NCBI GenBank assembly: GCA_903813345.2
Contig: CAIIXF020000002.1
Span: 26,366,455-26,430,454 of the forward strand
From: Owenia fusiformis
Taxonomy: Eukaryota; Annelida; Polychaeta; Sabellida; Oweniidae
DNA length: 64,000 bases
Direction: 5' to 3'
Of the stretch, positions 1 to 64,000 are shown one piece after another. The first letter of the stretch is position 1. Every line of letters begins with the position of its first letter. A model generated the notes under the pieces. The model was not told where the DNA came from. It saw only the letters and a program-made list of their open reading frames with translations, and made no database searches. The position numbers and the translations under genes are program-made.

Positions 1-1312
1 ACAAAAGAACAACGCGAGGAATGAATGAAGGGAACGAGGAAGCAAGGAAGAAGGAAAGAAGGAAGTGAGGAAGGGAGGAAGCAAGGAATGATGGAGGGAA
101 GTGAGGAAGGAAGGAAGCGAGGAAGGAATGAAGGAAAGAAGGAAGCGAGGAAGCCAGGAAGAAAGCAAGCGAGGAAGCATGGAAGGAAGGAATAAAGCAA
201 GGAAGGAAGGAGGAAAGGAAGTGAGGAAGAAATTTATGAAGAAAGCGAGGAAACAAAGGAAGAAAGAAGGGAGCGAGGAAGGAAAAAAGCATGGAAGGAA
301 AGATGCGAGGAAGGAAGGAAGCGAGGAAGGAAGGAAGGAAGCGAGGAAGCGAGGAAGCAAGGTAGGAAGGAAGCGGGGAAGGAAAGATGCGAGGATGGGA
401 GGAAGCGAGGAAGCAAGGAAGGAAGGAAGCAAGAAAAGAAGGGGCGAGGAAGGAAGGAATGAATGAAGCAAGGAGGGAAGGAAGGAAGTGATGAAAAAGA
501 GAGGCGAGGAAGCAAGGAAGGAATGAAGCGAGGGAGGAAGGAAGCGAGGAAGCAAGATGGAAGCAAGCGAGGAAGGAAAGATGCGAGGAAGGAAGGAAGC
601 AAAGAAGGAAGGAAGCAAGAAAAGAAGAGGCGAGGAAGAAAGGAAGGTAGGAAGCGAGGAAGGTAAGAAGCAAGGAAGGAAGGAAGCGAGGAAGGAAAGA
701 AGCGAGGAAGCAAGGAAGGAAGGAAGGAAGTCAGGAAGGAAGGAAGCGAGGAAGCAAGGAGGGAAAGAAGCAAGGAAGGGAGGAAGCAAGGAAAGGAGGA
801 AGCAAGGAAGGAAGGATGCGAGGAAGTAAGTAAGCGAGGAAGCAATGAAGGAAGGAAGCAAGGAAGGAACGAAGCGAGGAAGGAAGGATGCAAGGAAGCG
901 AAGAAGGAAGGAAGTGAGGAAGCAAGGAAGGGAGGATGCAAGAAAGGAAGGAAGGAAGCAAGGATGGAAGGAAGGAAGCGAGGAAGGAAGGATGCAAGAA
1001 TGCGAGGAAGCAAGGAAGGGAGGAAGCGAGGAAGGAAGCGAGGAGGGGCGCAAGGAAGGAAGCAAGAAATAAAGGAGGGAAGTGAGGAAGGAAGGAAGCA
1101 AGGAAGGGAGGAAGCGAAGGAATGAAGTGAGGAATAAGGAAGGAATGAAGCAAGGAAGCAAATAAGGAAGGAAGCGAGGAAGGAAGGAAGCAAGGATGGA
1201 AGGAAGCGAGGAAGGAAGGATGTAAGGAAGCGAGGAAGGAAGCCAGGAAGCAAGGAAGGAAGGAAACGAAGAAGCAAGGAAGGGAGGAAGCGAGCAAGCA
1301 AGTAAGCAACAG
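1..1312. repeat. Polypurine GGAA-type satellite
   Basis: The top strand is almost pure A/G, built from GGAA and GAAG with recurring GCGAGGAAG and GCAAGGAAG variants; no fixed long period is kept. Long open frames on both strands (Lys/Arg/Glu/Gly on +, Leu/Pro/Ser/Phe on -) follow from the composition and are not genes. The array runs off the left edge of the window. Confidence 0.95.
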
Positions 1313-2340
1313 GAGATTGATATAGGAATAATATTCATAAACATTATTCTGACTAAATCATTTTAGGTTGACCTTAACGCACGCTTATATGTGTATCTTA
1401 CTGAATATCGACTTGTACTCAAAGATGGAACAGAGGGGACAGTTGCAATACAGAGAATACAGAATATCTTATATTACTTCAAATTATGAAAACGAGGTTA
1501 AATGTTTAACATTTCGTCCGATCTAATACTCATCACATTTCTCAGATGATCTTTCTTATTCTGTAAAATGGCATGGAAATATGATACTGCAGTTTTCAAT
1601 AACAATGTATCATAATATGAACTATATTAAACAGTTGTGTTTGCTGTTATTGAGAATTGTATTGACAAATAATGTATTCATCAAACTAGGTACAATAGTG
1701 GATCAAGGTGGGTACGAAAGTGGGAGATTTCCAGGGTATAATCGGGATTCATTCAATTTTTGAGAGACACTTGCTCCTGTTTTCAGCGGGACCTCCTCAT
1801 GTTTTCAGCGGGGCCTCCTCCTGATTTCAGCGGGATCTTTGCTTAATTGCTCCTGCTAGAAGCGGGGCCTTGAGGGATATGATCAAATTTAAATATAAAA
1901 TGTTCTGTAAAGCTTTAGGAAGTGAAACTCGGTACATCTTTATTTCATATCACTATCGTTATTTCAACCACAGGACAACATCGTTCTTCTAAAAAACAAA
2001 ACCACTAATACGGAACGTTGTAAACGGGACTATGTGAAAGATTGCATTGCTGTTTGCATTAATTTTCCATTCATTTTTGATAGGATTTTCCACCATACGC
2101 CATATTTTTATCCAATAGTTATTTAAAACATACACTTTGTGAAAAGTGGTAATTCCCTTCTTTTGATCTCTGAACTACAAATACTGTTTTCTATGCGAGT
2201 AATTTTTTTTCACTTCAGTATTGACCCAAATTAAAGTTTTTATCATATTTGAATGAATGTGTGATTAACATGTCTCAAATAATATTTTGTCCTTTTTTCC
2301 TTCAAAAAAAGGCGCATTGCCTGTTTAGATAAGCACATTT
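1313..2340. other. Non-coding; one small tandem repeat
   Basis: I see no gene. At 1768-1868 a unit of about 28 bp containing TTTCAGCGGG and CCTCCTC is repeated three times, with a fourth decayed copy (AGCGGGGCC). The rest is AT-rich with no recognisable coding frame. Confidence 0.5.
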
Positions 2341-2344
2341 CTGC

Positions 2345-2795
2345 AGAGACCATAGGCAAACTACGGTCGCTTTGCGGTCTCCGTACGGTGTATCCAGTTT
2401 TTAGAGGCCATATAGTAGCCGTGGAAATTATAGCTCGGAGTTATAACTTGTTTCATTCCTGCGATCACCGTAGTAATTAACAACACGCAGCCAGACTGTG
2501 AACAATCGCCGTAATTCCCCAAGGTGGCCGTTTTGCATGTTCTTGGTTTTATGTCCAAAAAAAATATACCCGCCGCATGGACACCCTGCGCTGACCGTTC
2601 TCACCATTTAAAGGCCGTACAACAACCGTAGTTTTAAGCCTCATCAAAATAAGAATACGCATCGCGGCTGAAGTATGTAACTGGTAAATATTTGACCGCA
2701 GAGACCACAGAGACCGCAGACATGCTAGGGCTACTGAAGAAAAATTACCGGCGGCAGACATGAGAAACCGTACGGTCGCCTTAGCAAATGCGATC
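2345..2795. mobile_element. Diverged PIF/Harbinger-like MITE relic
   Basis: The stretch around 2378-2462 (CTCCGTACGG, GTATCCAGTTTTT, then AATTATAGCTCGGAGTTATAA) matches the interior of the element at 57063-57552 with substitutions. GTACGGTCGCC-type sequence near 2770 resembles the other end. Clean termini and a target duplication are not visible, so this is an old copy. No transposase is encoded. Confidence 0.55.
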
Positions 2796-3401
2796 GAGGC
2801 TTAATCCCAAAGATGACAACGGTGTTGCTTTGTCTTACAAGTTTCGCATTCAAGTTATTCATATTTAGATGAATAATTTTAGGACGGAATAATTATGTCA
2901 TGGGAGGCGATATCGATATAAAAGACAAAAGCAATTGTGCTTGGGAAAACAGTTTCTTTCCGACCGAAATAAATGACTTTTTAATCAATGATATTGGATG
3001 TTTTGACACGGTGCTTTAATTTGGGAACACGTGCGTGATATGCAAGTGATCTCTTTCATATCTATAGCATTCCCTAATGATACTTTTAGTATATTATTCA
3101 AATTGTTCAGGTTATTTTGCTAAGAAAACACTTGTCTCAAACCGATTCAATTTTCTGGACAACCGATATTTAAACACATTCACTTAGTCACATAAGTGTT
3201 TTAATTAACATGATCGCGTTTTGTCTAAACGGTCATTATAATAAGTGGGCGGAGGTTGGGGATGCGAGTGGATCATATTCTATATTTCTCACAGCCGGAT
3301 ACACGCAGCAGAGAACGCTTCAAATATATTTTCTTTATCTTTTAATACAAGTTGATGAATTATTCTCACTATGTACGGCATATTTAAATATCATACGATA
3401 T
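2796..3401. other. Non-coding, nothing recognised
   Basis: AT-rich sequence without a supported gene, RNA gene or repeat boundary. Confidence 0.4.
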
Positions 3402-3844
3402 ACAATTGTAGACTTCTCTTGAGGTCAACTGGCAAAATTGTATACCGTACTGTAAAGGTCAACTGGCAAAATTGTATACCGTACTGTAAACCTTGAACCT
3501 ACTGTTGACCGAGACCGGAGGTCTATAAAAGTAGTTTGATTTTTTTCATTTTTATATTAATACTGCCAAACGAAAAACGTTTTTTGCCAAAATTTAAAAA
3601 CATATTTTTGTCAATTTTTGTCATAATTTTTTTTTTAAAGTAGCGGTCAACAAAACCTAGTAGCGATCAACAGTATACAATTGTTGACCTCTCCAGAGGT
3701 CAACCGGCAAAATTGTATACCGAGACTGTAAACCGAGAAACTACTGTTGACAGAGACCGAAGGTCGAGGTCAACAGTAGTTTCAAGGTTTACAGTCGAGG
3801 TATATGATTTTGACGGTTGACCGAATGGAGAGGTCTACAATTGT
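3402..3844. mobile_element. Inverted-repeat MITE with internal inverted copies
   Basis: The ends are ACAATTGTAGACYTCTC facing inward (3402 onward; complement ending at 3844). Inside, a unit with GGTCAAC, GGCAAAATTGTATACC and CTGTAAACC occurs as a direct pair at about 3421-3500 and as a near palindrome at about 3683-3844. No coding capacity. It is a 443-bp non-autonomous element made by internal duplication of its own end; superfamily not assigned. Confidence 0.7.
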
Positions 3845-4760
3845 TTTGTTAGTCAGAAGAAACTAATAATATACACATAAGCCTATAGACGACAGTCATC
3901 AATCATGGCTTCATTTCACAATCTTTTCTCCGAACCACGCCAGCAATAATTTGTTAAGAAAATCAGAAGACAGTGGTAGCTAGACTCTCTGTAGTAAATT
4001 AATGTTAATTTTGCGTTTCTATTTGTATTTTTGCTATACTCGTCGTCTAGCAAAGTCAAAATATCACTTTTATCAACGTTTACAAAATGTCCGTCTTCAA
4101 TTTTGTTTTCTGTAAACATTGTGACGTCATATTCCCCATAATTCACAAGTGTAGTACGGTAACATACGCGGTCAATAATATGATATCCCATGATGCACAG
4201 GTGAGGTACAGGCAAAAATGTTGACCGCTAATTGACCAATCAGATGCGAGTATTTACACTGAGGTACTAACAAAACATATTGTTGACCGTAAACCAACCA
4301 ATCAGAATTGAGTATTTCAATAGAAGCACTAACCATACTGATAATATACTTACGTCTGACATGCTGATAATGTGTACATGTACCAATTTGAGCCATTTTG
4401 CATATCAATTGAATATTGAATATACATTGTATTATCTTTTATTATTCGAATTGTATGTATAATATTACTCCAGATGGATGATGTGCTCGTCCACGATTAG
4501 CCTTATCACGATTTTGAAGAGGTGTAAAGAACAAATAGACAAGAGTCCGAGGGAATTAAACCTTTAAATATTAAGTAAGTGATGGTTAGCCAGTAGCATT
4601 CCTAAGCAATTCTTATGTCGGTGATATTCAAATGTTTTCATTTACATCTTTTTATTTCAACTCTTAACATTTATAGAAGAAATTGTCCGATATATTATGT
4701 AGGAAAACAATTTGAATATATATGAGTTAATTAATTATGTTTTTGAATTATCGATATTTT
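3845..4760. other. Non-coding; two-copy 60-bp repeat
   Basis: No gene is supported. At 4219-4343 a unit of about 60 bp beginning TGTTGACCG and containing ACCAATCAGA and GAGTATTT is present twice in tandem. The TGTTGACC motif also recurs in the adjacent MITE at 3402-3844, so this may be an eroded related piece. Confidence 0.45.
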
Positions 4761-5177
4761 CACTGTTCCAAAACTTGTTACTTTGTCGGAACGCCAATGT
4801 AACAAAATGGATGAACTTCCTGGTTACGAGTTTTTTTGTTTTCTCGATTTGAACCTACTTATAAGACAAGTTTCATATTTAATTTATAATTTGGCAAATC
4901 GCTAGAAAATACAGTCTAGTTTTGATAAGTTTCTTCGATTTGGAATTTGTTCTATAAATGAAAATTCATGCAATTCATATATGTGGCCCCTCGCTTTTGT
5001 TACATTGACGAAAGTCCTTTATTTTATTTAATAATCAAATGCCAAGCCGACAGCATTTCTAAAAGCTAGACTGTATTGACCTTTGTGTCGATTGATAATC
5101 CGCAAAATGACTTATTTGAAAGTTCATCCATGTTGTTACATCGACGTTCCGTGAAAGTAACTAGTTTTGGAACAGTG
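4761..5177. mobile_element. CACTG-ended non-autonomous DNA transposon
   Basis: Inverted ends of about 58 bp start CACTGTTCCAAAAC and end in the complement GTTTTGGAACAGTG. ATTTT lies directly outside both ends, a candidate 4-5 bp target duplication. CACTG termini are typical of the CMC group (CACTA/Chapaev), which is the basis for the tentative class. The 417-bp body carries no transposase. Confidence 0.65.
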
Positions 5178-6389
5178 ATTTTAGAATGTGAGCACTGGAG
5201 AAATTATTCACAAATAATGTCATCTACGCGTAATCTTATATACTGGCAGGATGTACCCTCTGTTAAAAGTTGTAACTATTATACTTGAATTCTACATTTA
5301 AAATAACAACCACCCAGGGGACTTATATTAATAATTTACAACACTACTGTAATTCATGTTGTTAATCTGGCAACACGTAGCTTTATTCTTGAGATATGCT
5401 AGGATTATCATAGAGGTTCTTCTATGAGGACGCAAGATCATCGTCTCTTGATCAGTTTTCACCCTAATGTGAATAGGAGTGGGGGGTCGGGCGTTAGGAT
5501 GAGAACTTGTTTTACAGCTTTAAAATAACAAAATATAAGCTTATTATATTTTCTTTCATTTGAATATGGACCATATGGTATAGTGAATACACTTTCAAAC
5601 AAGTCATTTTGCAAAGTAATTGCACTTTTATTAACTCAGATGGCGCACAACTGTTCGCGACTTAGATTTCGATCCAAATAAAACATGATTTTTTTAAAAA
5701 CGTGTGGTCTTATGTTTATGACATTTTTGGGAGGTCCTGGATATGTCTCTCAAATGTCTGCCAAACAATATTACCATATCTTTTTCAGTTTTGCAGAAAA
5801 AAATATTTGTCACCAGTCCCCGAAGATTTTTCAAATCCACTACTATTTTTAATCATTTTCCCATCTCAATATGTTCATGTACATGAATGTAATTTACCAA
5901 ATACTGGATATATAAACTATTACTTTGACCTACTCTTGACCTCATTTGACTTACTTTTGAGATTAATGATCATTTTCCTTTAGAATCAACTTAGTAGACT
6001 TACCATAGGTACCTGAGTTTTTACTATACCAACTTCATCTGATTACCCCTATCCATTAGTGTTAGAAAAGAAAAAGACGTTGTCCACGTAAGGGTAATTA
6101 ATAATATGAATTCTGCTTTATAGAGTCGAAAAGTATAAAGAAAAGTCGAAGACTCATAAGAAGAATACTCTGTACTTTGCAGTTAATTTACAGAATGATG
6201 ATTAGCAATTATTTACTAAGCTTTTTTAAAATACACTTTTTGTTTACTATTTTTCTGAAGGTGAATAATCAAGTGCTTAGCAGCTAAGTGGATTAAACGA
6301 TAGAAAAAAACATCTCACTGGAGAGCGAACGACTGATATTGAAATGCAAAATAAACAAAGATAACCGTTTACACATATCCGTAAGTAGT
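5178..6389. other. Non-coding, nothing recognised
   Basis: AT-rich sequence with only short random open frames. No splice-bounded frame with protein-like composition was found. Confidence 0.4.
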
Positions 6390-6516
6390 AAATTGAGGTT
6401 ATATATATTTTGCAAGTGGATCCAAGAGACCAAGTGGGCTAGTCAATTATTTTGCAGGGGTGGCATGATACATACATTTCAATTTTGTATATAGTGAATT
6501 CCCAGCGATTGATTTC

Positions 6517-7743
6517 AGTACAGTAAAAATGTCATAATGAACACCTCTTTAGTGAAGATCTGTGCCCAGTGAACACATGAGTCTACTCTATTGAACACCT
6601 GTGTGTAAACGAACACCAATTCCCAGCCAGTGATTTCAGTAACTTCTAGAGGGGATTGTACCTACAGGGTGGGCCAAAAAACGCCACTTTTTTCCACACA
6701 CTATAACTTTTTCATTTTCCAACCTACATACACCAAATGTTGTGATTATATAGTGTCAGGGTCCTAAGTAATAAAATAATATAATATAAAAAGTCGCTCA
6801 ACTTGGATTGTATTCGATCTAAAAGAGGAGTTCAATTAGTCTGCCAACCTCTTTGAAAATATATATAGATATAGCAGTATCAATGAAATGTTGACTAAGT
6901 TTCTTTCAACCTGTCTTAATTGCCAGCTTTAGTTGAGTAATTTTTGAGATTGGGAACCTTTATACTATCATCTTGAGACATTCCCGTACCCTATACTCAC
7001 TGGGCTTTACATCAAGACTATTAGCTCGGTGGTCATCAGGCCGTATCAGTTTAGGTACTCTATGCAAATTCTGTTCATTTCTCATGGCATATCACATGTT
7101 TAAGTGAGACGCTGGTGCCATATTTTATTCAAGTAAAAGTGTACAATTAATAATCCATGGCTAGATTGCATCTTCAAGTTTCATTTGGTATGCAAATCAT
7201 GATTTTGGATCAAAAATTAAAGACGTTATAGCATATTGAAAAAAGGTGTCGTTTTTTGGCCCACCCTGTACATTAAGAACTGTCTAATCCGAGCGACCAG
7301 CTAAAGGCGTTTGGATTAGGAAGTGTTCACATTTTGAGGTTTTACATTTGCAAGATTTTGGATTTTGAAGAAATAGGAACAAATTCTCAATAAATATTTA
7401 TAGTTCTTTTGACTACATAGATTTATGGCATTACAGTGACATGAAAATCTGATTCAAATGAATTGAGTCATTCTAGAAAGCCCCACCATGAGTGAGATCA
7501 TTCAAGTTTTTTTCAAATATTTAAGCTATTTTGTATGGAACATGTGATATTTTATGAAAAGTGTTCAGATTAGATAGATTAATTTTTCAAACATTACTGT
7601 TCACTGTTAAAATTGGGAGGTGTTCGCATTTCACGGGTTTTTATAAAATTTGAGTCAATCGGAGGGAAAACGGGACCAAAAATGTTCAAATTAGGAAGTG
7701 TTCGGATTAGCCAAGTGTTCAGATATACAGGTTTTACTGTACT
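6517..7743. mobile_element. TACAGTAAAA-ended element interrupted by a mariner MITE
   Basis: A 12-bp exact inverted repeat, AGTACAGTAAAA at 6517-6528 and TTTTACTGTACT at 7732-7743, bounds it. Interior text repeats GTGTTCRGATTAG at about 7313-7330, 7562-7575 and 7690-7725. The 6665-7268 element sits inside it. Non-coding. Confidence 0.5.
6665..7268. mobile_element. Mariner/Tc1-like MITE (CAGGGTGGGCC ends)
   Basis: Termini are CAGGGTGGGCCAAAAAACG at the left and the complement CGTTTTTTGGCCCACCCTG at the right, each directly flanked by TA, the target duplication of the Tc1/mariner superfamily. The 604-bp interior has no transposase frame with DDE/D-type motifs, so it is non-autonomous. Confidence 0.8.
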
Positions 7744-8016
7744 ACAATTGTTTCCAATCCTTTGGAGGAAAGTGTAAACATTCAAGAGAAATGACAAGTG
7801 ACACACTGGCATGGGAACTGGTCATATCAGATGTTCCCACGCTTTACGTCCAGAAGAGCTCATTTCCCAGGATTATAGATGAACTCTTGGCCAATCAATG
7901 ATATAGTTTACATAAGAGAAGTATGACTGTATGAATTCTGGGATATTCCTGTTTTTTTGAGACAGATGAGAATAAAAGTAACCCTTTGCAAAATTGATCA
8001 AAACTGCCTCCAATCA

Positions 8017-8995
8017 CATACCTGCCAACCTTACCGTATTTTTACGGGAATCTACCGTAAAATTTACCTTATTTCTGCTGAAAATAACAGTATTGTTCAA
8101 ACTACCGTAAACGTAAAATCTACCGTTATTATTTGGAAATTCTGAAAAATTGAAGTCTTCCCGCATTGCCCTTGTAATATTCCATTACCAACCCGAAAAT
8201 AAATAGGGTCTCAGCAGGTCTGTGACAGTGGTTATTGCGTGCTTAGTAAGAAACTAAGTAAGCTGGCGTGTAATCAGTCAAGACACTGGGGAGTATCGTG
8301 GTGCAAAAACACCGTGTTCAACTACCACAACTAATGTAGTTATAAAAACACTGAAGTGTTCAAATTGTCTGTTTATGAAAGAGTTCCATGAATGCTGTGT
8401 TAGAAAAACATACTTTATTATTTATTCATTGAAGTGTGTCAAAATCTACGCAAAATCAGTTTTTTAATCTACCGCAAAAACGACCACATTTTTTCAAAAT
8501 TGTTTTAATCTACATGTACAGTAAAAGTACCGCATTTTTCAAAATCTTCCGCAAAACTACACTTTTTTTCAAAATTCTTCTTCTTTCAAAATTGACCGTG
8601 AAACTACTGCATTTTTCAAAATCTTCGGCAAAACTACAGTTTTTCAAAAATCTACCACAAAAACGACCATATTTTCAAAATCTACTGGAAAACTACCGCA
8701 TTTTACAAAATCTTCCGCAAAACTACAGTTTTTAAAAAAAATCTACCGCAGAACTACCACATTTTTCAAAATCTACCGTAAAACTACTACACTTTTAAAA
8801 ACTTCCAAAAAAGTACAGTTTTTTCAAAAATCTATCTCAAAAACTACCGAATATTTTTCAAAATCTACCGTAAAACTACCGCATTTTTGTCGAAAAATAC
8901 CGCAAAAACTATCGCATTTTGAAAAAATCTACCACAAAAATACCGCAATTCAAAAAAAACTACCGCAAATTTTTGGTCTTAGGTTGGCAGGTATG
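8017..8995. mobile_element. Element with CATACCTGCCAACCT ends and TACCGCAAAA tandem core
   Basis: An exact 15-bp inverted repeat (8017-8031 and 8981-8995) bounds it. The core, mainly 8440-8975, is a degenerate tandem array of about 33-40 bp units (CTACCGCAAAACTACCGCA, TTTTTCAAAATC). Open frames inside arise from the periodic composition. Unit lengths vary and no invariant repeat/unique spacer pattern exists, so it is not a CRISPR. Confidence 0.7.
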
Positions 8996-9117
8996 AATAA
9001 TGAAATGTGAGTATGTGAAAGTTGATACATGTATGTCCTACCACCCCTGCAGAATAATGGACTTGCCCACTTGGTCTCTTGGATCCACTTGTAAAATATT
9101 ATATATAACCGTAAATT

Positions 9118-9454
9118 GATTGATACGTGATAATTTTAAACTCACGATGGAAGTCTGATTAGTACAAGTAAACCGCGTGGCCTTACACATTTGCATATAC
9201 ACTGTACGAATATTTTAGCTGTTTCGTGATACATTTCCGATTATCAAAAATTTGAATATTAATATATGGTATTTGGTTTTTAATTGTCACACTGATAATC
9301 TTAACATCATCCATTGAATATCTCAGATGCGAGTAGCACACTGGAATAGCCTTCACTATGTAAAATCCTATGATTAATATTTGTGATAACATCCTAATTG
9401 ATGTTTAATTTGTTGTTTAATCCAATATCACAGAAAGTATCATTCAATATTACA
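9118..9454. other. Non-coding, nothing recognised
   Basis: Short AT-rich interval between the composite element and the GCGGGA repeats. Confidence 0.35.
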
Positions 9455-9659
9455 GTACTGTCAACCCCTAAAGATTTTCTCGCGGGACAGATTTTTTTAG
9501 ACCCAGTGCCCAAAATTCGCGGGATTTTGCGGGACATCTACTAAATTCGCGGGATTTTGCGGGACATTTAAGGGATTTGCGTGATTGCGCTAATAGGAGA
9601 TTTTTTTTATCAAATTCGCGGGATTTCGCGGGACCATTCGAGGGACAAACACCCTAATT
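9455..9659. repeat. GCGGGA-repeat element, copy A (left part)
   Basis: It starts CTGTCAACCCC and carries TTCGCGGGATTTTGCGGGACA units repeated at least three times. The element is interrupted by the 9660-11347 transposon and resumes at about 11348-11365 (GCGGGACAGTTAACAG). Sibling copies lie at 11366-11505 and 12425-12568. No coding function. Confidence 0.6.
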
Positions 9660-11347
9660 CACGAGGGGAAAGAGTACCCGTGTATATACAACCTACCGCC
9701 GAGCAAGACACGCACATACCGCCGAGCAAATGTTTGATAATGTCATCTCGTAGGAAAATGGACAATAAAGGTAATATAATGTCACTAACAATTCCTTTGG
9801 ATGGTTAGAGTTGTTACTAAGATGTTCTAGCAGGCGCAATTGGCCTAGAATTATAGTTGAAATATATTTTTATGTCAAAATTAAGAGATAAGGTAAACGT
9901 ATAATGGGTTTCGATTTGTTTTTCTCATTCATACTCGCTTTAATTGATAATGAGCCATACATAAGACATACTTGGGTCGGTAAATGGATGTGCATATGCA
10001 TAATATATTAAGTGTCAAAATATTAGGTCAAAATAGCACTTTTGAACAGCAAAATCTTCACTTAAACTTTGTCCTAAAAGATCCGAGGTTATCGGACATC
10101 GGACCCGATGTGATCGACGAGTAATATTATAAAGATCCGAAAATATCTTGAGTAAAGGATCTCAGAATCCGAACATTACTTGAGTAAAATCTGTTGAGAT
10201 CCGATTATATCGTCGAGTTTATGACGTGCTGATGAAAAAATAATAAACATGCAATCTGCATCATTCGTGTGAATCATTTTGTTGTGAACAATAAATGAAA
10301 CTGAAAAAAATATGGCTATCACCAGTTACCACTGCACATCGAAACATTGTATTTCAGGTCCTCGGTACAAATGCTTCCACTGTAGTTATAAATCACACGA
10401 GATGGATGACTTTGTGGTCCACTTCAGTCAGCACCATCCATTACTGAGTATTAAAGTTAATGTGCCTGAGTTAAATGGCAAAAAATGGATTTACAATGTT
10501 TTTGACTATGGTATTGTATTATCAAAGAAAGATCACGGTAATTTTCGTTTCGAGGATATGAAGCTTGTGAAGCTTGGGATTCTTCAAGTTGTGTTCTTTG
10601 AGTAGAATGGCGCTTGCAATGCAGAATTAAATGTTTTTGGGTTGCACTCTTACCACAGACACATAGGAAATTATGCTGATTCAAGTATAAGCATGAATTC
10701 AATGTTTTAAAGAACTTTGCCGGAAACAGACGTTGACGTATAGTGCTGCGGGAATTATATCATATTATATTATATCCCGGTGCCAGGAGTATATGATAAA
10801 TAAAAAGGAATATTTGTGATATCGTCATGATATTATATGCTCATTCGAAAGCTTACTCACTACCTCATCGGGTTCTACTCACGGTATAGTCGGAATAGCT
10901 CGGTGGTAGCTTCGGGTCCTATATAATCGTACTCGTGACATAATCGGGTCTTTCATTTTCAACTTTCACCGGTGATTTCAATGATATGCAACGTATGGCA
11001 GTGAAATAAATATGATACATTTACACCTATTGTATCTTTGAATCGAATGAAGTAAAGACAGCCATGGTTGTTACTTATTCAAGATGTAAATCATCATTCA
11101 AATATTTAAAAGTTGAATTTAGCGATTGGATAGTAAACATTGCGCTAAGTACTCATTATTTTGCAAACATGAGTGCCTGGAACAATAACTTTATCAGTTA
11201 CACACAATTCTGTGTTTTATCTGTTTCTCATATTGAGAAATTCAAGATATAAACAAAAGTTTATAACTCACCCCCTACATTTTCAGACATCTTCGGGTCT
11301 TTGCTCGGCGGTAGGTTGTATATACACGGGTACTCTTTCCCCTCGTG
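9660..11347. mobile_element. 1.7-kb DNA transposon, 47-bp inverted ends, TAATT duplication
   Basis: The termini are an exact 47-bp inverted repeat (9660-9706 and 11301-11347) beginning CACGAGGGGAAAGAGTACCC. TAATT flanks both ends (9655-9659 and 11348-11352), a 5-bp target duplication. The insertion splits a GCGGGA-repeat element, and its two halves are recognisable on either side. Inside is one zinc-finger-like ORF (10312-10605). I cannot assign the superfamily: CACGAGG ends with a 5-bp duplication do not match one I know well. Confidence 0.8.
10312..10605 (+). CDS. Zinc-finger ORF inside transposon (97 aa)
   Basis: A 97-residue frame whose residues 21-41 fit a C2H2 finger, C-X2-C-X12-H-X3-H (from CFHC to the FSQHH segment), preceded by another Cys pair near residues 8-13. 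It ends 18 residues after a GNFRFED segment. It lies wholly inside the transposon at 9660-11347, so the likely role is the DNA-binding part of a transposon protein, probably truncated: 97 residues is far too short for a transposase and no DDE-type core follows. It could also be a captured host finger. Confidence 0.5.
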   Translation: MAITSYHCTSKHCISGPRYKCFHCSYKSHEMDDFVVHFSQHHPLLSIKVNVPELNGKKWIYNVFDYGIVLSKKDHGNFRFEDMKLVKLGILQVVFFE

Positions 11348-11365
11348 TAATTGCGGGACAGTTAA

Positions 11366-11505
11366 CAGGTGTACCACCAAAAACTTCATAGAGGGACAGA
11401 TTTTTTAGACAAAGTGCCCTAAATTTGCGGGATTTCGCGGGACATCCACCTAAATTTGCAGGATGTCCCGGGACATTCAAGGGATTTGCGTGATTGGGAC
11501 TAATG
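11366..11505. repeat. GCGGGA-repeat element, copy B
   Basis: This is a direct repeat of 9455-9600: GGGACAGATTTTTTAGAC, GTGCCC, then ATTTGCGGGATTTCGCGGGACATC and AAGGGATTTGCGTGATTG in the same order. The opening GTTAACAG corresponds to GTCAACCC in copy A. Non-coding. Confidence 0.6.
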
Positions 11506-11838
11506 TAAAAGCGTGTAGAAGTACTTAAATCAAACTTTCAGATACTGATTAATCAAATATAATGCACCGTTACATTGTAACTTAAATAAACGTCAACACA
11601 ATTTCACAAAATACGCATAGGAATATTATTAAATTTTATTGTAATTTATCAAAAACAAAAACCATGCTTCAGGTGTGATTACCGTAATCTAACACGAAAT
11701 TCAAAAATTCGGAACAATACGTTAATTTGTTAATTTGCATGATGCAACGTGTAAGATTTTGATTATTAATCATAATTTAAGTTATCCCAATTTATGACAA
11801 AATGTCCACTGAATTGTAAATTGTTATGTCTTACAATG

Positions 11839-13005
11839 TCATAGGCGTAGCCAGGAGAGGGTGCGATGGTGCGATCGCACCCCCCCCCCATAACCAATGA
11901 AAATATGGCCATAACGATAGAGGAAGAAAAGTGCCTTAAAATATGCTTTTTATTTGAAGCTTCTAGCTCAATTTTGAATCATGTTACATACATTTTTGCA
12001 AATTCAAAACAAATCGTACACGTTTTCTCATAATCTATTCGTATTTTTCGTTTTTTTGGGTACCCGTTTTTTTTTGACCGGGTACCGGGTACCAAGTTTG
12101 AACCCCAGCATGGAGGATTTACTACCCGGTACCCGGTTTTTTATACAAACCCTTTCTAGATATCAGCGTACATTTATTGTAACTCGCGTTTGCTAACATT
12201 TGCTCAGTTCTGAGATGAAGGCCACACGGGTAGTAAAAAGGCCAACGTTGGAACTATTTGTGACCTACATCCCTATTTCCGTAATTAAAATGAAAGTTGA
12301 ACCCTTCCCCTTTATTTTGATACCAAACAACAGCATGCTAGGTACTTAAAATTAGGTAAACTTTACTCCTCAAAAGTGCAAAAACTTAGCTTCTTATATA
12401 AGATAAGATAATCAAAATATAGGGGATTGCAACAATTTCGGAAATTCGCGGAGGTCAAAGCCACATTTTGCGGGACTTCGCGGGACAATGCGGGACACGC
12501 GAATTAGCCTAATTTTGATCAAATTCGCGGGATAATCCCGCCATTCGCGGGACACTTGACAGCTCTGATATTATAACATCTGATCCGGACTCAAAATATC
12601 ATTAGAGAATGATACCCGATTAAACCAAAATATATTCCAGTTTAACCTGATATAATTTAAGTCAGGATCAGATTAAACAGTATTATACGCATATCATTTT
12701 CTATTATAACAGGTTTCACAGTGGTATAATACAAATTATACATATCATTTTTTGTATAATACAAATTAAACTGGAATATACCGAGACCAAACAGATGATA
12801 CTGTATCATACGGTTCAGAAATTAACGGCACTTTGTTTTCATAACGTCAGACCTTAATTAAGCAAGCTAACGTAAATATTTACATAAGGCAATTCTAGAA
12901 GTTCTTTGAAACTCATGTTTGACCATTTTTCTCAGACTGAAATCCGATATTGTTTTTTGGCAATCGCACCCCCCCCCCCCCCGACTGAAAGTTGGCTACG
13001 CCCCT
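11839..13005. mobile_element. hAT-like element with GGCGTAGCC ends
   Basis: GGCGTAGCC at 11844-11852 is matched by GGCTACGCC at 12994-13002, each followed inward by GCGATCGC/poly-C sequence. TTACAATG at 11831-11838 and GTACAATG at 13006-13013 differ at one base and look like an 8-bp target duplication, as in hAT elements. It contains copy C of the GCGGGA repeat. No transposase. Confidence 0.65.
12425..12568. repeat. GCGGGA-repeat element, copy C
   Basis: TTCGCGGAGG, TTTGCGGGACTTCGCGGGACA and ATTCGCGGGATAATCCCGCC units end in CACTTGACAG, the complement of the CTGTCAA start of copy A. It lies inside the hAT-like element 11839-13005, giving a relative insertion order. Confidence 0.55.
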
Positions 13006-13031
13006 GTACAATGGCTAATAGGGGCACTATT

Positions 13032-16029
13032 CATCCATTCTCAATAACTAGGCACAATTGATGTCGCCAGGCTCAGTCTTAGTATTAACATTACTGACAT
13101 CAATTTTTGATGTGTTTACAAGTAGTATATATGACCCTCTACCAAGCACGTATGTAATATATGATTTCTAAGTTACACATATTTTATTATATGTACTAGA
13201 ATATGCCTATTCATAATTTACGTGACTGTCGCCATATCAAAAATCAGGATTGTATGGTGTCATTGAAGAACTTTTTATACGTAACATCCCATATAAAGTG
13301 TTTTCTTATACACAAGATGATCCTAGCTTCTAGTCAAATGATAGAAACGATCATTTTGACATTTTCACCTTACCAAAAATATTCCCAAGCAAATGTCGCC
13401 AGTCTTTTTTTATGTTTACCCCCTTGTGCTATGAATTATATAAAGATGGTGAAAAAATAATGTATTCAATGTGCTATATATTTTTCTGGATTCACATGTA
13501 AATACTTGTTAGAAAGTCGTACAAGTTGCTGTTGGAAACGTGAAGATTTGGGCATTAGAAAATTATAATCACAGTTTTTCATGAAGTTATAGATAAGAAA
13601 ATCATTTACGTGATCAATGTTTCCACGGTCAATACGCAGTTGAGCATATTCATGTTATATCAACTAATTGTATGGTAGGGGTGTACCTGATTAATCACTA
13701 TGTTCAACCAATTTAACTTTGTTTGAATACAATACAGCAGCGAGAGTGTCGTTTGCATCATTTACTATACCATCATTTTCGATACCTTGTGGTACGAAAA
13801 TAACTATTACCATACTCCTAGCTCTGAATAAAGTTTATAACGAGGGAAATTTAAGCTCACATATTGGTTTGAATCTGAATCAAGAAAGTCTACCACTTTT
13901 TCGGAGTAAAACCACGCAATTTAAGGTAAGTATTACACCCTATATAGTATCTCTCATGTGAAACGAATATATGTTGTTAATTTAATGTTAACTATGGCAT
14001 AAACATTGTTAGAATAGATGTGAAAATGAACATAAAAACACGTTCCTATCATTGATTTTGTATTGAAGCTCTGGCCCTGTGTTTTTATATGATAACTTAC
14101 GTTACCGATGGTAACGTAGTTGATGAACTCTGCTGCACACATTTGTTTGCCGTCAAAACTTTACCGGTATATTTATTTATCAACATGTACACTCTGTAGA
14201 TGGGAGAGACTAGTGCAGAAATTCAAAAATACCATCATGAGAGGAAAAAACAAAATAGGTGGATCATACATGGCCAAAGAACGTGTTCAATAATTTTATT
14301 GTCCCAATAGCTGCAATGTCATCTGAAAAGATAAAGAGGTCGTTTTAAGAATAAATAAATAGCCTAACAGCAAGAAAAAACAAAAGAAAAATCAGAGAAG
14401 ATACTATTGGCAGCTAATGACCCCAGTGATGCCGAAATAATCATTGTGACACAAGCGGCTATGACAGTGTTTCATGATCAAGTAACACATTAAACATGAA
14501 TTTTGCAAGAGGACAACAAAACGGGACTGTGTACCCGACGGTTGTCACAGGCAAAGGGACATAGGCTACCTTTGTCATCGCAAATAAATCGTGTCTAAGC
14601 CGAACTGCACACAGGTTTATGGATATACAAGAAGATACAACAACACATTTCAAGAGTGTTAATGTCAGAGACATGCATACTGACAGTGAAGATATTGGGG
14701 TACACGTTGGCGAATATGTCACTGCAGTTTATGATAACCGCTGATTTAAATATTTTTTGTAAGTGTAGATACTAATGATAGGGAAATTATTTTATGGAGA
14801 AGCAAAATGTGTCTTCTTCCTCTAAAAAGTGACATTATTTGTCTGAAAATCTCCAATACTAATATTTTATCTGAAATGGAGAAACCAACCCCAAGGCTAT
14901 TCGAACTGAGTCCTGAGATGCAAACTTGGTCCAGGATATATATGGCAAAGTAAAGGTAATGGAGGAATAAGTTAAGTTTTTAGTAGTTATGTATCGTATG
15001 ATATCAGGAGACACTTAGCGTTGCTTCTTCTTGACGATACTCACATATTTTATACTAAATAGTATTGATTCCGCGATTGTGAGTTTTGTATCATTTACGT
15101 TACAAAGGATTTTAGCATTTAAAATGTGTAAAGAAAGAAAAAGTAACTTTAAGCCTGCATTTTTTCTTTAAAACATGTAGCGCATGTTGCACTTAGTTAA
15201 TTACATATGTGCTGCATACATAGTTGAGGTTGGTGTTATCTTTAATGTCGCTATTTTAGAATTTAGTGACTTTCACCATCATTTACGTAACATGATTAGG
15301 CGTTGGACTATGTCTGTTTCAAGTGTTATTATTGCTTTAACTTCAGTGTAAACATGATATAAGAAACACCAGTTGATATTTTGCAATTATTCATACTGAT
15401 ATAACTGATTCTACGATGTTACTATTTTTGAATCATATACGTTACCAAGGGTGTCATGATATATAAATCTCAATTAAATCATGCCTCCTGTGTCAAACAC
15501 CAAAACGTAGCTATCATTTTATTCTTCATACTAGCCATCATCAGAAAAGAAAGCTAAATGTAACGTAGTTAGACTGATTTTCTTCAAAATTGAAATGACG
15601 TGTAGCATTTAGGATTTGTTCGTGAAAGGGAATAATAAGTTCATCTGTGATTTCCGTCTTCAATGTGAGTCTGTTTCAATTATATATCTTCAATATTTCT
15701 GATATATGATTCATTATCAAGGCAAACTATATCCTTATTTTTAGATGCAAAAGTAAACATGAGAATATTGCTTTGGCTCAAAATACAGGTCTCTTGATAT
15801 GACACCCCACTATAACGTTAATGACAGAGACTTGCATTTTTAAGATAATATCATATGCGCTTCGACATGCAAATTTTTCATGAAGGGGTTTGAGATTGAT
15901 GAAGATATTTGCGGTTTAGCTACTTGACATATATTCAAATAATAAAACATCAAATTGAAACCATTTAAACCAACTTCACTTTTGGTCCATTTTACTCATG
16001 GAAATGTGCCTAGTTATTGAGAATGGATG
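13032..16029. repeat. 25-bp exact inverted repeat 3 kb apart; interval non-coding
   Basis: Positions 13032-13056 are the exact reverse complement of 16005-16029 (TGTGCCTAGTTATTGAGAAT plus GGATG). The 3-kb interval has no supported gene. It holds a small hairpin at about 14098-14120 (TACGTTACC/GGTAACGTA) and several diverged segments ending in CATTTACGTTAC or CATATACGTTACC (about 15090, 15290 and 15440). It may be one old DNA transposon; no target duplication is evident. Confidence 0.4.
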
Positions 16030-16369
16030 TATTACGCTACGTGCAGAGTCTAGTTATATACTGCGAGAAGACGAAACTCTCTTTTAAGAAGTGAAGTCGA
16101 ACGAATGCAAAGGGTAGGGCACTATAGAAGGGGATCATACAAAAGCACGATCTATTTCACAACGCCTTTAACTTTCTTAATCTGATTAGTAAAGCTTTCT
16201 TTTCGCTCATTTCTGCAATATTACGTCCACATGTTGTTTAGGCTTACATGTATGTCATTTGCGAAATAGCTGTAAGACATTATGAGAATGAATATGGGAA
16301 TTTCCACGATAATGTTGTTCACATGATTATATACACATATCTGCATAACAATCGGAGACAGAAGTCTAA

Positions 16370-18088
16370 ATATTGTCCCATAAAGATTCTAACATTTAAT
16401 GTTAACAAAAGGATTAATTTCTATATAGTTCTTTGTCTTAGTCTGTTTTCTTAACTGCGGAAGTCTACCAACATCACCTAGATTACATAAGAGATCATCT
16501 AACAGTCTAAAATTGCTTTTAATTGCAAGTTAAAGTATTCCGACCAAAAGTTGTATACCTGTTATTGGGGGGGGGGCGATGTTACATCACATAACTTCAA
16601 CGTCCATATAGAAATATACAATAAGCATGTCGTATAAAAGCTAAAATTATAAATACTCATTTCAAAGTCATTCTGTTCGTGGAAGCGTGCGTCAAGTTAT
16701 GAAAAACAATGCTTAACACTAAAATAAACAAATCGACTTGATTATTTTTGAAACCTTCTTGAGAGGAGATGTATTTTTCTAACTCATTAGAACGTTTGTC
16801 TGATTGAAATACTATTTTTTAAATACAAACATAAATGAATAAATATTGGTCAGAAGTTTGAACATTGTCCAACAAAATAATAAGAATCTAACATTTGATG
16901 ATAACAAAAGGATCAATTGCTATATACAGGGTGTTCCAAAGGTAACAGGACTGGTGTTGGTATTTTGTTAAATATGCACCAATCATCTTCAAAATTGTAC
17001 ATGATGTTCTTCTCTGCATGGTAACTAGAACTGCAAAGTTTCGGCAAAAATTATGAAACTCGATTAGAGTTATGGTTCCTATGGTAACGTGACATCACTA
17101 TACCCGGGGCAACATTCCAAACAGAAAGTTACTCAGACTTTAAGCATTTTGTACACCCCATATCAAAGTTAAAATCCAACAACTGGTGGGAATTACATTT
17201 GCTAAATACATCATTTGATATTCCTACGTGTATGTATCCTCTACTTTGAAAAGTAGGCTCCTCTTTGGTCAGTCCAAGAGTAGTACTCCGTATTCGTGAC
17301 TCAAACACATGAGTGAACCCATTTTAGGACACGTCACGAAGGGTCCATCGGACAGCTTGGAGACTGTCATTCTCATCTTTAAAGGTCTTACCGCGCTGAT
17401 TAACATTCCATTCTCAATATAAGTTAAAATTAGATATTGCATTATCAGAAGAATATGGTGCATGGTCTTAGCCCTCAGGACCTAGCTCCTCTATAGCTGA
17501 TGTGGTCTTTAATGCTGACTTGCAGACAGGCTCGTTATCAAGGTGGATAACTGGCTTCAAATTGGTTTTTTTCAAAAACTCAACAGTGAATTGTGCAGAG
17601 TGTTATCCAGAGTGATATTCCAGTTAATTGAATAAATATTATTATTATGAAATCATAATTGAATCTGAGTTGTATAGCAACATCATTACTACAAAGCAAC
17701 TAATAAAACAAAAAAGAAATGTTGTTTTGTAATAGGTGAATTAGATATTTCTTCAGTAAAACCAAAATGTTAGCTGTTTTTTCATGAAAAAGTTGCCCAG
17801 GGTATTGTGATGTCATGTTACTATAGCAACCATAACTCTACCCGCATTTAATCATTTGAAGTAATCATTAATCATCTGAAACGTTAGAATTTTAGTTGCA
17901 CTACTTCAAAGTACAATTTGTGAAAATTTGAACACACTCGGTTCAGAATTGACAAAATGCCAGCAACAGTCCTGTTACTTTTGGAACACCCTGTAGTCTT
18001 TGCCTTAGTCTTTGTTTTGCTAACGGCGGAAGTGTACCAACATCACCTTGATAACAGAAGATCTAACAGTCTAAAATTGCTTTTAATA
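16370..18088. repeat. Tandem segmental duplication, second copy interrupted
   Basis: Copy 1 (16370-16523) reappears as 16863-16926 plus 17994-18088: TAACATTT, AACAAAAGGAT, GCGGAAGT, TACCAACATCACCT and TCTAACAGTCTAAAATTGCT occur in the same order. Copy 2 is split exactly by the mariner-like element 16927-17993, so copy 1 preserves the unoccupied target site. Non-coding. Confidence 0.75.
16927..17993. mobile_element. Mariner/Tc1-like element (CAGGGTGTTCC ends)
   Basis: Left terminus CAGGGTGTTCCAAAGGTAAC and right terminus GTTACTTTTGGAACACCCTG are inverted repeats, each flanked by TA. The duplicated host segment upstream has the single TA of the empty site, which confirms target-site duplication. 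The 1,067-bp body is non-autonomous. A GTTATGGTT/ATGGTAAC motif near both ends is shared with the element at 24548-25625. Confidence 0.85.
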
Positions 18089-18734
18089 CCCGGGTTTTAA
18101 TTACATTTTTGAATAGAGTTTTTTGCCTCTCTTTTCATTTTTAAACCTGTCTCTGTTTCCGTATTTAATAATTTATTGTGATAATTTATTTCAGTTAGTG
18201 TCGAAATCAAAACGATTTTCTACATTATACATGTAGTCCCCTCCTCTTGCACTGACTAAATATTAAAATAAGCCAGTCTGATTGCGAATTTACAAATCCT
18301 ATAAAAGTAGCTTCAAACCGCCTTTTAATCAGAGAAAACAATAAGTTAATTCATCTGATTGCGAAAAGACGAATCAATCTAATTATCTGATCTCCATGCT
18401 ATTTGATTCGTGCATTATCTACAAGCCAGTCGGGAAAGGGTGAAATTATTTCATTTGAAAACAGAAATAAATATTAGAACCCCTCAAGCATAACTATTCA
18501 GGAGAAATTCATACAAGAATAAGGTACATGATTGATGAGGGATCGCACGCAATGCACGCACCTCTCTCCTCCTCCGTGTATGCCCACACACGACCATATT
18601 TGAAAAATTTTCAAATATATATAAATTGGACCACCCTGTATATATATAATAAAATAATCCGAAATAAAGACAGAGAAATTATTCCTACATGTTTCTTTAT
18701 TTAAAAATCTTCAGGGAATCGAATATCAAATATA
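18089..18734. other. Non-coding, nothing recognised
   Basis: AT-rich. An isolated CCACCCTGTATA near 18630 resembles a mariner end but has no partner. Confidence 0.4.
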
Positions 18735-18736
18735 TA

Positions 18737-19565
18737 CGAGGGTTGATCATAAAGTTCTCATAATACCTCTCTAATTTCTTTATTCTTCAATAAGCTATCA
18801 AACACATTAAATTGTCAAATAATATGGGCTCTTGACTGCTGTGCACTATCATAATGGTAATGTGAATTGTGTGATCTCATAATGGATCATTGTTATGCTT
18901 CATTAGAAGTGACTGTTAGACCCCATTACTGTTTTGTCAAATATCCCGAGGAAAATTGATTTTGCCCCTTCAGTTCATTTTGAACATGTACAGACAACAC
19001 ACAGGGTGTAATTTTTTTGATATCTTAGCAGTATATTTGTTTTAGATCATGTTTAGTCTGACCAAAGGATCTTAGAAACTTAACATGACATTTTATCAGT
19101 ATGAATTTATTTTTCTGAAGATCTCAGCATCTATTGCATTCTCTCACCAAGTCATTTCTGATCATTAGCTTTGAGTCTCAAGACTCTGGTATCACATCTA
19201 ATGGAGCATGAAAGCATCCCCTATGACATCACACAATTTACACGATCGATTTATTTAATTGTTAAAGCACTTTACAACATATTCAAGTTAACATTTTAAC
19301 GTGTTTGGTAATCCATGAGAGTTTATTATGTATATAAACATGGTTAATTAAGCTCATTTTCTCAATTATTTTTATTTGCCCCGGGTGCCTTGACTTCCCG
19401 TTACTATGGCAATCGTTTCTTAATTAATATTTCTGTTAAACTAAAAAAAAATCTGCTGAATTAATAAAACATTCTATGCTGCACATTCTGTGAAAATTTC
19501 ATGAGAATATATTGAAAAATAAAGAAATTAGAGAGATATTATGAGAATTTTATGATCAACCCTCG
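18737..19565. mobile_element. Mariner-like element (CGAGGGTTGATCA ends)
   Basis: Long inverted ends of about 50 bp begin CGAGGGTTGATCATAAAGTT and end with the complement ...AACCCTCG, each flanked by TA. Ends of the CGAGGGT..AAGTTCT type are familiar from mariner elements. The 829-bp interior carries no transposase. Confidence 0.8.
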
Positions 19566-19672
19566 TATATATATGTTTTATATGTCTCTGGTTTGAGTCA
19601 GGGAACAAAATCGAATCAGACAGACGGATTAATTAATATTTGTTTTAATAAATGAGTATTATAGGTTATAGG

Positions 19673-19882
19673 CAGGCCCGTAGCCAGGGGGAGGGGTTCG
19701 CAGGGTTCGGGCGAACCCCCATGCCACAGATTCTTTCAAAATCATGCAGTTTTTCACCATTTTAGGCACTTCTTGAGTGATTTTATCCATATTTGGACCA
19801 AAATTGTCAAATGTGAAGCCCCTAGACATTTTTGAAAACTGACCCCCCCCCCCTCCTTTGGCAAATCCTGGCTACGTGCCTG
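19673..19882. mobile_element. Short hAT-like MITE with GTAGCCAGG ends
   Basis: The element starts CAGGCCCGTAGCCAGG and ends CCTGGCTACGTGCCTG. GGTTATAGG flanks both sides (19664-19672 and 19883-19891), an 8-bp hAT-type duplication plus one chance base. The 210-bp interior is non-coding with poly-G/poly-C tracts next to the ends, as in 11839-13005. Confidence 0.75.
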
Positions 19883-19891
19883 GGTTATAGG

Positions 19892-20399
19892 CAGTATCAT
19901 GGGAACCAAGGAAACGCGTATTATTTTCTGTTTACTTCGGAATTCAGTGAAACATCTGTAGATTGAAAAACAAAGATCAATAAATACAACTACTCAAAAT
20001 CAAATATTAGAAATCTATGTTTGACTGGACACATTTTTGTTTTCGAATTCCAAATAGAACCTTCATGTTCTTTAGTCATTTGGAAATTTGATTTTCGTTT
20101 CAATCAAATGTGTGTTGGTGCCCCGGGCTAATGCCATTAATTGACAAAATGTTGCATTATTGTCTTTATTATATCAGAGACATATAAAACGTGACCTGAT
20201 CGGGAGGTGATTCGGGTTGTACACAGTACACACATTGCTATCTCTTTATCCATGTTTAATTGCCAAATTAGTATAAAAACGAGCTGGAGTAACCTAAGTA
20301 TTTATTTAGTATTTTGTTATCACACATCAAAAGGCGCATTTGAAGTTCAGAAAATGCGAGAAGACTTTGCTAGACATTATAACATAATGTACTTATATA
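19892..20399. other. Non-coding, nothing recognised
   Basis: No gene or repeat is supported here. Confidence 0.35.
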
Positions 20400-21275
20400 C
20401 ACTCCCCTCCATAAGTTTGGCAACCTTTTTCCCCCATTGAACTACGTGTTAAAGCCTCTTTACCTTTGACTTTTTATTTACTTAACCTGCGATGAAAATA
20501 CTTATACTATTGATGAAAACGTAATTTGACTTCAATTCCAATACCTCCAAATTTTCTCAATTTTTTTCCTCAATTACAATAGGTCGAAAATTGATGATGA
20601 ATTTGATGAATTTTTGAAAATCGACATTCCCATGTTAACCAATGGGAAATGGTAGGTTTGCCGCAAGTCATATGACAGAATATCCATCCATCCGAGTCCT
20701 TGCAAAAAATACGAGTTAGGCAGGTAATTGAATTTGCTAACTTTATTTAACCCAAAAATTGATATGTTTCTTCAGGTTCAACAAAGTTATAGGGCTTTAA
20801 AGTCAAAATTGTTTTTCAAAAAACCTCTCCCATTGAAATTACACAGGAAGCGAAATTTTTTTTTCAAAAATGACTTTGAAGCGCTGTAACTTTAATATTC
20901 ATCAAATAAACTAAACACTTAGTGTTCAAAAAAGTTAGACAATTCAATTTTCTATATGAAAATAGTTTTTGCTGAATCTTTTACTGAAAAGATATCCTGA
21001 TTTCTGATTTGCCCTGAACCCTCCATTTCCCATTGGATTACATGAGAATGACGATTTTCAAAAATTCATCAAATGTATCATCAATTTTCGACCTATTGTA
21101 ATTGAGGAAAAAAATTGAAAAAATTTGGAGGTATTGGAAATAAAATCAAGTTACGTTTCCTTCAATATCATAAGTTATTTCATCGCCGGTTAAGTAAATA
21201 AAAATTCAAACGTAAAGAGGCTTTAACACGTAGTTAAATGGAGAAAAAGGGTTGCCAAACTTATGGAGGGGAGTG
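20400..21275. mobile_element. Tc1/mariner-like element with very long inverted ends
   Basis: The ends read CACTCCCCTCCATAAGTTTG at the left and the complement at the right, with TA on both sides. The inverted similarity continues for about 240 bp per arm, covering TTAAAGCCTCTTTAC, AATACCTCCAAATTTT and CAATTACAATAGGTCGAAAA in mirrored order. The centre (about 20640-21030) is unrelated and non-coding. Confidence 0.8.
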
Positions 21276-21277
21276 TA

Positions 21278-24200
21278 TATATGTTATGAATTTATTTTGT
21301 ATTCAATTCGAATTCTGTTCAGTTGGACTCATTGAACATCCCCCCTTGGCTACGGGTATAAGTACCTTTGGCACAGGAGAGAATAATATTAGACTTCTGC
21401 AATATAACTAATAAACACAGTTACCCTGATATGGGCCGTATGATTGCTACAAATGGATATGCATGGGTTTATTGCACTCGACAGAGTTATGTTTATGTCT
21501 TTTGAACGGTGACTCTACCTCGATGCATCTGTTAATAAATGATACTATAAGCTTTATTGGATCGTTAATTCACCCTTTCAAATTCAAATCCAAAATAAAT
21601 AAAGCACACAATTTAAGTGTGACAAAAAAGAGCAAAACTGAAAACCCGTTAACCTATAGTGCCCGACATTACGTTCATAAATAATTTCCACATGTTGAAA
21701 TATATTGCTATTTGATTGAGTTCAAGACAAAACATTTTGGAATTGTTTCACATAATGTAATATTCCTCGGATTTGATGCATACATATGTTTCACAATCAG
21801 AGACAAGGGTCTTATACGGGGTCTTACATTTGGAAAACCAATCAATAAGTAGTATTAGATTATCACAAAAGATAAATAACTTTTAAAACTGCGGTTAGGT
21901 ACGTAGCATCTTGATTACAGTAAAGACAGGTCATCTAGGAATTATTCCTGCCTCTCATTCCTTAAACCGGCTTCGTTAAACAGTGCCAAAATATTTCAGT
22001 CAGATCCTAAAACAAAACAATCTTTATTTTTAATCCCCTCACCTTGTCAATGTCTATGCCTGCATCTGGTTTTTCCCCGTTTTTTCCCACCTTTGGGAGG
22101 GAGCCGATCATACACATAGATTACTTACTTGCCAGGGGGGGGGGCACAGAAACGAACAATCTGGAGTCATAAACGATAATTGGGGAAGAGGGGAGGGGGT
22201 GAATAGTGAAGTCCGGGAGCGAAGTTAAGGGGTACTACTGGAATCTTTATTTTGATATTTAGTGCTTGAATGGAGACTCGTTTCCACTCCCCGCACTCTA
22301 GTAAAATTTAAATATTTGATCCAAAGGAGTTAGTTTGTATCAAACTTGCATTCCGATTAATTAACACTCCCACGATTGTACCGCTTCACTATTGTCTAAG
22401 ATAATTTTAATGAATTCACGGGACACTATAGTCACTATAGTGGTTGGATCAGAGACATAAGAACAATTATAAATATTTGATTTAGGGAGGTATTCGCAAT
22501 CCAACTCTGATGATACAAGACTAGTCAACCAAGACTTAATTAGGAACTTATTTATCATTTAGACTATTGAGTTCATTAAATTATTATTCCATAGATATCG
22601 CATTTAATCCTGTCAACACAATCGTGGTATTAATTGGCATGATATTTAATCAGAGAGACGGTTTAAAAAGTTGTTGATTAATGATTAAGTATTAAGTATT
22701 AATGATTGAAGTATTAGGAAAAATCCTAATTCAAAGTTTTTGTTCTCTCGCAATAGCAAACCCCTCGCCGGGCAAGCATTCTTTTAAAACGTGAAGTTTT
22801 CACCATGTTGAGCAGTTTTGAAAATTGTCCATTTTGAACCATCGCCTTGTATATTTTTATAACTGCCCTGAAATCACGACAACCGTAATTTCCGAAAGCT
22901 GAGATAACTATGGCACACAAATAGCCGTTATGGAAAATAGAAACACCAAATAGAGGACTTTCTAAATAGCTTTGAAATCTCGCTACTCGTTTTTACATGA
23001 GATTTTAAGAGATTTGCACCTTTTTCCTCTAATGAATTGCTTTTCTTTATTTTTGATAGCATTTTTGGATACAGCTTTGAATTACACAGTAATGTCATTT
23101 AAATCATTTTCCATGACATTAAAAAAAACTTGGGCCATATCTCCATTGGCGCAATGTTGAAATTCATTAAAACCTTGATTTATTCGTACGACAACCAATA
23201 TTTTCATGTTTAATCACAATATGTACATTGACAGGGCCATCCAATAGTATTCCATTCGAGTTTCAGACAGATTCGACCAACACTTTTTGATAAATCATGA
23301 AATTAAGTGACTATTGCAAGTTTCTAACATTGAAGTGATTGGAGGTCTGGCCCTAGAAAACCAAAGACAAGCAAGGGTGACATCTATTATGTAAGCATTT
23401 TCAGCTATTTAGAAACTATACAATTTTGAAATGGGTTAAAATGTCGCAGTCTTACGTTGTCTCCGTTAACAATGTAGCTTTCATGTTAAGACATATTGAT
23501 TTTAGTTAATAAAGTGCCCACATTCATGGAGCGCATTGAACCAATCAAATATTATAATAAAACCGCTAATAATCTAAATGGGCGCCCGTGTTTTTGCAAG
23601 CACGTTGTAAATGCTAAAACTAAAATATATCTGTCAACTGCTGCACTTATCACTTCTGGTGACTTATTATGAACAAGAAAATCCAGTGAAAAAATCACTG
23701 AAAAACTACAAAGACCCGAAGTTAGGGTATAAGGGGCGGAAAAGATGGAGTGATAGCGAAATGTTGATTTAACTATTAGTAAATGGTTATATTGTCACAA
23801 GAAGCATGTAGCGCCACTTGTACTATAGGCTATTGTTATACTGGATGGGGTCGGGTTACTTAGGTCCCAAGTAAGGAACTCTATTGTTATTTTTGTTAAT
23901 GACTTCTTCACCAAAAACAATATGGATAGCGCTTCGTGCTCTTTAACGTAATGTTGATGCTGTACTGCATTACCAAGAGGAAGTTTAAATATGCGTATAA
24001 ATTTTAACAAACTTCATTATGTCACCATCTCTACACGGTGACATAAAACAATCATGTAATTTTAGCAGGTACCTTTTAGCATTGTGGCGTCTTATAGCCC
24101 AAAAATATACATCAAATCTCAAAAGTCAAATTAAATCCCGAGTAAATGACATCTGGACACTCATTGTCACTCATTGGATCTTGTCGTGATGTCATTTGGA

Positions 24201-24545
24201 CTTTGTGGATTGTTCTAATGTACGTCATCCTTCTTGACCTGTGTTATTACCATGCCCTGGAAATATGAGATAAAAGCATATCATATATGATTGTATATGC
24301 ATATCATATATGTGCGGCCTTAGTCAATACATTTCCTACTTGTCTTTGTACAACATGTTCAACATTTGAACAGAGACGTATAAAATTCATGTATTTACTA
24401 GTATACGAATAGTTTTTTAGATACTATATTATTGTATGATACAATTGTCAAGCTCATTGCAGTAATAGGCTAGTGTTCAGAAGCCTATTCAATATTTGGA
24501 CACTAAAATATACGATTTAAAACGTCACATTATAAACTGCAGATG
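21278..24545. other. Non-coding, nothing recognised
   Basis: Over 3 kb without a supported gene. Open frames are short, and none has splice sites plus protein-like composition. A poly-G run lies at about 22135-22145. Confidence 0.4.
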
Positions 24546-24547
24546 TA

Positions 24548-25625
24548 CAGGGTGTCCGAAAAGTAAAGATACAAATGCTCTAATTTTATTAGATTTACCT
24601 GTTGTGGGATGAAATTGCTACAGATTGTAGAATGACATTATATAAATTTATCCTGCAACTGCCATGACAAATTGTTTCAAAATAAAAAAGTTATGGTTGT
24701 TATGGTAACAGGAGTCACGGGTATGTGGAGCAGCGTCACAATTATGTTTTATAATTCTTTTCTCCTGTTCATATCATATTGACACTCTGTTGTCTGTTGC
24801 TATTATGCATTAAATTATGTACCACAAAAGCAAAAAGATTAGTACTGTAACATTTTTTAATCATTTGACATTACTACTGTTATCCAGTATTATGTATTTT
24901 CCGCCTTTATCTAAACATTCTTGGTGCATTTTGACCGGAGATTCAAAGACCCGACAAAACCTTTGCTGTCAGTCTCTAAGATTGCTGACAACATTGGCTT
25001 CCAGCTGAGTCTCATTTTTATGTTGAACTTTTCACAAATATTGCTTTAACATATTCATTAATGTAGAAGTCCAACAGGACATTATCAGGGAAATATGTAC
25101 AAAAAGGTTAATGTCAAGACAATCAATTGTAAGATTTGTTTTCTTTGCTTTGAGCTTTGGAGCATTGACTGTGGAGGTGCACTATTGACTTTCCTATTAA
25201 TCCAGGGACCCTTTTTCTAAGCACTTAAGTGCTATATAATTATATACTCTTTTACTTTGATTACTTGTGACATTACATAGTTCTGATATGTATCAATGAT
25301 ATCGTTATACTGAAGAGAATACTTTGGCAGCAAGAATACAATATTGAACAAAACAAAAACTGATAAGAAATACAATAATAAACACTATTTCAAATGGTTA
25401 TATTTTAGCAATTTATCACAATTTAGCAATATCCTGGAACTGCTCCGCATACCCCTCACCACTGTAACCATGACAACCGTAACTTTAACACATTGAGACT
25501 ATATGTTATAAAAGTTGGTAGATGTATTGTAATGTAGTTCCTCTACAATCTGTAGCAATTTCATTACAACAAAACTAAATCTCTTAAAATTAGAGTATTT
25601 GTATCTTTACTTTCCGGACACCCTG
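24548..25625. mobile_element. Mariner/Tc1-like element (CAGGGTGTCCG ends)
   Basis: Left CAGGGTGTCCGAAAAGTAAAG and right complement CTTTACTTTCCGGACACCCTG are flanked by TA on each side. Inverted similarity extends about 130 bp (ATCTGTAGCAATTTCAT-type sequence in both arms). It is 1,078 bp long, non-autonomous, and shares the GTTATGGTT..ATGGTAACA motif with 16927-17993. Confidence 0.8.
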
Positions 25626-25627
25626 TA

Positions 25628-27217
25628 ACCATACGATTATTAGAAAGGTTAAGCAACAGTACTTCTTGCGACATAAACCGCGAATGGGAAGGGTCGAAAC
25701 ACTCTCATTAATTTTTCATGAATAGAAAATAAAACAAAGAGACCACTAGCAAAAAGAAATAAATCAGTTTTAAGTTAAAGACTTACAAATTACGTTTCCT
25801 CCATCATGATAAACCATGCCATCTCAAATCTTCTCAGCCCTGAGGTTTCAGGTGAAACAGAAAGATGCTATGAGTATCAGAATGCGTTTCCTCCGTTTCT
25901 AAAGTAGCACTTTTGTTCATAGTTGTTGCCGATTTCACACCTGATTTATAATGTACGTCTTTGTTGACATAACCTTCATAATTGTTTGCATTAATTGTTG
26001 TTTCACTTGTTGTTGGTGTTGTTGTAAGTATAGGATCTTGTTGTTAGTGTTGATGTTGTCTGAAAAAGAATAAAGTGGGGCAGTCTATATTCATTTGAGT
26101 TCCGCTTGACCTTCCAGTTTAAAAATGATCGTTCGTATGATGGTAATATAGCCAGTCTCGTGACATAAGTCCCGCAGGAGGCATCTAAGGTTCATTGTCG
26201 AGGCGGATGAGACTAGAAAACGAAATAAATCTAGAAGGGTGGGGGAGGGGGTCAAAGCCATTTCAGTTTTCTATCAGACAAAATTTAACATTTCAATTTT
26301 TGTGCAATTTTGACTCGGATCAGAGTTCCTTGGAATGGTTTTAAGATAAGGAGTTTACCTTTTTTGCTAATGTTGTGCCTACTGTCACATGTTTTAATTC
26401 TACATAATTTATGGTAATATCCCAATGAAAATCCCAAATCCACGAAAGTCCTAGGCTAAGTCCACATGCGAAAAGTCTGCGATGATCATCTTTTTTTGGG
26501 GGAGGGGGGTCAAACTCAAAAGTCAAAACTAGATTTATTTAGTTTCCTATCAGACGTTGAACTTCTGATACCTCTCCTTGTGACCAGCATCATAATAGTC
26601 ATTTACAGAACATTAGAAATAGATCAGATCGTGACTATGTGAAGCATCTGGAAAACTCGTTGGACCATGAGAAACAAAATCTAAATTTCTTTAAGTTCAT
26701 AAATTGATTTTACACCACCTGGCCCGAATAATGATTCAGTACAATAAGAAGTTACAATTCTACTCATTTCTATAATCACGTTGGAGTGAAATGCGATTAT
26801 AAAAACACAAATCAAACTTAAATTAACAGAAATGTTAGAATATGCTTACCCGTTCAGACAAAATTGAGAGCAATGGCGTGGCGGACAATGCGTTCTACGT
26901 CACAAATTCAAATTTCAAATTTATCAGCTTTGTTGTATTTCAATCCTCATCATGGGTCATATACAAAGCATACAACTAACTACAAACTACTTAAGTACAA
27001 AAATGAAATATAAATGTGTAATGCCCACGGATAGTGGGAAGTCCTCCATATATTACTTAGATATCGTCACATGACGACATTACTTGGAAACACAATCGAT
27101 CCGTAATCGTGTCGTATGACGACTTGGCAGTTCCCTTGACAATTTGCCATATAAGGTAATAAAGGCGGTCTTTAGGTCACGTGACCGATCCACTGGCGAT
27201 TGCCCGGAATAAGGTAC
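25628..27217. other. Non-coding, with one weak minus-strand exon candidate
   Basis: No gene is established. On the minus strand a TTTTTCAG acceptor near 26061 is followed by Thr-rich sequence, and from about 26040 down to 25840 one frame is open (TTTPTTSETT) to a TGA. That frame has a stop just upstream unless a second AG is used, so I do not call it a gene. Confidence 0.3.
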
Positions 27218-27280
27218 AAAGAATCCCACTTCGTGGGGGGTCTTTGTAAAAAGAATCCCACTTCGTGGGGGGTCTTTGTA
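27218..27280. repeat. Two tandem 31-bp hairpin units
   Basis: AAAGAATCCCACTTCGTGGG plus GGGTCTTTGTA occurs twice back to back. Each unit can fold: CCCAC pairs with GTGGG around a TTC loop, extended by AAGA/TCTT. The function is unknown; it may be part of a larger repeat. Confidence 0.65.
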
Positions 27281-27977
27281 AAAATCATTTATATTAATTC
27301 ATTACAACGTTTAAATGTCAAAACTTAATTTATCGATACCCGCTTCTTAAAACACTCAATATGTCTAAGCTATGGCAACAACTGTCAACACGCTGTGTCA
27401 ACAGCATGTAACCTAATGTAAACAAATTATACGCAAGAGCAGAGAAGTGTATCATCCAGTATAATGTGTTTTTCCCAGTTAAATCAAATGGGATATAACA
27501 GCTGATAACAGCTGATAACAAATTAAAACAAGTTATACAAGTATCAGAAGAGAAACTCCAAAATTGTCCGTATAATTCATTGTTATAATTATGTCTTATA
27601 CATTTATGATAACAGGTTAAAACGAATTAAAACAACTGATATGTATGTTTAATAGGTTTATGATATTGTATTAATCATGGGATTTTACATAGTCTTGTTT
27701 TCTCCCGATTTTTATAGAAATACCGATTTCCTCCCGATTTATTTTTTTACTTGACAGGTATGAAGTTGTACGACGCGACAGTTTCAATTTTCAACAACGT
27801 GTAAACTCTATTTCTGCCTTTTCCCGATTAAATATTTAGATGGAGGTGTTCGGATTCCTTGTCATCGCATATAGTATCCAACTGTTGTATGATACTTCAC
27901 TTACACAACAGGATAGTATTGAAGCACAGCAAATTTAGAATCTGAATAATAACGATATATTTGTTTCTGTCTTTCAG

Positions 27978-28064
27978 AGGTGACGTGGGATGAAGGTGGC
28001 CTCGTCCAAGTAGATCCAAATGAATTTCAATTAGTATTGATTGTAGTAGCAGGAATATTGACAC
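27978..28064 (+). CDS. Candidate coding exon, phase 1-1 (29 codons)
   Basis: A pyrimidine-rich acceptor (TCTGTCTTTCAG) precedes an 87-nt open stretch that ends at a GTGAGC donor. In phase 1 it reads VTWDEGGLVQVDP, then a hydrophobic run FQLVLIVVAGIL. The phase is symmetrical like the exons of the large gene downstream. It could belong to an otherwise unrecognised gene or be an upstream exon of the GTPase gene at 28333. No partner exon was identified. Confidence 0.3.
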
Positions 28065-28332
28065 GTGAGCAAGGACATTTTAGCATTGCATTGCTTTATC
28101 TCTGACACTGTTTATTTTATTTTTCCAAATGTTGTCCACAAAGTGTTTAAGACAGTTATTGTATACAATTCAGAAATTGTATTAATATCATATCTACATA
28201 CGACCTGGTATACTGGTCATAAGGTGGAGAATTTTCGGTTGCGTCATATTTTGCTAACTGTATTTTTCTAATGGGCTCGATTTTTCTTTAAAAACTGTAA
28301 TCACTTTTATTTAAATCGGTTCAAACTTAAAA

Positions 28333-30414
28333 ATGGCCTCGTCAAGATTGCCAACTCCTGGAAAACCAGCACTCTGGATGGAGGAGAAAAACAAGGCAAA
28401 AAACAAAGTATCTATTACATGGAGTAGTACCTTGAGCATGAAAGAAAACGACGTCGAGAAATATGATATAATGTACCGTGTATTGGGAGATGACGAATGG
28501 ACAATAAAAACAATCGATGCCCCCGATGATCCGACTGGACAAGTGAAGTCTTGGGTGAAGTTGGAACGCGATACGACTTATGTCTTTGCAGTTGTCGCAA
28601 AATATGATGATGGTCAAACAAGTGAAATGAGTGAAATAAGTGAGGATTATGAGATCGATGATAATGAAAAAAGCGAAAATTTGGCTCCATCCCCAATCGA
28701 CAGGGCTTCAGCGAGCGGAAAGAAGATCAATACATCAAAAAATCCGTCTGTCTATCAACTTGAATTGAAATCAACATACGTAAGCAAAGACGGGATGATT
28801 CAGAAATACGAATATGGAAAACGAAGTAATTATAGGGCGAGAGAAAGGGTCATTATGATTGTAGGTGCTTCGGGTTCTGGAAAAAGCACTCTGATCAATG
28901 TCATGGTCAATTATTTGCTTGGTGTAGAAAGGAATTGTGAAGCAAGATTTCTACTCATAAACGAGGATTCAGCTGCTGACCAATCAGAAAGCCAAACAAA
29001 ATCCATCATAGCGTATACTATACACAGTGAGAGTGGGATGCGAGTCAAAGATACAACGTTAACCATTATCGATACACCTGGTTTTGGCGACACGGCGGGT
29101 GTAGAGAGGGATGAGGAAATAACAGAACAAATACATACGTTTTTTAAAGCAACAAATGAGGCGAGAATAAACCATATAGATGCAGTTGGATTCGTATCAC
29201 AGTCTTCACTTCCCCGATTGACACCTACACAGAGATACATTTTCGACAAGATCCTATCAATATTTGGGAAAGATATCAAAGATAACATCATGATGCTGCT
29301 CACGTTTGCAGACGCCCGAGAGCCTCAAGTTCTAAGTGGACTGCATAAGGCAGGGATAACATATAAAAAATATTTCAAGTTCAATAATCCTGCCATATTC
29401 ATAGAGAAGGAAGTGCAAACCGACTTGATGGAACATCTTTTTTGGGTCATGGGAGAGAATAGCTTCAAACAATTCTTTGAAGCTCTCAATACATGTAAAC
29501 CGAAGAGTCTAGACTTGACTCAGGCAGTTTTGGACCTCCGGCAAAAGTATGAGTTGAATTTAGTACAAATCCAGAACACCATCACACTGGGATTAAATAA
29601 GTTAGAGCAACTTAACGAGGAAATGAAAATTGTAGATAAGCACGAGGAGGCAATAAAAGAAAACAGATCGTTCGAATACACAATTGATGAGGAAACGTTG
29701 GTGAAGCGCCCAACCAATAATGGAGTACTCACTACTTACTGCCTTAACTGCCATATAACATGTCATGATAACTGTACAAAAGCAGATGGAGAGAAAATTA
29801 ATTGTCGAGCTATGGATTCCGAAAACGGAAAATGCATGACATGTCCTGGCCACTGTTCACACGCTATGCATAAACACGAACCGTTCATAATGGTTCCTCA
29901 CAGAAAAACTGTCAGGAAGACAAATGATCACTTAAAAGCACGCTACGATGACAGCATGAAAAACAGACTAACGAAAATTGATTTGATGCAGAAGCTGAAA
30001 AGGGAATTTGACAAAGAACGCGATAAAACGCTGCTTTTAATAGATCAAAATAGACAAACCATAGAATATCTTGACAAAATCGCCCTAAAGCCAAAACCGA
30101 TGTCAACTACTGACTACATCGACACAATGATTCAAGCTGAAACGGGCGACCGGAGTCCTGGTTATCAAAAACGCATTGAAGAATTGTATACACTCAGAAG
30201 AAGAGCAGAAGAATGTGCTAAACTATTGCAAGAAGGCCACGATCCTTTTGTTTCTCATCGTGGTATTTTGGATGAATTTGAGAAAAAAGACGCCGAAATG
30301 GAAGCTAAACGCAAAAAATATAGTGCCTTAGGGGCAATTGGGTCCTTTTTTGGTGGTTTAAAGGAAGGTTTCCGAAGAGCCATTAGTAAAAAGGATAAGA
30401 AGCCGAAAAATTAA
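28333..30414 (+). CDS. FN3-containing AIG1/septin-like P-loop GTPase (693 aa)
   Basis: Intronless in this window; AAAATGG fits a start context. Residues about 10-107 look like a fibronectin III domain (VSITWSS, YDIMYRV, TTYVFAVVAKYDDG). A Walker A/G1 motif, GASGSGKS, is at 178-185, and G3, DTPGFGD, at 247-253. LLTFADA at about 328 is in the place where AIG1 proteins have their FTxxD-type G4. Residues 470-515 hold a Cys/His cluster (CLNCHITCHDNC, then CMTCPGHCSHAMHKH) that could bind zinc. The C-terminal third is charged and probably coiled coil, ending in a Gly/Phe-rich amphipathic stretch and a Lys-rich tail. No signal peptide, so cytosolic. Related animal AIG1/GIMAP-like GTPases are often linked to immunity; that role here is inference. 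No clear AATAAA follows. Confidence 0.85.
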   Translation: MASSRLPTPGKPALWMEEKNKAKNKVSITWSSTLSMKENDVEKYDIMYRVLGDDEWTIKTIDAPDDPTGQVKSWVKLERDTTYVFAVVAKYDDGQTSEMSEISEDYEIDDNEKSENLAPSPIDRASASGKKINTSKNPSVYQLELKSTYVSKDGMIQKYEYGKRSNYRARERVIMIVGASGSGKSTLINVMVNYLLGVERNCEARFLLINEDSAADQSESQTKSIIAYTIHSESGMRVKDTTLTIIDTPGFGDTAGVERDEEITEQIHTFFKATNEARINHIDAVGFVSQSSLPRLTPTQRYIFDKILSIFGKDIKDNIMMLLTFADAREPQVLSGLHKAGITYKKYFKFNNPAIFIEKEVQTDLMEHLFWVMGENSFKQFFEALNTCKPKSLDLTQAVLDLRQKYELNLVQIQNTITLGLNKLEQLNEEMKIVDKHEEAIKENRSFEYTIDEETLVKRPTNNGVLTTYCLNCHITCHDNCTKADGEKINCRAMDSENGKCMTCPGHCSHAMHKHEPFIMVPHRKTVRKTNDHLKARYDDSMKNRLTKIDLMQKLKREFDKERDKTLLLIDQNRQTIEYLDKIALKPKPMSTTDYIDTMIQAETGDRSPGYQKRIEELYTLRRRAEECAKLLQEGHDPFVSHRGILDEFEKKDAEMEAKRKKYSALGAIGSFFGGLKEGFRRAISKKDKKPKN

Positions 30415-33400
30415 CCTGTCAAAAGTTCCATAGTATGACTAAATCAGTATTTTACAATGAGAAATTATGTATGCCTAAGATAGGAGATGACCGGAGGGGA
30501 AGAGATCTATTCGATAGAGCTTTGACGAAATACAAATAATCATTCTATAATATAAAATAACAAAACTCAAATTTTCATCGAAAATGACAGAAATTATTAT
30601 TGAGGTCGTATAATTACCCTTCATACGACCGCCTTCAAGTAAACTCAAAGCCTTGTCCTAGTTCAGGTTGTAATTTTAAAAAATCGTTGGTTTTTAGCAA
30701 GTAAATATTAGTAAAGTATTCATTAGAGTCTCTAGCAATCGCGAGAATAATCGTCAGCCGACAGTTTTGTATTTAAATGAGCGGATGCTAGTTTAAGTTT
30801 AACATTCTTAATATGTATGGATCATAATTTACATGTAATTATGCTATATTTCATTCCATAAATGTTCCATAGTAATATTGTATTTTCGGCTTATGCTTGA
30901 CGTTTAATTATTATATCAACACCGCGTGTTTGGCGATTTGTGTTTTGCATCGGCGTCGGTAACAAATGGCGGGTGGTGACATTTTGGATGTTAATGCCTT
31001 GTCTAGATATATGCTAATTGCAGAGGTCAGACTATTATAACCTATGTTGACATTTTGATGATATATGAGAACCGTAAGAAAGCTAATGCTGAGGCACGTC
31101 GCAAATATGGTCACGCACGTATTGTTACACGTAACTCCACTTTTACACGACAGAATGTGACGTTTTTGAGAAAAATGTACACATATGGAAATTCTTTCGT
31201 CCTCCACGTTACCCTCCATATCTCTAAACATTAAGAATGAATGACTCTGACATCTTAGATATATTCACAAGCAGTTAGGACCATCATAAAACACGAAACA
31301 ATTGTTTTTGTGAAAAAACATATGTGTTTGAAAATAGGTAAATGGCGTAAATTTGCCCTATTTTAATGAATTTTGAAGACCTTTCTTTCTGGACTTTTTG
31401 ACATACAACAGAAAACATTGACATTAGTTTGCTAAAAAAATCATCTGTACATAATAGAGCTGAGGAGCAAAATAATCATTTCTGACTTATTTAAAATTGG
31501 TCTGAAAAGTTGAAGGTAACAAAAATGAACTAAAAAGATCGGTGTCAACAGATTCTATTTTTTAAAACATATGATGTAACATATATTATATTCTTTAGTT
31601 AGAATATTATCTTATCTATATCGTGGAGAAATAAAGCCATGCGACACCCTAAAGACACACGTGCGCGACCTTTTTGCGACGTGTCTGTCCAATGCTGTAT
31701 TTTATAAATACTCAAACAGACTTATATTTGACAATTTTAAGATACGTGATTCATGAGACAGCTAAAGCTGTTATTCAAGATTCCATTGCTACTTAAACGT
31801 GTCTTTGTTAACAATTCTAGATTTTTAAGACTTGTAAGGTGTGACACACTGTACATAGTGTTTTGTTCTGTCACTACTCATACAGTCTTATGCTTGACAT
31901 TTTATGAGAATCGTAAGAGAGCTGTGGTTGTGTGTGATGTTCTGTCTCATAACATGATCAAGTAATATAATAGTATATGTCACCTTATTTGAACAATAAT
32001 GTTGATATTTGAAAAACGTTTGAAATTATACGTTTTCAAAAATACTGTACCGATATTACGTGACCTAAGCATTTGTGTAGGTATAACTAAGTATATTTAA
32101 GGGAAATTGAATTATATACGTTTTTCATATTTTTGTAGTTTCATATCTGCAGGAACATTTGTATTACCAAAAATGTACCTACGATTACTGCTCTCTGCAG
32201 TTCACTTCTCTTTCTTCCTCAACGACAAAGGTGACAGTTCAAATTACATTGTATGAAATATTAAGCATACCTTGTAGAATAAATTGAGCCACTGTGCGTA
32301 ATCATATTGTATTGAATCGCAATGGTTTAGCCAAAATTGTTAACTCATACAACATTAAAAATATAAAAATAGTCATAACGAATAGTGAATTATGCATAAT
32401 CAATTAAGAACGCATATGTTATCATTAGAAACGATTATGAGATAACACATTACGTATATTGCTTGATACATATATGTTGCTTTAGGATATTGCTTGATAC
32501 AACTTGCATGGATATTATAATTGTAATAAAATATTGATTAATCAATCACATGACTTGTACACTTACTACAACGAGCACTAAATTAGAAGAATTGACTCGC
32601 TTATTGAGTAAATTTTGAAAAATACATGATATTATTGAGTAATTTTTTGTGTGAGAGCATGCCTCCGCGGAAAATGAGATATACGTATATCTCTTAATTT
32701 CTAAGTTATCGATGCTAGCATATTAATCATTCTTCCACTGAATATTTTATCTCCACAAAAATATCACGAAGCTCAATTATTGAGAAAGTTATTCCAAAAT
32801 TAGTGGGTGGCATTTTTGTGTCACTCTTTAAATTCAATACAGGCTATTACACAGTGTAATCACAAATGATATTTCGAATGCCCCCATACATCTATTTTTG
32901 TGATTATTAATGTCCACGGACAAAATATAGTATTTCATTTACATAAAATGTTATATTCCTATAGGATTTGGGCCAATATAAAGATGGAAGCAGAGGAATT
33001 TCTAGAGAATTATAAATTAACACAGATCGATTACCATGCCATCTTTATTCAGAAAATTATTCAAATCGTCCCTGGCCTATGAATATTCCGATGTCATTTT
33101 GTTCACAAGTCACTTGATTTCACAGATAGAAACTACTTGCTTATTAAAAACCCAGATGTGAAGATCTTTCAAAAGAAATGTTTTAAACCATTTAATTAGT
33201 CAAGAAAAATAATATCCGATAATCTAGTATACAAATTGCCATTCACCCGGCCATGCAAACATACACATTTTTTCATGATAAACCAACTCCTTAATGTTAC
33301 AATGTAAACAGTAGGTTTAACAAGACACTTAATATATATATCAAATACACAAGTGTTGCGTTATGGGAGGTTTGAATATGCGGTATACCCTTAGGAAAAT

Positions 33401-33435
33401 AAAGATATATTACCCAGTGCCCGGAAAAACTTCAA
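30415..33435. other. Non-coding; weak local duplication
   Basis: Three kilobases without a supported gene. Two similar stretches, about 31045-31095 and 31880-31930 (TGACATTTT, ATGAGAAYCGTAAGARAGCT), suggest an old duplication. Otherwise AT-rich and featureless to me. Confidence 0.4.
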
Positions 33436-33615
33436 GATGGGACTCAGTGGGATTTTGCTCCATCTTGCCCCAACTTGCCCCATCGAATCTCACCATGTCC
33501 CACGTAGGACCTCATGGGACTCGATGGGGCAAGATGGGCCAAAATCCGACGGAGTCCCATGGAGTCGTGCGGACTCTATGGGGCAAAATCCTAAGAAGTC
33601 CCACGAGGTCCCACG
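33436..33615. repeat. GC-rich imperfect palindrome
   Basis: GGGATTTTGCTCCATCTTGCC at about 33449 pairs with GGGGCAAGATGGGCCAAAATCC at 33536-33557, and TGCCCCATCGA pairs with TCGATGGGGCA inside it. TGGGGCAAAATCC recurs at about 33579. Base composition is far richer in G+C than the surroundings. Open frames here reflect the repeat. Probably a short mobile element. Confidence 0.55.
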
Positions 33616-33811
33616 CAATGTTAAGTCTATGGAGGTCCCAACTTGCCCCTATACTATACAATGATTTTTTGCTGTTTCTTGGACTTGATGATTGGTGTGG
33701 GTCTCAGTACATGTAAGCCTCTCCTCTTTTCTTGCGATTTTTTGTCACACAATTAATTTACTTGTTATTTGAATGTTGAAGCTTCTAGCTCAGTTTTGAA
33801 GGGCGTTGCAT

Positions 33812-35354
33812 AAAGGAGGAGGGAAAGTATCGCAACTGATTTCGGACAGTGATATGTTGGATAGTGGCTATTCTCTGAGGATTTAAAAAGGTGCATTATG
33901 TTAGATCAATGCATTACCTCCATGAAAAGCACTCATAGAGATGATATAATAATTTCGACTGAGACAGGGGAGTTGCAAACAACCAACCCAAATATTATCT
34001 GAAATGTTCTTCTGTTGTTTCAACCCCTTATACCCCTGCTTTTTCAATTTCTTTTGTATCGATAAGTTAAGTTTTGACACACAGTTAACCACTTTAAAGG
34101 AATGAATGATTCCTTTAGGTGTTTTAAAGATATCCATAATGGGTGACCAAAATTAGCTGAAAGCAATGGATTGCATGAGTTTTCCCTAACATGGGAAATA
34201 TTGTTTTCCACTTTATCTAAGAGGAATCACTTATTCCTTCAAATGGGTTAACTATGTTTCAAACCGCAACATTGATGCAAGAAAAATTAAAAAAGCAGGG
34301 ATGGAAGGGGTTGAAATTCAGGAAAACAGTTCAGATAAAAACATGTGGGTGGGTTGTTTGCATCTACCCTGTCTCAAAGTCGAAATTACTTTATCATCTC
34401 TAGAAGTGCTTTTCCTGGAGGTAATGCATTGGCCTAACATATCCACCCGTTTAAATCCTCAGAAATTGACCAAAATACAACATATGACTGTCCGAAATCT
34501 GTTGCGCTAATTTCCACCCTATGCAGACAGAGCCTGTGGGAAATATTGGGTGCGGCGCAAATGAGCGGAGGGTGCGGAGCTAACGGTCATTTTTGAATTT
34601 AAAATTGGGATATTTCTGAAACTAAGCCGTTTTGGGACTTCAAATATACCAAGATATGTGTATTTGACACCAAATATCAATAAAATTGTGAAAATAGTAG
34701 TGCAATTCATTTTATAGCGACGCATATATTTTGAGACTATCCTTTTAATACTGCGTCCCCAGCATTCATAAAAAATGGTGTTCAAGATACACTACCCATG
34801 CAAATTATTTTTGCATCTTGGAAGGCAGGCAGTATCTGTGTGATTTTATAAAAATTCGGAAATGTTCTTCAGATATGAGCCCCCTCTAAATATTGGGTGC
34901 GGAGGTACGTTTATGGAGCTCCTCCGCACCCAATATTTAGAGGGGGCTCATATCTGAAAAATATTTCCGAATTTTTTATAAAATCACACAGATACTGCCT
35001 GGCTTCCAAGATGCAAAAATAATTTGTACAGATAGTGTACCTTGAACACCATTTGTTATGAATGCTGGGGACTCAGTATTAAAAGGATAATTTTAAAATA
35101 TATAGATCTGGGAAAGGTTTAAGGCACACTGCGTCGCTATAGAATGAATTGCGCTACTATTTTCACAATTGTATTGATATTTGGTGTCAAATACACATAC
35201 CTTGGTATATTTGAAGTCCCAAAACGGCTTAGTTTCAGAAATATCCCAAATTTAAATTCAAAAATGACCGTTAGCTCCGCACCCTCCGCTCATTTGCTCC
35301 GCACCCAATATTTCCCACAGGCTCTGTCTGCATAAGGTGATTTCCCTCCTTCTT
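33812..35354. mobile_element. Fold-back element copy A, interrupted
   Basis: It begins AAAGGAGGAGGGAAAGTATC followed by GCAAC and TTTCGGACAGT. The right arm (about 34190-34507) mirrors the left arm: CATATGACTGTCCGAAATCT then GTTGCG. The last bases of the right end are displaced past the 34522-35332 palindrome to about 35339-35354 (TTTCCCTCCTTCTT). Arms are about 320 bp. Copy B lies at 55858-56587. Flanking GAAGCTTCTAGCTCA (33779) and GACTGAAAGCTGACTACGCC (about 35430) match the hAT-like element at 11839, so this is a nest of three elements. Confidence 0.7.
34522..35332. mobile_element. Near-perfect 0.8-kb palindrome with TA flanks
   Basis: The left arm 34522-34905 and right arm 34921-35332 are inverted copies, about 90% or more identical by eye, around a 15-nt spacer. 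Ends are TGCAGACAGAGCCTGTGGGA and complement, flanked by TA on both sides, as for Tc1/mariner-type insertion. GGGTGCGGAG motifs occur at both the outer and the inner edges. One arm has about 30 extra bases near 35100. No coding function. Confidence 0.8.
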
Positions 35355-35485
35355 GTTAAAATTCAAAATGTTAAAATTCAAAATAAATATTTTTTTGCGA
35401 TTAAAGTTATGTCACGATCGCATCCGCTGACTGAAAGCTGACTACGCCCTTGTACTGTATATATAGAGGTTATCTACTGGGAGAG

Positions 35486-35577
35486 ATTCAATATGGGTTT
35501 TATTCCGAGGGACGATATGATATTTTCCGAGGGCCTGGAGGACCAGAGGGAAATAATATATTCATGAGGAATAAACC
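35486..35577. repeat. Short inverted repeat with TTCAATATGGGTTTTATTCC end
   Basis: GATTCAATATGGGTTTTATTCC at about 35487 faces GGAATAAACCC at about 35568. The same design occurs at 51053-51181 inside the large gene. Small non-autonomous element. Confidence 0.5.
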
Positions 35578-36667
35578 CTACAAAATCTACAAAATATGAC
35601 TTATATAACTTTATGACACTTTGAAATACCCAAAAATTAATTAATTGTATAAAATAAACACGTAACATAAAAAACTTAACATTACGTATACATGTTCATC
35701 ACTACTCAGGTCATTCGCGTATTGCTTAGATTTCTATGACGTTGACTGTCCGTGTCAGGCATGATGATGAAATTACAATTCCCCTAGATGCTTAATACGC
35801 TTACAATCATCATAATTCTTACGTTTTAAAATCTCTATTTTCAATTTTGTTTGGAAAATGTCGTTTCTCATATAAGAATGAACATCTCGTTATAGCACGC
35901 TATATCGACCCCACTGGACGTAATATAGGAAACTTCGTTTGGCCTTTGTTCGACACAATGAGAGGCATTTAGATATCTGACGTTTTCGGATCAAGCCAAC
36001 TGACAATCCCATCTTTTCTAGGGGATTCTTCAACATTGGAGGACATGACCCCGATATCCTCTCTCATTTAGCAGTTCCTCTTTGCGTCACGATTTAACAG
36101 TATTGATTATGATTTATTTCTACCGTGTTGAATACGAACCTGTAAAAATTCTTAGACGCGAGCTATATTATCATCTTGACAGAATGCTTATGTTTTTTTA
36201 GTTTACATGCGCATGACTGTAAATGATCACTTAGGTATAGGAAGATTATGATGACAATAGGTTAAACACATCTTCGTACATTATTCTCACGAGTACATCA
36301 CTCAGCCTACTTGAACAACATAAACAATGTCAAGACAAGATAATATATTTTCTTATGATACATTAATAAATGACCATATGTATATCTCACACTGTTGAAA
36401 TCCCATTGTCTTCAACCCATTCCACTCAACATTGGAGAACTTTTTGATATAATGACTGGTCATGATTACAAAAGAATAGCAACTTTTATATGGAGTTATC
36501 TAGTTTATTATGTATGTATTTCGTAACAGTTTAATTTTGGAATTGTCAATTTGCATACACACATAAAAATAGAAAGGGTGTTCTTAATGCCAAGTTAGGC
36601 GACAACAGTGTCTACACAAGGAGTCAAAATATGTAAAAAAAATATGTTTTTATAGCATTATAAGAAG
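35578..36667. other. Upstream region of the large kringle gene
   Basis: AT-rich, with no coding sequence and no promoter element I can assign with confidence. It immediately precedes the predicted signal-peptide exon at 36668. Confidence 0.4.
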
Positions 36668-37050
36668 ATGGATCTCATTCTTAGTAAGTATTATATATTT
36701 TGTATCGTATTTACGTCATAATTATTATAAAATAAAAAATAAAGCGTATTCGTAAATTAAGCAAGTGAATTAAGACGGATAGAAGGAAAAATGATATGTC
36801 TCCAGTCATCTCAAATTAGTACGTATTATGCTATGCTGTACCTTATAATTAAATATCCGCTTATCATAGACATAACGTTTTAAATGAGCACATGTAAAAG
36901 TTACAATATTTTCTAGGAGAACTGAGTTTCGCATTTTGTTCATTACGACATGTTAGTATAAGTAACCACTGCTAACTTGAAACTTGTTTTTTTGTGTAGG
37001 GGTCGCCTCGGCTCTTATCTTGATGGCTGGGTACAAAGCAAGTGCATCAG
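36668..37050 (+). CDS. Signal-peptide exons 1-2
   Basis: Exon 1 (16 nt) and exon 2 (51 nt) join in frame to read [20 protein letters not shown], a short n-region with Arg, a hydrophobic core and small residues at a plausible cleavage site near residue 20-22. The donors are GTAAGT and GTATGT; the acceptor is TTTTTTTGTGTAG. Exon 2 ends in phase 1 and fits exon 3. This start was chosen because the joined peptide is a textbook secretion signal. Upstream non-coding exons cannot be excluded. Confidence 0.75.
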
Positions 37051-40000
37051 GTATGTGTATAAATGCGAGGGTTGATTCAAAATGAATGGACAACAATAAA
37101 AAAACATTGCAATTGAGTTTTGCTGAATAGCGATTCGATTGTACGTAGCCATTTAATATTTTTTCATTTAGTGGATAATTCCTTGCACGGTTACATAATA
37201 AACCGTTCCCTACTCGAATCATTTCTTGTGTCCACATATGTTAATTGCTTTTGAACCATCCTTTATTCTTATACAATGAAGTGACCATAATCATAGCACA
37301 CGAGAAAGTTCGTGAATAGAATTGTATTTGAGGAATTCGGGAAGTTAATACTTATTTACAACAATATTGTTTACTCGATGACAGGTCAAAGGCAATAGTA
37401 TTGCATCACTTGGCATTGATGCTATACATAGGTTCAAATGAAGCAAACAAAGTTAACAATTGCTTTCAAAAATGATTATATTATTTCCAGTCATTCCAAA
37501 ATCTGCAGTATTCATTAATACCTACTCAAACAAAAGTTATGGAATATCGTACGATCTCCCTGGCACTATTGCTTCAATTTCAAAGGGATCAAAACAGTTC
37601 TTCATCCGAGCCCCTGGACTAACCGGACAATCAGGGACAGTTTCTTTGGAAAGTGTGGAATATCCCGGTTATTTTCTGCGACACTATGGGGCCTCGTGGG
37701 TAGGCTTCAAGAACATGAGTGAAGTAGGAAGCAATACTTCAGAAGCAACATTCACCATCCGTAGGAATAAGTGGTTCCAAGACAGTGTAGCATTTGAATC
37801 AGTGCTCTCCCCAGAATCCTTTCTCGCGCATGACAACTACAGGGTATTATTGTACCCAGATACAGGATCTCAACAATTTGCTAAGGATGCATCGTTCAGG
37901 TTACTGGAAGGTATGTGTGTAGTTAATAAAGCAACAAGTGCAGTAACACTTAAATCCCGTTTTGTCAATAATGAAGAATCGCTGCCGCCATTTTTTTTAT
38001 TTCAGGGAGTAGTAGTTGAACACATTGGAAAGAATAATGACAATGTTTCTTTATGCCCTTCAGCTTATTGCCCTAGTATGGTTGGAATGGAGCCAACTGA
38101 TTTACCACGAACGGGTGACACAAAGGCGAAGCTAATGATTGGTTATAAGTTCACGTGTGATGGACACGTGACCGGATGGAAGCTATACCGGATGTGGAAT
38201 GGAACCGTATTTGCGTCAATATGGAGACCTCTTCTCAACACCACAAATAACTATCAGGTCATTTATTCCATGGAAATGCCAGCATCAGACCAAGGGAAAC
38301 AATATGTAAATGAAATTGAGCCATTTCCTGTCACAAAGGGTGATTTCATTGGGATTCATTACCCAAATAATGCAATAGACTCTGTCATTCCTGAGACAAG
38401 GAACGATTCAAATGATAGTGATTATCTCAGAATAAAAACTTTTGTATATAGCGTAGAGGTGTATAACGAGGACATCGACAATACTACAGTCGTAGATGTA
38501 TCTGATTTTACGCCCAATGAAAGAGCAATTGCGATAGCTGCTGAGTTTACCGAAAATTTCAAATATAGGAAAGGTAGGGATATTTTTCAGTCGGTGAATG
38601 TATTTAACAAATTATAACAGGTAATCCGTCTCAATGATTCGAATAATCAACAAAGTTTGTACGTGGTCATTTTACAAAATTATGGGAAAGGTAATGTTTT
38701 GTAAAAAGAACATCAGGTCAAAAAATGATTCAACAAACGTGCATGATGATTTTACTTGCAGAATGTCGGGATGACCGCAAAGGTGAAAAATATGAAGGGA
38801 GTATATCTCAGACCACTGATGGTATAACATGCCAACGTTGGGATGTCCAATTTCCCCATAAGCATGACAAAATGGACAGTTCATACTTTCCGGATCAACG
38901 TTTAGAAGATGCAGCAAATAACTGTAGAAATCCCTCAAATGACCCTGGGACAAAACCTTGGTGTTATACGAGTGACCCAAGCGTTCGATGGCAGTATTGT
39001 GATGTTCCTGCTTGTGGTATGTTGCAATAAGATAAATCAATAATTAAAAGATCGATCTGAGTCAATAAATACCTAACTTTATCTAAAACTGCTCGATTCA
39101 TTTTAATGTACTATATGATATGTTTCTTTCCTGCAGCATGCCAAGCATCAAAATTAGGAAAGGAATACACTGGTAAACTAAATTTCACAAAGTCTGGTTT
39201 ACCTTGCCAAAGATGGGACTCCCAAACACCACACCAACATCCAAACTTTACGGGATTTCCCAATGGTTCACAGAGTGAAGCTGAAAACTATTGTCGTAAT
39301 CCAAACAACAATGCCGTGGGATTGTGGTGTTTTACGACAAATCCCAGTATATTTTGGGAACCTTGTGATGCTCCAAAATGCAGTGAGTAATCATGTTAAG
39401 AGAGCTTTAGAATTCCCACAACGGGTTAAGTACGTTGCTGATTTTAGATACGGACTAAATATTTTGATTCTTCAAATAAGTTGTAAAGTTGATAAGCTAT
39501 AACATATGATGCAATATGATGACTTTGTATTTTAGATTGTAAAGCAACCGTAGCAGGGCATCAATTCACGGGGTCCATATCAGTTACGAAATCAGGAAAA
39601 CGCTGTCAGCGCTGGGACAAACAGGACCCACACGAACACATTTATTATGACGTATCAAACTTCCCGGATATATCATTTGACGATGCGTCTAACCATTGTA
39701 GAAATCCTGACCAGACATACTCAAAGGGCCCTTGGTGCTACACAACCGATAGAGACGTCCGTTGGGAAGATTGTGCTGTTCCACTTTGTGGTAAAGTAGT
39801 AGTATCGGTGGGCAGGGGGAAATGGTCTGTGTATACCATATTGTCAGGATAATTTGGTTTGGTATATAATGTTTACCCATGGTACTGTGTATGTATACAA
39901 TATTTCTATTTCCAGATTTCGCTATAAATGCTACAGAGGTTCCCCCTCTTACCCAGCCCACAGTTGCTCCAGGTAAATAATGTATAAACAATCTAGGTTA

Positions 40001-43000
40001 TCATAATGTTAAGTCGAACATTGTAATAAGTCAGTATACTGTAAATTGTCATGCGCATGATACTCTGTGTAGCAGCATTGATGTGTTCCCACCCGGCCCC
40101 CTTGGTGTATAAACCTTTGTCGACTAGTTTGGGAAACATTTAAGTCAAGAATACCATGGCAACCTGCAGTGAATTGTTTCAAGGAACATTAACAAAAATC
40201 AGTCCTTTACAGGTCCACGTATCCATGCATCTAATTCACAATCCTTGCTTCCGGCTTTTTGACATCAGATGTTTTATAGGACAATGCCCATTGCGAGTAG
40301 GACGAATGCCGACAGATTTGAAGTTACATGGGACAAACTGGCTTCATCTTATGATTGGTAACCCTATGCCATGTGACGGTTACGTCACCGCTTGGGAGTA
40401 TTATAGGACGAACATGTATTCTATAGCATTGGCAGGGATATGGCGTCCTATGGGGAATGATACATACAAGTTGCTTATGAAAACCATATTACCTGGACTT
40501 CCAGTCTACACTACGGGTAATGTAGAATCAATTTTAAAATGATATATACTATTTACATATTACCACTATCTGTAATTTAGTTATCCAAAAACTCATTCCA
40601 TTTTTAATGGAAAACATTAACAATTCGATTGAATTCTAAAGTGATCAGATGAAAGATTGTCAACTAACGTATATAGTTGGCTGTTCTATTTAGATGTACG
40701 ACGAATATTTTGTATTTCAGGTGTAAATAAAGTATATGTTCCACTTAAACGACCAGTTCAAAAGGGTGACGTTATTGGTGTCCATTTCTATTTTGGAGAA
40801 CCACTGGTTGCTATCCCGATGTCTATTGGAAACGATGGCGTAAATCAAACAGAGCTATATGAGTAAAATATCGCTTTATTTACATAGTATTTTCATAGCA
40901 TCTTTGCAAGTGTTCATTTATGAAAACATTATAATATTACACATTATTCAAGTACCTGTTATTAAGCAAATCTGAATTTCGTGAGTATGCTGGAATGCTT
41001 ATCAAAGAAAATATATACGTTGTTTGCATCGGAATCCGAATTCCTACTCATTAGAACACCGTTTCGAAATATACGGAAAATGTATGATGTAAATGGTGTT
41101 CAATTTACTAGACCCTGCATACGTGCTTACATTTAACTGCATAGTTAATTGTTTGATATTTTCGTAGGACGATTGTTGCCAAACGGTACGACAGAGATAT
41201 GGCTCCTGGTAATATCTTCGACTTTTCTGAGTGGAGTAAAGTAAAACTCACAATGGCGATATGGGCACACTTTGAAGGTACCGACTTGTTATTTTCATGA
41301 AAATGTTCGACTCCAAATCATATATATATCATTTATATTGCATAATTTATGTACATGTATCTTGTTATCACTTCGTACAATGAAATGTAAAACTGCACTT
41401 ATCTATCGCGACAATTATGTTATTTGGTAGTTTTCGATAATACGCGCCCTTTAATCCACGTGCTTTTAAATTCGCGCTAATCACCCAGACGCGAATATAG
41501 CGGAAATTAGGGCACCTTGAAAATTTGGGCTTTTACAGTACTCAAAAATATCTGTTGTGATATGATATGTTGCAGCTTTGGACAACCAGACGTATGTCAC
41601 ACCAACTCCGACAGAACCTCCACTCTCCCTAAGTCATGGCAAGTATAAGTAAAACATGATGTAATACTACACGATATGATTTGAATTTGAGACTGACCAA
41701 TTTGATTCAGGAAATTAGCTAGCGACATTTTTATTCCATTTATACAGAAGATGGCCCATTTGTATTCGAATCAGACGCGAAACCAGGATACTACATCGGT
41801 TATAACCCTCTAAAAGATGCATACTTGCTACCCAATGCCGAGAAACTATTTACGATCCACAACCCTGGCTTAACTTGGGAGTATGGAAATGTATCGCTTC
41901 AGTCAGTTGAATTCCCAGGATTCTTCCTGAGGGTGAATCATTTAGAATTATATCTCGAGTCATACGAGAAGTCCGTTATGAAGGATGACTTCAAACGAGA
42001 TGCAACTTTTACAATGCGTGTAAGTGTGGTATCACCAATGATCTTAATCTGATTACTAAAATGTATCAATATACAGTGTGTTATGTACATCGATTATGGC
42101 ATGTACTGTAGATTGATAAAAATAGAATAGCCATCATTGACTTGGGCTAATAAACTTGTATTTTAGGAGAGCTATTGGTTTGATAACTACACTGCCTTTG
42201 AATCAGTGACCCGACCTAAATATTTCATAAAAACAGAGAACACAAGGCTTGTCATTGCCCTCGACCAGGCTTCATCGATTGCTTTTAAACACGAAGCAGG
42301 GTTCAGGAAATGGAGGGAATGTAAACTGAGCAGACCTGGTACCTCCTACCAAGGCAAATTGAGCACTTCAAGAAATCACAAAATTTGCCAAAGATGGGAT
42401 TCTCAGACTCCACACCGACACAATTTTACAGACTCTAGTTTGTTTCCCGATGATTCATTAGAAATGGCTGGAAATGCTTGTCGTAACCCTGATAATGATG
42501 CGAATGGACCTTGGTGCTTAGTGAGCGATCACGTCCTCACTTGGGACTATTGCGACATAGATTTCTGTGGTAAGATTTAGAATATAGTTTAACTTACACT
42601 GGTAGCATCACAGCTTTACGCACACTTAATCGAAAATATCATATACTTTCTTAAATATATCATCAACATTTCTTAAATACTGCCAATGTTATTTACATAC
42701 TTGACATGTAAAACGTGCATACAATATGAGAATGCATTATTCAAAGGTTTTAAGCATTTAATAAGTATTACCGATATCTAATAATTTCGTTTTCAGAGTG
42801 TCGGTCAAGTTTTAAGGGCGAAAACTACCAGGGAACCGTGTCCAAAACAATCAGTGGTAAAACTTGTCAACGCTGGGACAGTCAATACCCACATGCGCAT
42901 GCGTACACAGATGCAACCAAATTTCCTGGGGGAGATATAGAGGACGCAGCTAACCATTGTCGAAATCCACGCCCACTTTATTCGAATGCATGGTGCTTCA

Positions 43001-46000
43001 CTACAGACCCCGACACTAGATTTGAAATATGTAACATCCCCATGTGTGGTAAGAAAAAACGAAAAATAAGCCCGAAAAATATTCCTTGTTTAGTGTTATC
43101 ATAAAAAATTGACCTTCTACCCTTGAGAAAACCTCCATCACTCGGTCTAACGGCGAATTCAACTCATCTTGGATTTCTATAAAACACTTGCACTCGATCG
43201 AGATCCTTCATTTGTATCATATATATGTGCTTTATTTAAAACATGTTCTATATTACGTTCTAATTGTAGGATTTATGCCCATTGGGCCACCTATTACAAT
43301 GCCCCCTATAACAAGACCACCGCCAGGTTAGTCCAAGCACTTGTACCATTTATTTTTTGTTTTTCAATATGAATAACATATGTGAAAATCAATTGTAAGT
43401 TATTTACATCAAAGTGTACATTTATTCTAATATTTTATTCAAGGAACTTGTCCAAAGGAAGTAGGAAGTCCTCCAACTGATCTGCCCCACACCGGAACTA
43501 ATTGGGCCCACCTAATGACCGGCCATACGTTCCCGTGTGACGGTTACCTCAACGCCTGGCAGTACTTTAGAGGCAACCCTAATGGAAATGTTTATGCTAC
43601 GATATGGCGCCCCATTGCCAAGTCTCAGCATCAACTCATCAAGAAGACACTTCTTCCTTCTGATACAGCGGGCATTCATACAGTAGCATTATCCCAACAT
43701 GTTCCAATCAAACAGGGTGATTTCATTGGAATTCACTATGAGGCTGTCAGTACTGAACCGATTATACCTTTAGCTAAAGATGGCGACAATGCACTGTTTG
43801 CCTACGACCTATATGATACTGCTAATATTGAACGTTACAACGCGGATCTGAATGAAGGGAATGTGGTCGATCTTGGCATATGGAGTAAGAAAAGAGTAAG
43901 ATTTGCTATCCGCGCTTTCTTGGAAGGTACGTTCAAAATGCATTGCTTACCAAAAACCACCGTAACGCAACGCATCTCTCTGTCTCTCTCTGCCTGTCTC
44001 TCTGACTGGACGCACCTTATCCAAGACCATTTAACCCTGGGTCACCATTCTTTAACATATTAAATGGGTCAAAGGGTATCTACGAAGGGCATTCCCTATC
44101 TTTATATTTGTCATTCACTTAGGATATGCTATGAAAACTCATAATAAAGTAACTTAGGTCAAAGTCATTCCAAAGTCATTTGTCAATATTTTTGGCGTTT
44201 AAAGGCATTGATGGGGGATGTTGTGACTATTGGCGAATGGCGACCCATTATGAGGTGGCCTGAGTTCAAGGTCAACATTAATGAGGTCAATGTCATCCCG
44301 ATAGAGAATGTTATGTATCTAGGCATTTTGGCTTTTTAAGGCCATTTAGGGTTACTGTGACTCTAGAATCCATTCTCAAGTGAAATGTCAATGTCAAGAT
44401 ACTTGGCGTTTTAAGCTATTTCGGACTGCTTTGACCCCATGCCGACCCATTATTAGTCGACCTGAGGTCAATGTTTATGGATCAAGGTCATTCAAATGTA
44501 AAGGGTTGATATTAATATCGTAGTATTTGCCGTTTTAAGGCTTTGGGTCTACACTGACCCTTGGCTACCGAGGATTAATTAAAGTGACATGAGGTCAAAC
44601 TTAAATTTCGTCGTTACATCAAATTAGGATACTCTGTTTCATCCAAATGGGTGGATTTCTAGCATGAGTTTAATTCGGAAACGACCCAGTATTTCTTTCT
44701 GGAAAAAAACGATTTGAAAAAAGTTGGAAGCATTTTTTTAATTTATTAAAGTATACTCTTCAAGTACTGTATGTCAAAACGTGAATGACCAAAATTCGAA
44801 TGAAATACTAAAGATATATGCAAAATATAAACATGAACCAAGCATTATACTAATGGCAGATAGTTATGTGATATTGAAATTTTGTAGATCCGGATATAGA
44901 GTGCAAGATATCAGAAAATGGCGAGGAGTATAAAGGGCGTGTATCGGTGACCCAATACGGCATTCCTTGTCAACGTTGGGACTCGCAATCACCACATGCT
45001 CATAACTACGTGGATCCATCTCGGTAGGGCAACCATGTTGGAAGACTAATGTTAAATGGGAGAAATTGAATAATTTGTCAAACGAAGAGTAAAGATCATT
45101 ATGTAAAAACACGTTTTCAAAACATTGATCATACCAGAACAACTGTTGTTTTAGGTTTCCAGACAAAGCCCTCTCAGATGCTGGTAGTTACTGTCGCAAT
45201 CCATTGCCAGCTGATCCCAATGGACCATGGTGTTACACGACTGACCCAAGTATTATCTGGCAGTATTGCAACATACCTCCCTGTTGTAAGTGTATTTCCA
45301 AATGAGTACAACCTTCATTGCTCGTTGAACTTCATTAACAATCTCAAGACTAAAATATATAAGTTTCATAACCGACTGATGTACATTGAAATCCATTTAT
45401 GCACGTTCTTCTCAATTAGAAAAGTCATCGACAGAAAGATTACTTAGTAATATGTATTTGCTATTAATTCTAATTTCAAGAGTTCATGCTTTTTGATGAC
45501 TGTGTTTGATTTTCATTTGTCCTTGGTAGTCATTATCTTAGGTAACTTACTGCCTTGATCATTCCAGCTACCCCTGCTAATACAACGACCTCACCTTCCA
45601 CAACGAAGTCCCCATCTGGAGCATCGAGTTAGTATTCAGACTGTTTCTTAATCTTTGCTAACTAAAAGTAATTTTCAATATGACATCTGATCAATTTAAT
45701 TTAATTTTCTATTCACTATTTTTTTTATTTCAGAACAAGGTCCATTATACATAGTTTCTAAGAATAAACCTGCTCATGATTTCGGGTTGGATAGTAACGG
45801 AAGAGGCATACTCATGAGAGGCGGTGATTTATTTTATATATTAAGTCCAGGTCTGAACTTCCAGAAAGGAACTATCTCTTTCGAATCCGTTGAACTTCCA
45901 GGATCATTTCTACGAAACTCAGGTGGTAAAATTAAATTGGAGGAATTCTCGAGTGTTCCATCTTTTCTTCATAGTGCCACTTTCTGGGAAAGAGAGAATC

Positions 46001-49000
46001 AGTTTTTCAGCAACTACACGGCATATGAATCAGTGGAGAACCCTGGATTTTACATTAGACACTCGGCGAACAGCCTCGTACTCGAGGAGTTTAGTGGACG
46101 ACATGTGTTTACGGAGGATGCAAGTTTCTGGAATGTAATAGGTATGGAATTGGACAAATCGACGTGTTGCTAAAATCATGCATACACTTGAAAATCTCAG
46201 TCGATTTTATGTTAATCAAGGTCATTGAAACATGGAATCAATCGCATTCTTTTGAAAATTAATAAAACCGAATTAGCAGATGCGTTTATTTACTGCTTTT
46301 TATTTAGCAAACTGTACTGATAAAGTTGGTTCTACACCTGTCCAATACCCTAGAATTGGAGTCACAACTGCGTTACTTATGACAAACAATACATTTCCTT
46401 GTGATGGCTACGTCACTCGGTGGGAATACTTCCGGGTCACTGGAGCACCTGCATTCGTTGGAGTGTGGCGCTTTAACGGTGGTACTAGTTACACTCTAGT
46501 TGCTGAACGCGTGTTATCGTCAACTTTAGCCAACCACACTGGGTTAGAAGAGTTCACACCAAGAGATCCAGTTAAAGTAAAAAAGGGTGATTTTATAGGT
46601 ATGTACATGGAGAAAAGTATGGTTAATTAAAGTGACTTAATTGTTAGTACAACAATGTGACAAAAACATCAAAACTGTACTTTATTACTACTAGATTTAT
46701 TTCCCCTCCATTACTTGGAGATAATATAATAATTATGTATTACAGACATATCGAATACTTGAGAATATCTTATTTCTAAACAGGTGTAACATACATAGAG
46801 CTTACGAGGAGACCCGCCATACCTGCAGCTACAATTGATGATGGGTTTGTCGGCGATGACCGTCTCTTTGACACGATAAATGCGCAGTTTTATACCGATG
46901 ATACAAATGTTGGCAAATCAATCGACGTCTCTGGTTATCAACCTACAAAAGTTACAGTTGCACTCGCGATCCGTGCACATTTTAGAGGTATTAAACTACT
47001 AATAAAAATCATAAAACACCTACACTGACAACGCATATTACCTTTATCGTGTGTGACGTGACGTGAACGCACATTTGGAAATCAAAATACTGCCATGTTT
47101 TACATAGTCAACATTATCAATAATAAGTCTTAGACCATGTATTTGTATGGTTTGTTTTTAGAGTCGAATCCACCTGCCCCGCCTCTTCCTCCATCAGCCT
47201 CTGGTAAGTCAGAATATTTCCATATATTACTTATTCAGTGGATCCGTTTTTAAATGTTGTTATATACTCATACTGTAGAATGTTGAATTATGAATATAAT
47301 TAGTTCACCACTACGATGGTTTGAATATATTTCAATCACAATTGAATCATTGAGGGATGCATTGACATTTAATGAATCCAAATAGTATAATCAAGTTATC
47401 CCTAGAAAGCAACGCGAGAACGATTTGATGTAAGGGATTACCCTTTGGGACAACCAAACCAAATATAAAAATGCCCAATGGACGCTACACTACTTTCTGG
47501 CAAAACTTGGATTAATATGAAACAGTTTATACTCGCCATTGACGAGATATTAAAAATTATTAAACATAACATATTTTGTAATTGCTTTTTACAAACACTT
47601 TTTGTTTTGTAGACTGCAAACATACCGGGAGGGGAACTAGATACACAGGGACAAAGACGAGAACAAGAAGAGGGTTCATTTGCCAGAGGTGGGACAGTCA
47701 AACCCCACATAGACATGACAAAATAGACGCTGAACTTTTCCCCGACAAGACATTGGCTGATGCCGCGAATTTTTGCAGGTTTGATTTACGAGTAAAACCA
47801 TGGGATTGATCTCCAACGCATTAAAAAGGCTATTCATTGAATGAAACTTTTATCATAACCAGTATTAGAAAAACTACTTTGTTTGCATTCGAGATCCTGT
47901 TTTTTTCAGGAATCCGCAGGGTGATATTGGCGAGGAGCCATGGTGTTACACTTTAGATCCTGGCACTGTTTGGGACTATTGTGACATTCCTAACTGTGGT
48001 AAGCTCATCTTATAACTTCAATATTTTACCTTAAAAACTTGTATTTAATGATATTTTTATAAGCCTGAACAGTACAATATGAGGATACAAATGGAAATAC
48101 TTTAACATTTGAAAAATGGATTAATTCTTATAATGATGTATTAATTAAATTATGTAAATTGTCATGTGAGGCGAAACAATTTTAAATAAATTATTGTATC
48201 GTTGCACCAAATGCCCAAATGATTAGGAGATGGTTTGATAAATAGATTGAACGAAGTTGGATTAAGCATATCTTGTCTATATATTCTCCAGACTGCAGTG
48301 CCCTGGAGCTTGGCACAGATTACATGGGAACTGTTAATTCATCAAGAAGTGGCTTCCAGTGTCAGAGATGGGATTCACAAACTCCAAATCCTCATCCTAT
48401 GTACAATGATACAAGCTTTCCCGATGGTTCTGCGACTCTTGCTGAAAACTTTTGTAGAAACCCCGATAACTCATCTTCAGGCCCTTGGTGCTTCACCCTT
48501 CAACCAGGTGTCCCGAGAGAGGAGTGTGATATTGCTCGATGTGGTAGGTATATGTATATTATCTTATGTCATTGAGTGATTAATGTAAGGGACGCATAGA
48601 TTGTTGTTTTACCTAGTGAGTAAGGACAATAAAAATACTGAAAATATAGGTGAAGATATCAGCTTGTGTATTGACTGCATTTTAATCAGTATTACTGTAT
48701 TATCAGTTCTACTTTTGATTGTCTAGTTATTAGGGTGGCTCAAAATAAATTTTTTTTGGAAATGTTATGCTCCCTACATGAATCGAGTTGCATTTTGGGG
48801 TAAATATCACCTGTGATTTTTTTCAATTTTTTTAGTCAACTTTTAGGGGTCCCCCACAACCCATAGGCTTAACATTTGCCCATAGGCTTAACATTGGTGG
48901 GCGTCGCCCAAAAAACGTACTTTATAGAAGCTCTTTTTCTAGTGATTCAATTATATTCTTTGAAGAAAACCAACATTGTATATGATATTAATAGATGTTT

Positions 49001-52000
49001 AAATCATCATAATACTCTGTTTCATCATGTGAACTTATATAAAAGGTTATACTTACAATATCCTATTAACAAAATATATATAACAAGGCTTGTATAATTA
49101 TTTGAACAAGTACAGTTTTAGAGAATCATGTCTCATATATGATTGGTATTTAAACTGAAAAAGGTATATTCATTCTTGTCATTTGATGTTTTAAACATGG
49201 TTCAAATCAGCTTTTCTTATATGTGACACTCTTCGTCTATGATCTGAGCGTACAACACATACAATGTCACGATGCGCCGCGTCATGGGTCATTTGAGAGC
49301 ATTCCTGTACCAGCTTCACTGCTCGTTTAGCTGGATCATTAACAGAATGCAGGTCTTGACAGAAATTCTATCGGCAGTACGACCCTGATATAGCAAACGC
49401 AGCTCTTCGCAGTGTAAGACGCCATCTATGGTACCTCTGCCCTGAATTTGTTGTTTTGTCCCTATTCGACGAATACACTGCCAGAGAGGAGAAGCAGGAG
49501 TTTGCTACAGCACTGCTCAACATCCCACGGCCTGTATAATTTGCAACTGGCAAACCAGGACAGCCTGACTTCAACCCAGTTGCTGCTCACTTAGGCAATA
49601 TTAAACCATCACTAGCAATGTTTGTCACTGAGAGATCATGGCTCTTATTTCAAATCCTGGAATCAGATCCAATTATATGGCTTCAAGAGAATCCAGTTGC
49701 ATGGCATACACATCCAACTTATGTTCAAACCCAGAATTTCTGTCAAGACCTGCATTCTGTTAATGATCCAGCTGAACGAGCAGTGAAGCTGGTACAGGAA
49801 TGCTCTCAAATGACCCATGATGTGGCGCATCGTGACAATGTATGTGTTGTACGCTCAGATCAAAGAGGAAGAGTGTCACATCTAAGAAAAGCTGATCTGA
49901 ACCATGTTTAAAACATCAAATGTCAAGAATGAATATACCTTTTACAGTTTAAACAATTATAATGACAATACCAAATCATATACCAAACATGATTCTCTAA
50001 AACTGTACTTGTTCAAATAATTATACTGGTCCAATGTACCTGATATTTTGGTAATAGGATATGGTAAGTATAACCTTTTATATAAGTTCATATGATGAAA
50101 CAGAGTAATATGATGATTTAAACATCTAATCATATCATATACAATGTTGTTTTTCTTCTGACAACATAAATAAATCACTAGAAAAAAAGCTTCTACAAAG
50201 TACGATTTTTGGCGACGCCCACTAATGTAAAGCCTATGGGCAAACTTCAAAGGCTGTGGGGGACCCCTAAAAGTTGACATTAAAATTTGAAAAAAAATCA
50301 CAGGTGATATTTACCCCAAAATGCAACTCGATTCATGTAGGGAGCATAACATTTCCAAAAAAAAATTATTTTGAGCCACCCTACTAGTTATTCATTTACA
50401 ATTCACAATTAGTAACATACTTTTAAATTGAGGAAGGACGGATAAGTAAAAGAATATTAGCAAGTGTTACATTATGGTTTTATTCTAGAATGTAAAGCCA
50501 CCAAAGGGGGTTGGGAATATGGAGGTAGAAGATCTAAAACAATCTCAGGTCGCACTTGTCAGAGGTGGGATCAACAGACGCCACATAATCACGTGTAAGT
50601 AAGCAACTTTCCAGACGTTTACCAGCTTATTATTAGCACATCTATAGTAGTACCTATTCGTTTGTCAAATTATTAACGTTTAAGGCCGCGGAAACAACAA
50701 GTATTACATTTGCCAGGTTCGATCTCAATTTACCAACTTCATCATAGGAAATTCAACAATTTGTTTTGTATTTTTTTCAATGATACTACTGATTTTACAG
50801 GGAAATATGAAGAAATAAAAAAATTATTGAATCGTATTACATGAAAAAATCGTATTGGAGCGCATTACTTGAAGAAATCGTATTGTGCCCGGGAAAAATC
50901 GTTTTGAAGCGTATTAACCTATTTTTGGTTTCCAGGTTATTTTTAATATTTTAAACCTTTAACCTTTTTAACTTCTAACAATGCGCATTTATTAATATAA
51001 TGTAACATTTTAGAGGGATGTATTATTGAATTAATCGCCTATTTCTGGTCGGGATTGAATATGGGTTTTATTCCACAGAAATATCATATTACCCTTGGGC
51101 AATATGATATTGACACTCGGCCGATTCGCTCCCTTCGGCCAATATCATATTGTTCCTCGGAATAAAATCTATATTCAATCCCTCCAAGAAAATAACCTAT
51201 ATGTATCGTATCGTATCGTATTATACTGTATTGTATTGTATTGTATTGTATTAAGTATTGTATTGTATTGAAATGATAGTCCAATGCTTAACACTACTTC
51301 AAATAAAACGGTACCATGGTGTACAAACACACTGTATAACTATTATAGATTCACAGAAGATTGGATGTTTCCTGACGCGACTGTGTCTGACGCAAAATCT
51401 TACTGTCGTAACCCAGACATACTTGTATTTGGTGGACCATGGTGCTACACAACTGACCCTGACCAACGGACAGAGTTCTGCGATATTGAGCTGTGTCGTA
51501 AGTTGTTTTGTAACCGTTACTTATACATGCAAAACTGTTCAAAATGAGACTCAAAATTTCGAGTTTTGGACGTTTGACCCTTCATAAATCATAACACACA
51601 ACTCTTTCAAGAAAATAATCAGCATTCTTTGCAAAACGGTATGCTCTCAAATGTTGAAATGCATTTTATTTTCGTTAAATAACCGACAGAGTGAAGTAGT
51701 GACTTAAAGTGTGACTATGCAGTTTGAATATGTGTAAGTAAGGTCTTGAGGAATTATCACATTATTTACGTCATAGAATTATCAGCATTGTTTTACATCA
51801 ACCACATAATTATCATCTTCCAGCAACGCCTCCTACCACACCAAACCCAGCGACCACATCACCAACCACACCATTATCCACTGCAACGCCTCCTGAATGT
51901 CCAGAGTTCGTTGGCAGACCAGTAGGTGATCTTCCCCTCAGAGGCAATCCTTGGGCACACATCATGCTGAACATGACGTTTCCATGCGATGGCTATGTCA

Positions 52001-55000
52001 CTGGATGGGAATATTACCGGGATAAGCTCAACGTGAATGTATATGTTGATATCTGGAGACGGCTATCTCCAACACCATTTAAGAGTAAATTAGAAGGTTC
52101 CACTAGGACCACACTTCCTCAACGATTTGAGCTCATCGCGAAATCAGTGTTAGCTACAACTAAAGATACTGCCTTGGGTGTTAATGTCGAAATGTTACCA
52201 AATAAAATATTTGTGAAAAGAGGTGATATCATTGGACTGCATTACGATGCAATAAACTCCCCGGTTGTTATTCCGAGCTCAAATGGAGGAAATGGGCTAG
52301 TACCACAAGAGGAACTTTATCAGACGGTCAGTTTACCGAGAGACAATGGGGACCTAACTCCAGGGAATTTGGTTGATGTCACGCCCTGGTCTTCTGCAAA
52401 GATGGTGTTTGCTCTGAGGGCTGTGTTTGAAGGTGGGCCCATCTGTCTAAATTAAATAATCTCTCCATTACGTGTTCATAATTCAGTACAAAACTTATGT
52501 TGTGCACCAGGCGGTTTGAATTGAATAACACATGTATTCTGTTTCGTGTTCTATTATTTAGGTATTTCCAACACATCTGGGCCAATACCTACAATTGTGC
52601 CACCGCAAACAGCCAAAGGTATGTAGCTAATATGTTAAATTCGTGTCCTTGATAATTTTGAGAGTAACTGAAAGATCTACAAAAACATCTGATAATAAAT
52701 AATTCTAATGATTAGGGACCACTTCTTCACCCTTTGGTATCTTTCTTTAACCTTTAGGAAGTGGTCCCTATTACTTCGAGACAAAGACTCTACCACGCCT
52801 GGATATAGGATTCACAAACACTGGAAAGGGAGTTGTCAATGCCACAGGGGAACTTCTGTTTTTGGACAGGGGGCAAAACGGAGCTATTCAAACCGTCTCA
52901 ATCGAATCACAAAACAGACCAGGATGGTATCTAAGACAAAGAGGGTTCGACTTCTACTTAGAGGAGTTGGCAAACGCAACCAATGTGCCTCGCTTTGAAG
53001 ACGATGCTACGTTTATAATGGAGAATGATAAATGGTTCCCTGGTTATACAATTTTCCAAACATTTACATACGGCGATCATTACATGGCGCACGACGATGA
53101 ATATTCACTTAAGGTCAAACAATATGTGGACAATGATGAATTTAAGGATATGACTAGCTTCAAACTTATTTTAGGTAAGTTTTAGAAATTAGAGATGTCA
53201 AACAATATGTCTCAAGAAAATAGTTCCATATTTTTTTCTATTATGATGGGTTCAGGTGGCGAAGAACAGCTGAACAATAAACATATTAAGTAGATTATTC
53301 TCAGACAAAAATCACTCATTCCGGGCGGAATCATTTGATTTATTTGCCTTCAATATATTTACTTGATCTCTTAATGTATGATTCATAGACATATTTATCA
53401 CTTATAGTCGTTTTAAAATATATGAATAAATAGACACACATCCCTTCAATTTTGTGACAATATCAACAATTCCATGTAGAACTGGTTGTTTGTAGAATGT
53501 AAAATTACAAGTATGGCGTCCACATACTCGGGGAAACGCAGAACAACTCGACAGGGGTACACATGTCAGCGTTGGGACAAACAAGCACCTCATAGTCATC
53601 CTTATACTGATCCAAATATGTACCCAGACGAGACATTAGACGATGCTAGTAATTCCTGCAGAAATCCTGATAATGATCCACTTGGACCATGGTGCTATAC
53701 AACTGATCCAGATAAGCGAATGGATTTCTGCGATATACCATTTTGCGGTGACTATTTCATAATCGATCTTGCTGACTCTTCATATTCCTCAACATTATGT
53801 TCATAATTTGTAAAAGTGATTTCTCGACCCATATAGACTTTTATAGTCAACCGTATTCCAAGCGCTATGCCGAGTGTCCTAACTTAAACATTTTCATGAC
53901 TTTCAGGTTGCAAAGTAGATAACATTGGGTTAGACTATCAAGGCACAATATCAATGACAAGCGTTGGATTTTCATGTCAACGATGGGATACCCAATTTCC
54001 ACACAGACACGAATTTTCAAATCCATCCAAATTTCCCGATAGAACGCTACAGGAAGCATCTAACTACTGCCGGAATCCGACCCCTGGACGAGAGTTTGGT
54101 CCTTGGTGCTACACGACCGATCCGGACATCAGGTGGTCCTATTGCTATATTCCATTTTGTGGTGAGTGATACAGAAATACTTAGAGAAAAGTATACGAGG
54201 CACTCTGTAGAAAGTATTAGAGTTAAGATTAGTGCATTGAGAACATGGAGTTCGGGCATTGGAAATAAATACCCCATGCCGAATCGCAAGGGTACTTAGG
54301 ATTGTCATTGGTATAATGCAACAGATCCGGTGTAAAAGAGTAGGAGGTCCTATCAATATATGGTCCTCATCCCTATGATTTATATGGTGACCTAATTACA
54401 ACTCTTTCTTTATTATCTTATACACAATCAGGGCCAGTAAGGGCCGTTAAGAAGGGGGACCATAATCCCCGGGGACCATAATTTCTTCACACCGGATCAA
54501 CTTTTCACTTTCAGCGAGTTTTGGTGTTACACCAGCGCCTCCTACATTACCACCATCTACGCCTAAACCAGGTTAGTTCAAATCATCTAGTAAGTAATAT
54601 TATTTTCTTGCAGACAACAGCCACTATTATACATTCGTCCAGCAAATCACCTTTTGACATTTTACGTTTGCTTTTAAACACAATGCTACATGTAAATGAA
54701 TACGATACAAAATACAATTAAATGAGGAAATATAGTTTTAAAAATTATATTCAATTTTATACTTTTTGTTTTTTGTTTTACTTCAGGAACATGTGCAACG
54801 AGCGTAGGTCGAGAGCCTAGTGATTTGCCATACCATGGAGACAAGTGGGCACATCTCATGACAGGGAATACTTTTCCATGTGATTCTAAAATAGAATCGT
54901 GGGAATATTATATCGATGATAACTCATTGACATCTGCTTACCTTACGACATGGCGTCCTGTTGCTAAATCTCGTTTCACTCTTATCAGTTCTACCCGAGT

Positions 55001-57807
55001 TGTAGCGACCCGCCCAGGGAATCATTCTGTTATTCTAACACAACAAATAGATGTAAAACAAGGCGACTTTATTGGTATACACTATGAACATAAGGCTAAA
55101 GGTGGCATCATCCCGTTCTCAAGAGGAAACGATGATGTTGTCCCAGATAATCAACTTTTTGACACTGTGATTCTCCCAAGAGATGATTCTGACTTCCATG
55201 TTGGAAATACTATAGATCTCAGCGGCTGGTCTACTATCAAGGCTACATTTGCAGTAATTGCAAGGCTGGAGGGGTATGGGAAACCTATACCAACTCCAGC
55301 ACCAACTGGATCCCCTCCTCCAATTAATAAAGGTGAGATCAATACTTGATAATTCTCCATGTCTTGCTTTATCGATTGCAATGTTATCAAAATGTTATGT
55401 TCTGGATAAACTATGAGTACTGGGTTTAAGAGAAAAAAATAGTTCTCATAAAACACAATGGGAAGGGTTTATCTAACTTAAACCCTGCAGTGAATTTTGA
55501 TTTCTTTTGTATTGACTATGAGGTAGGTGTCTTGAGAAGTGAGTGCGTGTAATTAGTTCAGCTCCATTGCACTGCATGTAACAGGTCGGATACAGTTTGA
55601 AATCTCGTTTCCTTTTTTGTTTTACTATTCAACATTGAATGAGTGAATAGGGACTTAATCAGCCCAACTTTAGTGCACTGCATGTGACAGTTAATCGTCT
55701 TTTATGTCACGCTAATGCCTTTGGTTACATTTGCTCCGATCCATCGGCCGGCGCCCGCCCGATTGAGTGGTTTGCTCAATATTGTATTCAATTTTGAACA
55801 AAATACTCAAACGGCCGGGCGCCGTAGAGAAAATCTGAGCAAATGTGACCAAGGCATAAAGGAGGAGGGAAAGTATCGCAACAGATTTCGGACAGTCATA
55901 TATTGGATCTCTGCTATTTTCTGAGGATTTAAACAGGTGCATATGTTAGGCCAGTCCAGTGCATTATCTCCCGGAAAAGCACTCATATTGATGATAAAAA
56001 TAATTTTGACTTTGAGACAAGGGAGATGCAAACAACCCACCCACATGTATTTTCTGAAATGTTGTCCTGATTTCCAACCCCTTCCACCCCTGCTTTTTCA
56101 ATTTGTGTTGCATCAATATGTTGCGTTTTAAGACACAGATAACCTCTTAAAAGGTATAAGGGATTCCCCTTCAATAAAGTGGAAAAAATATTTCTCATAA
56201 TATTTTCCCACAGGGAAAACTCATGCGATCCATCGTTTTCACCTAATTTTGGTCACCTATAATAGATATCTTCAAAACCCCTGAAGGGATTACTTATTCC
56301 TTTAAAGAGGTTAATTGTGTGTCAAAAAGCAACAATTGATGCAACGAAAATTGGAAAAACATGAGTGGAAGAGGTTGAAAATCAGTACAACATTTCAGAA
56401 AAAACACGTGGGTGGGTTGTTTGTATCTTCCCTGTCTCAAAGTCAAATTATTTTTTCATCTCTATGAATGCTTTTTCTGTAAGTAATGCATTGGCCTAGC
56501 ATATGCACCTGTTTAAATCCCCAGAAAATAGCCAAAATCCAACATATGACTGTCCGAAATCTGTTGCGATACTCTCCCTCCTCCTTTGGATAGCTTACCA
56601 AGTGTCAATTCTTGAAAAACACTAGAAAAAGAATACACTCTTCTTCGTAACAATTACATATATTCTTTAAAATAAACAAAAGTTCAATTCATGGTGTTGA
56701 TTCATAAAACGGTAATGGCACACTGTACGCAAGTGATTTAATGAGCTTCGTAGGTAATGGAAATACGTATGATACTCATGCCCATGGAAATTCTTATATG
56801 CACTTTCAGAATGCAAGTACACACAGCTTGGCTCCGAGTATATGGGTCAACAAAAAGTCACAACTGGGCAGACTGAATGTCAACGCTGGGATTCGCAGAC
56901 GCCTCACAAACACAATTATTACGGAAATTCAAGGTAAAGTATCAGTTTTGTTCGAGCACATGTATTGATAGATGTTAAATCTCAAATACATTACGAGAAA
57001 CAATTTTTGATCTACCACACATTTTTAATCAAAGTCAAATCAATTCGCATAATTATGACTTACACCCCAGTCACATTTGTCGTACGGAGGCCGTGCGTCG
57101 ACTGCAGATCAATTAAATCAGTGTATTTCTGCGGCGAGCGTAGGAAAACTACCCTCGCCTTGTGGCCTCCGTACGGCGTATCCAGTTTTTTACAGGCCGC
57201 AGGGTCGCCAAAGAAATTATAACTCGGAGTTATAATATTTGTTCATTTCTGAGGTCCCCGGAGAAATCAACTGGCTCAACAAGATTGGATCATTATTTGT
57301 CAATGTTTCACGATCACTTTTCATCTGATATTACATCCTAGCACTATGAATAACATTTATAAATTGTCACGATGTAAATAAAATGAAAAAAATATTATTT
57401 ATCAACAGAAATTTAAAATTCACCGTGCGGCTGCCGTGGGAAATGTGACTGCAAAAGTATGAGAGCGCAGAAATTCCACGGCGAGCGTAGCAATGTTACT
57501 GGCCGCAGAAATGATAGACCGCAAGGTCGCCGTAGGAAATGTGACTGGGGTGTTAGACAACGGGCTGTTATGCTACGATTATTATGCAGCAGTTAAGCGG
57601 TATTGTGTATATATATGGCATCAAAAATTTATGCCACACACGACGCAAAATTTTTCAAAATACATCAATTTCAGATTTCCCGAAAAGAACGTTACTGCAG
57701 CAGGCAACAATTGTAGGAATCCTGACAAGAAGCCCGGTGGACCCTGGTGTTTCACAATGAACCCTAACGTCACATGGGAATATTGCACAGTGCCCTATTG
57801 TGGTTAG
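36668..57807 (+). CDS. Giant secreted kringle/AbfB/X-module protein gene, 38 exons, about 2,770 aa
   Basis: Exons: 36668-36683, 37000-37050, 37491-37910, 38064-38573, 38762-39016, 39137-39382, 39536-39790, 39916-39972, 40280-40516, 40721-40862, 41168-41277, 41576-41638, 41748-42019, 42167-42569, 42797-43048, 43270-43326, 43444-43926, 44888-45023, 45155-45285, 45568-45627, 45734-46141, 46308-46598, 46784-46987, 47162-47203, 47613-47778, 47910-47998, 48292-48543, 50489-50594, 51349-51497, 51824-52432, 52562-52618, 52758-53174, 53496-53747, 53907-54161, 54515-54571, 54787-55332, 56810-56933, 57675-57807. Every junction has AG acceptors and GT donors except one GC donor (41639), and the frame stays open throughout. 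Module boundaries are phase 1. Content: signal peptide, 4 AbfB, 6 X modules, 12 kringles. TAG follows the last kringle at once; a GTTAGT donor overlaps it, so further exons are possible. No protease domain or membrane segment is seen. Likely extracellular binding protein. Confidence 0.85.
37491..37910 (+). CDS. AbfB domain 1 (exon 3, residues 23-162)
   Basis: One 420-nt phase 1-1 exon. It contains the paired AbfB signatures [14 protein letters not shown] and [15 protein letters not shown], each followed by an F-rich ATF/ASF turn. AbfB (CBM42) is a beta-trefoil that binds arabinofuranose side chains in fungal enzymes. Here it has no attached catalytic domain, so a binding role is inferred and the ligand is unknown. 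Confidence 0.8.
38064..38573 (+). CDS. X module 1 (exon 4, residues 163-332)
   Basis: An unrecognised module of about 165 residues in one exon. Conserved features shared with the other five copies: CP..VG..PTDLP near the start, LMIG, a second Cys in [10 protein letters not shown], then IWRP, and [12 protein letters not shown]. It closes with VVDVSDF and an alternating hydrophobic strand. The acceptor must be the CTTCAG at 38058-38063: using the earlier TTTCAG (38007) gives an immediate in-frame TGA. Probably a beta-sandwich with one disulfide (inference). Confidence 0.8.
38762..39790 (+). CDS. Kringles 1-3 (exons 5-7, residues 333-584)
   Basis: Three kringles, each on a single phase 1-1 exon (38762-39016, 39137-39382, 39536-39790). 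Each has six Cys in kringle spacing and the hallmarks CQRWD, CRNP and W-C-[YF]-T. Kringle 3 has no Met. The DxD pair after CRNP that forms the anionic centre of plasminogen-type lysine sites is absent in all three (PSND, PNNN, PDQT). Confidence 0.92.
39916..39972 (+). CDS. Linker exon (exon 8)
   Basis: A 57-nt phase 1-1 mini-exon encoding about 19 residues ([18 protein letters not shown]). It is Pro/Thr-rich, like six other linker exons in the gene, and joins kringle 3 to X module 2. Good acceptor TATTTCCAG and donor GTAAAT. Confidence 0.7.
40280..41277 (+). CDS. X module 2, split over exons 9-11
   Basis: Three exons (40280-40516, 40721-40862, 41168-41277) rebuild one X module: [34 protein letters not shown], then [13 protein letters not shown], and a C-terminal strand ending WAHFEG. 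The internal introns are phase 1 and phase 2. X modules 1, 3, 5 and 6 lack these introns, so introns were gained here or lost elsewhere. Confidence 0.8.
41576..41638 (+). CDS. Linker exon with GC donor (exon 12)
   Basis: 63 nt, phase 1-1, encoding a Thr/Pro linker ([20 protein letters not shown]). The next intron starts GCAAGT, a GC-AG intron: the alternative GT five bases later would shift the frame and break the downstream AbfB domain. Confidence 0.65.
41748..42569 (+). CDS. AbfB domain 2 fused to kringle 4 (exons 13-14)
   Basis: Exon 13 (41748-42019) and exon 14 (42167-42569) join in phase 0 at [11 protein letters not shown]. AbfB signatures are [13 protein letters not shown] and [13 protein letters not shown]. 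The frame runs directly from the end of the AbfB domain ([10 protein letters not shown]) into a kringle without an intron, unlike the other AbfB domains. Kringle 4 has six Cys and [13 protein letters not shown], keeping the DxD of lysine-binding kringles, although its cationic position (before WDYC) is Thr. Confidence 0.85.
42797..43326 (+). CDS. Kringle 5 and linker (exons 15-16)
   Basis: Exon 15 (42797-43048) is a complete six-Cys kringle ([29 protein letters not shown]) without the DxD pair. Exon 16 (43270-43326) is a 57-nt Pro-rich linker ([19 protein letters not shown]). Both are phase 1-1. Confidence 0.85.
43444..43926 (+). CDS. X module 3 (exon 17, residues 1116-1276)
   Basis: Single-exon X module and the clearest consensus copy: [44 protein letters not shown], then [26 protein letters not shown] and [10 protein letters not shown] ending FLEG. 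Phase 1-1. Confidence 0.82.
44150..44610. repeat. Degenerate satellite of about 125-bp units in intron 17
   Basis: About 3.5 diverged units share GAGGTCAA..GTCAT, TTGGCGTTTTAAGGC and GTGACYC motifs in the same order. AT/GC balance differs from neighbouring introns. Non-coding. Confidence 0.5.
44888..45627 (+). CDS. Kringle 6 and linker (exons 18-20)
   Basis: Kringle 6 is split (44888-45023, 45155-45285) by a phase-2 intron at SR/FPDKAL, the same position and phase as in kringle 12. Six Cys; [14 protein letters not shown]. Exon 20 (45568-45627) is a Ser/Thr linker ([19 protein letters not shown]). This closes the first half of the protein. Confidence 0.85.
45734..46141 (+). CDS. AbfB domain 3 (exon 21, residues 1386-1521)
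   Basis: Single phase 1-1 exon with both AbfB half-signatures: [14 protein letters not shown] and [15 protein letters not shown], followed by DASFW. It opens the second copy of the internal duplication. Confidence 0.8.
46308..47203 (+). CDS. X module 4 (exons 22-23) and linker (exon 24)
   Basis: 46308-46598 and 46784-46987 rebuild one X module: [38 protein letters not shown], and KKGDFIG interrupted by a phase-1 intron exactly at the KGDFIG motif. The module continues to [15 protein letters not shown]. Exon 24 (47162-47203) is a 42-nt Pro-rich linker ([13 protein letters not shown]). Confidence 0.8.
47613..48543 (+). CDS. Kringles 7-8 (exons 25-27)
   Basis: Kringle 7 is split (47613-47778, 47910-47998) by a phase-2 intron inside CR/NP, a different site from kringles 6, 9 and 12. 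Its second half has [12 protein letters not shown]. Kringle 8 is one exon (48292-48543) with [13 protein letters not shown]. Both have six Cys; neither has the full DxD. Confidence 0.88.
48731..50383. mobile_element. hAT-like fold-back transposon in intron 27
   Basis: Ends are TAGGGTGGCTCAAAATAA and its complement, flanked by an exact 8-bp duplication CTAGTTAT (48723-48730, 50384-50391). An 8-bp duplication fits hAT or P superfamilies. The two arms (about 48731-49370 and 49727-50383) are inverted copies of about 640 bp, and each includes the 3' end of the element's own coding sequence. The unpaired centre carries the rest of a decayed transposon protein. Confidence 0.8.
49375..49911 (+). pseudogene. 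Decayed transposon protein fragment
   Basis: In one frame it reads [20 protein letters not shown], ..[19 protein letters not shown].. to RPV, a stop at about 49537, then onward through [12 protein letters not shown] and [20 protein letters not shown] to a terminal stop. The [10 protein letters not shown]-type motif is familiar from uncharacterised repetitive proteins of invertebrate genomes. The internal stop and missing N-terminus mark it as a relic. Its last 180 nt also occur inverted at about 49190-49370. Confidence 0.65.
50489..51497 (+). CDS. Kringle 9, split by an 0.75-kb intron (exons 28-29)
   Basis: Exon 28 (50489-50594) gives ECKATKGG to [12 protein letters not shown]; exon 29 (51349-51497) gives [33 protein letters not shown] and CDIELC. 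They join in phase 2 as Val. The intron contains repeats at 50830-50915, 51050-51181 and 51198-51271. DxD is absent. Confidence 0.85.
50830..50915. repeat. Tandem AATCGTATT repeat in intron 28
   Basis: About three units of some 30 bp share AATCGTATT followed by GCGYATTACTTGAA-like sequence. Non-coding. Confidence 0.45.
51050..51271. repeat. Inverted repeat element plus GTATT microsatellite
   Basis: GGGATTGAATATGGGTTTTATTCC-type sequence at 51053 faces GGAATAAAATCTATATTCAATCCC ending at 51181, with ATATCATATT internal arms. It is followed by (GTATC/GTATT)n at 51198-51271. A relative lies at 35486-35577. Confidence 0.6.
51824..52618 (+). CDS. Thr/Pro linker fused to X module 5, plus linker (exons 30-31)
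   Basis: Exon 30 (51824-52432) begins with a [20 protein letters not shown] linker and continues without an intron into X module 5: [54 protein letters not shown], ending VFEG. It has an insertion of about 17 residues after the RR (residues [14 protein letters not shown]). Exon 31 (52562-52618) is a separate 57-nt linker. Confidence 0.8.
52758..53174 (+). CDS. AbfB domain 4 (exon 32, residues 2177-2315)
   Basis: Single phase 1-1 exon. Half-signatures are more diverged: [14 protein letters not shown] and [16 protein letters not shown], with DATF and TSFKL following. Position in the gene matches AbfB domain 2. Confidence 0.75.
53496..54571 (+). CDS. Kringles 10-11 and linker (exons 33-35)
   Basis: Kringle 10 (53496-53747) has six Cys and [21 protein letters not shown]: DxD, Trp, Tyr and Arg are all present where plasminogen kringles bind lysine. 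It is the best lysine-binding candidate of the twelve; one aromatic position is Met. Kringle 11 (53907-54161) has [14 protein letters not shown] and lacks DxD. Exon 35 (54515-54571) is a Pro/Thr linker. Confidence 0.88.
54787..55332 (+). CDS. X module 6 with C-terminal linker (exon 36)
   Basis: [81 protein letters not shown], ending RLEG. A Pro-rich tail ([19 protein letters not shown]) follows in the same exon. The usual CDGYVT is CDSKIE here. Confidence 0.8.
55858..56587. mobile_element. Fold-back element copy B in intron 36
   Basis: AAAGGAGGAGGGAAAGTATC at the left and GATACTCTCCCTCCTCCTTT at the right, with mirrored arms of about 320 bp (TTTCGGACAGTCATAT, CAAACAACCCACCCACATG). It is uninterrupted, so it serves as the reference for copy A (33812-35354). 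Non-coding. Confidence 0.75.
56810..57807 (+). CDS. Kringle 12 and stop (exons 37-38)
   Basis: Exon 37 (56810-56933) and exon 38 (from 57675) join in phase 2 at SR/FPEKNV. Six Cys; [13 protein letters not shown]. After the last Cys the frame reads Gly then TAG (ending 57807). GTTAGT at 57803 could instead act as a donor, so the true C-terminus is uncertain. The intron holds a Harbinger-like MITE. Confidence 0.82.
57063..57552. mobile_element. PIF/Harbinger-like MITE in intron 37
   Basis: Ends CACCCCAGTCACATTT and complement AAATGTGACTGGGGTG are flanked by TTA on both sides (57060-57062, 57553-57555), the 3-bp TWA target duplication of PIF/Harbinger. 490 bp, no transposase. Several GGCGAGCGTAG and GGCCGCAG motifs lie inside. 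A diverged relative is at 2345-2795. Confidence 0.8.
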
Positions 57808-59242
57808 TGCATTTCAAGATATAGCTCTGACTTTGGTTTTGGAAAATGTACTGTAGAATGAAGGTCTTTAACAATTACAACATCTGCTGGATTTTGTGAT
57901 TTTATCACATTTTTAAGTCAACCAGTGTTCAACCTTTATCGACTTGGGCATTTTATGAAACGATTTTAGGTAACTTATAACACACGACAAGGATCATTGT
58001 CTCTACATGAGAATCATCAAATGTATCTTATTGTGAACACTACTAATACATTGTAGTGCAGTCAGAATGTGGGTTTGAGCGTGCGTCCGGAGGGATTTTA
58101 TGAGACATATTTTTTTGTGTTACTAGTATGTTTTTACATGTTTCTATGAATTATTGGACCTTGGTTTTTCAGCTTTTAGATTTTATAGCCATTTTACCCC
58201 CCATGGGCTGCAATTTGGACCCCTACTATGAAATTGGTCTACAACTCCAAGAATACTTTGTGGAATGGATCCATATTACCAGGGTATGTTGGTATGGGGT
58301 AGCTTGATGTGTCATAAAAATTTCATGCCTGACGCTTTGTTGGTTGCTATGGAAACGGATAAAACATACCTTGCGCACCTCAATTTTCAGGGCATTTTTT
58401 CAGGTAGGACAAAGAAAATGAGCTTATATTAAGTCTCTGATTTGGAGGGAAGGTATAAAATGTGCATAGAAAACATCTAAAAACCATAACCAATAATTCT
58501 GAGTATAGATCGATGCATTTAATTTCAGATTTTGGTTTCCTATGGGTCTGTGAATTACACAGGGGTCTATTTCACCCATTCGGACCCTAGCATTGGATGG
58601 ATGCTATAACTTTTGAATTAAGGCAGATACAGATCTCATATTTTCAGATCTCAGAGAATGATTGATTTTGGGTATTGTATCAGATGTTGGGACTTGGTAT
58701 GTGATTGGTTGCCTTGGTAACTAGGTTAAACACTTAGCGGAATGCCATACAGTATTGTATTATGTCGTTATTAAATTGAATCTTACAATTTTAATATTCT
58801 ACAATTTTGAGGTTGACAATTTGATGTTGATTTTAGTAATACTTGATTTGTAAACTAGTTCAGAAAATGTCATTGATAAGTTATGAAAATTCACATGTGG
58901 CTTGTCATGACTCTTCAAAGGAGGAGGTTTAAAAGTATATGAACACATGGTTTTTTGAATAATATTCAAAATATAGCTAATTTTATAGGTAAGATCAAGC
59001 ATATTTTCTTTTTTTTTCAGTTACTTTAGCTACTTGTGCAATGTTCATATTACAAAAGAGCAATTCAGTTTGAATTTAAAAATATCTTAAGAAATCTTCA
59101 CCCATGTGTGACCTGAGTTCCAAATGTTTATCATAAATCATAATTAATTAAGACTCTGATAGCCTTGTATAGAATATAAAAACTACATACAGTTTAGTAA
59201 ATTTTTGATTTTGAAAAGTTCTGATTTCCTTTAAGGTCCAAC
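57808..59242. other. Non-coding interval before the transposon ORF
   Basis: No host gene found. It includes GGTTGCTATGGAAAC and GGTTGCCTTGGTAAC motifs at about 58340 and 58710, which resemble motifs in the mariner-like elements, and probably contains the 5' part of the element encoding 59243-63532. I could not find its terminus. Confidence 0.4.
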
Positions 59243-62200
59243 ATGTCAGACCATCTGCTAAGAAAAAGGCCCAGTTCAAGCACAAGCCCAGCACCTCCAA
59301 GTAGCAGGCCCAAACACTTATTCTCAGACAAAGAATGTCTATTCTGTGAAAAACATATAAAATACTTGAAAGGAAATAAAAAAGACACTTTAATACAATG
59401 TTTGACAAAAAGTGCCATGGAAACCATTATTCAATCAATTAAGAAGAAAGAAGATTGGGCCTTATTGTCAAAAGTTGGTGATCGTGATCTTATTGCATAT
59501 GAGGCGATGTATCATAGTAGTTGTATGAGGGCCTACACAAGATCTAGTCCTAATAAAAGTTTGAATGACAGTAATGGTGACAAATATGAAGAGATGGATG
59601 ACTATATTGTGCTTCACATCTATGAATATATTGATCAAAAAGTAATAGCTGAAAACCAAATTGTGACATTGGATCAATTAACACTATGGTACAAAGAAAA
59701 AGTGAACAATGATGCGTTGAAGCATGTCAGGCCCTGTAGGATAAAGAACAGTATTATGTGTCGATATGGTGATGATGTCAAGTTCTATCTATCAGATAAA
59801 ACTGAATATATCTACAATTCCAATCTGACTGTAAATGATCTCGTAGAGTCAAGCTACAACTATTTCAACATGAACAGTGATGAACTAATAAAGAAAACAG
59901 CAAATATAGTTCACAATGAAATATCCGAAGCCAGCCAAGCAAATGTGGAACCTACATGGCCTCCAAATGTGGATGAACTTATGGGCAAAATGAACTCATC
60001 AGTGCCAAAGAATCTTGAACTATTATTGTCTATTATTTTATGTGGTAAATCAGAAACACAAGACAAAAAGCAAACATGTTATATAAATTCAATCGCACAG
60101 GACATTATTTACTGTTCTTGTAACAAGATGTGGTATCAAATACCTCCTAAACACCAGCTTTTAGCCATATCTGTGCACCATATGACAGGTAGCAAACAGC
60201 TTGTGCAGCTTTTGAATAGGTTAGGTCATTGTGTCACGTACACTAATGTTCTTGAAATTGAAACTGCTTTTTGTGAGAAGGTTCAGAATCAAATATCCCT
60301 CATTCCACCTACAGTATCAATACCACTCAATGATGTGCTATTATTCTGCTTTGACAACTTTGATTTAAATGAAGAGACCCCAACCGGTGCTGGGACAACT
60401 CACTCAACCCATGGTATTGTTATACAACAGAAGAGTGTAATTCCCCATGTCCCTCCTGAAATGACAGATGATAATGATGGTCTTAACCCTCCCCCTGTAC
60501 TTACTCCTCAGTCAGTGAGACCAAAGAAAGTCAAGACATCAGTAGTTGTTGAAACAAAAGAACTGCCTCCATGTTACGTGAAGAAACAGGCAGAGCCTCC
60601 TAAGCCGTTTGTCAACTTTGAGTCAACATACGATCAACTTAAAGCTGTAGAACAGGCAAAATCAGAAGATCTTATTTGGATCCTTTGTCGACACTTCTCA
60701 TCTGAAAGCCAAATTGTACCAGGATGGGCCGGCTGGGTCTCACTGACAGGACTTACATCAAGTGAAAGCCCAAGAAACTCAACAATAGAGTATCTTCCAC
60801 CCATTATGTCTGCCATCACAGAGAATGCCACAGTGTATGAGTGCATAAAGATTGCACTGGATGGAACAAGGGAGGTTGGTCAGAGCTACCCTATCATAAC
60901 TATGGACCTTGCAGCAGCAAAGAAGGCTCTTAACATAGTGTGGCAAACACCCCAGTTCAGTTCAGCCATTGTTCTACTTGGCGGGTTTCACCTTGTTTGT
61001 GCCTATTTATCAGCCCTGGGCAAATTCATCACTCATTCAGGTTTTGAAGAGGTGCTGCTTCAGTCAGAGATTTGTGCAAGTGGCTCCATTGATTCTGTAA
61101 TGAAGGGAAAACATTACAACCGTGCCATGTCTGTTCACAAGTCTGTATATGAAGCCATAATGAGGCTTCTTCTGAACCAGTTCTTTGAACAATACAATTT
61201 ATCTGGTGATGTTAGAACTGTACTCCAGACTCTATCTTCAACAATATCCAGGGAGCAACTCATGGAAACCTTAGAAAAGCAAGATGTTAAAACACTTCTA
61301 GAAAACCTCAATATCTTCATGACCAACATTAGAACCGGAAAGGCAGGGAAGACACAGCAGTTCTGGTTACAGTATGCAGATTGTGTCTCAAACCTTCTGC
61401 TGTTTATACGCGCCACAAAAGAGAACAACTTAGATCTTCATGTGGCATCTTACCAACCGCTTCTTGACACATTCTTTGCCTTTGACCACCACAACTATTC
61501 AAGGTTTGCCACATTTCAATATCTCACCCTGCTAAACATAGAAACAACTCACCCTGGAGCTGAGGAACTACTCAGAAAGAATGGCCTATCCGTAGGAAAG
61601 TCAGATGTCCCATGTAGCAGGAATATGGTGGATATTACCATTGAGCAGACCATAAACTGCACTGCCAAGACAAAAGGAGGGATAATAGGCTTCAGTAAAA
61701 ACATAGGGGCTTATAGAAGATGGTGTGTGTCCAGGAGCGAGCGAGCATCCTTCACCGAATCAACTCTAGAGTGGACAGGCCTAAGTGGTGATTCAGATGA
61801 AACTACCCATAGAGATCTCACAGTATCAAATACAAAGTCTTCTGAAGAGAAAGTCAAGACTGTGATGACTGCAATTGAAAGTATGATTAATCCATTTACT
61901 TTCAAGACTCCACATTTGGTATCAATTTCATCTGGTGTAAGTGCACCGAATGAAGTTCAAGACCTTGTCACAGCCCTTGAGAGAGGATGTAAGGCCAAAG
62001 AAGAATTCATAAAAACAAGACTGAAAGAATGTACAACAGATTTTTACGCTAGCAGCAAGAAACTGAAAGTCCCAACCTTCAAATCAGCAGCTGTAAAAAC
62101 CAAACTGACAACATCTGACAATAAGAAACTTGAACTGAGTGCATCACGAAATCTGTTTGGACAATTACTCAACCTAACACAGAATTATAATCTTGATATT

Positions 62201-63532
62201 GAAAAGATGTTTACATACTCTCTTAGTCCAGTACCTTGGTCTCTGTCCCATCCTGATGGCTCTCTAGTAAAAACACCCAAAAGTGTGCTAGCCAGAGAAC
62301 TAGAGAAAAATGTACCAGTTCTTCCTAATGTACCAGCTGATGCTGCACACATCATTGATGGAAATATGCTCTTCCACCAGATAGATACACCTCCCCCAAC
62401 ATTTGGTGAATTGGCCCAACATCTGTTCCACATGCTTCCAAAGAATTCAACTGTCCATTTTTGCACAGATTCCTACAAGGAAGAATCAATCAAAGATATA
62501 GAGAGACACAGAAGAGGTAGATCACAACATACAATTCTTGGGGGACCGAACACTAAAACTCCTAAGTCGTGGAAGGAGTTTTTACGACATTCACAAAATA
62601 AGGAAAACCTCATTACCTTTCTCCTTGAACAGTGGAAAACATATGCCAAAAGAATAGAAGGGAGGAAACTGTATTTCAGTGATAGAGGTGTGGTCCATCT
62701 TCTGACCTCAGATGGAACAAAAGTAAGAACAGTTGAAGTCGAAGAGTTACAGAGTACACACGAGGAAGCTGACACAAAGATGATATTACATATGATGTTT
62801 CAAGCAAAAGAGGAAAACAGGCCTATCGTGGTACGCTCAGTAGACACTGATGTCTTTCTGATTTTGATCCACTTTTCCAAGATGATCGATCACAAAGTAA
62901 TCTTTGATACAGGAAGTGGGGACAAGCGCAGATTATTATATATGCATGACGTAGCTGCAAACTTAGGTGATGAACTCTGTGAAGCAATATTAGCTTTCCA
63001 TGCGTTTACAGGTTCAGATTCTACAAGTGCCTTTCTCAAGAAGGGAAAACTCAACCCACTAAAACTGATGAAGAAGGACAAACAATTTTTGAAATTGTTT
63101 TCCTCATTGGGAAACAGCTTAGATATCAACGAAGACATTTTCAGCAAAGTTGAGGCATTCACCTGCAAACTATACAACCGCCTCACCAATATAACTGACA
63201 TCAACAGATTGAGATATGACCTATTCGAAACACGATTTTCTTCAACACATGATACAGTGGTTAGTTTTGAGGGTGTGGATCTCTCTACTCTTCCCCCATG
63301 CAAAGACAGCCTAGAGCAACATGTGAAAAGAGTAAACTATCAAACATACATCTGGAAAAATTCACATCAACCCAAACCAAATGTTCCCAGCCCAACACTT
63401 CATGGATGGGCCAAATCTGATGATCAAACATTAACACCACTATGGTCCAAAGAATGTTTCCTACCAATTGAAATCATTGACATTTTGCAAAAGGAGGTCT
63501 TCGAAAATGATGATGATGATAATGATGAGTAA
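59243..63532 (+). CDS. Selfish-element protein with CCHC motif and FEN1/XPG-like acidic motifs (1,429 aa)
   Basis: One uninterrupted frame in an intron-rich genome, as expected of a transposon. The N-terminus has C32-X2-C35 and H91-X2-C94, a likely zinc site. The middle (residues about 150-1000) has no motif I recognise. The C-terminal part carries, in order, IDGN (about 1037), FCTDS (Asp 1076), HEEADTK (Glu 1175, Asp 1177), SVDTDVFLI (1201, 1203) and FHAFTGSDSTSAF (Asp 1259). The spacing and context of these acids resemble the PIN-like core of FEN1/XPG nucleases. The EADT...DTDV...FTGxDxTSAF set is known from abundant uncharacterised repeat proteins of marine invertebrates. Nuclease activity is inference. 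It ends in an Asp-rich tail. The frame appears intact, so the element may be recent. Confidence 0.75.
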   Translation: MSDHLLRKRPSSSTSPAPPSSRPKHLFSDKECLFCEKHIKYLKGNKKDTLIQCLTKSAMETIIQSIKKKEDWALLSKVGDRDLIAYEAMYHSSCMRAYTRSSPNKSLNDSNGDKYEEMDDYIVLHIYEYIDQKVIAENQIVTLDQLTLWYKEKVNNDALKHVRPCRIKNSIMCRYGDDVKFYLSDKTEYIYNSNLTVNDLVESSYNYFNMNSDELIKKTANIVHNEISEASQANVEPTWPPNVDELMGKMNSSVPKNLELLLSIILCGKSETQDKKQTCYINSIAQDIIYCSCNKMWYQIPPKHQLLAISVHHMTGSKQLVQLLNRLGHCVTYTNVLEIETAFCEKVQNQISLIPPTVSIPLNDVLLFCFDNFDLNEETPTGAGTTHSTHGIVIQQKSVIPHVPPEMTDDNDGLNPPPVLTPQSVRPKKVKTSVVVETKELPPCYVKKQAEPPKPFVNFESTYDQLKAVEQAKSEDLIWILCRHFSSESQIVPGWAGWVSLTGLTSSESPRNSTIEYLPPIMSAITENATVYECIKIALDGTREVGQSYPIITMDLAAAKKALNIVWQTPQFSSAIVLLGGFHLVCAYLSALGKFITHSGFEEVLLQSEICASGSIDSVMKGKHYNRAMSVHKSVYEAIMRLLLNQFFEQYNLSGDVRTVLQTLSSTISREQLMETLEKQDVKTLLENLNIFMTNIRTGKAGKTQQFWLQYADCVSNLLLFIRATKENNLDLHVASYQPLLDTFFAFDHHNYSRFATFQYLTLLNIETTHPGAEELLRKNGLSVGKSDVPCSRNMVDITIEQTINCTAKTKGGIIGFSKNIGAYRRWCVSRSERASFTESTLEWTGLSGDSDETTHRDLTVSNTKSSEEKVKTVMTAIESMINPFTFKTPHLVSISSGVSAPNEVQDLVTALERGCKAKEEFIKTRLKECTTDFYASSKKLKVPTFKSAAVKTKLTTSDNKKLELSASRNLFGQLLNLTQNYNLDIEKMFTYSLSPVPWSLSHPDGSLVKTPKSVLARELEKNVPVLPNVPADAAHIIDGNMLFHQIDTPPPTFGELAQHLFHMLPKNSTVHFCTDSYKEESIKDIERHRRGRSQHTILGGPNTKTPKSWKEFLRHSQNKENLITFLLEQWKTYAKRIEGRKLYFSDRGVVHLLTSDGTKVRTVEVEELQSTHEEADTKMILHMMFQAKEENRPIVVRSVDTDVFLILIHFSKMIDHKVIFDTGSGDKRRLLYMHDVAANLGDELCEAILAFHAFTGSDSTSAFLKKGKLNPLKLMKKDKQFLKLFSSLGNSLDINEDIFSKVEAFTCKLYNRLTNITDINRLRYDLFETRFSSTHDTVVSFEGVDLSTLPPCKDSLEQHVKRVNYQTYIWKNSHQPKPNVPSPTLHGWAKSDDQTLTPLWSKECFLPIEIIDILQKEVFENDDDDNDE

Positions 63533-63762
63533 AAATGTGAGTGCATTATAAGACCTTATCATCCCATAATAGAAGTTCTCATATACATGTATTATGTTTA
63601 ACCATAAATTCTTTTACAAATTTTCACACTGCAAATAAAATAGACTATGATGAGTAAAGATGAAAGTGCATAAGAGCCCTATCCTACCATAATAGAAGTT
63701 CTTATATGCAATGTATAATCATTATAAACCTTACAAATTCTCAAACTGCTAATAAAATAGAA
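63522..63762. repeat. Tandem duplication of ORF end and 3' flank
   Basis: Copy 1 (63522-63646) begins ATGATGAGTAAA, which includes the stop codon, and runs to an AATAAAATAGA. Copy 2 (63647-63762) repeats the same order (TGATGAGTAAA, CCATAATAGAAGTTCT, AATAAAATAGA) with scattered changes. Each copy has an AATAAA (63634-63639 in copy 1) that could serve as a polyadenylation signal. Confidence 0.75.
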
Positions 63763-64000
63763 AAAAGCTATTTTATCTTTTCTTTCAGTGTATTAAGAGT
63801 TATTTGAATGAAAGGTTAATTTGAAAACTTATATTACCATAGGAAGCAACTAATGATGTATCAAGTCATAAAATGCAGTACAAGATTGACCATTAATACA
63901 TATCTGAAAGATAATATCTATTTATTATTTATTTTTAAGTAATAATAGCGATTCAATGGGGGGGGGGGGTAAATTTTAATAACAATCTGGTTAACATGGC
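63763..64000. other. Non-coding window end
   Basis: AT-rich, with a poly-G run at about 63958-63969. Nothing else recognised. Confidence 0.4.

Follow-up and report, generated by a model that had tools for sequence, protein, structure and literature searches.

The window, by which we mean the whole stretch of 64,000 nucleotides analysed here (G000:C2:26366455-26430454 of Owenia fusiformis), carries on its forward strand a long series of exons encoding kringles (K), AbfB domains (A) and a third module, X, without a family name. The hand-checked chain from 36668 to 57802 joins 37 exons into an open frame of 2,750 residues; GT-AG borders are present throughout, and 31 of the 37 exons leave in phase 1. 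The original prediction had placed here 38 exons in consistent phases and about 2,770 residues; the consistent phasing and the open frame stand, with one exon fewer and with a 3' end that is probably not real.

Scanned with local profiles made from its exons, the window yields 12 kringles, 4 AbfB and 6 X modules; these lie between 37589 and 57804, on the + strand throughout, and their numbers are exactly those predicted. When the window was scanned together with regions L009-L015, 88 stretches reached E<=1e-3 on the + strand and none on the - strand, and at this threshold positions 1-36667 and 57808-64000 of the window hold no module stretch. Pfam applied to the whole window chain gives Kringle in 12 stretches (814.2 bits, cut-off 34.3) and AbfB in 5 stretches (190.9 bits), and no other family above its cut-off, so the window chain contains no protease, as had been stated earlier; a sub-threshold interleukin-1 match (16.8 bits) falls within an AbfB trefoil. 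In a scan of the whole 498-Mb, 525-contig assembly all four window AbfB exceed the PF05270 cut-off of 22.8 bits and all twelve window kringles are listed above cut-off, at least in part. The features of the locus, with the evidence for each, are as follows:

36668-36683, +, putative first coding exon (MDLIL..), phase 1 donor; sequence, weak support
37000-37050, +, second exon, encoding what is putatively the hydrophobic core of a signal peptide; splice scores 9.3 (acceptor) and 10.3 (donor), phase 1-1
37491-37910, +, AbfB 1 (A1); PF05270 in ORF, exon chain
38064-38573, +, X1; local profile, exon chain
38762-39790, +, kringles 1-3 (38762-39016, 39137-39382, 39536-39790); PF00051, exon chain
39916-39972, +, Pro/Thr-rich linker exon; exon chain
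40280-41277, +, X2 in three exons (40280-40516, 40721-40862, 41168-41277); local profile, exon chain
41748-42569, +, AbfB 2 and kringle 4 (41748-42019, 42167-42569); PF05270, local profile, exon chain
42797-43048, +, kringle 5; PF00051, local profile, exon chain
43270-43326, +, Pro/Thr-rich linker exon; exon chain
43444-43926, +, X3; local profile, exon chain
44900-45285, +, kringle 6 in two exons (start maybe 44888), closing the first 11-module block; PF00051, exon chain
45568-45627, +, Thr/Ser/Pro-rich linker exon; exon chain
45734-46141, +, AbfB 3, opening the second 11-module block; PF05270, PDB CBM42 matches
46308-46987, +, X4 in two exons; local profile, exon chain
47162-47203, +, Pro-rich linker exon; exon chain
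47613-48543, +, kringles 7 and 8 (47613-47778 with 47910-47998; 48292-48543); PF00051, exon chain
50489-51497, +, kringle 9 in two exons (50489-50594, 51349-51497); PF00051, exon chain
51824-52432, +, Thr/Pro linker and X5; local profile, exon chain
52562-52618, +, linker exon; exon chain
52758-53174, +, AbfB 4; PF05270
53496-54161, +, kringles 10 and 11; PF00051, exon chain
54515-54571, +, Pro/Thr-rich linker exon; exon chain
54787-55332, +, X6 and linker (the X part being the query of the structure model); local profile, exon chain
56810-57802, +, kringle 12 in two exons (56810-56933, 57675-57802); PF00051, exon chain
57803-57808, +, probable splice donor GTTAGT, read earlier as the stop GGT TAG; same site in paralogue L015
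58054-64000, no strand, DNA transposon in the K12-K13 intron, ending 657 bases past the window end; 660-bp inverted repeats

The 5' end is uncertain. The first coding exon at 36668 contributes 16 coding nucleotides and its donor is weak (score 4.4), so that it remains putative, and automatic chains begin at ATG 37023 instead; a first exon and a signal peptide (22 residues, not shown), as in the original prediction, are nevertheless plausible.

Run unguided and with a low intron penalty, the exon chain picked up many short exons that are spurious and drew even on the transposon ORF; stricter runs and hand curation superseded it. Between K8 and K9 a candidate exon (49559-49831) was rejected, having splice scores of 2.4 and 0.3 and no module, and the later exon-chain runs masked 48600-50440; the same large intron contains a 123-aa open frame (49540-49908) which is possibly a repeat fragment. 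Elsewhere in the window a 699-aa open frame on the + strand (28315-30411) has matches to AIG1/septin-like GTPases and a sub-threshold match to fibronectin III, a long AGGA-type tandem repeat occupies 1-1362, and a second tandem repeat with a unit of ~30/59/89 bp occupies 8466-8969.

The End of Kringle 12 and the Adjacent Transposon

An in-frame TAG (57805-57807) lies directly after kringle 12, in the reading GGT TAG (57802-57807). The same letters form an exon end in phase 1, TGTG followed by GTTAGT, and an exon end of the form TG(T/C)G followed by GT is found in 35 of 41 kringles at three loci; the six others are C1 K3, C2 K2, K6, K9 and K24, and L015 K7, some of which are clipped by the profile. 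The internal kringle K2 of paralogue L015 ends in TGCG followed by GTTAG, with the same apparent stop, and then come five more kringles, two X and a tail exon. Since the same site follows an internal kringle in this paralogue, we think it very probable that the TAG at 57805 belongs to a splice donor.

The gap between K12 and K13 measures 6,871 nt and contains an insert which by its sequence is a young DNA transposon. Its inverted repeats of 660 bp are 98.5% identical (58054-58713 and 63998-64657, extended contig), TTG stands on both flanks, and its + strand ORF of 1,435 aa (59225-63529) matches no Pfam family. The first 200 residues of this ORF have 48 genomic matches, the own copy included, and the terminal repeat has 90, the own two included. 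Subtraction of the transposon leaves an intron of 251+16-3 = 264 nt; in the raw chain described below, the median length over 80 introns is 265 nt. Kringle 13 starts in the phase matching the kringle 12 donor. No AATAAA or ATTAAA is present in 57808-58769, the first one after 57808 being located at 58770, inside the transposon.

The Array beyond the Window

For the 3' part, 40 kb of downstream sequence (L009-L012) were added, and positions are given in the numbering of the extended contig. The order after K12 is K K A K K X A K K X A K K K K K K X X, then K K K X X, so that the whole array comprises 27 K, 7 A and 12 X, in total 46 modules. When all 46 modules are joined in a raw chain, 81 exons give 5,914 residues; several of these exons are of poor quality, and the joins inside K20, K23 and K24 are ambiguous. 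Because there are doubtful cases among the short exons, the full protein is estimated at ~5,700-5,900 residues.

The last exon (103137-103405; G000:C2:26469591-26469859), a predicted open frame of 93 residues with no kinase match, encodes a hydrophobic stretch followed by a tail with the motif FDNPTY. It lies outside the window, and we infer that it belongs to the array. A tail-exon profile built from four sequences, this array's tail among them, gives 114.0 bits on its own tail, and because the next best score in 36001-104000 (8.5 bits) is no better than that of the antisense control (8.8 bits), no second tail is seen in this interval. A sub-threshold likeness to Amnionless (cut-off 30.4) is found for the L015 tail (19.9 bits, E 3.6e-4) and for the tail of this array (16.5 bits, E 0.0039).

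The largest gap of the array is the one of 11.5 kb before K25 (86.5-98 kb), most of which is a nested inverted-repeat structure of ~10 kb (87305-97736, between X10 and K25) with arms 88-89% identical. The X9-X10 pair preceding K25 resembles the X-X end found before the tail of the paralogues on C1 and at C2:16.8M and thus looks like a gene end, which makes two genes, with a boundary in the 86.5-98 kb gap, possible.

Related Loci in the Same Genome

The genome-wide scans gave at least 150 scored kringle stretches, some with internal stops, 25 AbfB matches and 37 X matches, clustered on C2, C6, C1 and elsewhere. A hydrophobic segment and a [FY]DNPxY motif are present at all four array 3' ends read (C1:51.7M, C2:16.8M, C2:26.5M, which is the present array, and C6:25.9M), the motifs being YDNPAY, FDNPAY, FDNPTY and FDNPVY. 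Further tails occur on the same strand as the kringles on C3 (FDNPVY, 15 kb 3' of the kringles; weak match, E 0.090) and on C4 (FDNPAY, 27 kb 3'; weak match, E 0.027). A tail is thus located downstream of five other kringle loci, three being array ends read and two (C3, C4) apparent, and [FY]DNP[AVT]Y is found in 6/6 tails at or 3' of kringle arrays. Of the C6 cluster a part of 86 kb was covered, and the tail count is confined to the loci named here, most other kringle clusters, such as C8:8.3M and C2:10.1M, standing outside it. An open frame 5' of the first AbfB found on C6 (L024) is reminiscent of a farnesoic-acid O-methyltransferase-like domain and may give the C6 array an additional module at its N-terminus. 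A tail-like exon at C1:32.37M (L027; G000:C1:32366001-32366800) encodes a hydrophobic segment and NPLY, with no kringle listed nearby.

A Probable Block Duplication within the Array

The order A-X-K-K-K-X-A-K-K-X-K is present twice in the window, accounting for its 22 modules, and the modules paired by position in the two 11-module blocks have a mean identity of 44.7%. When modules are relabelled within all types, the observed pairing is reached in 20 of 8640 cases by identity and in 9 of 8640 by BLOSUM62. Most of this signal is carried by K, which supports the duplication alone (10/720 relabellings by identity, 4/720 by BLOSUM62); the X pairing is the best of 6 relabellings, and the A pairing gives no support, both of its 2 relabellings reaching the observed value. 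The best-match lists by themselves do not make an 11-module duplication visible. Identical halves arise in 37 of 1,000,000 shuffles when the 22 window modules are permuted, and some repeat of at least 11 modules in 18 of 2000 shuffles of all 46. On the basis of the repeated order and of the relabelling and shuffle tests, an old 11-module block duplication is likely.

Predicted Fold of the X Module

Structure prediction, proposed with the original prediction, was run on X with the X part of X6 as query and 9 window sequences (4 whole, 5 partial). The resulting model is nearly all beta (pLDDT 88.9, pTM 0.86) and is with confidence predicted to be a jelly-roll, one that may be akin to those of bacterial and phage lectin-like or carbohydrate-binding domains. 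Foldseek returned 2 PDB matches at E<=0.001, with a TM-score of 0.53 by query length, the highest among the 50 matches listed. A second structural comparison gave, in its best 15 rows, Z from 10.9 to 8.5 and rmsd 3.5-4.6 over 139-156 residues, including phage proteins (Z 10.9, rmsd 3.5-3.6, 151-154 aligned), the Cwp84 lectin-like domain (Z 9.9, rmsd 4.4, 144 aligned) and the CBM of carbohydrate esterases (Z 8.9, rmsd 4.0-4.1, 140-144 aligned). The shared fold by itself shows no function.

At the sequence level X has no Pfam, NCBIfam or PHROG family above threshold, and X6, the one X tried, has no PDB sequence match. Pfam scans of 12 whole or partial X sequences show DUF4082 in two of them, below its cut-off of 28.4 bits (13.1 bits, E 0.092; 15.7 bits, E 0.015), and DUF7265 matches one X below threshold (E 0.016).

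Binding Residues of Kringles and AbfB

K10 resembles plasminogen kringles (E 8.4e-90 against the whole five-kringle chain) and is also matched by ROR kringles. The two lysine-site Asp residues of plasminogen-type kringles (positions 55 and 57) are both kept in 5 of 41 kringles at three loci, two of them among the twelve of the window (K4 and K10), and K4 is without Arg71; these positions were read by pattern and may be misplaced where loops are longer. The combination of two Asp with an aromatic pocket, by which a lysine-binding kringle is recognised, is absent from most kringles. An anionic centre is described as needed by lysine-binding kringles in passages of PMC10110952. As just 5/41 keep both Asp, most kringles of these arrays would not be classical lysine binders.

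AbfB 3 matches solved CBM42 domains in the PDB. The arabinose pockets of AtAbf43C are given as H70, Y73, D89 and H118, Y121, D136 in a portion of PMC12493170; when the beta and gamma lobes of the window AbfB are read by pattern and by eye, A1-gamma keeps the His, Tyr and Asp, A3-gamma keeps the His and Asp, and in the other lobes the pocket residues are partly lost or ambiguous. Since both the Asp pair and the His and Asp pocket are only partly kept, the ligands of the array may be other than lysine or arabinose.

Discussion

We consider it rather probable that a single giant gene, of which the window contains the 5' portion, encodes a type I membrane receptor, probably an endocytic receptor of many ligands. 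The modules and their order, the open frames and phases, the 3' tails read, the K12-K13 transposon and the predicted X fold are all drawn from the sequence, and from these we infer that one mRNA would contain all exons, that the hydrophobic segment would span the membrane, and that A, K and X may bind ligands which are taken up by endocytosis. The ectodomain would be a chain of ~46 modules (27 kringles, 7 AbfB-type trefoils and 12 X jelly-rolls) with Pro/Thr-rich linkers, presumably assembled via phase-1 exon shuffling and block duplication; a single membrane span and a short FDNPTY-bearing tail would come after it. In this mechanism many weak contacts, of A and X with glycans and of K with proteins, would retain large polyvalent ligands, and the FDNPxY tail would recruit PTB-type adaptors and clathrin, the receptor and its cargo then being internalised. 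FDNPVY is the internalisation signal of the LDL receptor, and motifs of the NPxY type bring in AP-2, Dab2 and clathrin, according to sections of PMC4584282. The cargo, at a guess, would be glycan-coated particles or microbes. The idea of multivalent recognition contained in the original prediction holds for this mixture of kringle, AbfB and X without a protease.

Its proposal of a secreted protein, by which the chain would end at kringle 12 as a multivalent recognition or matrix protein, takes the in-frame TAG immediately 3' of this kringle as a stop. We regard such an ending as highly improbable, given that the TAG falls within a donor which is also used after the internal kringle K2 of L015, that no polyadenylation hexamer of either form precedes the transposon, that the next kringle would stand ~264 nt away if the transposon were removed, and that a membrane-type tail terminates 4/4 array ends read; for a matrix protein no positive support was found. 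A division of the array into two or three adjacent genes, in which gene 1 would extend to ~86.5 kb or to K12 and a small K K K X X receptor with its tail would occupy 98-103 kb, agrees with the similarity of X9-X10 to the X-X pair before the tail of the paralogues on C1 and at C2:16.8M, to a member of which X10 is nearest (55%), and with the position of the largest gap before K25. However, this gap is mostly inverted-repeat structure, no second tail exon in 36001-104000 exceeds the antisense control, and one model places a phase-1 linker exon containing Pro/Thr at 86666-86737 after X10, which is absent in a stricter run, so that we judge the division somewhat unlikely.

The tail could also serve in adhesion, if NPxY recruited PTB/talin-like adaptors and a giant receptor linked cells to a glycan-rich matrix or to partner cells, with no uptake of cargo. 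The very long ectodomain with its repeat expansion would suit this function, and NPxY is also found in integrin and other tails, as parts of PMC4584282 describe; the motif in 6/6 tails at or 3' of kringle arrays is nevertheless [FY]DNP[AVT]Y, of the LDL-receptor class, and the weak Amnionless likeness points to uptake, which leaves adhesion alone as an unlikely role. Within the reading of an endocytic receptor, it is a tentative possibility, and a doubtful one, that the arrays form an undescribed, expanded family of giant receptors combining plasminogen-type kringles, two lectin-like modules and an LDL-receptor-type tail, which would evolve fast in the capture of glycan-coated particles or microbes.

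Proteases, growth factors and a small number of receptors are the usual setting of kringles. Tandem kringles as present here are known from plasminogen, HGF and apolipoprotein(a); unlike these, the array interleaves its kringles with A and X, and whereas plasminogen and HGF have a trypsin-like domain, the window chain has none and the last exon of the array encodes a membrane-type tail. ROR1/ROR2 and Kremen, which have one kringle plus other modules, are membrane receptors with a kringle, as is proposed here, where dozens of kringles are present, and in contrast to the cytoplasmic kinase of the ROR receptors the short tail of the array is without a kinase match. The LDL receptor/LRP and cubilin-amnionless, multiligand endocytic receptors, share with the proposed protein a very large repeated ectodomain, a single span and a short (F/Y)xNPxY tail, the tail likeness to Amnionless being weak, and FDNPTY, in the exon assigned to the array from beyond the window, has the FxNPxY form of the LDL receptor/LRP; however, Pfam finds in the window part of the chain no LDL-receptor class A, EGF, CUB or YWTD propeller domain. 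The window AbfB belong to PF05270 and match solved CBM42 domains of the kind found in arabinofuranosidases, but the window chain is without a glycosidase and the pocket is partly kept.

No paper combining kringle with AbfB or arabinofuranosidase was found in the open literature searched, and broader searches listed none on this architecture; database entries with the same architecture may exist without a name. The parts are all known except X, which is without a family name, and it is their combination that was not found in the literature searched. If the proposed reading is true, the array represents another animal route to giant multiligand endocytic receptors, with modules borrowed from the repertoire of coagulation factors and of microbial polysaccharide-binding proteins. 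The X module, without a Pfam name, gains a testable fold and a context: its model aligns over most of its length with jelly-rolls of a lectin-like kind (Cwp84, carbohydrate-esterase CBM), a tentative likeness, while X differs from these and from DUF4082 in having conserved cysteines and phase 1 at both exon ends.
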